From assembly GCA_949295035.1 (NCBI GenBank), contig CASFJO010000065.1, forward strand, positions 1 to 44,796: DNA of 44,796 nucleotides. Direction: 5' to 3'. A program made the translations under genes and the position numbers. This document shows positions 1-44,796 of the stretch, piece by piece. The number at the start of each line of letters is the position of its first letter. Positions within the stretch are counted from its first letter, which is position 1. This DNA comes from an uncultured Gemmiger sp. (GTDB taxonomy: Bacteria; Bacillota; Clostridia; Oscillospirales; Ruminococcaceae). Under the pieces are notes generated by a model, which ran no database searches, was not told the origin of the DNA, and was given only the letters and a program-made list of their open reading frames with translations.

Positions 1-141
1 CTGACGGACTCATTTACGGGCGTGTCGGCCCAAGGTGAGCTATGTCAGGCAATTTGCTCTCCCATTCTAACAGCTTCGGCTTTGAGATGGAAAAAGACGC
101 GGCTGGCTGCCGCGCCTTGAACCGTAACTTTATTGTAGGAG

Positions 142-447
142 TTGAGCACGTATGATCGGTCTGTGCCGGCGGAGCGGCTCAACGGATTCCCGTTTGAGCC
201 GGTCGCGGAGGAGGGGAGAGCGGTGGAACTGCTGCGAAAGTACCCCAATCTATATGCTGATCTGTCAGCCTTGAGCGGCGCCAACGCCATTTTGCGGGAT
301 CCGGAATACGGCGTAAAGTTTTTGGATGAGTTCCAGGACAGGCTTTCGCGCCGCCATCGAAAAGATCACCGGCAAGTCCGAGTTTCGGGGCACGGCCAAC
401 GAACTGGTGTGGTGCGGACGCTGGGATACCAGAAGGTGATGGGGTGA
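142..447 (+). pseudogene. Remnant of a TIM-barrel amidohydrolase
   Basis: Only a central-to-C-terminal piece of a metal-dependent amidohydrolase is readable. From about 142 to 345 the frame encodes the family-typical stretch LLRKYPNLYADLSALSG, then NAILRDPEYG and FLDEFQDRL, which in intact homologues leads into the FGTD metal-site segment. Here the frame is lost right after DRL (about 345), and the following residues do not resemble the family. Upstream there is an in-frame stop (136-138) and no barrel start, so the N-terminal half is also absent. The TTG at 142 is not a convincing start. The family assignment rests on recalled motifs; the substrate is unknown. It was probably the neighbour of the HAD gene before decay. 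Confidence 0.6.
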
Positions 448-558
448 TATGGGCTTGGTCCCCATGCGGCAACGGCCATCTCAGGGGACAAAAGACAGGT
501 GCTGCCCCCGCTTGTCATACCCGATGGAACCGCAACGATCACAGAAAGGAGAGGTAGT

Positions 559-1407
559 ATGCCTGCCGGTTTGGAAGAATTTCAGAAAAAGCATGACTTC
601 CTTATCTGTGTTGATTCCGATGGTTGTGCCGTGGACACCATGGATATTAAACACAAGCGATGCTTTGGCCCCTGCCTGGTAAAGGAATGGGGTCTGGAAC
701 AGTGGGAAAAACCCATTCTGGAACGGTGGAACGAGATCAACCTGTACACCCGTACCAGAGGGATCAACCGATTCAAGGCGCTGGCGCTGGCGCTGGAAGA
801 AGTGAACCAAACATATACCCCCATTGAAGGGGTGGAAGAACTGAAAACCTGGACGGAGGAGGCCAAAGAGCTTTCCAATCCGGCGCTGGAAGCGCAGATC
901 GCGAAAACCGGCGCCCCGGTACTGAAAAAGGCCCTCAGCTGGTCTCTCGCGGTAAACAGGGCGATCACCGAACTTCCCTGGGAGGTGAAGCATGCCTTTT
1001 CCGGCGTGAAAGAGGCATTTGAAGGGGTGCGGGATTTTGCCGACCTTGTGATCGTCTCCTCCGCCAACCGGGACGCGGTGGAAGAAGAGTGGGACCAGTT
1101 TGGACTGTTGCCGCTGGTGGACACAGTGTTGTGTCAGGATGCGGGCAGCAAGGCTCACTGCATCGCGCAGCTGAAAAAAAAGGGCTATGCGGAAGGTACG
1201 ATCCTCATGGTGGGCGACGCCTCGGGGGACATGGCCGCGGCGGAGGAAAACCGCGTCTACTTCTACCCCATTCTGGTGCGTCGGGAGGAAGAGAGCTGGA
1301 AAAACTTTCCCCAGGCGGCCCAGCGCCTGAAAGCGGGAAACTACGGGGAGTACAGTCTGGAGGTCCGGGAAGAGTTCTTGCGCAATCTCACCGAGGACAG
1401 CGCGTGA
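559..1407 (+). CDS. HAD-superfamily hydrolase
   Basis: A soluble 282-residue protein of the haloacid dehalogenase superfamily, which usually removes phosphate from small molecules through an aspartyl-phosphate intermediate. Motif I is VDSDG (nucleophile Asp19, acid/base Asp21). A helical cap of about 100 residues follows, then motif II Ser in IVSSANRD, a Lys-containing SKAHCI segment and motif IV GDASGD near the C terminus, which would bind Mg. ATG at 559 is chosen because AGGAGAGG precedes it by a normal distance; an in-frame TTG at 499 lacks such a site. The gene stands alone between the amidohydrolase remnant and a terminator. The substrate cannot be read from the sequence; the cap is larger than in small phosphoglycolate-type enzymes. 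Confidence 0.85.
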   Translation: MPAGLEEFQKKHDFLICVDSDGCAVDTMDIKHKRCFGPCLVKEWGLEQWEKPILERWNEINLYTRTRGINRFKALALALEEVNQTYTPIEGVEELKTWTEEAKELSNPALEAQIAKTGAPVLKKALSWSLAVNRAITELPWEVKHAFSGVKEAFEGVRDFADLVIVSSANRDAVEEEWDQFGLLPLVDTVLCQDAGSKAHCIAQLKKKGYAEGTILMVGDASGDMAAAEENRVYFYPILVRREEESWKNFPQAAQRLKAGNYGEYSLEVREEFLRNLTEDSA

Positions 1408-1580
1408 GCCGTCCGGTTGCCTCCGCAGGCGGCGCCGCCTGAAACGCAGTTCCGGCAGCCTTTTGCGGGCTGTCTGAGCTGTCCGTTGTTCATGGACGCA
1501 AGGCTGCCCGGGCGGCAGCCAGAGCCAGTGTCGCGGGTTTACCGGTCCGCGGCGTAAACACATCGCAATACAGAATCAAA

Positions 1581-1635
1581 CGCCCCATTTGCCAGGCGGC
1601 ATATCCTGCTGCCTGACAAGTGGGGCGTTTTCGTT
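1581..1635 (+). terminator. Rho-independent terminator after HAD gene
   Basis: Long hairpin with arms CGCCCCATTTGCCAGGC (1581-1597) and GCCTGACAAGTGGGGCG (1611-1627), a loop of about 13 bases and a T-rich tail TTTTCGTTTT. It lies 170 bases past the HAD stop codon. Confidence 0.8.
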
Positions 1636-1907
1636 TTGGAGGCTTTTTTTGCATGCGATCCGACAAAGAGAGGCGAGCACATTCCCCGATATCATCCCCC
1701 AAATTCGCGGCGGCAAAAAGATGGGCCTTGCGAAAAAAGTCAAAAGTTGCCGCGGCAATTTTTAATACGATGTTATTTTTATGTCAATTGTGATAAATTT
1801 GAAATGGAAAAAGATGGGATTTATTGCAGTTTGTCTGTATGGATCAAAGCAAACAAATGTTTTTTGCATTTTTGCCTGTATTGTTGTGCATATAACACAA
1901 ATACATC

Positions 1908-1936
1908 TTGTCAGGCGTTTGGTTTTTGTGTATAAT
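1908..1936 (+). promoter_or_regulatory. Sigma-70-type promoter for the chemoreceptor gene
   Basis: TTGTCA (1908-1913), a 17-base spacer and TATAAT (1931-1936), preceded by AT-rich DNA. It predicts a leader of about 170 bases before the start at 2114. The near-consensus vegetative elements argue against control by the motility sigma factor SigD. Confidence 0.75.
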
Positions 1937-2113
1937 AAGTGATAATAATTATTCGTCACACAACAAAAACGGAACAGGCGATCGGGATGGTCGCCGCTGC
2001 GGTGTTCCGGCAGCCAGAAAACTCTCATGCGGCACAGGAGGTGTTGGAAGGCTTTTGGTATGAAAGTGTAAACTGCAAGGAGCGTACTTGCAAACAAAGG
2101 CGGAGGGAGTCTC

Positions 2114-4258
2114 ATGAAAAAAGAAAGAAATGCAGAAAAACAAAACGTGAAATTCGGCATCGTTCCCAAACTGCTGCTGGGGATTTTGGTGCCCCTGTTT
2201 GCGGTGCTGATCCTCGTCAGCGTTTTTCTGGGGCTGCAGAGTTCCCAAACGGTGAACGAAGTGATGAGCGCCGAACTGGATGCGGAAACCAGATCGGCGG
2301 CTTATCAGATCGAAGCGTTTTTTGAGCGTTACTATGGCATTACCGAATCGCTGGCAGCCAGCCAGACGATACAGGATCTTATCAGCCAGACTGAGGAGGG
2401 CAGCGCCGCCACAAATGCGCTGTATGGCGAGATGCTGACCACGCTGGAAACGGTGCGGCAGGGGAATATCGAGGACATCGCCTATATTTGGGTGTCCGAT
2501 TTCCGTACCGGGGAAGTGCTGCAGAATGACGGCACGGTGTATGGTCCGGCACAGATGGACTATACCACCCGTTCCTGGTATACGCTGGTGATGGACAGCC
2601 AGAGCACCATCACAACGGAGTCGTATATCAGCGTGAATACCAATGATGTTATGATCACGGTGGCCAGCCCGGTTTTTGTCAATGGCTGGATCCAGGGCAT
2701 TGTGGGCATCGATCTCAATATGCAGCACCTTCGTCAGCTGCTGGATGAGGTCAAGGTGGGTACAAGCGGCTATATCACGATGTACGATCTGAATAGCCAG
2801 ATCATCTACCATCCGGACGATACCGTGCTCAATACAAACGCGGCGGACGCCAACTATTCGGCCAACATGCTGAATGCGATCCTGAACAAGGAAGACTCCG
2901 ACGTCATGCTTTACACCCGGGGGACCACCGAGTATTACGGCAGTACGGCGCCCATTGGTTCGGTAGGATATATGGTGCTGGGGGTCATGCCGGTGGCGGA
3001 GTACACAGCCCATACGGCTTCTATTCTGCGTATCCAGGTGATCGGAATGGTGGTATGCGGGCTGCTTCTGACCCTGGTCTGCGTATTTATCGCGTTGTCG
3101 ATCACCCGCCCGCTCAAGAGGCTGGATCGGGCTGTGGGCAGATTGGCGGATGGCGAACTGGACGTGGAAGTGGATGTCCGCGGCCGGGACGAAGTCAGCG
3201 AGGTGGGCGCCAATGTAGAGCGGATCGTGCAGCGCCTGAAAGAGTATATCCTGTACATCAATGAGATTTGGGAAGTGCTTAACCAGATCGGCGACGGCGA
3301 CCTGATGTTTACGCTGGAGCATGAGTATGCCGGCGAGTTTTCCAAGGTCAAAGAGGCGTTGCTGCATATCCGCAGCACCCTGACCGAAACGCTCACCACC
3401 ATTGCCCAGTCGGCGGATCAGGTAAACGCCGGTTCCGATCAGATCGCCAGCGGTGCGCAGGCGCTGGCCCAGGGCGCTACCGAGCAGGCGTCCTCCGTGG
3501 AGGAACTCTCCTCGGCGATCCAGGAACTGTCGGGCCAAGTTTCGGACGAGGCCGGTAAGGCGGCCGAGGCCGGCAAGTTCATGGAACAGATCAAAGAAGA
3601 AGTGGAAAAGAGCAATAAGCAGATGGAGCAGATGCGCAGCGCCATGGGGGATATCAGCACCCAGTCGGCGGCCATCCGGGGCATCATCAAAACGATCGAC
3701 GATATTGCCTTCCAGACCAATATCCTGGCGCTGAACGCCGCTGTGGAGGCCGCCCGGGCCGGCGCGGCCGGAAAAGGATTTGCCGTGGTGGCGGACGAGG
3801 TCCGCAGCCTGGCGGGCAAGAGCGCGGAAGCGGCCAAAAAGACCAACCAGCTGATCGAAAGTTCGGTCCAGGCGGTAAAGCATGGCGAAGAGCTTACCCA
3901 ATTGACGGCGGAATCGCTGGAGATCGTGGCTGACGGCACCAGGCAGGTGGTGAACACCATCGAAAGCGTGGCGGTGGCATATCGGGATCAGGCCAGCCGG
4001 ATCTCGGAGATCGCCAAAGGTGTGGATCAGATCTCCAATGTGGTGCAGACCAACTCGGCCACCGCAGAACAGAGCGCGGCCGCCAGTGAGGAACTTTCCG
4101 GCCAGGCAAGCATGATGCGTGAGCAGGTCGCGCATTTCAAGCTGGGCCAGGATGCGGGCTTTGAAGAACCGATCCGGGAACCGGAACGGTATGAGCAGCC
4201 AAAGCGGCCGCAAGCGGCGTTCAGCGGTGCGGGCGCGGGCCAGGAAGGGAAATATTGA
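2114..4258 (+). CDS. Methyl-accepting chemotaxis protein with dCache-like sensor
   Basis: A 714-residue transmembrane chemoreceptor that would signal to CheA/CheW. A short basic N terminus leads into TM1 (about residues 16-38), an extracellular sensor of about 270 residues with Cache-like features ([17 protein letters not shown]), TM2 (about 308-330, [20 protein letters not shown]), a HAMP domain ([20 protein letters not shown]) and a long cytoplasmic coiled coil. The hairpin tip [20 protein letters not shown] and [16 protein letters not shown] is the conserved CheA/CheW contact. No C-terminal NWETF-type CheR tether is present. GGAGGG precedes ATG at a proper distance. It is monocistronic: own promoter before, strong terminator after. 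No flagellar or che genes are in the window, so its output (motility or another response) and its ligand remain open. Confidence 0.95.
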
Positions 4259-4276
4259 TCGAATATTCCCAGCAGA

Positions 4277-4311
4277 AAAATACCGGCAAGGTCGCTTGCC
4301 GGTATTTTTTT
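4277..4311 (+). terminator. Terminator after chemoreceptor gene
   Basis: Perfect 14-bp stem AAAATACCGGCAAG / CTTGCCGGTATTTT with a GTCG loop, ending in a T run. Confidence 0.9.
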
Positions 4312-4321
4312 GTCAGCCGTA

Positions 4322-4351
4322 TGGAAAATTTTTCGTCCCGTATGCTATACT
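4322..4351 (+). promoter_or_regulatory. Possible promoter of the merR-type pseudogene
   Basis: TGGAAA (4322-4327), an 18-base spacer and TATACT (4346-4351), about 65 bases before the MerR start. The -35 is weak. Confidence 0.4.
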
Positions 4352-4416
4352 GATACAAAACCGGCGTATATTTCGGCCAAAAGCCTAAAACCGTTTGAGA
4401 GATAGGGGAGAGGCGG

Positions 4417-5231
4417 ATGTATCAAAAATACAGTATCGGCAAGATGGCGTCGCTGCTGGGGATCTCTTCCTAGGCGATCCGCTACTACGAAAGCAAGGAC
4501 ATCATTCGCCCGCTCCGCGATCCGGAAACCGGATATCGCTATTACAGCACCTGGGATTTTCACATGCTGCTGCGGGCGCGGCATTATCAGAAATACGGTT
4601 TTTCACTGGAAGAAGTGAGCGAACTGTTTCGCAGCCGGGACCTTTCCTTTATCCAGGACCAGCTTCACAATCAGGAGGCGGCGATCGAGCACGAGATCAT
4701 CTATCACATGAATATGCTCAAGCGTATCCGGCAGAGCCAGCAGATGATCCAGGATGCCCGCCAAAGCGTGGGGACGTACAAACTGGCCCAGCGGCCCGCA
4801 TTTTTCGTACCAATACGCAGAAAAACTATACCCTGTTCAGGGAACAGGCCCAATTGGACCGGATCGCGCAATGGGTGGAAAAGGAGCCGTTCGTCTACTC
4901 CTGCGCGGTATTTTACGAAGCGAACATCCGGGCAGGGGATTCCCACTTTGATTTCGGTATGGGGGTAAACGAGGAGTACGCCGAATTTTTGCAGGTGAAA
5001 GAGGAGCCCGGGGTGCAGTATTATCCCCCTTGCCCCTGCGTACACACCTGCGTGTCATCCCGGTCGGGTCAATACCTGACCTTGGACAATCTGCGGGAAG
5101 GGCTTGCCTGGCTGCGCCGCAATGGTCTGACCCTGGCGGGGGATGTGGTGACCCAGGTGGTCTGCATGACCAAGCCGGAAGACGAATATTTTAACTGGCA
5201 TATCGTCTGGTTTCCGATAGCGTCTCATTAA
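4417..5231 (+). pseudogene. MerR-family regulator, disrupted by a stop codon and a frameshift
   Basis: An intact copy would be a protein of about 270 residues: an N-terminal MerR winged helix (MYQKYSIGKMASLLGISS, then AIRYYESKDIIRPLRDPETG), a dimerisation coiled coil and a C-terminal effector-binding-like domain. Two lesions break it. Codon 19 is TAG (4471-4473) where this family commonly has a codon such as GAG (ISSEAIRYYE). At the T run 4801-4805 one base appears missing: reading shifts from ..KLAQRPAFF to RTNTQKNYTLFREQ.., which then runs on to the stop at 5231. Both flanking frames are well preserved, so the lesions are recent or are sequence errors. GGGGAGAGGCGG precedes ATG. It lies just upstream of the SDR/MFS pair and may once have controlled it. 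Confidence 0.8.
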
Positions 5232-5250
5232 ACTTTTTTGCAAAAGCAGC

Positions 5251-5293
5251 GCCGGATTTATTGTCGTTTTTGACAATAAATCCGGCGTTTTTT
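5251..5293 (+). terminator. Terminator after merR-type pseudogene
   Basis: Perfect 15-bp stem GCCGGATTTATTGTC / GACAATAAATCCGGC, loop GTTTTT, followed by a T run. Confidence 0.9.
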
Positions 5294-5309
5294 CTTGCAA
5301 AATGCCTGC

Positions 5310-5340
5310 TTGACATTCAAACGGCTTGAATCACTATACT
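5310..5340 (+). promoter_or_regulatory. Promoter of the SDR/MFS transcription unit
   Basis: TTGACA (5310-5315) and TATACT (5335-5340) with a 19-base spacer. A spacer of 19 rather than 17 is the kind of promoter MerR activators act on, which fits the adjacent broken merR gene, but that link is inference. Confidence 0.5.
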
Positions 5341-5462
5341 GTGTTGCGGAAACAGACAGATCCTCCTGCCGAACGGGCCCCCGGCTTGAGGATTTCTCTA
5401 TTGCCTGGGATTGTTAAAACAAAAACGTTATAAACGCGACGATTGTGAAGGAGCGAGGTAAG

Positions 5463-6245
5463 ATGAGTCAGGAAAAAAAGGTCGTGCTGATCACCGGCGC
5501 TGCCATGGGACAGGGCCGCGCGCATGCGGTCAAGTATGCGCAGAACGGGTTTGACGTGGTACTGGCGGATATGCTGGAGGTGGAGGACCCCCGGTTCCAG
5601 GAGACCATTCGGGAACTGAACGAACTGGGCGCCGAGGTGCTGGCGGTCAAAGCCAACGTCTGCAGTACCCCCGATATGGAAAAGCTGTTTGCGGATGCCT
5701 GGGCGAAGTTCGGCCGGCTGGATGTGGTCATCGCCAACGCCGGTGTGATCAACTTCGGCAACACCTGGGAGCTCACCGATGCTCAGGTGGAAAAGGTCAT
5801 CAATATCGACCTTATCGGCACCTGGCGCACCGATAAGTACGCTGCCCAGTATATGCTCAAGCAGGGCTTTGGACGGATCATCAACATCTCCTCCACCAGC
5901 GGCCTGTACGGCACCCCCAAGCTGGCCACCTACTGCATGGCCAAGTGGGGTGTGCTGGGCCTGACCAAGACCCTGGCCAAGGAAGTGGGCAGCAAGGGCA
6001 TCATCGTGAACGCCCTGTGCCCCACCAAAGTCAAGACCCCCATGTGCGAGACCCAGGATTATGTGGCGTTCATCAACGAACTTACCGGCAAGCATTTCGC
6101 GGACTATAAAGAGATGTATGCCGGCGTGCCTTTCCTGGATGTGGAGGACATCTCCGATATGGTCTACTGGCTGGGCACCAGCCGTGCCGCCGGCAAGTTC
6201 AATGGTCGGGACGTGGCGCTGGATCTGGGCACGCTGCAGTGCTGA
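5463..6245 (+). CDS. Short-chain dehydrogenase/reductase (SDR)
   Basis: A cytoplasmic NAD(P)-dependent oxidoreductase of 260 residues, the usual SDR length. The Rossmann start is VLITGAAMGQGRAHA (TGxxxGxG dinucleotide loop). An acidic residue after strand 2 (VLADM) suggests NAD(H) over NADP(H). NAG is present in ANAGVINF, the catalytic Ser in NISSTSGLYG and the YxxxK pair in YCMAK. ATG at 5463 is chosen because AAGGAG lies about 9 bases upstream; an in-frame GTG at 5445 would put that site inside the gene. It is 27 bases from the MFS gene and very likely co-transcribed, so it may act on the substrate that transporter once imported. The layout resembles the mycofactocin-type SDR subgroup; the substrate is not inferable. 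Confidence 0.9.
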   Translation: MSQEKKVVLITGAAMGQGRAHAVKYAQNGFDVVLADMLEVEDPRFQETIRELNELGAEVLAVKANVCSTPDMEKLFADAWAKFGRLDVVIANAGVINFGNTWELTDAQVEKVINIDLIGTWRTDKYAAQYMLKQGFGRIINISSTSGLYGTPKLATYCMAKWGVLGLTKTLAKEVGSKGIIVNALCPTKVKTPMCETQDYVAFINELTGKHFADYKEMYAGVPFLDVEDISDMVYWLGTSRAAGKFNGRDVALDLGTLQC

Positions 6246-6272
6246 TGAAAAACTGAGAGGAGAATCGGAATC

Positions 6273-7494
6273 ATGACCGTTACCAAATCGACCCGTTGGC
6301 GGGTCTTTGCGGGCGTTTGGCTGCAAAGCCTGTTTACTTCGGCTACCGCCTATTTCAGCCTGTTCTGCATCCCGCTGACCACCCAGTTCGGCTGGAGCGA
6401 CTCAGACTTTGCGCTGGCCTACACCACCTATATGTTCGTCTACTGCGCGGTGGGGTTCATCGGCGGTTCCCTGGCGGAGAAGCTCAGCCCCCGCATCACC
6501 ATCTACATTGGCCTGTGCCTGTTTGCCGGCGGCTGGTTCCTGACCGGTTTCGCCACCACCATCCCGCAGCTGTACATCTTCTATGGCCTGCTGGCCGGCG
6601 CGGGCGGCGGTATGATCTATCCCGCCTGCCTGCCCACCGCCCTGAAGTGGTTCCCTGACCGCTCCGGCTCCATCTCCGGCCTGGTGCAGGCCGGCGCCTC
6701 CTGCGGTCCCTTCATCATGAGCCCCATTGCCCAGGCCATGATCGACTCCCTGGGCGCGCAGATGACCTGCCGCATCCTGGGCATTGTGTTCCTGATCGGC
6801 GTGGGCGCCGTGGCCTGGATGATCGTTCCCTGTCCGGAAGGCTGGCTGCCGGAAGGCTGGCACCCCTCAGAGAGCCAGGCGAAAGTGCTCCAGACCCGGG
6901 ACTACAACCTGGGTCAGATGGTCAAGACCCAGGTGTTCTGGGTACTGCTGGTCATGTTCATCTTTGCCAACGCGGCCGGCACCATGATGGTCTCCTTCAC
7001 CAGCCCCATCGCTCAGCGTCAGGTGGGCCAGGATGCCATGACCGCTGCCCTCTGCGTCTCTATTATGACCCTGTCCAATATGTGCGGCCGGATCGGCTTG
7101 CGGCTTTATCTATGATATCCTGAAGGGTTGGAAGAGCCTGATCCTGCTGATGCTCATCAACGGCGCTTCCATGCTGCTGCTGACCCAGGCCACCACCCTG
7201 CCGTTCTTCATTCTCTGCGTGGTGCTGGTGGGCTTCTCCTTCGGCGGTCTGCTGGTGGTCTTTGCCCCGATGGCCCGGCTGATCTTCGGCTCCAAATACT
7301 ACAACCGCAACTACGGCCTGATCTTTATCGGCTATGGTATCGGCGCCTTTGTAGGCCCCAAGATCAGTGCCTACTTCTATGACACCACCGGCCAGTATAC
7401 GATGGGCTTTGTGGGGTCCGCGATCCTGGCGGTCGCCGCCATCGTGCTGATCCTGATCGCTCAGAAGATGGCTGAAAAGATGACTCGTGCCTGA
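6273..7494 (+). pseudogene. MFS transporter (oxalate/formate antiporter-like), frameshifted
   Basis: Two adjoining frames together encode a 12-helix major facilitator protein of about 407 residues. The first runs from ATG 6273 with six helices, a central loop and the start of the second half. It goes out of frame at about 7095, where GGCTTGCGG should read GGCTGCGG: one extra T gives ..GRIGLRLYL-stop at 7115. Removing it restores ..GRIGCGFIYDILKGWKSLILL.. through to the stop at 7494. The pattern GxGGGMIYPACLPTALKWFPDRSG is typical of the OFA (oxalate/formate antiporter) family of MFS carriers. It sits 27 bases after the SDR gene. Lesion or sequencing error cannot be told apart here. Confidence 0.8.
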
Positions 7495-7522
7495 TTTTTG
7501 AACCAGGAGAAAACCGCTGTGA

Positions 7523-7559
7523 GGCGGCATGGCAAACTGCCATGCCGCCCCACGCTTTT
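7523..7559 (+). terminator. Terminator after MFS gene
   Basis: Perfect 12-bp stem GGCGGCATGGCA / TGCCATGCCGCC with an AAC loop, followed by CCACGCTTTT. Confidence 0.75.
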
Positions 7560-7604
7560 GGCGGGCGGACACAAAAAACAGTATAAATGTCAGGAAAACG
7601 TGGG

Positions 7605-7682
7605 TCCCCTTGCAACAAGGCTTTCCGCATGCAGTGAGCCCCGCTTTTGGGTAAAGTAGCTCAAAAAGCGGAGCTCATTCAG
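7605..7682 (+). repeat. Two-hairpin intergenic repeat, copy A
   Basis: Shares CAAGGCTTTCCG, TGAGCCCCGCTTTT and GCTCATTCA, in the same order and spacing, with copy B at 9163-9244. The larger hairpin has arms TGAGCCCCGCTTTT (7635-7648) and AAAAGCGGAGCTCA (7664-7677) with a single C-A mismatch. The first hairpin is poorly kept here. It is not coding. Confidence 0.75.
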
Positions 7683-7722
7683 CCCGAAGAGTACGCGTCG
7701 GACCGTCTGCCGCCGAAGGCGG

Positions 7723-8031
7723 TCAGTCCCAGTGCCGGTAGCCGCCCTGGCTACTCTCCAGGCCGGTCACACTGCCAAAGGCGTTGACTTCCACCTCATA
7801 CCAGGTGTTGCCATTCATAATGTCAAAGCTGTATTCGTTCCAGAGACCCTCCCGGTCGATCTCCTGCCCCACGATCTCTCCGCCGCCGGCGGTGGCCAGC
7901 GCGATTTCCCTGGCTTCCGCCACGTTCACACTCAGCACCAGAGAGGCGACCAGTCCGACGACCAGCACCACCACCACCGCTGCCCCGGCGATGATCAGGG
8001 CACGGCTTTTCCCGCTTATCTTTTTCAGCAT
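7723..8031 (-). CDS. Membrane-anchored PepSY-domain protein
   Basis: A 102-residue protein with a basic N terminus, one hydrophobic segment (about residues 10-33, LIIAGAAVVVVLVVGLVASL) and an exported domain. The outside part fits one PepSY repeat: a helix (VAEAREIALATAGG), then EYSFDIMNGNTWYEVEVNAFGSV, the usual 'Y-v-i.dg..yev.vda.tG.v' pattern. PepSY proteins often modulate peptidases or bind peptides at the cell surface; no specific role can be assigned. GGGAGG precedes ATG by 9 bases. It is a lone gene on the minus strand, followed only by repeat A. Its GC-rich codon use matches the core genome. Confidence 0.8.
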   Translation of the reverse strand: MLKKISGKSRALIIAGAAVVVVLVVGLVASLVLSVNVAEAREIALATAGGGEIVGQEIDREGLWNEYSFDIMNGNTWYEVEVNAFGSVTGLESSQGGYRHWD

Positions 8032-8468
8032 AGTAAAATTCCTCCCTTTGATCGGATGGGTATCCCTCTTGCAATAGTAATGCGCCGGGAGACCCGTTTA
8101 TTGCAGGTCCTTGAAATTCTCTTTCCTGCCGATCGGGCGGTGCGGAGAAGGAGAAGGTGGCAGCGGCCTCCGTCAGCGCAAAAATCATGGTGTTTCCGTC
8201 GTTGGGAACAGCTATTTCCTATCAGTCGCCTCACGTTTCATCTTGTCCAGCGCCGCCTGTGCGCGGGAGTATGCATGTTTCATGCAGAGAAACGAAAAAT
8301 CCGAACCTGTTGCCGACGGCAAACGGATTCGGATTTTCCATTTTGGAACCTTAAAACAGTGATGTAATAACGTTCAGGTCCGCACCCATTGCTTTCCGAC
8401 AGCAGTATTTTATCTGCATACTTCAACACTGGCTATCCGGTGTTCCTGTACATTATAACACACCTGCG
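8032..8468. other. Intergenic region upstream of the PepSY gene
   Basis: No supported gene is seen in these 437 bases. The only clear structure is the bidirectional terminator at 8296-8337. Base composition drops towards the acetyltransferase gene. Confidence 0.5.
8296..8337. terminator. Hairpin terminator, probably bidirectional
   Basis: Stem AAAATCCGAA (8296-8305) / TTCGGATTTT (8328-8337), with a small inner hairpin TGCCGACGGCA in the loop. It may end transcription of the GNAT gene, 130 bases past that gene's stop. Confidence 0.65.
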
Positions 8469-8984
8469 TTACAATACAATTTCGTATTTATAATCTTTCA
8501 TGATTATATCTGTTCCCTTTTTCTTATATGTGCTCTCGCTGACAATTTTTCCGCCACATTTCTGGGCAACACGATTAGAAGCGGCATTTTCCTGCCCCAC
8601 ATAAATCGTTACTTTCTCAGCTCCTTGACTACGAGCATAATCTATCATTCCTTGAGCGATTTCAGTTGCATAGCCTTGACACCAAAAATTCTTATGTATG
8701 CAATAAGCAATATCGTATACTTTCTTGTCATCACTTATCATGAAACTGCATGTCCCTACCCGCTCTAATGAATTCTTAAAAACAGGAATCAAATAACAAC
8801 ATTCTTCATCCTCGCCTAAGCCTTCTAACATTTCCAAATATTCGTCATCTATTCCTTCTTTTGCTTCATCTGGCAAATATTGTCCCATCTCTGGATTGTT
8901 CCAGATACTATATGCCCACAAAGCATCTTCTTTCGTAAATCCTCTTAATAAAAGTCTTGGAGTTTCAATATCATTTATCTTCAT
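8469..8984 (-). CDS. GNAT-family N-acetyltransferase (RimJ/RimL type)
   Basis: A 171-residue acetyl-CoA-dependent acetyltransferase. IETPRLLLRGFTKEDA at the N terminus is the RimJ/RimL-type opening. KNFWCQGYATEIAQGMIDYA carries the acetyl-CoA-binding loop (Q/RxxGxA-like, here CQGYAT). NAASNRVAQKCGGKI is the usual C-terminal 'N..S..v..k.GF' element. Targets in this group range from ribosomal proteins to antibiotics and polyamines, so none is assigned. Two close starts exist; 8984 (MKINDIE) is preferred because AGAGG lies 6 bases before it, while the ATG at 8990 directly abuts that site. The gene is clearly richer in A+T than its neighbours, suggesting recent transfer. Confidence 0.85.
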   Translation of the reverse strand: MKINDIETPRLLLRGFTKEDALWAYSIWNNPEMGQYLPDEAKEGIDDEYLEMLEGLGEDEECCYLIPVFKNSLERVGTCSFMISDDKKVYDIAYCIHKNFWCQGYATEIAQGMIDYARSQGAEKVTIYVGQENAASNRVAQKCGGKIVSESTYKKKGTDIIMKDYKYEIVL

Positions 8985-9162
8985 AAACATCCTCTGTCAA
9001 ATTCAATATTTCGCCGTTGCTTACTGATGCTTCCATCTTCCACGCTGACTGCTTTTGTCCGGACGATCCGGCGATTCTGATTGAGCCATTCCATGTAGAC
9101 TAATTTTAGAGCAGTATTCTCGTCATCTGATTTTCGCACAACAAATTAGGAGTTACAAAAAG

Positions 9163-9244
9163 CGGAAAGCCCCTTGTCACAAGGCTTTCCGTATACGATG
9201 AGCCCCGCTTTTCGATAAAACAGTTCGAAAAGTGGGGCTCATTC
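9163..9244 (+). repeat. Two-hairpin intergenic repeat, copy B
   Basis: First hairpin: GGAAAGC..CTTG TCA CAAG..GCTTTCC (9164-9190), with two bulged bases. Second: arms ATGAGCCCCGCTTTTCGA (9198-9215) and TCGAAAAGTGGGGCTCAT (9225-9242), 18 bp with one G-U wobble and a 9-base loop. It begins 5 bases beyond the tRNA CCA end and probably ends tRNA transcription on the minus strand. It is related to copy A at 7605-7682. Confidence 0.8.
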
Positions 9245-9247
9245 ATT

Positions 9248-9322
9248 TGGAGCAGGTGATGGGAGTCGAACCCACGTCCTCAGCTTGGAAGGCTGATGTA
9301 CTAGCCGTTGTACAACACCTGC
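9248..9322 (-). tRNA. tRNA-Gly (anticodon TCC)
   Basis: Reading the minus strand, the acceptor arm GCAGGTG pairs with CACCTGC, followed by discriminator T and an encoded CCA (9248-9250). The anticodon stem-loop is CAGCC-TTCCAAG-GCTG with TCC at the anticodon, and the T arm carries GGGTTCGACTCCC. Length is 75 with CCA. It would read GGA and, by wobble, other Gly codons. Confidence 0.95.
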
Positions 9323-9335
9323 AATCAGCTTTCCT

Positions 9336-9365
9336 ATAATAGCACAGAACAGGGGCGTTTGTCCA
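9336..9365 (-). promoter_or_regulatory. Promoter of tRNA-Gly
   Basis: On the minus strand: TGGACA (9365-9360), an 18-base spacer and TATTAT (9341-9336), starting transcription just before the tRNA. Confidence 0.6.
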
Positions 9366-9393
9366 GACCTGAAAAGATTTTTTTACGCGGGAC

Positions 9394-9422
9394 TTTCCGC
9401 GTGCGCGGCGGCATGGTATAAT
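9394..9422 (+). promoter_or_regulatory. Promoter of galM
   Basis: TTTCCG (9394-9399), 17-base spacer and TATAAT (9417-9422) with an extended -10 (TGG before TATAAT). It is divergent from the tRNA promoter. Confidence 0.6.
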
Positions 9423-9481
9423 GCGGGCAGATACCAAATACGGCCGCCCGCGCCGCGCGGACGGAGAAGGGAAGTTGCATT

Positions 9482-10531
9482 ATGGCAGTTACCATTGCGC
9501 CTTTCGGCAAAACCGCCGACGGGCTGGAGGTTCGGCAGGTCGTTCTGAAGAACGGGCCCTGCGAATTGCGGGCCCTGACCTACGGGGCCACCATTACCCA
9601 TCTGTTTGTTCCCGACCGGGCGGGCGGCAGGCTGGACGTTCTGCTGGGATATGAGCGCTTGCAGGAGTATGAAAAGGGCACGGCGTACCTGGGCGCGCTG
9701 GTGGGGCGCAACGCCAATCGCATCGGCGACGCCTCTCTCACCATCGACGGGCAGGTCTGGCCGCTGGCCGCCAACGAGGGAACAAAACAACTGCACGGCG
9801 GCCCGAACGGTTTTTCCCGCCGGGTGTTTGACGCTGTACCGGAAGGGGACAACGCCGTTCGCTTTACGCTGGACAGCCCGGATGGTGACCAGGGCTATCC
9901 GGGCGCGGTACATCTGGAGGCGGTCTATTCTCTTTCCGCCGACGGCGCGGTCACGCTGGAATACGAGGCCACCGCCACCAGACCCACCCTGGTGAATATC
10001 ACCAACCACAGCTATTTCAACCTGGCCGGGCACGATGCCGGCCCTGACGCCCTGCTGAACCATACGCTCTGGCTGGATGCGCCCGCTTTTACCCCTTCCG
10101 ACGCATCTTCGCTGCCCACTGGGGAGATCCGGCCGGTGGCAGGCACCCCGTTTGACTTTACCGCCGCCAAACCGTTGGGGCGGGATATCGGGGCGGACGA
10201 TCTGCAGCTGCGTCAGGCCGCCGGCTACGACCACAACTGGGTGCTGGCGGGCAGCGGCCTGCGAAGGGCAGCCCGCCTGGTCAGCCCGGACAGCGGCGTG
10301 TGGATGGAACTTTCCACTACCCAGCCAGGGGTGCAGATCTATACCGGCAACTACCTGGCGGGCGGCCCCGATTCCAAAAGCGGCGCACCCTATGAAAACC
10401 GGGGCGGTGTGGCGCTGGAAACTCAGTTTTTTCCGGATTGCATCCATCATGCGAACTTTGGAGATCCGGTGCTGCGGCCGGGCCAGACCTATCGCCAGAC
10501 CACGGTTTATCGCTTCGGTCTCGGAGAATGA
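9482..10531 (+). CDS. galM: Aldose 1-epimerase (galactose mutarotase)
   Basis: A cytoplasmic enzyme of 349 residues, the family's normal length, interconverting alpha and beta anomers of galactose and other aldoses. Markers in order: LTYGATITHLFVPDR near the N terminus, GRNANRI (substrate-binding Asn/Arg), QLHGGPNGF (His), a central TNHSYFNLAG (catalytic His), YDHNWVLAG, and the C-terminal GVALETQFFPDCIHHANF that carries the catalytic Glu. GAAGGGA precedes ATG. It is monocistronic: own promoter before, strong terminator after. No other galactose or Leloir gene is nearby, so the mutarotase may serve general sugar use. Confidence 0.95.
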   Translation: MAVTIAPFGKTADGLEVRQVVLKNGPCELRALTYGATITHLFVPDRAGGRLDVLLGYERLQEYEKGTAYLGALVGRNANRIGDASLTIDGQVWPLAANEGTKQLHGGPNGFSRRVFDAVPEGDNAVRFTLDSPDGDQGYPGAVHLEAVYSLSADGAVTLEYEATATRPTLVNITNHSYFNLAGHDAGPDALLNHTLWLDAPAFTPSDASSLPTGEIRPVAGTPFDFTAAKPLGRDIGADDLQLRQAAGYDHNWVLAGSGLRRAARLVSPDSGVWMELSTTQPGVQIYTGNYLAGGPDSKSGAPYENRGGVALETQFFPDCIHHANFGDPVLRPGQTYRQTTVYRFGLGE

Positions 10532-10571
10532 TCGCCCCGCCCGCTTTTTGCGCGCCGGGGCAGACGATACA

Positions 10572-10610
10572 GGCGGTACGCGCCCCCCGAGGGGGCGCGT
10601 ACCGCCTTTT
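10572..10610 (+). terminator. Terminator between galM and asnB-1 (convergent genes)
   Basis: Perfect 16-bp stem GGCGGTACGCGCCCCC / GGGGGCGCGTACCGCC with a CGA loop and a TTTT tail. It lies between two convergent genes. Confidence 0.9.
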
Positions 10611-10688
10611 GCGTGCCGGGGCCCAGGGGGCCTTGCTTTTTTGGATATAGAAAAACCGGAGGCGCGGCGGCGTCCCCGATCGGTTGAT

Positions 10689-12545
10689 TCAGCGCAGAAC
10701 AAAGAATTGTTCATACCAGAGGATGAAGCTGTAGATGCTCCAGATCTGGGTCATGGCGCCGGGCTTTGCAGTTCCGTTTTTGTGGCTGTCCAGCAGACGG
10801 ATGCAGGCCTCGGGCACAAAGAACCTGGCGCACACCTCGCCCTCGAACTTCTCCCGCACCATCCGGTAATACTTGTCCTGGCGCAGCCAGTCGTTCAGCG
10901 GCACCGGGAATCCAAGCTTCTTCCGTTTGGCCACGCTCTCGGGCAGCTGGGCCATGGCCGCGCGGCGCAGGGCGATCTTGGTCTCCTCCTTGCCGCTGCG
11001 CAGCCGCGCGGGCATGGCGGTGGCCACCTTCAGCACCTCCCGGTCCAAAAAAGGTACCCGCAGCTCCAGGCTGTTGGCCATGCTCATCCGGTCGGCCTTG
11101 AGCAGGATGTCATACAGCATCCAGGTGTGCATATCCACCCACTGCAGCTGAGTGGACTCATCCAGGTCCTGGACCTGATCGAAATAGGGCTTGAACCATT
11201 CCTCCGGCTTTTTGCTGTGGTAGTCCTTCTTCAGGTACTGATCCCGCTCGGCCGGAGTGGGAAACACATAGTTGGCCCGCATGAACCGCTGCCAGGGCTC
11301 CATGGCGCCCCGGATCGCAAAATTCTTTCCCTTGAAGGCGGGCAGACGCTTTGCCAGCGCGGCGGCCGCCTTGCGCACCGGGGCGGGCACCTTTCCGTAC
11401 TCGGCAAAATGCCAGGCCGCGCAGTACATGGGATAGCCGCCGAACAGTTCATCCGCGCCCTCGCCGCTCAGCACCACCTTCACATACTTTGCCGCGTTTT
11501 TGGTCAAAAAGTAAAGAGGCACCTCGCTGGGGTTGGGCATCGGCTCGTCCAGATACCACTGGATGGTCTTGTTGGCCTCGAAAAATTCGTCGGCGCTCAC
11601 CTTGTTGGCGATGCTGGGCACCCCGATCTCCTTGCTGAAGGCCTGGGCGTAGGGAAGTTCCGAGTACTTCTCCTCCTCGTATCCCACGCTGAACGACTTC
11701 ACATGGGGGGTACCCTTGGCCACCTCGTTTACCACAAAGCTGGAATCCACCCCGCTGGAGAGGAAACACCCCACCTCCACGTCGGCGATCTGGTGAGCGG
11801 CCACGCTCTCGGCGAAGGTGTCGGTGATCTTCTTCTGCCACTCCTCGTCGGTCAGGCTCTCGTCGGCCGCAAACCGGATGGCAAAGTACCGGCGGGTCTC
11901 CAGCTCGCCGTTCTTCCAGCGCAGCCAGTGGGCGCCGGGCAGCTTGTACACGCCCCGGAACATGGTCTCCTCATTGGGGATGTATTCGATGGACAAATAC
12001 TCCGGCAGCCGCTCCTCGTTCAGTTCCTTCACAAAACCCGGATGGGGCAGAAAGCTTTTGATCTCGCTGCCAAACAGAAAGTTCCCGCCCTCGTTGTAGT
12101 AATAATAGGGCTTGATGCCGAAGATGTCCCGGGCGCCGAACAGCGTCTCGTTCTTCTTGTCCCAGAGCATAAAGGCGAACATACCCCGCAGTTTGCCGGG
12201 CAGCTCTTCGCCCCACTGCTCGTAGCCGTGCAGCAGCACCTCGGTGTCTGACCGGGTGGAGAAAACGTGGCCCGCCGCCTCCAGTTCGGCGCGCAGAGCC
12301 TGAAAGTTGTAGATCTCCCCGTTGAAGACAACGACCAGGCTGCCATCCTCGTTGAACATGGGCTGCCTGCCGCCCTCAAGATCGATGATGGACAGCCGCC
12401 GGTGGCCCAGCGCCACCCGCTCATCCACATAAAAGCCCTCGCCGTCCGGGCCCCGATGGGCGATCTGCTCGCCCATCGCCCGGATGGTGGCCAGAGCCTG
12501 TTCCCGCTCCAGTTTTGCCGCGGCAAAACCTACGAATCCGCACAT
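10689..12545 (-). CDS. asnB: Asparagine synthase (glutamine-hydrolysing), copy 1
   Basis: A 618-residue cytoplasmic amidotransferase that adenylates an aspartyl-type carboxylate and amidates it with ammonia from glutamine. The N-terminal glutaminase starts with the required Cys2 (MCGFVGF) and continues RGPDGEGFY, LGHRRLSIIDL, FNGEIYNF and DTEVLLHGYEQWG. The synthetase half has the PP-loop SSGVDSSF, then LSGEGADELFGGY. ATG 12545 is fixed by Cys2 and by GGAGGAAAG upstream. It is 17 bases after the ATP-grasp gene and so co-transcribed. Free asparagine is the default product. The partnership with an ATP-grasp ligase beside murE makes a peptidoglycan-amidating role (as for AsnH, which makes D-Asn cross-bridges) a real alternative. 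Confidence 0.9.
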   Translation of the reverse strand: MCGFVGFAAAKLEREQALATIRAMGEQIAHRGPDGEGFYVDERVALGHRRLSIIDLEGGRQPMFNEDGSLVVVFNGEIYNFQALRAELEAAGHVFSTRSDTEVLLHGYEQWGEELPGKLRGMFAFMLWDKKNETLFGARDIFGIKPYYYYNEGGNFLFGSEIKSFLPHPGFVKELNEERLPEYLSIEYIPNEETMFRGVYKLPGAHWLRWKNGELETRRYFAIRFAADESLTDEEWQKKITDTFAESVAAHQIADVEVGCFLSSGVDSSFVVNEVAKGTPHVKSFSVGYEEEKYSELPYAQAFSKEIGVPSIANKVSADEFFEANKTIQWYLDEPMPNPSEVPLYFLTKNAAKYVKVVLSGEGADELFGGYPMYCAAWHFAEYGKVPAPVRKAAAALAKRLPAFKGKNFAIRGAMEPWQRFMRANYVFPTPAERDQYLKKDYHSKKPEEWFKPYFDQVQDLDESTQLQWVDMHTWMLYDILLKADRMSMANSLELRVPFLDREVLKVATAMPARLRSGKEETKIALRRAAMAQLPESVAKRKKLGFPVPLNDWLRQDKYYRMVREKFEGEVCARFFVPEACIRLLDSHKNGTAKPGAMTQIWSIYSFILWYEQFFVLR

Positions 12546-12562
12546 ACGCCTTTCCTCCGCTC

Positions 12563-13792
12563 TCAGTCTTTCAGGCTCTTGTTGCCGAAATACCGCTTGT
12601 ACTTGCGGTAGTTGTTCAGCTGGTTCTTGATATACCAGACGCCCCGCCGCAGGCTGAAATCCTCCCTGCAGAACAACTGGTGACTGGCTTTGCGCGCCCG
12701 GATCAGCGCCTCGGCCTGGGCCAGAAGGTCCTTGTCCTTCAGGTACCGGCGCAGGATGCCCGCCGGGGCGATCATCCACAGGCTCTGGGCGTCGGCGATG
12801 GTCAGTTCGGCGGGCTTGTGCAGCACCACGTCCTCCACCAGCCATTTGGCCAGGTTGTAGCCGCTGGCGGTCACAAAGAAGCTGCTGCGTCCCTGCCGGG
12901 GGTTCATCTCAAACATCTTGTACTGGCCGTCCCGCGCGTCGTACTTCATGTCAAAATTGGAAAAGCCCTCCCAGCCCACATCTTCCAGGAAAGCCTTCAT
13001 ACGGCCCATAAGTTCCTCGTCCTTCACCGACAGGATGGCCGCGTAGTTGCCGATCCCCTCCGGGGTCTGTTCCTCCAGCAGAGGCCGGCCCAGCGCCATC
13101 AGACGCACCTTGTGATCCAGGCCGGAGTAGCAGTTCAGCACCCGCATCTGGCAGTCCTCGCCGGGGATGTACTCCTGCAGCACCAGGCTGTCCTGGTAGC
13201 TGGAGGAGTAGATGGCCGCCACGATCTCCTCAAACTCCTGCCGGCTGTTCGCGATGAACACCTTCTTTTTGTGGGGGAAACGGCAGTTCCAGTAGGCCAC
13301 GCTGTTAGATGCCTTGATGATGCAGGGAAAATCAAACGGCAGCTGCACCGTGCGCCAGTTTTCGGCGGTGCAGCCAAAGGTGCGGGGGTAGGCGATACCA
13401 TGCGCCTCGCAAGCCTTGTAGAAGTTCTCCTTCATGTCCAGCTGCTCCCACAGTTCGGGGGTGGGGCAGGCGAAATGGTACAGCCCTTCCAGGGCGGCCC
13501 GGTTGCGGGCCATCAGGCCGGTGTAGTTGTCGCCGCAGCTTACCAGTACCCGGGTGGTGTTGGGATGGTCGGCGGCAAAGCGCTGCAGCACCGTCACAAA
13601 CACCTCGTCCTCTTCCAGGCGGGGTTCCACCACCGCGATCTTCACCAGCCTGGAGTTGGCGGTGGCGGCCAGCGCCCCCTTGCCGATGGCCAGGCTGGTC
13701 ACCCCGTATTCCATATAAAAGCTGCGCGCCATACCGTATACGTTGGCGTCGCTGCCCAATAATACCGGCAGCAGATTCGTCAGCTGTTCCAT
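12563..13792 (-). CDS. ATP-grasp carboxylate-amine ligase, D-aspartate ligase candidate
   Basis: A 409-residue ATP-grasp enzyme, not membrane-bound, expected to activate a carboxylate as acyl phosphate and join it to an amine. The N-terminal part (about 1-120) is Rossmann-like. Then come ATP-grasp elements: FPCIIKASNS (Lys binding ATP), LVLQEYIPGED (adenine-binding strand), FSNFDMKYDARDG and FEMNPRQGRSS (Mg/ATP-binding Glu and Asn), and a basic C terminus. The motif pattern is the one I recall for the 'carboxylate-amine ligase' group that includes D-aspartate ligase Aslfm of Enterococcus faecium; this needs an alignment. It heads the leftward operon with asnB-1 and is divergent from asnB-2/murE. 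A role adding an acidic amino acid to a peptidoglycan precursor is the best contextual guess. Confidence 0.8.
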   Translation of the reverse strand: MEQLTNLLPVLLGSDANVYGMARSFYMEYGVTSLAIGKGALAATANSRLVKIAVVEPRLEEDEVFVTVLQRFAADHPNTTRVLVSCGDNYTGLMARNRAALEGLYHFACPTPELWEQLDMKENFYKACEAHGIAYPRTFGCTAENWRTVQLPFDFPCIIKASNSVAYWNCRFPHKKKVFIANSRQEFEEIVAAIYSSSYQDSLVLQEYIPGEDCQMRVLNCYSGLDHKVRLMALGRPLLEEQTPEGIGNYAAILSVKDEELMGRMKAFLEDVGWEGFSNFDMKYDARDGQYKMFEMNPRQGRSSFFVTASGYNLAKWLVEDVVLHKPAELTIADAQSLWMIAPAGILRRYLKDKDLLAQAEALIRARKASHQLFCREDFSLRRGVWYIKNQLNNYRKYKRYFGNKSLKD

Positions 13793-13897
13793 AGTTCCAT
13801 GCCTCGATTCCCGCGCACATAGCGCGTGTTATACTGCACAGGTCATGCGATACTTTATTGTACTTCCACGGCAGCGGTATGTCAATGAAAAAGCCCT

Positions 13898-13925
13898 TTT
13901 ACTGCCGCTGTTTTCGTAGTATAAT
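13898..13925 (+). promoter_or_regulatory. Promoter of the asnB-2/murE operon
   Basis: TTTACT (13898-13903), 16-base spacer and TATAAT (13920-13925), about 80 bases before the AsnB start. No T-box antiterminator core was found in the leader. Confidence 0.5.
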
Positions 13926-14006
13926 AAAAACATCTTGTGCGCAAAACGCACAGGCAAACGGGGGCGGGGCAGATGCAAGCCGCCCCGCGGGAAAGGAAAC
14001 AATGCC

Positions 14007-15836
14007 ATGTGTGGGATCACAGGTTTTACCAGTAAACGGGCCGACAAGGCTGAGGTGCTCGCCGCCATGATGGAGGCTATCGCACACCGCGGGCCGGACG
14101 GCGCGGGCCAGTATATCGACGGGCAGGTGGCGCTGGGCCACCGACGGCTGTCCATCATTGATCCGGAGGGCGGCAAGCAGCCCATGTTCAATGAGGACGG
14201 AAGCCTGGTCGTCGTTTTCAACGGGGAGATCTACAATTTTGCGGCGCTTCGGCAAGAACTGCAGGATGCCGGCCATACCTTCGCCAGCGACCACTCGGAC
14301 ACCGAGGTGCTGCTGCACGGGTATGAAGAATGGGGCCGGGAACTGGTCACCCGGCTGCGGGGGATGTTCGCGTTTGCGATTTGGGACAAGAACGCGGGCA
14401 GGCTGTTCTGCGCGCGGGATCATTTCGGTATCAAGCCCTTTTATTATTACCACAAGGGCGACTGCTTTATGTTCGGCAGCGAGATCAAGAGCTTTTTGCC
14501 CAATCCCGAGTTTGACAAACGGTTCAACCCCGCGCAGCTGCAGCTGTATCTGAGTTTTCAGTATTCTCCCGGGGAGGATACCTTTTTCCAGGATGTGAAG
14601 AAGCTGCTGCCGGCCCATTGGCTGGAATGGCAGGACGGTACGGTCACGGCGCAGCGGTACTGGTCGCCCTCTTTTGACGCGGACGAGACCCGCACCCTGG
14701 AGGACTGGGAAAACGACATCGAGGCCGCCATGAAGGAGAGCGTGGCCGCCCACAAGATCGCCGATGTGGAGGTAGGCAGTTTTCTTTCCAGCGGGGTGGA
14801 CTCCAGCTATATGGCCTGCCTGGCCCATGTGGACAAGACCTTTACCGTGGGCTTTGCCGAGGCGCAGTACGACGAGACCCACTATGCCCAGGAGTTCAGC
14901 AAGCACATCGGGGTCAAAAACTTTGCTTACCGCATCACCCCGGAAGAATACTGGGCCAACCTGTCCAGGATCCAGTACCACATGGACGAGCCCCTGGCCG
15001 ACGCGGCCAGCGCGGCGCTGTATTTCGTCAACCGGGAGGCCGCCAAACAGGTCAAGGTCTGCCTGTCCGGCGAGGGGGCGGACGAGTTCTTCGGCGGTTA
15101 CAACATTTACAAGGAGCCGTTTACCGTAAGCTGGTACGACCATCTGCCGCTGCCCTTGCGCCGGGCCATCGGCGCGGTGGCGGAAAAGCTGCCGCCGGTG
15201 CGGGGGCTGAACTTTCTGGTGCGCCGCGGCCGCCCGCTGGAAGAGCGGTACATCGGCAACACCGACCTGATGGGGGAGCGGCGCAAAAAGCAGCTGCTGC
15301 GCCATTATATCCCCGGCGTGCTGCCCACCGATCTGTCCCGCCCGCTGTTTGACAAGACCAAAGGGCAGGATCCGGTCACCCGGATGCAGTTTACCGATTT
15401 GCAGCTGTGGATGGTGGGAGACATTCTGCTGAAAGCGGACAAGATGAGCATGGCCAACAGCCTGGAGCTGCGGGTGCCTTTCCTGGACCGGAAGGTGTTC
15501 GAGCTGGCACGCCGTATCCCGGTGCGCTACCGGGCCGACGCCCACAACACCAAGATCGCCATGCGCCGGGCCGCCCAGCGCAGCATCCCGCCCCAGACCG
15601 CCGACAAAAAGAAGCTGGGCTTCCCGGTGCCGGTGCGCGCCTGGCTGCGGGATGAGAAGTACGCCGCCGTGGTGCGCGAGGCCTTCCACACCGAGGCCGC
15701 CCGGCAGTTCTTCTACACCGACGCGCTGGACAAGATGCTGGATCAGCACCTGTCCGGCAAGCGGGATAACTGGCGGCAGATCTGGTGCGTGTTTGTATTT
15801 CTGGTATGGTACGACGAATATTTTGTAAAGCGGTAA
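14007..15836 (+). CDS. asnB: Asparagine synthase (glutamine-hydrolysing), copy 2
   Basis: A 609-residue paralogue of the enzyme encoded at 10689-12545, with the same layout. The glutaminase domain opens MCGITGF (Cys2) and has RGPDGAGQY, LGHRRLSIIDP, FNGEIYNF and DTEVLLHGYEEWG. The synthetase domain has FLSSGVDSSY (PP-loop) and LSGEGADEFFGGY. GAAAGGA precedes ATG 14007; the first Cys fixes the start. It is 31 bases from murE in the same direction and almost surely co-transcribed. The two copies are clearly homologous end to end but far from identical, so this is an old duplication or two separate acquisitions, and the two may have different acceptors. One could make asparagine while the other amidates a cell-wall precursor. 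Confidence 0.9.
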   Translation: MCGITGFTSKRADKAEVLAAMMEAIAHRGPDGAGQYIDGQVALGHRRLSIIDPEGGKQPMFNEDGSLVVVFNGEIYNFAALRQELQDAGHTFASDHSDTEVLLHGYEEWGRELVTRLRGMFAFAIWDKNAGRLFCARDHFGIKPFYYYHKGDCFMFGSEIKSFLPNPEFDKRFNPAQLQLYLSFQYSPGEDTFFQDVKKLLPAHWLEWQDGTVTAQRYWSPSFDADETRTLEDWENDIEAAMKESVAAHKIADVEVGSFLSSGVDSSYMACLAHVDKTFTVGFAEAQYDETHYAQEFSKHIGVKNFAYRITPEEYWANLSRIQYHMDEPLADAASAALYFVNREAAKQVKVCLSGEGADEFFGGYNIYKEPFTVSWYDHLPLPLRRAIGAVAEKLPPVRGLNFLVRRGRPLEERYIGNTDLMGERRKKQLLRHYIPGVLPTDLSRPLFDKTKGQDPVTRMQFTDLQLWMVGDILLKADKMSMANSLELRVPFLDRKVFELARRIPVRYRADAHNTKIAMRRAAQRSIPPQTADKKKLGFPVPVRAWLRDEKYAAVVREAFHTEAARQFFYTDALDKMLDQHLSGKRDNWRQIWCVFVFLVWYDEYFVKR

Positions 15837-15867
15837 AGAACCGCAAACCAAAAACGGAGGAAACGCC

Positions 15868-17346
15868 ATGCTGCTGAAAGATCTTCTGAACGGAGTGGAA
15901 CACACCCTGGTGCAGGGCACGGCCGACCGGGAGGTGGCCGACGTGGTCTACGATACCCGCCGCCTTGTGCCCGGCGCGCTGCTCGTCTGCATTGTGGGCA
16001 CCAGCCGGGACAGCCACGACCTGGCCGCCGACGCGGTGGCCGCCGGGGCGGGGGTGCTGGTGATCCAGCACGACATCCCGCTGCCGGGCCCCGGGGTCAC
16101 GGTGGTGCGGGTGGATTCCAGCCGGCGGGCGCTGGCGCTGCTCAGCGCCAATTATTTCGGGCACCCCGCCCGGGAGATGACCATGATCGGCGTCACCGGC
16201 ACCAAGGGCAAGACCACCACCGCCCACATGGTGCGGTCGGTACTGCTGGCGGCCGGGCGCCGCTGCGGCATCATCGGCACCAACGGCGTGGCCTACGGAG
16301 ATGTGCGGCAGGAGCTGGCCAACACCACCCCCGAAAGTTATGAACTGCAAAAGATGTTCCGGGCCATGCGCAGCGCGGGCTGCGACAGTGTGGTCATGGA
16401 GGTGTCCAGCCAGGGGGTCATGATGGACCGGGTCACCGGTATCGAGTTTGATGTGGGGGTATTCACCAACCTGTACCACGACCATATCGGAGGCCCCGGC
16501 GAACACGCCACCTTTGAGGAATACCGGTACTGGAAGGGTCAGCTGTTCCGGCGGTGCAAGCTGGGCATCGTCAACGCGGACGACCCCAACACCGAAGCTC
16601 TGCTGGAGGGCCATACCTGCCGCCTTGTCACCTACGGCATGCACAACCCCGCCGACTACCGGGCCGATCACCTGCAGCTGCTGCGGGCGGAGAACTTCCT
16701 GGGTATCACCTTCCACGTCACCGGCAGGGAAGAGATGCAGGTCAAGGTGAACATGCCCGGCGAGTTCAGCGTCTACAACGCGCTGGCGGCCATCGCGGTG
16801 GGCCGGGAACTGGGCCTGCCCCACGACGCCATCCACAATGGCCTGACCGATATCGCGGTCAAAGGCCGGGTGGAGATGGTGCCCATCAGCAAGGACTTCA
16901 CCATCCTGATCGACTTTGCCCACAACGAGGCAGGCACCGAGAGCCTGCTGTCCACCCTGCGGGCCTACAAGCCTCACCGGCTGGTCTGCCTGTTCGGCTG
17001 CGGCGGCAACCGGTCCAAGCTGCGCCGGTACGGCATGGGCAAGGTGGCCAGCGAGATGGCGGATCTCCTTATCCTCACCGAGGACAACAACCGGTTTGAG
17101 AAGGTGGAGGACATCATCGCCGATATCCGGCAGGGCATTGCCCAGGGCAATCCTGATGTGCCCACGGTGGAGATTCATGACCGGCTGGACGCGATCCACT
17201 ACGCCATCGACCATGCCCAGCCAGGCGATTTGATCTGTGTGATCGGCAAGGGCCACGAGACCTATCGGGACAGGAATGGGGTCAAGACCCCCTTCCTGGA
17301 GCGGGAGCTCATTGAGGATTATGCCCGTCAGACCGGCCTGATCTGA
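15868..17346 (+). CDS. murE: UDP-MurNAc-tripeptide ligase (MurE-type)
   Basis: A 492-residue cytoplasmic Mur ligase that adds the third residue to UDP-MurNAc-L-Ala-D-Glu. The N-terminal UDP-binding domain (VADVVYDTRRLVPGAL) is followed by the ATPase P-loop GVTGTKGKTTTAHM (about 107-120), TPESYELQ, EVSSQGVMMDR, FTNLYHDHI (catalytic region) and NADDPN. The C-terminal domain has DFAHNEAGTESLL and GCGGNRSKLR. Where the amino-acid selecting loop is usually DNPR in meso-DAP enzymes, this protein has DNNR (residues 406-409), followed by FEKVED. Amino-acid specificity (DAP, Lys or Orn) is therefore not safe to assume. GGAGGAA precedes ATG 15868. It could also be a MurE paralogue outside the main pathway, since murF, murD, murG and mraY are not here. 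Confidence 0.85.
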   Translation: MLLKDLLNGVEHTLVQGTADREVADVVYDTRRLVPGALLVCIVGTSRDSHDLAADAVAAGAGVLVIQHDIPLPGPGVTVVRVDSSRRALALLSANYFGHPAREMTMIGVTGTKGKTTTAHMVRSVLLAAGRRCGIIGTNGVAYGDVRQELANTTPESYELQKMFRAMRSAGCDSVVMEVSSQGVMMDRVTGIEFDVGVFTNLYHDHIGGPGEHATFEEYRYWKGQLFRRCKLGIVNADDPNTEALLEGHTCRLVTYGMHNPADYRADHLQLLRAENFLGITFHVTGREEMQVKVNMPGEFSVYNALAAIAVGRELGLPHDAIHNGLTDIAVKGRVEMVPISKDFTILIDFAHNEAGTESLLSTLRAYKPHRLVCLFGCGGNRSKLRRYGMGKVASEMADLLILTEDNNRFEKVEDIIADIRQGIAQGNPDVPTVEIHDRLDAIHYAIDHAQPGDLICVIGKGHETYRDRNGVKTPFLERELIEDYARQTGLI

Positions 17347-17368
17347 CCCGGGACGCCCGAAATCATAC

Positions 17369-17415
17369 ATCCCCCCTGTCTGCGCGTATCTTTATGGCAG
17401 ACAGGGGGGATTTTC
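17369..17415 (+). terminator. Terminator or attenuator overlapping the PBP ribosome binding site
   Basis: Perfect 15-bp stem ATCCCCCCTGTCTGC (17369-17383) / GCAGACAGGGGGGAT (17397-17411) with a 13-base loop and a short TTTTCT tail. The purine-rich right arm AGGGGGGA is also the only Shine-Dalgarno sequence for the PBP start at 17417. Confidence 0.8.
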
Positions 17416-17416
17416 T

Positions 17417-19687
17417 ATGCCGTTTTTTCACCGCCGTGCCGCCCGTCCGCCCAAAAGGCCACGACCGGCCCCGCCGCCGCCCGCCACCGCCGGCCAGTCC
17501 GCCGGCATGCGGCTGCGGGTGCGGCTGCTGGCGGGGGCCATGGCCCTGACCGTGGCGGGGGTGCTGCTGGCGCGCCTGGCCTGGCTGCAACTGGCCGATT
17601 CCACCTTTTATGCCGCCCGTGCCGCCCGCCAGCAGATGCGCTCCGCCACGGTGCCCGCGCCCCGGGGAGATATCTACGCGGCCGACGGTACTCTGCTGGC
17701 AGGCAGCGTGACTTGCTGGACCATCCGGGCGGTGCCCCGGGAGATGCAGGAGGAACTGCTGGACGCGGCGGCCGCCGATCTGGCCGCTCTCCTGAATGAG
17801 GACGCGGATTCGTTTGCCCAAAAGTTTGCCGACCGCAAGAGCAACGACGCGCTGCTGGCCCGCCGGGTAGACCGGGAGACCGCCGACGCGGTACGGGACT
17901 ATTGCGAATCCACCGGCCTGTCCGGCATCCGCATCCAGCAGGATACAAAGCGTCTGTATCCGGAAGGGGATTTTGCCGCCAGTATCCTGGGCTTCACCAA
18001 TGTGGACGGGGACGGCCTGGCCGGGCTGGAACTGGAGTATAATGAGACCCTTACCGGCGTTGCGGGCAGTGTGCTCACCGCCCGCAACGCCTGGGGGTAT
18101 GATCTGGAACAGGCCGAAAGCCTTTACCAGGCGCCGGTACAGGGCAACAGCCTGACACTGACGATCGACGCCAACATCCAGCACTATCTGGAACAGCACC
18201 TGAGCTACGCGGTGCAGGAGCACAACGTCTCCGCCCGGGCGGTGGGCATCGTCATGGACGTGAACACCGGGGCCATTCTGGCAATGGCCACCAAGCCCGA
18301 TTACGACCCCAATCAACCCCGCCTGATCGCCGACGAGGCCACCCGCGCGGCGGTGGACGCGCTGACCGGGGAAGAGCGCGCCGCTGCTTTGCAGCTGGCC
18401 CAGCAGACCCAGTGGCGCAACAAGGCGGTAAGCGATCTGTACGAACCGGGCTCGGTGTTCAAACTCATCACCGCCTCCGCCGCGCTGGATTGCGGCGCGG
18501 TGCAGCCGCTGACCCAGTTTACCTGCGGCAAGTCCTACAAGGTGGCCGGCATCGCGTTCCACTGCGCCAACAACAAGGCCCACGGCCTGCTCACCGTGCA
18601 GCAGGCGGTGGCCCAGTCCTGCAACCAATCCCTGATCCAGATCGGGCAGCTGTTGGGCAAGGAGCGGTTTTATCAGTATTTTGAGGCCTATGGCCTGACC
18701 GGCGCCACCGGCATTGACCTGCCCGCCGAGCCCGCCCGCAGCGAGTATTACACACCGGACCGCATGGGCCCGGTGGAACTGGCCAGCTGTTCTTTCGGTC
18801 AGTCCAGCAAGATCACCCCGATCCAGATGATCACGGCGGTGGCGGCGGTGGTCAACGGCGGCAAACTCATGCAGCCCTACGTGGTGGCCAAGGTCACCGA
18901 CGCGGCGGGCAATACGGTCAGCGAGACCCGGCCCCAGGTGCGCCGCCAGGTCATCAGCGAACAAACCAGCGCCGCCATGCGGGAGATCCTGGAACTCACT
19001 GTGCTGGAGGGCGGCGGAAAAAACGCTTATGTGGCCGGTTATCGGGTGGGGGGCAAGTCCGGAACCAGCCAGAAGCTGGACTCCGAGGACGAAAAGGCCC
19101 GTATCGCCAGCTTTGTGGGGGTGGCCCCGATTGACGACCCGCAGATCGCGGTGCTGATCTGCCTGGACGAACCCCACAGCTTTACCACCGCCGGCGGCAG
19201 CCTGTCCGCCCCGGTGGTGGCCCAGGTCATTGAGGACACCCTGTCCTATTGGGGCGTGCCTCGGGTCTATACCCAGGAGGAGCTGGACGCCATGCAGACC
19301 GCCGTGCCAAACCTGACCGGCTCCGCGCCGGACAAAGCGCTGGAGCGGCTGGCCAACAATGGCCTCGCCGGCAAGGTGGTGGGGGAGGGGGACGCGGTGC
19401 TGCGTCAGTATCCGGAGGCGGGCCAGTCCTTGCCCCGCGGTTCCACTGTGCTGCTCTATACCAGCGACGCGGCGCCTCTCTCGGTCACAGTGCCGTCGCT
19501 GGCCGGGCAAAGCTATGACCAGGCGGCGGCGGCCCTGCGGGCCGCCGGGCTCAATCTGTGCGCGGAGGGCCCCGCCTGGTCGGAGGGCGCGGTAGCGGTG
19601 TCCCAAAGCCTGAGCGAGGGGCAGAGCGTGCCGATGGGCAGCGTGGTCACCGCCCGGTTCTGCGATTATTCCGGTGTGGAGGATTAG
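17417..19687 (+). CDS. ftsI: Class B penicillin-binding protein with two PASTA domains (FtsI/SpoVD type)
   Basis: A 756-residue D,D-transpeptidase that cross-links septal or spore peptidoglycan outside the membrane. The N terminus is short, Pro- and Arg-rich (1-33), followed by one membrane helix (about 37-57), then a dimerisation domain (RGDIYAADGTLLA). The transpeptidase domain carries SVFK (Ser346-Lys349), SCN (401-403) and KSGT (547-550). Two PASTA repeats end the protein (VPNLTGSAPDKALERLANNG and VPSLAGQSYDQAAAALRAAG). PASTA tails are typical of Firmicutes division PBPs and of SpoVD. It precedes ftsW by 59 bases; the two products normally work as a pair. The only Shine-Dalgarno sequence lies inside a hairpin. 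Confidence 0.92.
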   Translation: MPFFHRRAARPPKRPRPAPPPPATAGQSAGMRLRVRLLAGAMALTVAGVLLARLAWLQLADSTFYAARAARQQMRSATVPAPRGDIYAADGTLLAGSVTCWTIRAVPREMQEELLDAAAADLAALLNEDADSFAQKFADRKSNDALLARRVDRETADAVRDYCESTGLSGIRIQQDTKRLYPEGDFAASILGFTNVDGDGLAGLELEYNETLTGVAGSVLTARNAWGYDLEQAESLYQAPVQGNSLTLTIDANIQHYLEQHLSYAVQEHNVSARAVGIVMDVNTGAILAMATKPDYDPNQPRLIADEATRAAVDALTGEERAAALQLAQQTQWRNKAVSDLYEPGSVFKLITASAALDCGAVQPLTQFTCGKSYKVAGIAFHCANNKAHGLLTVQQAVAQSCNQSLIQIGQLLGKERFYQYFEAYGLTGATGIDLPAEPARSEYYTPDRMGPVELASCSFGQSSKITPIQMITAVAAVVNGGKLMQPYVVAKVTDAAGNTVSETRPQVRRQVISEQTSAAMREILELTVLEGGGKNAYVAGYRVGGKSGTSQKLDSEDEKARIASFVGVAPIDDPQIAVLICLDEPHSFTTAGGSLSAPVVAQVIEDTLSYWGVPRVYTQEELDAMQTAVPNLTGSAPDKALERLANNGLAGKVVGEGDAVLRQYPEAGQSLPRGSTVLLYTSDAAPLSVTVPSLAGQSYDQAAAALRAAGLNLCAEGPAWSEGAVAVSQSLSEGQSVPMGSVVTARFCDYSGVED

Positions 19688-19746
19688 TTGCCGGTCCTTC
19701 TGCGCACACTGATACGGGGCCCCGCGCCCCAAGGAGGATGCCTGCC

Positions 19747-20892
19747 ATGCGTCTGCGTTCACTCAAGGCCCGAATATTTCCGGCCGGGCTGCCGGGGATG
19801 GATCTGCCCTTTTTTCTGCTGGTGCTCACCCTGCTGTGTTTTGGTCTGGTCATGCTCTACAGCGCCAGCTGCGCGGTGGGCCAGTACCGGTTCAACGATC
19901 CCTATACCTATATCCGGCCCCAACTGCTCTTTACGGCGGTGGGGCTGGCCGCTCTCTTTGTAGCCAGCCGGCTGGACTATCATATCCTGCATGCCTGGGC
20001 CTGGCCACTGTTCGGCATATCGCTGGTGCTGCTGATAGTGGTGCTCTTCATGCCGGAATACAACGGCTGCCGCCGCTGGATCGTGATCCCGGGGCTGGGC
20101 ACGCTGCAGCCCAGCGAGATCGCCAAGTTCTCGGTGATCGTGCTCTTCAGCCATATCATCTCGCTGAACCATCCCCGCATGAAAAGCTTTACCGTGGGAG
20201 TGCTGCCGTTTGCGCTGATTCTGGGGGCGGTCACGGTGCTCATGCTGTTGGAGCCGCATCTGTCCGGCACCCTGCTGATCCTGGCCATCGGGGCGGTGCT
20301 CATGTTTGTAGGCGGCACCGGGCTGCGCTGGTTTGCGCTGGCGGGAGGCGGAGCGCTGGCGGCGCTGGCCGGCGCGCTGATTCTGCTGCCGGATCTGGTG
20401 CCGTACGCCGCCAGCCGCCTGTCCAGCTGGCTGGACCCTTTTGCCGACCCGCTGGGCGCGGGCCACCAGACCATCCAGAGCCTGTATGCCATCGGCTCAG
20501 GCGGCGCGCTGGGCCTGGGGCTGGGCAACAGCCGCCAGAAACATCTCTATGTGCCTGAGCCTCAGAACGATTTTATCTTCTCCATCCTCTGTGAGGAACT
20601 GGGCTTTGTGGGGGCGGCGCTGGTGATCCTGCTCTTTGTGCTGCTGCTTACCCGGGGGCTCGTTATCGCGCTGCGGGCTGCCGATAAATTCGGCGCGCTG
20701 CTCACGGTGGGCTTTACGGTGCAGGTGGTGCTGCAGGCCGCCCTCAACATGGCGGTGGTCACCAATACCATCCCCAATACCGGTATCAGCCTGCCGTTCT
20801 TTTCCTCCGGGGGCACCAGCCTGATGATGCTGCTGGGGGAGATGGGTCTGGTACTTTCGGTGGCGCGTCAGGGAGAGCAGCCAGGCGGATAA
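19747..20892 (+). CDS. ftsW: SEDS-family glycosyltransferase (FtsW/SpoVE/RodA)
   Basis: A polytopic membrane protein of 381 residues with about ten helices, polymerising lipid II glycan strands together with the class B PBP encoded just upstream. Family marks are MLYSASCAVG near the first helix, NGCRRWI and QPSEIAKFSVI (catalytic loop region), LLEPHLSGTLLI, QNDFIFSILCEELGFVGA and NTGISLPFFSSGGTSL towards the end. Two in-frame ATGs are close: 19738 abuts AAGGAGG directly, while 19747 lies 9 bases after it, so 19747 is chosen. Placement between the PBP and MurA/FtsZ genes favours FtsW or SpoVE over the elongation paralogue RodA. Confidence 0.93.
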   Translation: MRLRSLKARIFPAGLPGMDLPFFLLVLTLLCFGLVMLYSASCAVGQYRFNDPYTYIRPQLLFTAVGLAALFVASRLDYHILHAWAWPLFGISLVLLIVVLFMPEYNGCRRWIVIPGLGTLQPSEIAKFSVIVLFSHIISLNHPRMKSFTVGVLPFALILGAVTVLMLLEPHLSGTLLILAIGAVLMFVGGTGLRWFALAGGGALAALAGALILLPDLVPYAASRLSSWLDPFADPLGAGHQTIQSLYAIGSGGALGLGLGNSRQKHLYVPEPQNDFIFSILCEELGFVGAALVILLFVLLLTRGLVIALRAADKFGALLTVGFTVQVVLQAALNMAVVTNTIPNTGISLPFFSSGGTSLMMLLGEMGLVLSVARQGEQPGG

Positions 20893-20976
20893 TTTCGGGC
20901 CCCGCACATTTTTTGAACCAAATCGCCCTCGTTCTCATACATTGGGGTACAAAACAAGCAAACGGGGGCGGTAACA

Positions 20977-22245
20977 GTGGGGGAGATCTTGCGGGTATGG
21001 GGCGGCAGACCTCTGGAGGGCGCGGTGCGCCTGCCCAGCGCCAAAAACAGCGTATTGCCGATCCTGGCGGCGGCGGTGCTGGCTGACGGGCCGGTGGTGC
21101 TGCGGGATGTGCCGGATTTGGCCGACGTGCGGGCCAGCGTGTCCATTCTCCGGGCGTTGGGCCTTACGGTGCGCCGCCGGGGCGAAGATCTGCATCTGCT
21201 TCCCGCCGCTGTGCCGGGCTGGCAGCTGCCGGAGGCGCCGGCCCGGGCCATGCGCAGTTCGGTGTTTTATCTGGCGCCGGTCCTGCACCGGGCGGGGCGT
21301 GTGCGGATGCCGCTTCCCGGCGGCTGCAAGCTGGGCCCCCGCCCCATCGACATCCATCTGGATGGGCTGTGCCGTATGGGGGCGCAAGCCGCCTGCGGGG
21401 AAGACTGGCTGGAACTGACCGCGCCGGCCCGCCTGCGGGGAATGGACTATACACTCCGTCTGCCCAGTGTGGGCGCTACCGAGACGCTTTTGATGGCGGC
21501 GGCGCTGGCCCAAGGGGATACCGTCCTCCGCAACGCGGCCCGCGAGCCGGAGGTCCGGGACCTGGCGGCTTTTCTCAACGGCTGCGGCGCGCGGATCGAG
21601 GGCGCGGGGAGCCCGGTGATCCGGGTGCAGGGAAAAACCGCGCTGCATGGCGCCCGCCACCGGCCCATTCCCGATCGGATCGTAGCGGCCACAGTGGCCG
21701 CTGCGGTGGCGGGCTGCGGAGGCTGTGTGACCCTGCTTGGGACCGGGGAAGACCCGCTTGGCCCGGTGGCCGGCGTGCTGGAGCGGGCAGGCTGCCATAC
21801 CGACCGCCCGGCGCCGGAATGCTGGCGGGTGCAGCGCCAGGATGACCTGCAGGGAGTGGGACTGGTGCGCACCGGGGTATGGCCGGGCTTTTCCACCGAC
21901 GCGGCCCCGGTGGTGGCGGGCGGCCTGTTGGCGGCCCGGGGGGATACCGTTCTGGAGGATACGGTATTTGAGGACCGGTTCGCCTGCGCCGAGGGCTTTG
22001 CGCTGCTGGGCGGGCAGGTCTGCCGCCGGGGCCGTGTGCTGGCGGTGCATGGCCCGGCCCGGCTGGCCGGCGCCCGGGTGCGCGCGTGCGATCTGCGGGG
22101 CGGCGCCGGCCTGGCGGTAGCGGCGCTCACCGCCGCCGGGGCAAGTGTGATCGAAGGCGCGGAGTACATCCGCAGGGGCTATGCCGATCTGGCCGGCCTG
22201 TTCCGGGGTCTCGGCGCGCAGCTTCAGGCCGCGCCGCAAGGCTGA
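20977..22245 (+). CDS. murA: UDP-GlcNAc 1-carboxyvinyltransferase (MurA)
   Basis: A 422-residue cytoplasmic enzyme transferring enolpyruvate from PEP to UDP-GlcNAc, the first committed step of peptidoglycan synthesis. Markers are SAKNSVLPILAA (Lys/Asn pair, usually KNAALP), PGGCKLGPRPID with catalytic Cys117 (the fosfomycin target), SVGATETLLMAAALA, PEVRDLAAFLNGCGA, GFSTD with the catalytic Asp, and ACDLRGGAGLAVAAL near the end. The internal repeat of the EPSP-synthase fold is evident. The start is GTG at 20977 after GGGGGCGG. It is somewhat diverged from textbook MurA and could be a second, division-linked copy as many Firmicutes have. It lies 84 bases from ftsW, and a terminator follows. 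Confidence 0.9.
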   Translation: MGEILRVWGGRPLEGAVRLPSAKNSVLPILAAAVLADGPVVLRDVPDLADVRASVSILRALGLTVRRRGEDLHLLPAAVPGWQLPEAPARAMRSSVFYLAPVLHRAGRVRMPLPGGCKLGPRPIDIHLDGLCRMGAQAACGEDWLELTAPARLRGMDYTLRLPSVGATETLLMAAALAQGDTVLRNAAREPEVRDLAAFLNGCGARIEGAGSPVIRVQGKTALHGARHRPIPDRIVAATVAAAVAGCGGCVTLLGTGEDPLGPVAGVLERAGCHTDRPAPECWRVQRQDDLQGVGLVRTGVWPGFSTDAAPVVAGGLLAARGDTVLEDTVFEDRFACAEGFALLGGQVCRRGRVLAVHGPARLAGARVRACDLRGGAGLAVAALTAAGASVIEGAEYIRRGYADLAGLFRGLGAQLQAAPQG

Positions 22246-22331
22246 AAGCGGGCAAGACGCCCGGCCGAACTGTCGGCCACCGCTGTTCGCGCGCAAAAAA
22301 GAGCGCAAAGAAGAAAAATTTGTTGGTTTGA

Positions 22332-22365
22332 GGGGCGGCTGCCGGGCGGCGCGCCCCGTTTTTTT
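22332..22365 (+). terminator. Terminator after murA
   Basis: GC-rich hairpin GGGGCG (22332-22337) .. CGCCCC (22352-22357), with further GC pairs inside, followed by GTTTTTTTC. Confidence 0.75.
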
Positions 22366-22418
22366 CTGCCCGTTTGCAATTTGTGCATTTTTTTGCCTTT
22401 TCTGCCTGCCTTCCATAC

Positions 22419-22447
22419 TTGAATTTACCCGCCAAATCTGGTACTCT
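22419..22447 (+). promoter_or_regulatory. Promoter of ftsZ
   Basis: TTGAAT (22419-22424), 17-base spacer and TACTCT (22442-22447). Confidence 0.5.
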
Positions 22448-22638
22448 TAATAGCAGTAGTATCACTTGGGACGAGCTATGCCTTTTTAAGGCGCCGCGGC
22501 AGGGCCAGGGGATCGTGCTCTCTCCGCGGGTTTCGGCAGAAAAAATGCCGTCTCCGCTCACAAGGAGATGCGCGCTTTGTAAAGGCTGTCTGATATTGTT
22601 TGCCTGGGCAGGAAAAAAGTTTTAGGGGGATTTGAAAC

Positions 22639-23781
22639 ATGAGCTTCATTCTTGACGAAGAGGTGCAGGGCATCACCAACATCAAGGTTATTGGTGTGGG
22701 CGGCGGCGGCGGCAACGCGGTCAACCGCATGGTGCAGGGCGGCATGCAGGGCGTTGAGTTCATCGTCATGAATACCGATCAGCAGGCGCTGATGAGCAAT
22801 AAAGCCACCCAAAAGGTCCAGCTGGGGGCCAAACTCACCCGCGGCCGCGGCGCGGGCGCCGATCCCGAGGTGGGGCAGCGTGCCGCCGAGGAGAGCAAGG
22901 ACGAGATCGCCGCGGCGCTCAAGGGCGCGCAGATGGCCTTTATCACTGCCGGTATGGGAGGCGGCACCGGTACCGGCGCGGCCCCCATCGTGGCGCAGAT
23001 CGCTCATGACCTGGGGATCCTGACGGTGGGCATCGTCACCAAGCCGTTCGCGTTTGAGGGCCGCCGCAAGATGGTCCTGGCGGAGCAGGGCATTGCCGGG
23101 CTGCTCATGCATGTAGACAGCCTGATCGTGATCCCCAACGAGCGCCTGAAACTCATCAGCGAGGAAAAGATCACCCTGATGAACGCGTTTGAAGCGGCGG
23201 ACAATGTGCTGCGCCAGGGCGTGGAGAGCATCTCGAACCTGATCAACGTGCCGGCCTTCATCAACCTGGATTTTGCCGACGTGCGCAGCGTTATGAAGGA
23301 CGCGGGCTACGCCCACATGGGCGTGGGCCGGGCCAAAGGCGCCAACAAGGCGGAGAACGCCGCCAAGGCGGCCATCTCCAGCCCGCTGCTGGAGACCAGC
23401 ATCTCCGGCGCCCGGGGCGTCATCATCAACTTTACCTCTTCCGCCGACATCGCCATGGAGGAGGTGGAACAGGCCGCCAGCCTGATCACCAAGTCCGCGC
23501 ATCCCGATGCGAACATCATCTGGGGTATCGCGTTTGACGATCAGCTGAACGACGAGATGAGCATTACCGTGGTGGCCACCGGCTTTGAGAGCGTGCCGGA
23601 GCAGACCGCCGCCAACGAGGCGCAGGCGGCCGGCGCTACCGGTTATGTGCAAACGCCCCGCGCGGTGTTCTCCAGCGACGGCACGGCGGCTGCCGCGTCT
23701 CCCGCCCCGGCCCCGAACGAAAAGGACGACGATGACAATTATTTTGGCCAGATCCTGGACATCATCAACAACCGGCACTGA
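22639..23781 (+). CDS. ftsZ: Cell division protein FtsZ
   Basis: A 380-residue tubulin-like GTPase that forms the Z ring. The N terminus IKVIGVGGGGGNAVNRM binds nucleotide; GMGGGTGTGAAP (about residue 110) is the tubulin signature; NVDFADVRSVM-type T7-loop residues appear as NLDFADVRSVMKDAG. The globular core ends near residue 315. A linker of about 45 residues rich in Ala/Pro follows, then an acidic run and the C-terminal sequence DDDDNYFGQILDIINNRH. That tail keeps a hydrophobic helix with a basic end but lacks the usual D-I-P-x-F-L-R core that binds FtsA, SepF or ZapA-type partners. AGGGGGA precedes ATG. The coiled-coil gene follows by 30 bases, probably in one operon. Confidence 0.96.
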   Translation: MSFILDEEVQGITNIKVIGVGGGGGNAVNRMVQGGMQGVEFIVMNTDQQALMSNKATQKVQLGAKLTRGRGAGADPEVGQRAAEESKDEIAAALKGAQMAFITAGMGGGTGTGAAPIVAQIAHDLGILTVGIVTKPFAFEGRRKMVLAEQGIAGLLMHVDSLIVIPNERLKLISEEKITLMNAFEAADNVLRQGVESISNLINVPAFINLDFADVRSVMKDAGYAHMGVGRAKGANKAENAAKAAISSPLLETSISGARGVIINFTSSADIAMEEVEQAASLITKSAHPDANIIWGIAFDDQLNDEMSITVVATGFESVPEQTAANEAQAAGATGYVQTPRAVFSSDGTAAAASPAPAPNEKDDDDNYFGQILDIINNRH

Positions 23782-23811
23782 CCGCCGCGCGCACGCAGGG
23801 AGGTGAACCCC

Positions 23812-24795
23812 ATGGCGGTACCGGAACAGCGCGAGGGGTTCAAAACCGCGCTGATCGGATTCAATAAGGCGGACGTGCTGGCCTGTATCGACGCGCTCAG
23901 CGCGCAGGCCCGCCAGCAGCAGGAGCAGCTGCGCGCCCAGGCGGAACAGGCTCAGGCGGAATGGCAGGCCCGGCTGGAAACGCTTCAGGCGGAATGGCAG
24001 GCCCGGCTGGAAACGCTTCAGGCGGAAAAGACCCGGCTGGAACAGCAGACAGCACAGATGCAGCAGGAGATCGGCGCCGAGCGTCAGCGCGCGGACGCCG
24101 CCCAGCAGCGGGTGAACGATCTGGGCCAGAAACTGGCGCGGGAACAGTCCAACGCGGAAAATTTCCGCCGCCGCCTGTTCAACCGGGAAAAAGAGAACCG
24201 GGAACTGCGGGAGGCCAACGCCCGTCTTGCCGCCGAGGCGCAAACCACCGGCCGTGAACTGGAGCAGGCCCGTCGTTCCGGGCAGGAACAGCAGCTGCAG
24301 CTGGCCCAGCGTCAACTGCAGATGGACCGGGAAGCGGCCGAAAGCCGCGCCCGCATCGCCCAGGAACGGCAGGCTGAACAACAGCTTATGACCCGCAGCG
24401 CGCAGGATATCTCCGATTCAGTGGCCCGGCTGCGGGAAGAACTGGCCCGCGTGGATGACCAGATCGCCCGCGCGCAGACCCAGCTTTCCCAAGCTACGGG
24501 CGCGATCTACGCGGCGCTTGGCCAGACCGATCAGCATCTGCAGCAATTGGGGGCTCAGGCCCGCAGCTTTCCGCAGCCGCTGCCGGAATCGCCTTCCCCC
24601 ATCGGCGAACAGGAGCAGACAGTGCCGGATGCGACGCCGGTCGAGGAAACTTGTCCCCAGCCGGCCGCTTCGGTCGATCCGGAAATTCCGCCTCCGCCGC
24701 GGCCGCCTGTACCGCGCCGGCCGCGTCCCCAGCCTCGCCGCCGTACCCGCGCCGAGCAGCTTCTGGACGCGATCGACCGCTTTTTGGGCAAGTGA
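23812..24795 (+). CDS. DivIVA-like coiled-coil protein
   Basis: A 327-residue soluble protein that would co-transcribe with ftsZ. The N terminus GFKTALIGFNKADVLACIDAL resembles the DivIVA/GpsB opening (membrane-curvature or lipid-binding tip followed by coiled coil). Residues about 28-230 are a long coiled coil rich in Gln, Glu, Arg and Ala. The C terminus is Pro-rich (PPPPRPPVPRRPRP) and ends in a short amphipathic helix (EQLLDAIDRFLGK). Two identical 33-base units in the coiled coil encode QAEWQARLETL twice. ATG 23812 is favoured over an in-frame GTG at 23803 because GGGAGG lies 8 bases before it. Its position after ftsZ suggests a septum or polarity scaffold, but the homology is faint outside the first 40 residues. 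Confidence 0.7.
   Translation: MAVPEQREGFKTALIGFNKADVLACIDALSAQARQQQEQLRAQAEQAQAEWQARLETLQAEWQARLETLQAEKTRLEQQTAQMQQEIGAERQRADAAQQRVNDLGQKLAREQSNAENFRRRLFNREKENRELREANARLAAEAQTTGRELEQARRSGQEQQLQLAQRQLQMDREAAESRARIAQERQAEQQLMTRSAQDISDSVARLREELARVDDQIARAQTQLSQATGAIYAALGQTDQHLQQLGAQARSFPQPLPESPSPIGEQEQTVPDATPVEETCPQPAASVDPEIPPPPRPPVPRRPRPQPRRRTRAEQLLDAIDRFLGK
23953..24018 (+). repeat. Perfect 33-base tandem duplication inside the coiled-coil gene
   Basis: Unit 1 is 23953-23985 and unit 2 is 23986-24018, identical base for base and in frame (11 codons, three heptad-like turns). A third unit starts (CAGGCGGAA) and then diverges. This points to a recent slip event. Confidence 0.95.
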
Positions 24796-24820
24796 ACGTT
24801 TTTTCAATAATTTTCTATCC

Positions 24821-24855
24821 AGCGCCGGAGACCGACGGGCCTCCGGCGCTTTTTT
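24821..24855 (+). terminator. Terminator after the coiled-coil gene
   Basis: Perfect 10-bp stem AGCGCCGGAG / CTCCGGCGCT, 10-base loop, then TTTTT. Confidence 0.85.
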
Positions 24856-24890
24856 GCGGGCGGCGCGCACAGCCGCTGCCCTGTGGTTGT

Positions 24891-24919
24891 TTTACAAATC
24901 AGCGGTTTGGTGGTACAAT
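24891..24919 (+). promoter_or_regulatory. Promoter of ftsK
   Basis: TTTACA (24891-24896), 17-base spacer and TACAAT (24914-24919), about 90 bases before the start. Confidence 0.7.
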
Positions 24920-25011
24920 AAATAAATCTAACTATGCGCATGCCCGGCCGAACCTGCCGGGACGGGCGAACGCCGCCCCTTGCCGATTGTTTTGAGGGAG
25001 TTACTGGGATT

Positions 25012-27594
25012 ATGGCACAAACAAAACGAAATACGACCACGGCCCGTTCAGGTACGGGAAAAACCGCCGCGGGGGGGAAGCGCCCCGCGGCCCGCAGCCG
25101 GAAAAAGCCGCCGGAACTGGATAAAAGCTGGAGCATCCTTCTGTTCGGCGTGGGGCTTTTGCTCTGCGCGATGGCGTTCGTTCCGGGCGAATCGGCATGG
25201 AAGGCGGTACGTACAGCTCTGTTTGGTGTGTTCGGCATGCCGTTTTATCTGTTGGGGCTGTTTTTGTTGTATTGGGCGGTGCTGGTGGCGCTGGAACAAC
25301 CCATACGCGCCCGCTGCCTGCGCGCACTGGCTTTCTTTCTGATGCTCTGCGGCTGCCTGGTAGCGTTTTCGCCGGTTCAGCTGTCGGGCCTGGATTTCAA
25401 GGGGATTCTGACGGCGCTGTTTCAGAACGGTCAGAACCTGCTTGGCGGCGGTGTGCTGGGCGGCCTGGTGGGCGGCAGCTTGCTGCTGCTTTGCGGCCCC
25501 ATCGCGGCCCGGATCATCCTGATCATTCTGCTGCTGGCCAGTGTGATGCTAATCACCGGTTTTACCCCGGGCGATGGCTGGCGCTTTCTGGCGGATTCCT
25601 ACGGCGATTGGCAGGCAGACCATGAGGAACGCAAAGAAGAGAGGGAAGCCCGCCGCCAGGCCCGGGAAGAAGCCCGCCAGCGGGAACAGGCGGAGTCAGA
25701 GGCTTCCGAGCCCCGCACCCCCGCCCGGGTACGCCGCCGTTCGGTGGATGTGGATCTGGGGCCTGACCCCATCAACGAGACGGCCGGAGAGGCCGTACGC
25801 CCTGACCCGGATGAGCCGGTCGTAGGTCCGGGCGGTACCTTCGGGCAGTTTGCGCCCGCGGCGTCCGCCGAGCCGGAGGAGGTCTTCGAGACCACCATCA
25901 CCCTGCCCGATCCGGAAGTGGAACGGCCCGCTCCGCCGGATTTCTCGTTCCTGAACGGGGAAATGCCTTCTCCCGCCGAAACTCCGGCGGAGGCTGCTGT
26001 TGGCGGTGAGCTGGACCACCTGGTGCGCAAAGCGATGGCGGAACCCTCGCTCACTCCGGCCAAGGTCGCCGGCGAGCCCGGCGACCAGTTGCGGATGGCC
26101 CCCGCTGCCGCCGGCGAACCGGAGGCCTACCACTATCCGCCGCTCACCCTCTTTCAGCCGTCTCCCGCCGGGGAGGACACCGGCGTGGAGGAGGAACTTC
26201 GCAAAAACGCGGAGGTGCTGGTCAGTACGCTGGAAAGTTTTGGCGTCAAGACACGGGTGCTGGATATCTGCCGGGGCCCTTCGGTCACCCGGTATGAACT
26301 GCAGCCGCTGGCCGGTGTTAAGATCAGCCGGATCACCAGCCTGGCGGACGATATCGCCCTGAACCTGGCCACCGCCGGGGTCCGCATCGAGGCCCCGATC
26401 CCCGGCAAACCGGCTGTGGGCATCGAGGTGCCCAACCGGCACAGTTCGCCGGTGTTCATCCGCAGCATTTTTGAAACACCGGTCTATACCAAGAGCGCCT
26501 CGCCCTTGACCATCGCACTGGGCAAGGACATCGCGGGCGCGCCCCAGGTGGCCGATCTGTGCAAGATGCCCCATCTGCTGATCGCCGGTTCCACCGGCAG
26601 CGGCAAATCGGTCTGCGTCAACAGCATCATCATCAGTTTTCTCTACAAATCCAGTCCCGAAGATGTGAAACTTATCCTCATCGACCCCAAGGTGGTGGAG
26701 TTGGCCGAATACAATGGCATCCCGCATCTGCTTATGCCGGTGGTCACCGAGCCCCGCAAGGCGGCGGGCGCGCTGGGCAGCGCCGTGGCCGAGATGGAAC
26801 GCCGCTACAGGCTGTTTGCCGAGAACAACGTCCGGGATATCAAAAGCTACAACCGCATGGCCGCCGAAGCCGGCGATGTGGATAAGCTGCCCTACATCGC
26901 CATTATCATCGACGAGCTGGCCGATCTGATGATGGTGGCCGGCAAAGAGGTGGAGGACTACATCTGCCGCATTGCCCAGAAGGCCCGCGCGGCGGGCATG
27001 CACCTGATCGTGGCCACCCAGCGCCCCAGTGTGGACGTCATCACCGGCCTGATCAAAGCTAACATCCCCAGCCGGATCGCGTTTGCGGTGTCCAGCCAGG
27101 TGGACAGCCGCACCATCCTGGACTCCGGCGGCGCGGAAAAACTGCTGGGCATGGGCGATATGCTCTTCATGCCGGTAGGCGCATCCAAGCCGACCCGTAT
27201 TCAGGGTACCTATGTGAAGGACGAGGAGATCGCCGCGGTGCTGGAATTTATCAAAAAGGACAGCAGTTCCCAGTACAATGAAGAGATGATCGCCGAGATG
27301 GAAAAGCGCGCCGTGCCCGAAAAGGGCGCGGAGAGCGGCGGTGACGAGGATGGCGGTCACGATCCGATGCTGCGTCAGGCCGCCGAGGTGGTCATCGACG
27401 CGGGGCTGGCCTCCACCAGCCTGCTGCAGCGGCGGTGTAAGCTGGGCTATGCCCGCGCTGCCCGCATTATGGACGAGATGGAGCAGATGGGCATTATCGG
27501 GCCCTACCAGGGGGCGAAACCCCGGGAGGTCCTTATGACCCGCCAGCAGCTGATCGAGATGACCATGAACAACCCGGAAAGCACCGAAGGCTGA
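25012..27594 (+). CDS. ftsK: DNA translocase FtsK/SpoIIIE
   Basis: An 860-residue septal DNA pump clearing chromosome from the division or sporulation septum. A basic N terminus leads into four membrane helices (about residues 40-185), then a charged Pro-rich linker (about 200-390). The motor follows: alpha domain (LVSTLESFGVKTRVLDICRG), Walker A GSTGSGKS (about 526-533), Walker B IIIDELADLMM, and the FtsK signature ATQRPSVDVITGLIKANIPS. The C-terminal gamma winged helix (LRQAAEVVIDAGLASTSLLQ, RIMDEMEQMGIIGP) reads KOPS/SRS DNA sequences. ATG 25012 is chosen with GAGGGAG about 11 bases upstream; a start further up at 24934 would add 26 residues with no membrane or family features. The gene has its own promoter. 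Confidence 0.95.
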   Translation: MAQTKRNTTTARSGTGKTAAGGKRPAARSRKKPPELDKSWSILLFGVGLLLCAMAFVPGESAWKAVRTALFGVFGMPFYLLGLFLLYWAVLVALEQPIRARCLRALAFFLMLCGCLVAFSPVQLSGLDFKGILTALFQNGQNLLGGGVLGGLVGGSLLLLCGPIAARIILIILLLASVMLITGFTPGDGWRFLADSYGDWQADHEERKEEREARRQAREEARQREQAESEASEPRTPARVRRRSVDVDLGPDPINETAGEAVRPDPDEPVVGPGGTFGQFAPAASAEPEEVFETTITLPDPEVERPAPPDFSFLNGEMPSPAETPAEAAVGGELDHLVRKAMAEPSLTPAKVAGEPGDQLRMAPAAAGEPEAYHYPPLTLFQPSPAGEDTGVEEELRKNAEVLVSTLESFGVKTRVLDICRGPSVTRYELQPLAGVKISRITSLADDIALNLATAGVRIEAPIPGKPAVGIEVPNRHSSPVFIRSIFETPVYTKSASPLTIALGKDIAGAPQVADLCKMPHLLIAGSTGSGKSVCVNSIIISFLYKSSPEDVKLILIDPKVVELAEYNGIPHLLMPVVTEPRKAAGALGSAVAEMERRYRLFAENNVRDIKSYNRMAAEAGDVDKLPYIAIIIDELADLMMVAGKEVEDYICRIAQKARAAGMHLIVATQRPSVDVITGLIKANIPSRIAFAVSSQVDSRTILDSGGAEKLLGMGDMLFMPVGASKPTRIQGTYVKDEEIAAVLEFIKKDSSSQYNEEMIAEMEKRAVPEKGAESGGDEDGGHDPMLRQAAEVVIDAGLASTSLLQRRCKLGYARAARIMDEMEQMGIIGPYQGAKPREVLMTRQQLIEMTMNNPESTEG

Positions 27595-27671
27595 CCGGGC
27601 CCGTGCGCCGCGCCGACCCGCAAGCCGGGGCGGCGCGGCATCGCCCTGTCGGGCAGCAAGGAGCGCTAGGA

Positions 27672-29540
27672 ATGTATACAGAATTTTTGCCCATCAGCCG
27701 CCAGGAGATGGAGAACCGCGGCTGGGATGCGGTGGACTATGTGCTGGTAACAGGCGACGCCTACGTGGACCATCCCAGTTTCGGCGCGGCCATCATCGGC
27801 CGGGTGCTGGAGGCCGAAGGCTTTCGGGTGGGGGTGCTCAGCCAGCCGGATTTTACTACCTGCGAAAGTTTCCGGGAGTTTGGCCGCCCCCGCTACGGCT
27901 TTTTTATCGGCGGCGGCAACGTGGACAGTATGGTGGCCCACTATTCGGTGGCCAAGGTGCGCCGGGCCGAGGACGAATACACCCCCGGCGGCCGGGCGGG
28001 CCGCCGCCCTGACCGAAGCGCCACCGTCTACAGCCGGCTGGCCAAACAGGCCTATCCCGACCTGCCGGTGATCCTGGGCGGTCTGGAAGCCTCTCTGCGC
28101 CGGTTCGCCCACTACGACTACTGGATGGACGAGGTGCTGCCCAGCATCGCCGAGACCTCCGGCGCGGACCTGATCTCCTTCGGCATGGGGGAACACCAGA
28201 CCCGCACCATTGCCCGCCGCCTGGCGGCGGGGGAGCCGGTGGAGAGCATCCGGGACGTGGCCGGCACCTGCTATCTGACCGACTTTGCCGGTCTGCCGGA
28301 AACCTACGTGGAGTGCGCGGGCTTCAACAAGGTCAAGGCCGACAAGGTGGCCTATGCCCGGGCCTGCCGCATCCAGATGGACAACCAGGACCCGGTCTCC
28401 GGCCAGATCGTGGTGCAGAAGCAGAGCGAAAAATATCTGGTGCAGAATATCCCTTCCAAACCCCTGACCCGCCGGGAACTGGACGAGGTGGCGGCGCTGC
28501 CCTTCACCCGCCGGTATCATCCCGGCTATGACGCGCTGGGCGGGGTGCCCGCCATCGAGGAGGTGGAGTTCTCCATCATCCATAACCGGGGCTGCTACGG
28601 CGGGTGCAACTTCTGCGCCATCACCCTGCACCAGGGCCGTCGGGTCACCAGCCGCAGCGCCGACAGTGTGGTGGCGGAAGGGGAGCGTATTGCCCAAAGT
28701 CCCGGCTTTAAGGGATATATCCACGATGTGGGCGGCCCCACCGCCAACTTCCGCCTGCCCAGCTGCGCCAAGCAGATGCGGGAGGGGATGTGCCAGGGCG
28801 GCAAGAAATGCCTGGCCCCCGGCCCCTGCCCCCACCTGATCGTGGACCACAGCGAGTATCTGGGCATCCTGCGCCGGCTGCGGGCCATCCCCGGGGTGAA
28901 GAAGGTGTTCATCCGCAGCGGTATCCGGTACGACTATCTGATCCGGGACAAGGATGAGAGCTTCTTCAAGGAACTGGTGCGGCATCATATCTCGGGCCAG
29001 CTCAAGGTGGCGCCGGAGCATTGTGCCCCCACCACCCTGGCTTATATGGGCAAACCGCCCATTGAGACCTATAACAAGTTTTCCAAACGGTTCTATGAAC
29101 TCACCAAACAGGCTGGCAAGCAGCAGTATCTGGTGCCCTATCTGATGAGCAGCCACCCCGGCAGCACGCTCAAGGACGCGGTGATCCTGGCAGAGTATCT
29201 GTACCGCAACCATATCCGGCCGGAGCAGGTGCAGGATTTCTATCCAACCCCCGGCACCGTCTCCACCTGTATGTTCTATACCGGCCTGGACCCCTATACC
29301 CTGAAGCCGGTGTTTGTGGAAAAGACCCCCGAAGGCAAAGCGTTGCAGCGGGCGCTGCTGCAATACTATGAGCCCCGCAACGCCGCCCGGGTAATCAAAG
29401 CGCTGAAACTGACCCACCGGGAGGATCTGATCCCCCTGCTGGTACCGGCTTCGGCCCGCCGAAAGGAAACGAAACCATGGCAAAGCGAAAAACGTTCCGC
29501 CGCCCCCGCGGCAAAGCGGCGCAGCGGCAAGCGGCGCTGA
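27672..29540 (+). CDS. ygiQ: YgiQ-family radical SAM protein (UPF0313)
   Basis: A 622-residue soluble enzyme of unknown reaction. An N-terminal UPF0313 domain (MYTEFLPISRQEMENRGWD, VDYVLVTGDAYVDHPSFG) has a B12-binding-like fold. The radical SAM core has the cluster motif Cys308-x3-Cys312-x2-Cys315 (GCYGGCNFC), and the C-terminal DUF3362 part has FYPTPGTVSTCMFYTG and a basic tail. A further Cys-rich segment (CQGGKKCLAPGPCPH) may hold a second metal site. ATG 27672 follows AAGGAG by 8 bases. The 3' end overlaps the next gene by 64 bases, so the two are translationally coupled. It heads a six-gene operon ending in metH; whether it takes part in one-carbon chemistry is unknown. Confidence 0.92.
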   Translation: MYTEFLPISRQEMENRGWDAVDYVLVTGDAYVDHPSFGAAIIGRVLEAEGFRVGVLSQPDFTTCESFREFGRPRYGFFIGGGNVDSMVAHYSVAKVRRAEDEYTPGGRAGRRPDRSATVYSRLAKQAYPDLPVILGGLEASLRRFAHYDYWMDEVLPSIAETSGADLISFGMGEHQTRTIARRLAAGEPVESIRDVAGTCYLTDFAGLPETYVECAGFNKVKADKVAYARACRIQMDNQDPVSGQIVVQKQSEKYLVQNIPSKPLTRRELDEVAALPFTRRYHPGYDALGGVPAIEEVEFSIIHNRGCYGGCNFCAITLHQGRRVTSRSADSVVAEGERIAQSPGFKGYIHDVGGPTANFRLPSCAKQMREGMCQGGKKCLAPGPCPHLIVDHSEYLGILRRLRAIPGVKKVFIRSGIRYDYLIRDKDESFFKELVRHHISGQLKVAPEHCAPTTLAYMGKPPIETYNKFSKRFYELTKQAGKQQYLVPYLMSSHPGSTLKDAVILAEYLYRNHIRPEQVQDFYPTPGTVSTCMFYTGLDPYTLKPVFVEKTPEGKALQRALLQYYEPRNAARVIKALKLTHREDLIPLLVPASARRKETKPWQSEKRSAAPAAKRRSGKRR

Positions 29541-30478
29541 ACCATCTGGTCCGCACCCTGATCGGGCTGGCTGCCGCGCTGGCCGCTCTTCTGGGAATCA
29601 ACCACTATCTGGGCGGCCCTTCTCTGTGGGAGGGCCTGCCCGCTTTGGATTCTTTACTGCCCGCCTCCTCCCCGGCGGCTTCGACAGCCGCCGGCGCTTC
29701 CGGCGAAAGTACGACCCTGCGCTTTCTGGATATGGGCCAGTCAGACGCCACCCTGATCCAGCAGGGCAGCGGCTTCATTCTCATTGACGCGGCGGACTCC
29801 TCCCACAGCGAGGAACTGCTCCACGATCTGCAGGCCGCCGGGGTGCAGACCATCGACCTGCTGGTCATGACCCATCCTCACGCCGACCACATCGGCGCCA
29901 TGGCCCAGGTGCTGGAAAATTTTACGGTCAAACAGGTGCTGCTGCCGGACTTTGACAAGGCCCCGCTGCCCACTACCCGCACCTTTGAAAATGTGATGGA
30001 AGAGATCGCCAGCCAGAACATCCCCACCGTCACCGCCCAGCGGGGCTGGACCTTTTCTTTGGGGGAGGGGACCCTGACCGTGCTGGGGTCCGGCGTTGAA
30101 ACCAGCAACTACAACGAAGTGAGCATCGCGGGGCGCTTTGATTCTCCGGACATGACCTATCTGTTCACCGGCGACGGGGAAAGCGGAGTAGAGCAGGACC
30201 TGCTGGACAGCGGCGTGAATCTCTCCGCTCAGGTGTATAAGGCGGGGCATCACGGCTCCTCTACTTCCAGCGGAGAAGCGTTTTTGGCCCGCGTCCGGCC
30301 CGGGATCGCCATTATCAGCTGCGGGCTGGACAATGACTACGGCCATCCCGACGCCGAGACTTTGGACAAACTCAGCGCCGTTGGCGCGCAGGTCTGGCGC
30401 ACCGACCTGCAGGGGACCATCACGGTGCGCCGTGTGAACGGTCAGCTCCAGGCCGAGGCGGAAAAGGAGGCTGCCTGA
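29477..30478 (+). CDS. ComEC/Rec2-like metallo-beta-lactamase-fold hydrolase
   Basis: A 333-residue protein with a basic N terminus and one membrane or signal segment (about residues 25-45), a Ser/Ala-rich spacer, then a metallo-beta-lactamase domain. FLDMGQSDATLIQ and LIDAADS open the fold as in ComEC C termini. The metal motif is HPHADH (133-138), with further ligands in FTGDGE and KAGHHGSS. It lacks ComEC's channel domain, so it is the stand-alone secreted type, likely a phosphodiesterase or nuclease at the cell surface. The start lies inside ygiQ (AAAGGA 9 bases before), and its TGA overlaps the ATG of the DUF3006 gene by one base. The MBL/DUF3006 pairing is a recurrent one. Confidence 0.88.
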   Translation: MAKRKTFRRPRGKAAQRQAALNHLVRTLIGLAAALAALLGINHYLGGPSLWEGLPALDSLLPASSPAASTAAGASGESTTLRFLDMGQSDATLIQQGSGFILIDAADSSHSEELLHDLQAAGVQTIDLLVMTHPHADHIGAMAQVLENFTVKQVLLPDFDKAPLPTTRTFENVMEEIASQNIPTVTAQRGWTFSLGEGTLTVLGSGVETSNYNEVSIAGRFDSPDMTYLFTGDGESGVEQDLLDSGVNLSAQVYKAGHHGSSTSSGEAFLARVRPGIAIISCGLDNDYGHPDAETLDKLSAVGAQVWRTDLQGTITVRRVNGQLQAEAEKEAA

Positions 30479-30702
30479 TGCACTGTTCTGTAGATCGTAT
30501 TACCCCCCATGCCGTGTACCTGGAGGATGAGGAAGGCCGCGCGCTGACCGTTCCGCCAGGCAGGCTGGCCCCCGGTGTGGCCGAAGGGGATGTGGTCGCG
30601 CCGGGAGACGACGGCCTGTGGCACACCGATCCCGCCGCCACCCAGGCCCGCCGCGCCCGTATCCGGAAGCTGCTGGACCGCCTGAACCGAAAGGAGCCCT
30701 GA
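30478..30702 (+). CDS. DUF3006-family small protein
   Basis: A 74-residue protein with no membrane segment. The N-terminal half is a small beta domain (CSVDRITPHAVYLEDEEGRA, then VPPGRLAPGVAEGDVV), and the C terminus is a basic helix (ARRARIRKLLDRLNRKEP). This is the DUF3006 layout. The family has no known reaction but is often found directly next to ComEC-like MBL genes, as here, where the two overlap by one base (TGATG). It may bind or assist that hydrolase. Confidence 0.8.
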   Translation: MHCSVDRITPHAVYLEDEEGRALTVPPGRLAPGVAEGDVVAPGDDGLWHTDPAATQARRARIRKLLDRLNRKEP

Positions 30703-30705
30703 CCC

Positions 30706-31572
30706 ATGTACATCCGTCAGCTTTTTGCGCAAAAATCCTGTGTATTTTCGCTGGAGGTCTTTCCGCCCAGGCAGCAGGCCAGTTATGAATCCCTGCAGAA
30801 CGCTCTGCGCCGGATGGCGGAACTGAAGCCCGATTTTATCAGCGTTACCTATGGGGCGGGCGGCACCGTGCCGGGCGGGGTCTCCACCTGCCAGATCGCC
30901 TCCTTTCTGAAAAACGAACTCAACATCGAGCCGCTGGCCCACCTGACCTGTGTGGGCGCCAGCGAGGAGATGCTCCGTGCCCGGCTGGACGAGTTGTTTG
31001 CCGCCGGCATCCGGAACGTCCTTGCCCTCCGGGGGGATAAAAATCCGGAACGTCCGCTGCGGCCGCCGTTCCTCCATGCCAGTGACCTGGCCGCCTTTAT
31101 CCAATCGCAGTACGGCAGTTTTGGCCTGTCCGGCGCCTGCTATCCGGAGGGGCATCCCGAGAGCGTCAGCCTGGCTGAGGACGTGACCAATCTGCGCAAA
31201 AAGCAGCAGGCCGGCGTTGCTCACCTGGTCACCCAGCTGTTTTTTGATGAGCTGCATTTCTACCGATTTTTGAACATGGCCCGCAAGGCCGGGGTGGATC
31301 TTCCGGTGTCGGCAGGGGTGATGCCCATTGTGAATCAGCGGCAGATCCAGCGCACGGTGGCCCTGTCCGCCGCCAGTCTGCCGCCTAAATTCACCAAGAT
31401 GATCGCCCGCTGGCAGGACGATCCCGATTCTCTGTATGAAGCGGGCATCGAGTACGCCGTCGAACAGCTGCGCGGCCTGATCCAGGGCGGCGCGGACGGC
31501 GTGCATCTCTATGCCATGAACAACGCCGAGGTGGCCCGCCGGGTCTGGCAGGGCATCGAGGATCTTTTGTAA
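30706..31572 (+). CDS. metF: Methylenetetrahydrofolate reductase (NAD(P)H)
   Basis: A 288-residue FAD enzyme reducing 5,10-methylene-THF to 5-methyl-THF, the methyl donor for MetH encoded two genes later. Family marks are FSLEVFPPRQ (catalytic Glu), DFISVTYGAGG (folate/FAD site), HLTCVGAS, NVLALRGDKNP (FAD-binding), GACYPEGHPES, LVTQLFFD and PVSAGVMPIVNQRQIQR. Length is typical of the bacterial enzyme without a regulatory domain. It begins 3 bases after the DUF3006 stop with AAAGGAG in that gene's last codons. No SAM or cobalamin riboswitch was seen anywhere upstream in the operon. Confidence 0.95.
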   Translation: MYIRQLFAQKSCVFSLEVFPPRQQASYESLQNALRRMAELKPDFISVTYGAGGTVPGGVSTCQIASFLKNELNIEPLAHLTCVGASEEMLRARLDELFAAGIRNVLALRGDKNPERPLRPPFLHASDLAAFIQSQYGSFGLSGACYPEGHPESVSLAEDVTNLRKKQQAGVAHLVTQLFFDELHFYRFLNMARKAGVDLPVSAGVMPIVNQRQIQRTVALSAASLPPKFTKMIARWQDDPDSLYEAGIEYAVEQLRGLIQGGADGVHLYAMNNAEVARRVWQGIEDLL

Positions 31573-31584
31573 AAGGAGCCACCC

Positions 31585-32253
31585 ATGCAACTGTCTCTTC
31601 CCGCCGCGCCGGATTATCCCCAGGCGCTGCGGTATCTGGGCGCCCCGCCGGAGGATGCCGCTTCCCGCGCGCTGCTGGAGCGCTGTGCCGCGCCGCTGTG
31701 GCAGGCCGCCTCGCCCCGGGGTACGGCCCGCGCCATCCCCACCGGGCAGCTGCCCGCCGAACTGACCACCGGGCGGGATATCCGCCTGCACCTGGGCGAC
31801 AGTGCGCAGACTTTGCTCTTTGCCGCCACCCTGGGCCCCGGCGTGGACGCCCTGCTGCGCCGCCTGGCCGCCACCGACGTGGCCGCGGCGGCCGCCGCCG
31901 ACGCGCTGGCCTCGGCCCTGGTGGAACAGGTCTGTGATGAATACGAGACCGCTCTGCGCCGGGAATGGGAGCGGAAGGGCCTGTATCTGACCGGCCGGTT
32001 CTCGCCCGGCTATGGGGACTATCCGCTTGCCGCCCAGCCGGTGCTCTGCCGTCTGCTGGATACCCACCGGGCCATCGGCCTGTCCACCGCGCCCAGCTGC
32101 ATGCTCACCCCCTGCAAGAGCGTCACCGCCCTGCTGGGGATCGGGGATACGCCCCGGCGCGGTCACCGGGCGGGCTGCGCTACCTGTGCGTTGCGCACCA
32201 ACTGCGCCTATCGAAAAAGGGGGACCTTCTGTGACGCTGAACCAACTGTTTGA
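31585..32253 (+). CDS. Stand-alone MetH activation-domain protein
   Basis: A 222-residue protein matching the C-terminal reactivation domain of B12-dependent methionine synthase, here as its own gene. The SAM-binding motif RFSPGYGDYPL is clear, followed by LLDTHRAIGLSTAPSCMLTP and a Cys-rich end (CATCALRTNCAYRKRGTFC). It would bind SAM to re-methylate cobalamin after accidental oxidation of the cofactor. AAAGGAG precedes ATG. It lies 12 bases after metF and its end overlaps metH by 23 bases, so the two products should be made in step. The Cys-rich tail is not part of the classical domain and might bind metal. Confidence 0.88.
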   Translation: MQLSLPAAPDYPQALRYLGAPPEDAASRALLERCAAPLWQAASPRGTARAIPTGQLPAELTTGRDIRLHLGDSAQTLLFAATLGPGVDALLRRLAATDVAAAAAADALASALVEQVCDEYETALRREWERKGLYLTGRFSPGYGDYPLAAQPVLCRLLDTHRAIGLSTAPSCMLTPCKSVTALLGIGDTPRRGHRAGCATCALRTNCAYRKRGTFCDAEPTV

Positions 32254-34591
32254 TACCTCCCGCACCACGATCCTGGACGGGGGCATGGGCACCATGCTCC
32301 AGGCCGCGGGCTTGCCGCTGGGCGTGCGCCCCGAGACCCTGGCGCTTACCCGCCCGGATTTGCTGGAGAGCATCCATCGCAACTATGCCCAGGCCGGCGC
32401 CCGGCTTCTCTACGCCAATACCTTCGGCGCCTCCGACCACAAGCTGGCGGGTACCGGGTACACGGTGGAGCAGCTGGTGCCCGCCGCCATCGCCTGCGCC
32501 CGCCGTGCCGCCGCCGATACCGGCGCGCTGGTGGCGCTGGATATCGGCCCGCTGGGCGAACTGCTGGAACCCGCCGGCGCGCTGCGCTTTGAGGACGCAT
32601 ACGCGGCCTTTGCCCGCACGGTGCGGGCCGGTCTGGACGCGGACGTGATCGTGCTGGAGACCATGACCGATCTGTATGAGGTGAAGGCCGCGCTGCTGGC
32701 CTGCCGGGAAAACAGCGACAAGCCGGTGCTGGTATCCATGACCTTTGAAGAAAACGGCCGCAGTTTCACCGGCTGCTGCGTGGAGAGTTTTGCCGCTGTG
32801 GCGGCGGGGCTGGGCGCGTCGGCCATCGGTATCAACTGTTCCCTGGGGCCGGTGGAGATCCTGCCCCTGGCCCGCCGCCTGTGCGAGTGCGTGCCCGCCG
32901 GTATTCCTGTTTTTGTCAAACCCAACCGGGGTCTGCCCCGGGCCGACGGTTCCGGCTATGATATGACCGCCGAGCAGTTTGCCGCCGCCATGGAGCCCTA
33001 CAAGGAGCTGGGCGTTTCGATGGTGGGCGGCTGCTGCGGCACCGATACCGAATGTATCCGCCTGCTGGCGCGGCGTTTTGCCGGCTTTGTGCCCCCGGCC
33101 CGGCAGATAAAACCCGCTTCCCGGCTTTGCACTCCGGTGCGTGCGGTGGAGATCGACGGCCCCGCCGTGGTGGGCGAACGGCTCAACCCCACCGGAAAAA
33201 AGCGATTCCAGCAGGCGCTACGGGAGCAGGATATGGACTATCTGCTTGCCCAGGCGGTCAGCCAGATGGACGCCGGGGCCCAGCTGCTGGACGTAAACGT
33301 GGGCCTGCCCGGCGTGGACGAGCCTGCCCTTATGGAAATGACGGTGCGCGCCCTGCAGGCGGTGGTGGACCTGCCGCTGGTGCTGGATTCCTCCGACCCG
33401 GCCGCGCTGGAACGGGGCCTGCGGGTCTATAACGGCAAGCCGCTGGTCAACTCGGTCAACGGAAAGCAGGAGGTGCTGAACGCCATCCTGCCTCTGTGCA
33501 AAAAGTACGGCGCGGCGGTGATCGGGCTGACCCTGGACGAGGCCGGCATCCCCGCTGAGGCCGAAGCCCGGGTGGCGGTGGCCCGGCGCATCCGGGACGC
33601 GGCGCTGGCGGCCGGCATCGCCCCGGAGGATATCTATATCGACTGTCTGACCCTCACGGCCAGCGCTCAGCAGGACCATGTGATGGATACCCTGCGGGCG
33701 GTGGAAGTCTGCAAGCGGGAGTTGGGGGTGCGCACCATTTTGGGCGTCTCCAACATCAGTTTTGGCCTGCCGTGCCGGGAATACCTGAACGTGAGTTTTT
33801 TGACCCTGGCGCTGGCCCGGGGGCTGGATCTGGCCATCCTGAACCCCAACGTGGAGCCGATGATGGGGGCAGTGGCGGCCTGGCGGGTGCTTTCCGGCCG
33901 GGATGCCGGCAGCGCCGCTTATATCGCACGTTATGCCAACGCAGCGCCGGCTTCCGCCGCGCAGCCGGGCCAGATCAGCCTGGAACAGGCGGTGGAGCAG
34001 GGGCTGAAAGCCGAAGCCGGAGCGGCAGCCCGCCGCCTGCTGGCCGACACCGACCCGCTGGAGGTGGTCAACGCCCATCTGGTGCCTGCGCTGGACCGGG
34101 TGGGGCAGGGGTTTGAGAAAGGTACGCTGTTTCTGCCGCAGCTTCTCCAGTCCGCCGCTGCCGCCCAGAGCGCCTTTGAACAGGTGCGTGTCGCACTGGC
34201 CGAGCAGGGCGGCAGCCCGGTCAGCCGGGGCGCCATCGTGCTAGCCACCGTTCAAGGGGATATCCATGACATCGGCAAGAACATCGTCAAGGTGCTGCTG
34301 GAAAACTACGGCTACCAGGTCACCGACCTGGGCCGGGACGTGGCGCCCGAGCGGGTGGCGGAAGCTGTGCGCCGCACCGGCGCGCCGCTGGTGGGCCTGT
34401 CCGCTTTGATGACCACCACCCTCTCCAGTATGCGCCGTACCATCCAGCTGCTGCGGCAGGAGGGCCTGCCCTGCAAAGTGGTGGTAGGCGGCGCGGTGCT
34501 CACCCCGGAGTACGCCGCCGAGATCGGCGCGGACTTCTACGCCCTCGACGCCAAAGCCACCGCCGATATCGCCAACCAGCTGTTCGGTTGA
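32231..34591 (+). CDS. metH: B12-dependent methionine synthase, short form without activation domain
   Basis: A 786-residue methyltransferase converting homocysteine to methionine with 5-methyl-THF. Domain 1 (about 1-290) binds homocysteine through zinc: Cys203 (INCS) and Cys268-Cys269 (GGCCGT). Domain 2 (about 310-570) is the pterin-binding barrel (VGERLNPTGKKRF, DVNVGLPGVDE). The cobalamin part (about 600-786) has the DxHxxG motif as DIHDIG with His679, then GLSALMTTTL. The activation domain is missing here and supplied by the gene upstream. The start is GTG 32231, 7 bases after AAAGGGGG. Domain 1 begins TTILDGGMGTMLQ, as expected, so nothing is lost at the N terminus. Confidence 0.95.
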   Translation: MTLNQLFDTSRTTILDGGMGTMLQAAGLPLGVRPETLALTRPDLLESIHRNYAQAGARLLYANTFGASDHKLAGTGYTVEQLVPAAIACARRAAADTGALVALDIGPLGELLEPAGALRFEDAYAAFARTVRAGLDADVIVLETMTDLYEVKAALLACRENSDKPVLVSMTFEENGRSFTGCCVESFAAVAAGLGASAIGINCSLGPVEILPLARRLCECVPAGIPVFVKPNRGLPRADGSGYDMTAEQFAAAMEPYKELGVSMVGGCCGTDTECIRLLARRFAGFVPPARQIKPASRLCTPVRAVEIDGPAVVGERLNPTGKKRFQQALREQDMDYLLAQAVSQMDAGAQLLDVNVGLPGVDEPALMEMTVRALQAVVDLPLVLDSSDPAALERGLRVYNGKPLVNSVNGKQEVLNAILPLCKKYGAAVIGLTLDEAGIPAEAEARVAVARRIRDAALAAGIAPEDIYIDCLTLTASAQQDHVMDTLRAVEVCKRELGVRTILGVSNISFGLPCREYLNVSFLTLALARGLDLAILNPNVEPMMGAVAAWRVLSGRDAGSAAYIARYANAAPASAAQPGQISLEQAVEQGLKAEAGAAARRLLADTDPLEVVNAHLVPALDRVGQGFEKGTLFLPQLLQSAAAAQSAFEQVRVALAEQGGSPVSRGAIVLATVQGDIHDIGKNIVKVLLENYGYQVTDLGRDVAPERVAEAVRRTGAPLVGLSALMTTTLSSMRRTIQLLRQEGLPCKVVVGGAVLTPEYAAEIGADFYALDAKATADIANQLFG

Positions 34592-34600
34592 AAAGAAAAC

Positions 34601-34636
34601 AACAGGCGCGCCGCAGTTCTCTGCGGCGCGCCTGTT
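34601..34636. terminator. Bidirectional terminator between metH and the XRE gene
   Basis: Perfect 16-bp stem AACAGGCGCGCCGCAG / CTGCGGCGCGCCTGTT with a TTCT loop. T-rich tails are short on the plus side (TTTG) and better on the minus side (GTTTTCTTTT). Confidence 0.85.
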
Positions 34637-34659
34637 TGTATATAAGCGAATATCAGGGC

Positions 34660-34926
34660 TTATTCTTCCGAATCGTCTTCAAACGAGTATTCGTTCAATT
34701 CGTCAAAATCAAGAAATTCCGACAGGGTCATGTTAAATGCCAGCGCGATTTTGTGCAGCGTTTTTACACGCGGATTTTTTGTAAGGCCACGGACGATGTT
34801 GTCCAGCGTAGATTGTTTTACATCGCTCATCGTTGCAAGCCTGTTGATGGCGATCCCGCGCTCTTTGCATAGCGCGCGGATTCTTTTTACATAAAGCTCT
34901 GAATATTCCAACACAATCGACCCCAT
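34660..34926 (-). CDS. Small XRE-family repressor
   Basis: An 88-residue DNA-binding protein consisting of one helix-turn-helix of the XRE/Cro type (YVKRIRALCKERGIAINRLA, VKQSTLDNIVRGLTKNP, VKTLHKIALAFNMTLSEFLD) and an acidic tail (FDELNEYSFEDDSEE). The start is uncertain: three consecutive ATGs (34926-34932) follow a weak GGGTAA, and a GTG lies 9 bases further in. It is divergent from the SLOG gene, and three matching inverted repeats fill the space between. One repeat covers its own start region, so auto-repression is expected by analogy with other compact XRE/operator units. Confidence 0.85.
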   Translation of the reverse strand: MGSIVLEYSELYVKRIRALCKERGIAINRLATMSDVKQSTLDNIVRGLTKNPRVKTLHKIALAFNMTLSEFLDFDELNEYSFEDDSEE

Positions 34927-34935
34927 CATCATCGT

Positions 34936-34951
34936 TACCCATTTTTGGGTT
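34936..34951. promoter_or_regulatory. Operator O1 of the XRE/SLOG intergenic region
   Basis: Inverted repeat TACCC-ATTTTT-GGGTT. It lies next to CATAAT (34957-34952 on the minus strand), the likely -10 of the XRE gene, and so over that gene's transcription start. Confidence 0.7.
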
Positions 34952-34983
34952 ATTATGATGATAACAGCGAAACAGGTTGAAAT

Positions 34984-34999
34984 TACCCGAATACGGGTT
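34984..34999. promoter_or_regulatory. Operator O2 of the XRE/SLOG intergenic region
   Basis: Inverted repeat TACCC-GAATAC-GGGTT. Its right end overlaps the TTGACT -35 of the SLOG promoter, and it is also near the expected -35 of the XRE promoter. Centre 48 bases from O1. Confidence 0.7.
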
Positions 35000-35027
35000 G
35001 ACTTGGCTGGGGAATTTGCGATAAAAT
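34998..35027 (+). promoter_or_regulatory. Promoter of the SLOG gene
   Basis: TTGACT (34998-35003), 18-base spacer and TAAAAT (35022-35027). It is bracketed by O2 and O3. Confidence 0.55.
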
Positions 35028-35053
35028 CCAATTACCCATATATGGGTAATTGG
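35028..35053. promoter_or_regulatory. Operator O3 (26-base perfect palindrome)
   Basis: The core TACCC-ATATAT-GGGTA (35033-35048) sits within a perfect palindrome with arms CCAATTACCCATA and TATGGGTAATTGG. It covers the predicted transcription start of the SLOG gene, and its last bases run into that gene's GGAGGGG ribosome site. Centre 49 bases from O2. Confidence 0.75.
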
Positions 35054-35063
35054 AGGGGTTGCT

Positions 35064-35510
35064 ATGGCTGTCTGTACCTTCTTTGGACATCGGGATTGCC
35101 CGTCATCGGTTCGCCCAAAACTGCGCGCCGCGCTGATTGAGCAGATTGAAAAGCGGAATGCAACCGATTTTCTGGTAGGCAACGAGGGCCGGTTCGATAC
35201 AATGGTGCAGTCTGTTTTACAGGAATTGCAGCGGGAGTATCCCGGCATCTCCTGTACGGTCGTGCTGGCGTATATGCCGCGCCGTCAGGAGAATGCCGGC
35301 CTGGCCACTCTGTACCCCGCGGGCATCGAAACGGTCCCGAAGCGGTTTGCCGTATTCTGGCGCAACCGCTGGATGCTGCGCCGCGCCGACTGTGTGATAG
35401 CTTATATGACCCACAGTTGGGGCGGGGCGGCCCGCTTTTGCGGTTTGGCCCTCAAACAGGGCAAGCCGCTCTATAATCTGGCCGAAGAAATGGCCGGATC
35501 AGAACCCTGA
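35064..35510 (+). CDS. SLOG-superfamily (DUF1273/YpsA-like) nucleotide-binding protein
   Basis: A 148-residue soluble protein with a Rossmann-like SLOG fold. FFGHRDCP at the N terminus and FLVGNEGRFDTMVQ are the expected glycine-rich sites; ADCVIAYMTHSWGGAARFCG and GKPLYNL complete the core. SLOG proteins sense or process nucleotide-derived ligands; stand-alone DUF1273 members are of unknown role, and SLOG domains also occur in defence systems. GGAGGGG precedes ATG by 5 bases. The gene is directly controlled, by inference, by the divergent XRE protein through three operators. A terminator follows, so it is a single-gene unit. Confidence 0.85.
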   Translation: MAVCTFFGHRDCPSSVRPKLRAALIEQIEKRNATDFLVGNEGRFDTMVQSVLQELQREYPGISCTVVLAYMPRRQENAGLATLYPAGIETVPKRFAVFWRNRWMLRRADCVIAYMTHSWGGAARFCGLALKQGKPLYNLAEEMAGSEP

Positions 35511-35518
35511 CAAAACAC

Positions 35519-35560
35519 AGCGCGGGACGCACCCTCTTGGCCGGGGGCGCGTCCCGCGCT
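35519..35560 (+). terminator. Terminator after the SLOG gene
   Basis: Perfect 12-bp stem AGCGCGGGACGC / GCGTCCCGCGCT, 18-base loop, then GCTGCATTTT. Confidence 0.7.
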
Positions 35561-35658
35561 GCTGCATTTTGGCGGTTTCTGCCGAACCGTGCCCCGCTGC
35601 CCGATTCCGCCTCGTTTTGCCGGTTTTCCATGGTAGGATGGGCGCGGAGGTGATACCG

Positions 35659-35745
35659 ATGCAGGCATTGGCCGGATTGCTGATAGCTGTGCTGTTTGTT
35701 TTCGCGGCGCTTCTGACGGCGGGGGAAGAGCGGAATCAGCCGTAG
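35659..35745 (+). CDS. 28-residue single-pass membrane peptide
   Basis: A short ORF, MQALAGLLIAVLFVFAALLT then AGEERNQP, with an ideal ribosome site (GGAGGTGA, 6 bases before ATG). Nearly all of it is one hydrophobic helix, followed by a short charged tail. It lies on the plus strand between the SLOG terminator and the converging uracil-DNA glycosylase gene, whose last 10 bases it overlaps. No clear promoter was found. Function is unknown; small membrane peptides of this kind include regulators of larger membrane proteins and toxins. Confidence 0.5.
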   Translation: MQALAGLLIAVLFVFAALLTAGEERNQP

Positions 35746-36305
35746 GTACGTTCACATACCTGCTGGATCTTCTCCCGCAGCGCCACAAAGTCCGCGAAAG
35801 CGTCGGGCTTTTGGCGGGGGTTGCGCAGCAGGGCAGCGGGATGCAGTGTTCCCATAAACCAGGTGCCGCTCTTTTCGGTGAACTGTCCATGTTCCTTGGT
35901 AACCGAGAAATCCGGGCGGATCAGCCGCTGGGCGGCGATGCGGCCCAGACAAACAATGATGCGGGGGCGAATGATGCGGAACTGTTCCCGCAGCCAAGGC
36001 AGGCAGGCGTCCCACTCCTCAGGCAGCGGGTCGCGGTTCTGGGGCGGGCGGCATTTCACAATATTGGTGATAAAGATGTTCTTGTCCCGGTACAGGTCCA
36101 CGGCTTCCAGATATTGGTCCAGCAGTTTTCCGCTGCGCCCCACAAACGGAAGCCCCTGTTCGTCCTCGTTCTGGCCGGGGCCTTCGCCGATAAACATGAC
36201 CTCGGCTTCGGGATTGCCCATGCCAAACACCACATGCTGGCGGGTGTCGCACAAGCCGCATTTCTTGCAGGCGGTGCAGGCCTGCCGCAGTTGTTCAAAA
36301 TCCAT
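35736..36305 (-). CDS. Uracil-DNA glycosylase, family 4 (iron-sulfur)
   Basis: A 189-residue DNA repair enzyme removing uracil from DNA. Four cysteines for a 4Fe-4S cluster are at 16, 19, 85 and 101 (CGLC, VKCRPP, DACLPW), the family 4 spacing. [17 protein letters not shown] (from residue 40) is the active-site loop, and [11 protein letters not shown] near residue 155 the second motif. GGAGGG lies 8 bases before ATG. An extended -10 promoter is 30 bases upstream. It is divergent from the pduL gene. Length is normal for the family. Confidence 0.93.
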
Positions 36306-36333
36306 AAAACGGCCCTCCTTGTGTTATGTGCCG

Positions 36334-36342
36334 ATTATACCA
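36334..36342 (-). promoter_or_regulatory. Extended -10 promoter of the uracil-DNA glycosylase gene
   Basis: On the minus strand TGG-TATAAT (36342-36334). No good -35 is seen, as is usual for extended -10 promoters. Confidence 0.5.
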
Positions 36343-36360
36343 CAGTGCCGGCATTTTGTC

Positions 36361-36388
36361 TTGAAGTTTCGCCCGAATGTGCTACAAT
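36361..36388 (+). promoter_or_regulatory. Promoter of pduL
   Basis: TTGAAG (36361-36366), 16-base spacer and TACAAT (36383-36388), about 60 bases before the start. Confidence 0.65.
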
Positions 36389-36447
36389 AAGAATGGAATT
36401 GCGCCCAGGGCGGCTGGTCTGCCCGGCGATACAGGAGGAAGAGAAAA

Positions 36448-37011
36448 ATGAAATTTCTGGTAGAAACTTCGGCTCGTCATGTACATGTTACCCAGCAGAC
36501 CCTGGAAGTGTTGTTCGGCGCGGGGTATCAGCTCACCGTCAAAAAGGAACTGAGCCAGCCCGGCCAGTTCGCGTCCAACGAGCGGGTCACCGTGGTCGGC
36601 CCCAAGAAAGAACTGGCCAACGTGTCCATTCTGGGGCCCTGCCGCAGCGCGAACCAGGTGGAGTTGTCCGCTACTGACGCCCGTTCCATCGGTATTGCCG
36701 CCCCCGTGCGTGAGTCCGGTGATATCGCCGGTTCCGGCGCCTGCAAGCTGGTGGGGCCCTGCGGTGAGGTGGAACTGAGCGAGGGCGTGATCGTGGCCAA
36801 GCGCCATATCCATGTGACCCCCGAGGATGCCGGGAAGCTGGGCGTTCAGGACAAGGAGATCGTCAAGGTGGCCTGCGGTAAGGACGGCCGCAAGCTGATT
36901 TTTGACGACGTGGTCATCCGTGTGCGCAGCGACTTTGCCACCGCCATGCACATCGACACCGACGAATCCAACGCCTGCCTGGGTGGCAGCGAGGGCGAGA
37001 TCGTCCGCTGA
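36448..37011 (+). CDS. pduL: PduL-type phosphotransacylase
   Basis: A 187-residue zinc enzyme exchanging CoA and phosphate on acetyl or propionyl groups, the alternative to Pta. Both metal-binding HxH motifs are present (SARHVHV at the N terminus, AKRHIHVTPEDA in the second half), as are the paired beta-barrel repeats (LGPCRSANQVELSATDAR, then EGVIVAKR). The encapsulation peptide that targets PduL to microcompartments is absent, and no microcompartment gene is near, so it should act in the cytoplasm. Coupling to acetate kinase for ATP from acetyl-CoA is the likely role. AGGAGGAA precedes ATG. It is a single-gene unit with its own promoter and terminator. Confidence 0.93.
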   Translation: MKFLVETSARHVHVTQQTLEVLFGAGYQLTVKKELSQPGQFASNERVTVVGPKKELANVSILGPCRSANQVELSATDARSIGIAAPVRESGDIAGSGACKLVGPCGEVELSEGVIVAKRHIHVTPEDAGKLGVQDKEIVKVACGKDGRKLIFDDVVIRVRSDFATAMHIDTDESNACLGGSEGEIVR

Positions 37012-37032
37012 AAGATTCTGCTACGGTATTTG

Positions 37033-37072
37033 GGCCGGGCGGGCAGGTGGTTGGCTGCCCGCCCGGCCTTTT
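37033..37072 (+). terminator. Terminator after pduL
   Basis: Perfect 14-bp GC-rich stem GGCCGGGCGGGCAG / CTGCCCGCCCGGCC, 8-base loop, then TTTT. Confidence 0.85.
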
Positions 37073-37083
37073 GTTGGCCGCTC

Positions 37084-37112
37084 TTGCAATTTGCGGGCGT
37101 TTGGTATATAAT
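37084..37112 (+). promoter_or_regulatory. Promoter of the SRP RNA gene
   Basis: TTGCAA (37084-37089), 17-base spacer and TATAAT (37107-37112), placing the start near 37119. Confidence 0.75.
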
Positions 37113-37122
37113 AGTTCGTGTT

Positions 37123-37304
37123 CGGACAGAGCCGGCATCGGTGCGCTGTTCGGCATACGGATGCGGGTCCTGTGCGACGGGGCTCCATGAACCATGTCAG
37201 GCGGGGAACCGAGCAGCATTAAGTGGCCCGCCCTGTGCGCCGCAGATCGCCTGCATCCGTATGCCGAGCCACGCACCCGTTTTCGCGGGCGCTGTCCGTT
37301 TTTT
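37123..37304 (+). ncRNA. ffs: Signal recognition particle RNA
   Basis: The core (about 37165-37250) carries the Ffh-binding domain: ACCATGTCAGGC then GGGGAACCGAGCAGC, the conserved symmetric and asymmetric loop sequence capped near GGGGAACC. It is flanked by paired arms GTTCGGCATACGGATGC and GCATCCGTATGCCGAGC. Pairing continues outward through CGGTGCG/CGCACCCG to CGGACAG (37123-37129) / CTGTCCG (37292-37298), ending in TTTTTT. The RNA guides Ffh to ribosomes making membrane and secreted proteins. Ends are inferred from promoter and T run; the mature RNA may be trimmed to the core. Confidence 0.9.
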
Positions 37305-37333
37305 GTACGGCTTTGCAAGGGAGGTGTCCGCCT

Positions 37334-39031
37334 GTGTACCAGGCATTGTACCGCAAATGGCGGCCGGCTGTCTTTGAAGATGTGGTGGGGCAGAGCGCGA
37401 TCGTGTCCGCGCTCAAAAACCAGGTGGCCACCGGCCGGGTAGGCCACGCCTATCTGTTTACCGGCACCCGCGGCACCGGCAAGACCACCTGCGCGCGCAT
37501 CTTTGCCAAGGCGGTCAACTGCCTCGATCCTCGACAGGGCGATCCCTGTGGGGAGTGCGCCATCTGCCGCGGAGTGGACAAGGGCAGCATCCTGGACGTG
37601 ATCGAGATCGACGCCGCTTCCAACAACGGGGTGGACAGCGTCCGCGATCTGCGGGACGAGACCGCCTATACCCCTGCCATTTGCCAGTATAAGGTGTATA
37701 TCATTGACGAGGTGCACATGCTGTCTACAGCGGCCTTCAACGCGCTGCTCAAAACGATGGAGGAACCGCCCTCCCATGTGATCTTCATCCTGGCTACTAC
37801 CGAAATCCATAAGGTGCCGGCCACCATCCTGTCCCGCTGCCAGCGGTACGATTTCGGCCGCATCCGCCCGGAGGATATCGCGGGCCGGGTGCGGTATGTG
37901 GCCGGGCAGGAGGGCCTGGAACTGGACGAAGGGGCGGCCATGCTCATTGCCCGCCTGGCGGACGGCGCGTTGCGGGACGCGCTCTCCATTCTGGACACCT
38001 GCGCGGGCATGTCCAAGCAGATCGACCAGGATCTGGTACGCCGCATGGCCGGCGTTACCGACCGCAGCTATCTGTTTTCCATCAGCGACGCGGTGGCGGA
38101 AAAAGATCCCTCCCGCGCGCTGGCGGAGGTCGCCCGGCTGCGCCAGCAGTCGGTGGATTTGCGCCGCCTCTGCGAGGAGTTGATCGGCCACTACCGCAAC
38201 CTGATGCTGGCCGCCATGCCCGGCGGCAAAGTTCTGCTTACCGGCGTTTCCGGCGAGGAGGAGGCTCTGTACCTGCAAAAATGCAGCCAGGTGCCCCTGG
38301 CCAAAGCGGTGCAGGCCATTCGGTCGCTGGGTTCCGCGCTGGAAAAGATGAGCCGGGGCACCGATCCCCGGATCGAGTTGGAGTTGGCGCTCTTCTCTCT
38401 TACCGAGGACACCGCCGCGCCCGCTCCCGTCACCGTTCCGTCTCGCGCGGCGTCTGCTCCGCCGGCACAGCCCGCTGCCGCCCAGCCGTTTGCGGCGGCC
38501 GCCGCGCCTGAGCAGCCATTTATCCACAGCGCCCCGCCTATTCAGGCCGCGCAGCCGGTGCGGCAGGCTCCGGCTCCTGCGGCTTCTTCTGAAAAGTCGC
38601 AGGAGCCTCCGGCGCAGCCCACCCAGTCCTGGGCGGCGGATGTGCCCTTCGCCCCGGTGGCAAAGCGGGGGACGCCCCAGCCGCCCGCCGGCGAACCGCA
38701 GCTGTTTCCCCAGTGGGGCAAGGTGCTGGAAGAACTGGAAAAAAACAAGGAATCCATGCTCTTTGCCTATCTGGAACACTCCAAGGCCTATTTCGACGGT
38801 CGGCGTGTGCTGATCGACGCGGGCAATACCTTCCGGGACTTCATCCGGGTCAACAAGGATGCCCAGCAGCTTATCAAGCAGACCATCCAGAATTGTGTGG
38901 GGGTCCGTTGCGGAATCGGTCCCTATGATCCCCCAAAAACGGAGGGCCCATCCGGCGCGCAGGTGCTGGACGATACCCTCAAGACCCTGAAACAACAAGG
39001 GGTACCCGTGATTTACCACGATAAAACATAA
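37334..39031 (+). CDS. dnaX: DNA polymerase III subunits gamma/tau
   Basis: A 565-residue AAA+ clamp-loader subunit. YQALYRKWRPAVFEDVVGQ opens the protein. Walker A is GTRGTGKTTCARIFAK, followed by four zinc cysteines (C-x8-C-x2-C-type, NCLDPRQGDPCGECAIC), Walker B/DEXX IIDEVHMLS and sensor 1 FILATTEIHK with SRCQRYDF. The collar domain follows, then an Ala/Pro-rich linker (about 385-470) and a C-terminal tau-like domain. The start is GTG 37334 behind GGGAGGTG. Reading further upstream would run into the SRP RNA. The gene follows the SRP RNA terminator by 30 bases with no separate promoter seen, so it may rely on read-through. Gene order ffs-dnaX-ybaB-recR is widespread in Firmicutes. Confidence 0.95.
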   Translation: MYQALYRKWRPAVFEDVVGQSAIVSALKNQVATGRVGHAYLFTGTRGTGKTTCARIFAKAVNCLDPRQGDPCGECAICRGVDKGSILDVIEIDAASNNGVDSVRDLRDETAYTPAICQYKVYIIDEVHMLSTAAFNALLKTMEEPPSHVIFILATTEIHKVPATILSRCQRYDFGRIRPEDIAGRVRYVAGQEGLELDEGAAMLIARLADGALRDALSILDTCAGMSKQIDQDLVRRMAGVTDRSYLFSISDAVAEKDPSRALAEVARLRQQSVDLRRLCEELIGHYRNLMLAAMPGGKVLLTGVSGEEEALYLQKCSQVPLAKAVQAIRSLGSALEKMSRGTDPRIELELALFSLTEDTAAPAPVTVPSRAASAPPAQPAAAQPFAAAAAPEQPFIHSAPPIQAAQPVRQAPAPAASSEKSQEPPAQPTQSWAADVPFAPVAKRGTPQPPAGEPQLFPQWGKVLEELEKNKESMLFAYLEHSKAYFDGRRVLIDAGNTFRDFIRVNKDAQQLIKQTIQNCVGVRCGIGPYDPPKTEGPSGAQVLDDTLKTLKQQGVPVIYHDKT

Positions 39032-39044
39032 AGGAGAAACCAAT

Positions 39045-39383
39045 ATGAAAGCAAGACTGCCTCAGGGATACGGCAAACCCGACGTGAACGCGCTGATGCG
39101 CCAGGCCCAGAAGATGCAGGAGGACATGAAGGCCAAGCAGGAGGAGCTGGAGCAGAAGGAGTATACCGGTACCGCCAGCGGCGGCATGGTGCAGGTCACC
39201 ATGACCGGCAAGCATCAGGTCACCGCCATCAAGATCCAGCCGGACGCCGTGGACCCGGACGACATTGAGATGCTGGAGGACCTGGTCGCCGCCGCGGTCA
39301 ATGACGCGGTGCGCGCGGCGGACGAGGACGCCGAGGCCGAGATGGGCAAACTCACCGGCGGTATGAACATTCCCGGTCTTTGA
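39045..39383 (+). CDS. YbaB/EbfC-family nucleoid-associated protein
   Basis: A 112-residue DNA-binding protein. Helix 1 is NALMRQAQKMQEDMKAKQEEL, then EYTGTASGGMVQVTMTGKHQ and the EMLEDLVAAAVNDAVRAADE helix, the usual alpha-beta-alpha layout. A Gly/Met-rich C-terminal tail (KLTGGMNIPGL) is standard. AAAGGAG precedes ATG by 9 bases. It lies between dnaX and recR, the normal place for the gene, and is co-transcribed with both. Confidence 0.94.
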   Translation: MKARLPQGYGKPDVNALMRQAQKMQEDMKAKQEELEQKEYTGTASGGMVQVTMTGKHQVTAIKIQPDAVDPDDIEMLEDLVAAAVNDAVRAADEDAEAEMGKLTGGMNIPGL

Positions 39384-39412
39384 TCGCCGGGCAGCAAGGA
39401 GGAACACCATCC

Positions 39413-40012
39413 ATGGGGTATAACGCCGCGCCGCTGGAGCGTCTGGTGGAACAGTTTTCCAAATTTCCGGGAATAGGCCGCAAGGGGGCTACCCGAATGG
39501 CATATCAGGTGCTGAGCATGGATGCGAAGGAGGCCGCCGAGTTGGCCAGCGCGATCCAGGACGCCCATACCAAGCTGCACCGCTGCCGGATCTGTCAGGA
39601 TTATACGGAACAGGAAGTCTGTCGCATCTGTTCCAATCCAAAACGGGACCAGTCGGTCATCTGCGTGGTGGAAAGCCCCCGGGACGTGTCTGCGTTTGAA
39701 CGCACCCGGGAATACAACGGCTTATACCATGTACTGCATGGTCTGATCTCGCCTATGGACGGCGTCGGCGCGGAGCAACTGTGCATCAAAGAGTTGCTGG
39801 CCCGCCTGCAGGACGGAAAGGTACAGGAGGTCATTATGGCCACCAACCCCACTGTGGAAGGGGAGGCCACCGCCCTTTATCTGGCCAAATTGATCAAACC
39901 GCTGGGCATCCGCACCACCCGCCTGGCCTATGGCCTGCCGGTAGGCTCCAGCCTGGAATACGCCGACGAGACCACCCTGTACCGGGCGCTGTCCGGCCGG
40001 GGAGAGCTGTAA
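39413..40012 (+). CDS. recR: Recombination protein RecR
   Basis: A 199-residue ring-forming protein of the RecFOR pathway that helps load RecA at gaps. The N-terminal helix-hairpin-helix has FPGIGRKGATRMAYQVL. A zinc finger is formed by CRICQDYTEQEVCRIC, and the Toprim domain by ICVVESPRDVSAFE and GEATALYLAKLI. The C terminus has TRLAYGLPVGSSLEYADE. ATG 39413 is chosen because AAGGAGGA lies 10 bases before it and the length then matches the family; an in-frame ATG at 39380 would overlap the ybaB stop. Confidence 0.95.
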   Translation: MGYNAAPLERLVEQFSKFPGIGRKGATRMAYQVLSMDAKEAAELASAIQDAHTKLHRCRICQDYTEQEVCRICSNPKRDQSVICVVESPRDVSAFERTREYNGLYHVLHGLISPMDGVGAEQLCIKELLARLQDGKVQEVIMATNPTVEGEATALYLAKLIKPLGIRTTRLAYGLPVGSSLEYADETTLYRALSGRGEL

Positions 40013-40025
40013 GCCGACGCGGGAT

Positions 40026-40054
40026 TTGACATTTTATCCCGGATAGGATATACT
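40026..40054 (+). promoter_or_regulatory. Promoter of smpB
   Basis: TTGACA (40026-40031), 17-base spacer and TATACT (40049-40054), one of the best promoters in the window, about 30 bases before the smpB start. Confidence 0.8.
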
Positions 40055-40084
40055 ATACTACCAACCAGGCAGGGAGGTGACGGC

Positions 40085-40558
40085 ATGGCCGCGGAAAAAC
40101 AGAGCAGCAAGACCATCGCCGTCAACCGGCAGGCCCGGCATGAGTATTTCGTGATGGAAACGCTGGAGACCGGCATCGCGCTGGCGGGCACCGAAGTCAA
40201 GAGCCTGCGGCAGGGCACGGTCAACATGAAGGATTCCTGGGTCGATGTGGAGGATGGCGAACTGATCGTCCGCGGGCTGCACATCAGCCCTTACGAGAAG
40301 GGCAACATCTTCAATAGGGATCCCTTGCGCGCCCGTAAATTGCTGGCGCACAAGAACGAGATCCGCAAGCTGGGCCAGCAGATCAAACTGCAGGGATACA
40401 CCCTGATCCCGCTTTCGTTGTATTTCAAACGCGGGCGGGTCAAGCTGGAACTGGGCGTCTGCAAGGGCAAAAAGCTGTACGACAAGCGGGAGACCGACGC
40501 CCGCCGCGCCGCGCAGCGGGACATCGACCGGGCGCTCAAATCCCACAACAATCGCTAA
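40085..40558 (+). CDS. smpB: SsrA-binding protein SmpB
   Basis: A 157-residue partner of tmRNA in rescue of stalled ribosomes. The OB-fold core has KTIAVNRQARHEYFVMETLE, GIALAGTEVKSLRQG and LHISPYEKGN. A basic C-terminal tail (GKKLYDKRETDARRAAQRDI) enters the decoding site. GGGAGGTGA precedes ATG. It directly precedes the tmRNA gene, its working partner, with a small terminator between. Confidence 0.96.
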   Translation: MAAEKQSSKTIAVNRQARHEYFVMETLETGIALAGTEVKSLRQGTVNMKDSWVDVEDGELIVRGLHISPYEKGNIFNRDPLRARKLLAHKNEIRKLGQQIKLQGYTLIPLSLYFKRGRVKLELGVCKGKKLYDKRETDARRAAQRDIDRALKSHNNR

Positions 40559-40581
40559 AACAGGCTTCGCGCCTGTTTTTT
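40559..40581 (+). terminator. Terminator after smpB
   Basis: Short hairpin AACAGGC-TTCGC-GCCTGTT followed by TTTT, just before tmRNA. Confidence 0.65.
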
Positions 40582-40583
40582 AT

Positions 40584-40933
40584 GGGGATGTAAAGGTTTC
40601 GACGGGGAGAGGAACACGCGAGCAGCGGGTAGTGGATGGGGGCCACACTATAAACGCCTCCAAAAAAATAGCTAACAACAACAAATTAGCTGTCGCTGCC
40701 TAATTATAGGCAGCTGTCCTGCCCACGTTAGTGTTGCGTGGGGCCAGGGCATCATTTAGACACTGAACGTGAGCAGCCCTAAGCTTTGCGGGCGGCCATG
40801 ACCTCATGAAGCTACCAAAGCGTCGGCCTGTTTGCCGGCCTGGCGCGGCGGGAATGTTGTAGACAAACTGCACCCGGAGATACTCTCGTCGACTTCTTTT
40901 CGGACAGGGGTTCGACTCCCCTCATCTCCACCA
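40584..40933 (+). ncRNA. ssrA: Transfer-messenger RNA (tmRNA)
   Basis: About 350 bases. The 5' end GGGGATGTAAAGGTTTCGACGG and the 3' end GGTTCGACTCCCCTCATCTCC-A-CCA form the tRNA-like part, with 7-bp acceptor pairing (one G-U). The tag frame is GCT at 40671 to TAA at 40703 and encodes ANNNKLAVAA, with the standard Ala-Asn start and AVAA end seen by ClpXP. The region after the tag holds the pseudoknots. CCA is encoded. The 3' end is intact, and mobile DNA begins soon after. Confidence 0.97.
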
Positions 40934-41007
40934 GATGGACATTACACGAACACCTACTTTTTCAAAGGCGGTTTTGCCGTCAGGGTGTGGCTGTGATGTC
41001 AAAACAG

Positions 41008-41051
41008 AACCCGAGGGCCAAGGTACATAGTACCTTGGCCCTCGGGTTTTT
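41008..41051 (+). terminator. Terminator downstream of tmRNA
   Basis: Perfect 19-bp stem AACCCGAGGGCCAAGGTAC / GTACCTTGGCCCTCGGGTT with an ATA loop and TTTTTG. It lies 75 bases beyond the CCA end. Confidence 0.9.
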
Positions 41052-41126
41052 GTATGCTTCTGCCTTATCGGGGTTCAGTACCCAATCATAGTGAGTCGCA
41101 ACACTCTTGCTGAATATCACACAAAA

Positions 41127-41931
41127 TTAAGGTTCATCATCATCCTCAAACAAAGATTGCTGGCGAGCCTCTTCTGCCATTTCTTCCCAAGGCCATTTCA
41201 TGGTGTGATGTTTACGGTAAAACAGCAACTGTAAATCAATTGCAAAAACAGAGTCAATGGATTCGTCATAGGATATCACAAGGCTTCTTCCTGTTTCGGG
41301 CCTTTGTAGTTCAACCAATTTTTTTAGCACCGACTTTAAGTTTCCTTTTTTGATTCGAGGTTCTTTCCCGTTTGTTATAGTATATATATCGTCGCGGGAG
41401 AAACCTTTCATCAGTTGCCTATCCGTTGCATTTACAATAGCTTCCATAGACAGAGCGTATATGCCGGTTGATTTCTTTTTCCTCTGTCGAATACCAGTAG
41501 AAAGTGTCTGCGCAAACTGCTGATAGAGGCCATCCAGCTGATTTGCATAGCCCTTGGCAGCATTATCATAGAATACAGGGTTTACAATAAGGGTATTGAA
41601 ATCTTGAGTTTCCTCAATACCGGCTTCATCTTCAACTAGCCTTAACAAAAGAGATTGTAGAATCCCGACATTTCCAAAAGAGTCACATATCATATCATTT
41701 TTGATATTGTCATCAATCTGAATCTTAAGTGCCTGACTACCATTGTCAATCACTTGGCGAAGTTCGTCATCTGTCCATTCTATGGAAATTTCTTCTATCC
41801 GTCCCGTTAAATCAGGGTTCATGTAAGTAAGAAGATTTGTTTGGGTCCAGACACCTATAATAATCACTTTACAGTTATAGTCCCAAAATGTCTTCAAATC
41901 AAACCATTCGTGGATTTACAGACTTTCTCAT
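41127..41931 (-). pseudogene. AAA ATPase from a mobile element, N-terminal half deleted
   Basis: About 260 residues of C-terminal sequence remain, starting around WFDLKTFWDYNCKVIIIGVW and running through TGRIEEISIEWTDDELRQVI (late AAA+ core and lid) to an acidic end SLFEDDDEP. No Walker A or B motif is present. A separate start with GGAG and ATG at 41931 encodes only MRKSVNPRMV and stops at 41899, in another frame. The simplest reading is that this is the true start of the gene and that an internal deletion joined it to the C-terminal half. Related ATPases of mobile elements are usually near 400 residues. Low GC and minus orientation match the rep gene upstream. The exact family (TniB-like or other) is not certain. 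Confidence 0.6.
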
Positions 41932-42047
41932 AGAACTCCTTTCCCATCCCTTCCCATCCGGGATTTTCACCGGAAAATCCCGCACAAAATATCTCGGATA
42001 GGAATGGAATGAATCGAATTTACCTGAATAATTTTATCTTCTTCTTT

Positions 42048-42509
42048 TTATCTACCGTCCGATTTCCGTACTTCAAGAGGATTGGTTTCCGTACTTACAG
42101 GGCCTACTTTCTGTACTTCTGGTGTGCTTCAACCGGATTCCTTAAAGTCGGTGTGTGAAACCGCCTCGTAGCGTTTTGGGTATATCCGGTTGGGTTTTCC
42201 ACATCCTTGTTTTTTGATGGACAGCAGATCGGCATATTGCAGCTCCCGCAGGGTATCTACCGCCTTCTGGCGGCCACAGTGCAGCAGTCCACACACCTCA
42301 TTGATGGGGTAGTACAGATAAATTTTCCCATAATCATCTGCCCACCCGCTTTTCCGGGATAGCTCTGTCCGGCGCAGGATCATCGCATACAAAATTTTCG
42401 CTTCGTTGGAGAGAAAGCAAAAACTTGGAGCCTCGAACAGAAAGCTGGGCAGCTGGATAAAGCTCTGGGACGGTGGCTTCTGGCGAATGTAAAAGGGTTT
42501 TGTTGGCAT
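42048..42509 (-). pseudogene. RepA_N-type replication initiator with in-frame stop codons
   Basis: The first 126 residues match the RepA_N initiator of plasmids and integrative elements: SFIQLPSFLFEAP, LSNEAKILYAMILRRTELS, IYLYYPINEVCGLLHCGRQK and LRELQYADLLSIKKQG. A TGA at 42131-42129 stops the frame. The same frame then continues with STPEVQKVGPVSTETNP and LEVRKSDGR, exactly the type of repeated linker these proteins carry, until TAA at 42050-42048, and more family-like sequence follows that. So the gene seems to be decaying, or the TGA is read through. AAGGAGG precedes ATG 42509. In intact elements this protein starts replication of the excised circle; here it is probably inactive or shortened. 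Confidence 0.65.
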
Positions 42510-42626
42510 GGTGCATTTACCTCCTTGCGGACAATTAGAACCTGATTTTGAGGGGTCAAGGATACCGTGTATTCACCTCCATAGTTGCCAGTTTTCAAAT
42601 GGGGTATATATCCGCATGGGAGCACT

Positions 42627-42980
42627 CTATTTGTCGTCTCTCGACCTCCGTTTCCTGTCACTTGCTGTTTTCTGTCGGCGGTGAACCTGACAGGCGCATC
42701 CTGCGCAATATTTGGCTCGATTGGACTTGGCCTGAAATAGAGCGCCGCATTCCACACACCGCTTTACTCCCTTCACCTCCATGATTTCCGAATATAGAAT
42801 TGGGGTTCCCGGCAGCACCCAATCCCGGAACCAGGTGCAGCAGAGTGTGTAGGAGATGCTCTGGACGCACACGCAAGGCTCGCCGTCATCCAGCGCGATG
42901 CAGTTGCCATGGTCATAATTGCAGCAGCTGGTTCGGATCAGCGCGTTGACCCTTCTTCTTTGTCGGGGTGATAGATACAA
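42627..42980 (-). CDS. Cysteine-rich VLP-domain protein of mobile elements
   Basis: A 117-residue protein recognised by its cysteine-rich stretch: LIRTSCCNYDHGNCIALDDG, EPCVCVQSISYTLCCTWF, then KRCVECGALFQAKS and YCAGCACQVHRRQK with a basic end. This is the 'cysteine-rich VLP' family found in integrative elements and their relatives, next to RepA_N-type genes, as here. The cysteines probably bind zinc. The function is not known. The start is TTG 42980, chosen because AGGAGGTG lies 6 bases before it and no ATG is nearby. Usual relatives begin a few residues earlier (...PRQRRRVNALI), so the N terminus is complete or nearly so. Confidence 0.8.
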   Translation of the reverse strand: MYLSPRQRRRVNALIRTSCCNYDHGNCIALDDGEPCVCVQSISYTLCCTWFRDWVLPGTPILYSEIMEVKGVKRCVECGALFQAKSNRAKYCAGCACQVHRRQKTASDRKRRSRDDK

Positions 42981-43072
42981 GCTGCACCTCCTCTCACGGT
43001 TACATCGGTGGTTGGGACAATCTTTCCTCCATGACCTCCCTCCGTTTTATCTTTGAATTGCTTTTCTAGGTC

Positions 43073-43201
43073 TTTTAGTTTATAATTGTCTTGTGCCGTA
43101 AACTCTAATTGAATTATACCGCAGATACTGACTGCAAACGGTATATCAACCAGAAATTATTTTAGTTTATAATATTTGATAGATGTAAATTATAGTTTAA
43201 T
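43073..43201. repeat. AT-rich repeated boxes upstream of the XRE gene
   Basis: TTTTAGTTTATAAT occurs twice (43073-43086 and 43160-43173), and a related ATTATAGTTTAATC lies at 43188-43201. They sit in the space between the divergent VLP and XRE genes and look like operator or promoter sites for the XRE protein. No clean -35/-10 pair could be fixed. Confidence 0.5.
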
Positions 43202-43221
43202 CTTAGTGGAGGGATTTTCTC

Positions 43222-43935
43222 ATGCTATATGACGAAAGCAGGATGGCGCTGACCAAAGAGCGTCTGGAAGATTTGCGCAAAGAAAAAAAGCTGTCCTTTG
43301 AACAGCTTTCCAAACAGCTTGCGGAGCGCGGTGTCAGCATCAGCCACACTAACTTGAAGAATTATGAAATCAACGACCCACTGCACCCACTGTATGGCCG
43401 TACCCGGAGCATGAGCATTGAATATCTGGTGGCCTTTGCAGATTTTTATGATGTGTCGGTGGAGTATCTGCTGGGCTTGTCCGACTCCCGCAAGCGGGAA
43501 TACCATGACATTTCTGAGCAGCTAGGCTTGTGTGATGGAGCGATTAAAGAGTTGATCCAGTGTAAGGAGAACTCCAGTAATGAGCAAGAACCGCAGATGT
43601 ATTTTACGAAAGATACCGCTGTGCTGAACGACTTTCTCACCAGCATGGAGTTTGAAATTGTGATGGAGAAAATCAAGCAGAGTATGTTCACCTATTATAT
43701 GTATCGCTTGTCTCAGGACAGCATCTCGGCACAGATACGGAAAGAGCATACTGAGCAAATGGCAGAGGCACAGAAAGTGCTGGATGCGTGTGGTTATTGC
43801 TCGGTTGAATATGACTTAATTTCTCAAGTCCACATGGAAAGAGCCATTGGTGCATTGAACGCCTACTTGCGTAAGTTGCCGGGACGATTTTATAATCAAT
43901 TTAAAAATTCCCCTGATTTTTTAGGAAGGAAGTGA
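43222..43935 (+). CDS. XRE-family regulator with C-terminal helical domain
   Basis: A 237-residue protein. Residues about 10-35 (KERLEDLRKEKKLSFEQLSK) and 36-55 form an XRE helix-turn-helix, with a longer than usual recognition part (VSISHTNLKNYEINDPLHPL) and the typical MSIEYLVAFADFYDVSVEYL closing helix. Residues about 85-237 are helical with no recognised domain. GGAGGG precedes ATG. It ends 8 bases before the HNH gene and would be co-transcribed with it. Regulators of this layout occur in integrative elements; repression of its own AT-rich upstream region is likely. Confidence 0.85.
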   Translation: MLYDESRMALTKERLEDLRKEKKLSFEQLSKQLAERGVSISHTNLKNYEINDPLHPLYGRTRSMSIEYLVAFADFYDVSVEYLLGLSDSRKREYHDISEQLGLCDGAIKELIQCKENSSNEQEPQMYFTKDTAVLNDFLTSMEFEIVMEKIKQSMFTYYMYRLSQDSISAQIRKEHTEQMAEAQKVLDACGYCSVEYDLISQVHMERAIGALNAYLRKLPGRFYNQFKNSPDFLGRK

Positions 43936-43943
43936 AGTATTCC

Positions 43944-44796
43944 ATGGATAACAATAAAATTGTAAAATGCATAATTTGTGGGCATCTTAAAGAGCGATCA
44001 TTAGAACATATCATTCCTAAAGCATTGGGAAATGAAGCCTTAAAAGTATACGATATTTGCAGAGACTGTAATAGCAAACTAGGGGATAATGTTGATGTAT
44101 ACCTAACGAATAATTTTTTTATTGAAATGATTCGGCAGAAACTTCGCATCCCTGGCCAAAGTGGAAAAACACCAAATCCCTTTAAAGACGGAGTCGATGA
44201 AAATGGAAATCTTGTAAGGTTTGATCAAGATTTTAAACCTCACATTGTTCCCAAATCCACATTAGATGGAAATAAACTTCATATAGTGGGAGAGAGCAAA
44301 GAGCAGGTCATTGAAATGGGGCTCAAAAAATTAAAGCGCATAAAAGCAACAGATAGTAAAATTCAGGAATTTTTAAATGCGGCTAATAATGCACCTGTAC
44401 ACGAATCAGCGCCAAAATTATCATATGAAGTAGAAATAGATATTCAAAAGCTTTACCTTGCGGTATTAAAAATTGCCTACGAATATGCCTACTTGAAGTT
44501 AGGTAAGAGTTATTATGAAGATCCTACCGCAGAAAAAATACGTAGCATATTGTACGAGGCGGTAAACGGAAAATTTGATAAGCAGTATGAAAAGATTAGT
44601 TTCGCTCCCCAATTTATAACTGATAGGATAAAACTATTATCAAATATTCAGGGTCATCTAATTATGATGTCTCCGGATAAAGGAAAACAATTAGTTGTCA
44701 ATGTTATCCTTTTTATGTCAGAAGCCTTTTCCTTTAGTGTGTGTGTTTCAGATAATGCAATACTATATCAAGAATTATTTACTCGCAATCCTATGA
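43944..44796 (+). CDS. HNH_5-type endonuclease, cut by the window end
   Basis: An open frame from ATG 43944 to the last base (284 codons, no stop reached). The first 50 residues fit an HNH_5 nuclease: Cys9-x2-Cys12, LEHIIPKALG with Glu21-His22, then ICRDCNSKLGDNVD with Cys39-x2-Cys42-Asn43. Zinc would be bound by the four cysteines and DNA cut by the His/Asn site. The other 230 residues have no recognised fold and contain a long helical part (IAYEYAYLKLGKSYYED). AAGGAAG lies 10 bases before ATG. Codon use is strongly AT-rich, unlike the host. Gene spacing shows an operon with the XRE gene. A defence or element-maintenance role is possible but not shown. Confidence 0.75.
   Translation, partial: MDNNKIVKCIICGHLKERSLEHIIPKALGNEALKVYDICRDCNSKLGDNVDVYLTNNFFIEMIRQKLRIPGQSGKTPNPFKDGVDENGNLVRFDQDFKPHIVPKSTLDGNKLHIVGESKEQVIEMGLKKLKRIKATDSKIQEFLNAANNAPVHESAPKLSYEVEIDIQKLYLAVLKIAYEYAYLKLGKSYYEDPTAEKIRSILYEAVNGKFDKQYEKISFAPQFITDRIKLLSNIQGHLIMMSPDKGKQLVVNVILFMSEAFSFSVCVSDNAILYQELFTRNPM

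Follow-up and report, generated by a model that had tools for sequence, protein, structure and literature searches.

Does the division cluster of an uncultured Gemmiger sp., in which an ATP-grasp ligase and two AsnB enzymes are encoded around murE, build a peptidoglycan cross-bridge? The question arises from a stretch of 44,796 nucleotides, analysed as a whole and called the window here, for which a sequence-only reading had proposed a D-Asn cross-bridge made by the ligase and the AsnB enzymes. Our answer draws on the homology and fold of the ligase, on the order, spacing and conservation of the genes, on an AsnB paralogue pair and on the presence of asnA: the locus probably builds an amidated one-residue cross-bridge, most likely of D-Asp, on the peptidoglycan precursor. 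The pathway is of a known kind; its arrangement and its lineage are unusual. The features concerned, in window coordinates, are the following.

10689–12545, minus strand: AsnB1, 618 aa beginning with MCG; follows the ligase in their putative operon; TIGR01536 504 bits, PF00733/PF13537
12563–13792, minus strand: ATP-grasp carboxylate-amine ligase (homology, AlphaFold2 model and Foldseek); proposed Aslfm/AslA-type enzyme for D-Asp (or D-Glu)
13793–14006, no strand: divergent intergenic region, 214 bases, two back-to-back sigma-70-like promoters
14007–15836, plus strand: AsnB2, 609 aa from its MCG start; leads the AsnB2-murE pair; TIGR01536 503 bits
15868–17346, plus strand: MurE of a divergent subfamily (DNNR); NF001126 458.9 bits versus a cut-off of 373; TIGR01085
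17417–19687, plus strand: PASTA-bearing class B PBP (SpoVD/FtsI type); PF00905, PF03793; TIGR02214 546.7 bits, under the cut-off of 688
19558–20892 (reading frame as listed), plus strand: FtsW/RodA/SpoVE family; PF01098
20977–22245, plus strand: MurA-type EPSP synthase family protein; PF00275
22639–23781, plus strand: FtsZ; PF00091, PF12327

Open reading frames and profile searches bore out the gene order claimed earlier, with ligase and AsnB1 arranged as an operon, AsnB2-murE divergent from them and the PBP/FtsW/MurA/FtsZ block following, and the NF001126 score confirmed the MurE beside the ligase and AsnB genes. The frame of AsnB1 is listed as 10689–12845, and the gene was set to 10689–12545 by the MCG start of its glutaminase domain; the MCG start of AsnB2 sits inside the listed frame 13935–15836. 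Since the FtsW-family frame overlaps the PBP gene, its true start is probably further down than listed. In the window sequence, 17 bases separate the ligase from AsnB1. The promoter scan found two sites in 401 bases versus a mean of 0.5 in shuffles; both are sigma-70-like by consensus match only and lie in the divergent region, one on the minus strand at 13885–13857 (11/12) and the other on the plus strand at 13898–13925 (10/12).

In profile searches the ligase fell short of all curated Pfam and NCBIfam cut-offs (best in Pfam, 19.6 versus 19.8), so that its ATP-grasp label required further proof. A sequence search of the PDB returned carbamoyl-phosphate synthetase at E 1.6e-4 and otherwise chance-level matches. 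Structure prediction, which had been suggested as a check, upheld the label: the AlphaFold2 model reached a mean pLDDT of 92.4, and Foldseek matched it to the ATP-grasp fold. Residues K160, E295, N297 and R299, which we take to be nucleotide and metal ligands, are invariant in an alignment of 28 sequences. The ligase is a full-length homologue of the lactobacillal "carboxylate-amine ligases" of L. fermentum, L. curvatus and L. crispatus (37–38% identity over 96–97%; 286 bits with L. curvatus) and is 48–50% identical to the Lysinibacillus ligases. The ligase gene adjoins a racemase gene in L. curvatus and asnB in L. crispatus, both presumably species with D-Asp bridges. In the available parts of two papers, the wall of Limosilactobacillus fermentum is tabulated as A4β L-Orn-D-Asp (PMC6024572) and Lysinibacillus peptidoglycan is given as Lys-Asp (PMC6971209). 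Other ATP-grasp groups met, the Priestia CPS-like proteins, are about 30% identical to the ligase over about three quarters of its length, which argues against an enzyme making an unrelated small molecule. The ligase tree is rooted on one Priestia outgroup on a very long branch and hence gives no separate proof of family membership. Placed through its lactobacillal and Lysinibacillus homologues, the ligase probably belongs with the Aslfm/AslA kind.

Conservation across relatives, another check suggested earlier, was examined in a scan of named genomes that listed 80 matches of 587 confirmed ligase relatives. The arrangement with murE-AsnB2 divergent from ligase-AsnB1 (Gemmiger-type) recurs in 14 of the 80 listed loci, 12 of them whole and two with a gene cut by a contig end, so it is not due to chance. 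Within 3 kb of the ligase, an aspartate-type racemase is encoded in 49 of the 80 listed loci, an AsnB in 46 and both in 27; neither is near in 12, five of which are from Lysinibacillus. Among the listed clostridial loci, AsnB lies within 3 kb in 43/51 and the racemase in 25/51; locus L116 was set outside the Clostridia because the ligase tree places it with Paenisporosarcina. In L073, another close relative, whose ligase is 71% identical, the 6 kb preceding the ligase hold neither AsnB2 nor murE, and the contig stops shortly beyond the ligase. Of 197 genomes sampled from the family, 33 gave strong ligase matches, our own included (36 matched at E 0.001, and three weak ones were excluded), and the bridge prediction therefore reaches many species. 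Two relatives without the ligase retain AsnB2 upstream of murE; the AsnB2-MurE pair is thus separable from ligase-AsnB1. The MurE contig of genome G012 is an inverted repeat of itself, so that its two MurE matches count as a single gene; it shows the gene order only as far as AsnB2, which sits at its edge. A Collinsella asnB-murE pair resembles AsnB2-MurE, and a literature search found no wall type for Collinsella.

The residue coupled by the ligase is most likely D-Asp, with D-Glu as the alternative. A predicted aspartate-racemase source of D-Asp is encoded in the genome outside the locus (L055; TIGR00035, 181 bits versus a cut-off of 93.1), with 65% identity to the racemase encoded in the ligase cluster of Subdoligranulum variabile. 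Since the protein scores over the threshold of the cysteate racemase model NF052483 as well (197.7 versus 190), its name is no proof of substrate. The racemase is missing from all 14 Gemmiger-type loci among the 80 listed, which would suit a D-Glu bridge (D-Gln after amidation) made by the same machinery and fed by MurI. Ligase relatives are likewise carried by Planococcus and Planomicrobium, which we take to be Lys-D-Glu wall types, but a racemase adjoins the ligase there, and its absence is therefore no mark of D-Glu. According to the available text of one review, the only relevant source on mouse-gut walls that our literature search yielded, A4α muropeptides with glutamate/glutamine bridges are about as abundant as A1γ in mouse-gut sacculi (PMC11382707). 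We nevertheless hold a D-Glu bridge to be unlikely, given the racemase encoded in the genome itself and the ligase relatives that come from the Asp-bridge walls of L. fermentum and Lysinibacillus (PMC6024572, PMC6971209).

Analysis of the two AsnB enzymes revealed 51% identity and separate clades, AsnB1 grouping with "downstream" AsnBs and AsnB2 falling in a clade of its own. The trees and the identity rule out a recent duplication and indicate an old paralogue pair; of the "duplicated amidotransferases" described earlier, the count of two was right, but the pair comes from two old clades. AsnB1 has the features of an AsnH-type enzyme: it is a long AsnB with an N-terminal Cys, is linked to the ligase and groups with AsnBs of bridge-type organisms.

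Both AsnBs exceed the TIGR01536 (asparagine synthase) cut-off, and the AsnRS present in the genome implies a need for free asparagine. One or both could accordingly be ordinary asparagine synthetases, with the ligase making an unrelated small molecule, a reading that we consider highly improbable: the AsnB and ligase genes are conserved beside murE, and profile searches found asnA twice in the genome, over the cut-off, and one or more copies in every one of the 12 Gemmiger-type ligase genomes (21 genomes searched). As asnA is present twice, neither AsnB should be required for asparagine, and both are predicted to be dispensable for its supply; asparagine synthesis as their role was ruled out on the presence of asnA, although AsnRS is also present. 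Two further short PF00733 matches in the genome barely exceed the threshold (25.6 and 21.3 bits versus 21).

Amidation of mDAP is described for Listeria AsnB (PMC8554201) and, in the available text, for the AsnBs of Listeria, Bacillus and L. plantarum together (PMC8554201, PMC4155827). In a tree drawn at midpoint root, a clade with 100/100 support unites Listeria AsnB with five further sequences from Bacilli and holds neither AsnB1 nor AsnB2; descent of AsnB2 as a Listeria-type mDAP amidase is not supported.

The MurE of the window carries DNNR in place of DNPR and keeps the Asn and Arg of the mDAP motif. It therefore matches neither the DNPR of meso-DAP-adding MurE nor the DNPA of the Lys type, a motif taken from S. 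aureus MurE in a paper whose available text also states that the motif is not the sole determinant of specificity (PMC3829189). Other members of its subfamily in the tree have DNPA, DNPG and EDPA. The motif allows no decision on stem residue 3, which may be L-Lys, L-Orn or mDAP. The assembly contains five Mur-ligase-type matches, and the four besides MurE best match MurF, MurD, MurC and FolC. DNNR was read in 24 MurE rows, 21 from ligase loci and three from two ligase-free genomes, several rows being one genome twice; the MurE sequences of G110 and L069, cut before the motif, were left out. A single MurE at the search threshold, with DNPR, was found in 14 of the 20 ligase genomes examined, which, together with the DNNR of the window, is not what a simple Lys-type wall would show. 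Of the MurE proteins of Lysinibacillus sphaericus, one carries DDPR and one DNPR. Profile searches of our own genome (91.8% complete) found no dapB and a lysA match of only 43 bits; in G008 and G127, of the same genus, dapB is present along with a lysA-like gene that scores somewhat below the cut-off (271–273 versus 297.9 bits). Neither dapB nor lysA was found in the small ligase genomes G068 and G087, which suggests that a DNPR MurE is compatible with a non-DAP wall, DAP import being the alternative explanation.

A plain mDAP wall, in which AsnB2 amidates mDAP and the ligase adds D-Asp only to decorate the side chain or only during a single phase of growth, would agree with the Asn and Arg retained by MurE, with the AsnB2-MurE pair kept in two ligase-free relatives and with the mDAP reported for Faecalibacterium from whole-cell hydrolysates (PMC8166934). 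It appears quite unlikely, since AsnB2 does not group with the proven mDAP amidase and the MurE subfamily has DNPA, DNPG and EDPA members. A wall with mDAP at residue 3 carrying the amidated D-Asp bridge, AsnB2 amidating the stem diamino acid and AsnB1 the bridge, is a possible though doubtful version of the proposal. Presumably this would be an A4γ-like wall, a type from a few Actinobacteria; if true, gut Bacillota would have a wall type new to them, one that might also occur in the 14 relatives with the ligase for which the only MurE found has DNPR.

In the proposed pathway of bridge formation, MurE would attach a diamino acid as residue 3 of the stem. The ligase would activate a D-dicarboxylic amino acid, most likely D-Asp supplied by the racemase on contig C37, as an acyl phosphate and couple it to the side-chain amine of residue 3, the probable acceptor. 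AsnB1, presumably cotranscribed with the ligase, would amidate the free bridge carboxyl, converting D-Asp to D-Asn like Lactococcus AsnH, while AsnB2, presumably cotranscribed with murE, would amidate a different carboxyl of the same precursor, a division of labour that we infer. Cross-linking by PBPs would then join the bridge residue to D-Ala4 of a different strand. The D-Asn cross-bridge proposed earlier thus stands as regards the homology to lactobacillal and Lysinibacillus ligases, the 27 of 80 listed relatives with both racemase and AsnB, and asnA; it had to be amended in that the AsnBs are an ancient paralogue pair, AsnB2-murE is separable from the ligase and the racemase lies outside the locus.

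The D-Asp-bridge wall design is familiar from lactic acid bacteria; literature searches found no description of it and no muropeptide data for the Gemmiger-Fournierella group, nor any wall type stated in chemotaxonomic work on Gemmiger, Fournierella or Anaeromassilibacillus. A review from 2024 tabulates, in its available part, mDAP for Faecalibacterium and leaves Oscillibacter and the listed Ruminococcaceae genera without an entry (PMC11382707). Wall type governs host sensing (NOD1 versus NOD2 ligands), which endolysins are effective and how wall synthesis can be blocked. The bridge prediction is open to study in the cultured strains Fournierella massiliensis DSM 100451 and Gemmiger sp. An120, and the ligase-free AsnB2-MurE pair offers a natural contrast for the role of the second amidase.

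Among known systems, the fold of the ligase resembles that of PylC (Foldseek TM 0.52/0.60) at 11–12% identity; we take PylC to be a D-ornithine-to-lysine isopeptide ligase, which forms an isopeptide bond on the lysine amine with free lysine as substrate. The Planococcaceae ligases, including those of Lysinibacillus, are the closest named relatives outside the Clostridia among the 80 listed (48–51% identity), and a racemase lies beside the ligase in 23 of their 28 listed loci. Unlike the window, however, they have AsnB within 3 kb in only 3/28 and murE within 6 kb in 0/28, and the Planococcaceae MurE closest to that of the window has DDPR instead of DNNR. The AsnBs of Listeria, Bacillus and L. 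plantarum are, like those of the window, long glutamine-dependent enzymes acting on wall precursors, but both window AsnBs lie outside the clade of the Listeria enzyme, the representative of these three in the comparison. The AslA-RacD-AsnH pathway of L. lactis and the Aslfm pathway of Enterococcus faecium, described as making an L-Lys-D-Asp/D-Asn bridge in the available text of PMC4155827, share with the window an ATP-grasp ligase and a likely bridge amidase of the AsnB type, with a racemase beside the ligase in many relatives of the window ligase. They differ from it in that the window genome has its racemase elsewhere, two AsnB paralogues, and genes joined to murE in a division cluster.

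The sequence-only reading had placed an ATP-grasp ligase and two AsnB amidotransferases around murE, next to a PBP/FtsW/MurA/FtsZ block, and this arrangement was right, all of its parts being present in the window:

10689-12545, minus strand: AsnB1, the amidotransferase beside the ligase
12563-13792, minus strand: ATP-grasp ligase
214 bases between ligase and AsnB2: divergent intergenic region
14007-15836, plus strand: AsnB2, the second amidotransferase
15868-17346, plus strand: MurE
after MurE, in this order: PASTA-bearing class B PBP, FtsW, MurA, FtsZ

The gaps within ligase-AsnB1 (17 bases) and AsnB2-MurE (31 bases) are short and GGAGGAAA precedes the start of both AsnB1 and MurE, so that the two pairs likely form two divergent operons. 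Two near-consensus sigma-70 promoters face outward in mid-locus (2 found versus a mean of 0.5 in shuffles). Elsewhere in the window, a methyl-accepting chemotaxis protein with dCache and HAMP domains is encoded near the start (2114-4258). After FtsK comes a row of genes (27603-34591) for a PF08497 radical SAM protein, a protein of metallo-beta-lactamase fold, MTHFR, a protein whose match to the methionine synthase activation domain lies just below cut-off, and a B12-dependent methionine synthase.

The window ligase is claimed by no curated family, all of its best Pfam and NCBIfam matches lying under cut-off. Structure prediction gave a confident model (mean pLDDT 92.4), and all 50 Foldseek matches listed, L-amino-acid ligases and PylC among them, are, by their names, what we take to be ATP-grasp enzymes. 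The ligase of Gemmiger sp. An120, a strain of the organism's own genus, is 96% identical, and those of Lactobacillus crispatus, Limosilactobacillus fermentum, Latilactobacillus curvatus and Subdoligranulum variabile share 37-38% identity over 96-97% of the query (tblastn, plasmid records); the remaining matches among the best 20 of 62 records reached 28% over 80% for a haloarchaeal protein and 28-30% over 75% for Priestia proteins named "carbamoyl-phosphate synthase". A scan of named genomes confirmed at least 587 relatives, of which 80 were kept: 51 or 52 Clostridia, many of gut-sample origin, and 28 or 29 Planococcaceae and kin, Lysinibacillus included, at 48-51% identity. In a tree whose very long outgroup branch leaves the root unsure, the window ligase groups with Fournierella and Gemmiger (SH-aLRT 95-100), next with other Oscillospirales (95).

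Several of these homologues come from species of known wall type. The L. curvatus gene is flanked by racemase and aspartate transaminase genes, asnB lies immediately upstream of the L. crispatus gene, and neither racemase nor asnB is annotated beside the L. fermentum gene in a gene table said to be incomplete. The L. fermentum wall is tabulated as L-Orn-D-Asp in the available text of PMC6024572, D-Asp or D-Asn bridges are ascribed to L. lactis and most lactobacilli (excerpt of PMC4155827), and Lysinibacillus is named as a genus with Lys-Asp walls (excerpt of PMC6971209). With these homologues and the AsnB and racemase neighbours, the cross-bridge function first proposed from the sequence is the best supported reading, and the locus probably encodes a system that builds an amidated bridge of D-Asp or a related D-residue.

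Of 20 loci from genomes of the family, 18 have AsnB next to the ligase and 13 have a racemase of the aspartate/glutamate type there (the six genuine ones that were scanned match PF01177); the ligase stands alone at one, and the racemase is absent from the locus in the window clade (6 of 20). D-Glu instead of D-Asp is the main rival for the bridge residue. The locus is conserved in its window-type arrangement at 14 of the 80 loci kept.

Gene arrangements at the 80 ligase loci kept of at least 587
ligase-racemase: 22
MurE-AsnB2 divergent from ligase-AsnB1: 14 (a gene truncated in 2 of them)
ligase-racemase-AsnB1: 13 (2 of them truncated)
ligase alone: 12
AsnB2-ligase-racemase-AsnB1: 11 (a gene truncated or split in 2 of them)
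ligase-AsnB1: 4
AsnB2-ligase-racemase: 3
AsnB2-ligase-AsnB1: 1

From these we infer an ancestral order AsnB2-ligase-racemase-AsnB1; in the Gemmiger type, AsnB2 would have been inverted and joined to murE, and the racemase lost from the locus. A TIGR00035 racemase does occur in the window's own genome. It lies on contig C37, flanked by genes for arginyl- and methionyl-tRNA synthetase, and shares 65% identity with its counterpart in the ligase cluster of S. variabile; the other nearby gene matching PF01177 encodes MurI. Two genomes of 0.7-0.9 Mb (G068 and G087; loci L051 and L049) have retained AsnB, ligase and racemase as neighbouring genes.

AsnB1 and AsnB2 share 51% identity and belong to two old clades, each holding Acutalibacteraceae and Oscillospiraceae. 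Listeria AsnB was shown to amidate mDAP (excerpt of PMC8554201). In a midpoint-rooted tree with references it forms one clade with five further Bacilli sequences (100/100), opposite AsnB1, AsnB2 and the AsnBs of Planococcaceae, L. curvatus, L. crispatus and Collinsella. Since asnA scores above cut-off twice in the window's own genome, and every one of the 12 Gemmiger-type ligase genomes (among 21 searched) has at least one such match, asparagine supply is independent of the AsnBs. In two genomes that gave no match for the ligase, G012 (99% complete) and G018 (97%), AsnB2 (77% and 73%) is retained immediately upstream of MurE; ligase, racemase and a separate AsnB1 were not found in the fetched stretches around this pair, the G012 contig ending at AsnB2. 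AsnB2 therefore seems to have a job independent of the bridge. The G012 contig (C19, L223) repeats its own sequence in inverted orientation, which is most likely an artefact of the assembly.

Five Mur-ligase-type matches were found in the assembly; since four best match MurF, MurD, MurC and FolC, one MurE remains. Its motif, DNNR, occurs in every readable Gemmiger-type MurE, ligase present or not. The available text of PMC3829189 gives DNPR for E. coli and M. tuberculosis MurE, with Asn and Arg holding the far carboxyl of mDAP, and DNPA for S. aureus. Retention of Asn and Arg leans towards DAP as stem residue 3. The subfamily of the window MurE (100/99) includes an Anaeromassilibacillus MurE (DNSR), two paralogues (DNPG and DNPA) whose ligase-bearing genomes encode a DNPR MurE as well, and a Collinsella MurE (EDPA, very long branch) located after an asnB; this membership leans towards a non-DAP residue. 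Lysinibacillus and kin carry a DDPR MurE plus paralogues with DNPR, DSPR or DDLN. That the ligase simply goes together with a Lys-type MurE is disfavoured, because 14 of 20 ligase genomes checked show one MurE, with DNPR. Among these, the very small G068 and G087 gave no match for dapB or lysA, consistent with a wall that uses no DAP made by the cell itself and whose diamino acid may be imported or otherwise made. Lys, Orn and mDAP are all candidates for residue 3.

Two ligase-bearing genomes, G036 and G010 (L173 and L174, with L190 and L189), have two MurEs each, the first with DNPR and the second with either DNPA or DNPG, a state like that of Lysinibacillus sphaericus. In Collinsella aerofaciens (NZ_OY725717.1, L225:5001-8555), asnB is directly followed by a divergent murE (EDPA), with murI two genes on; this pairing resembles AsnB2-MurE, though in a different phylum. 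In open-licence papers, we found no description of such a bridge system in this group. The pathway is a known one, and so are its components ligase, racemase and AsnB. Its unusual features here are the lineage, the presence of an ancient second AsnB, and the association of this AsnB with a divergent MurE.
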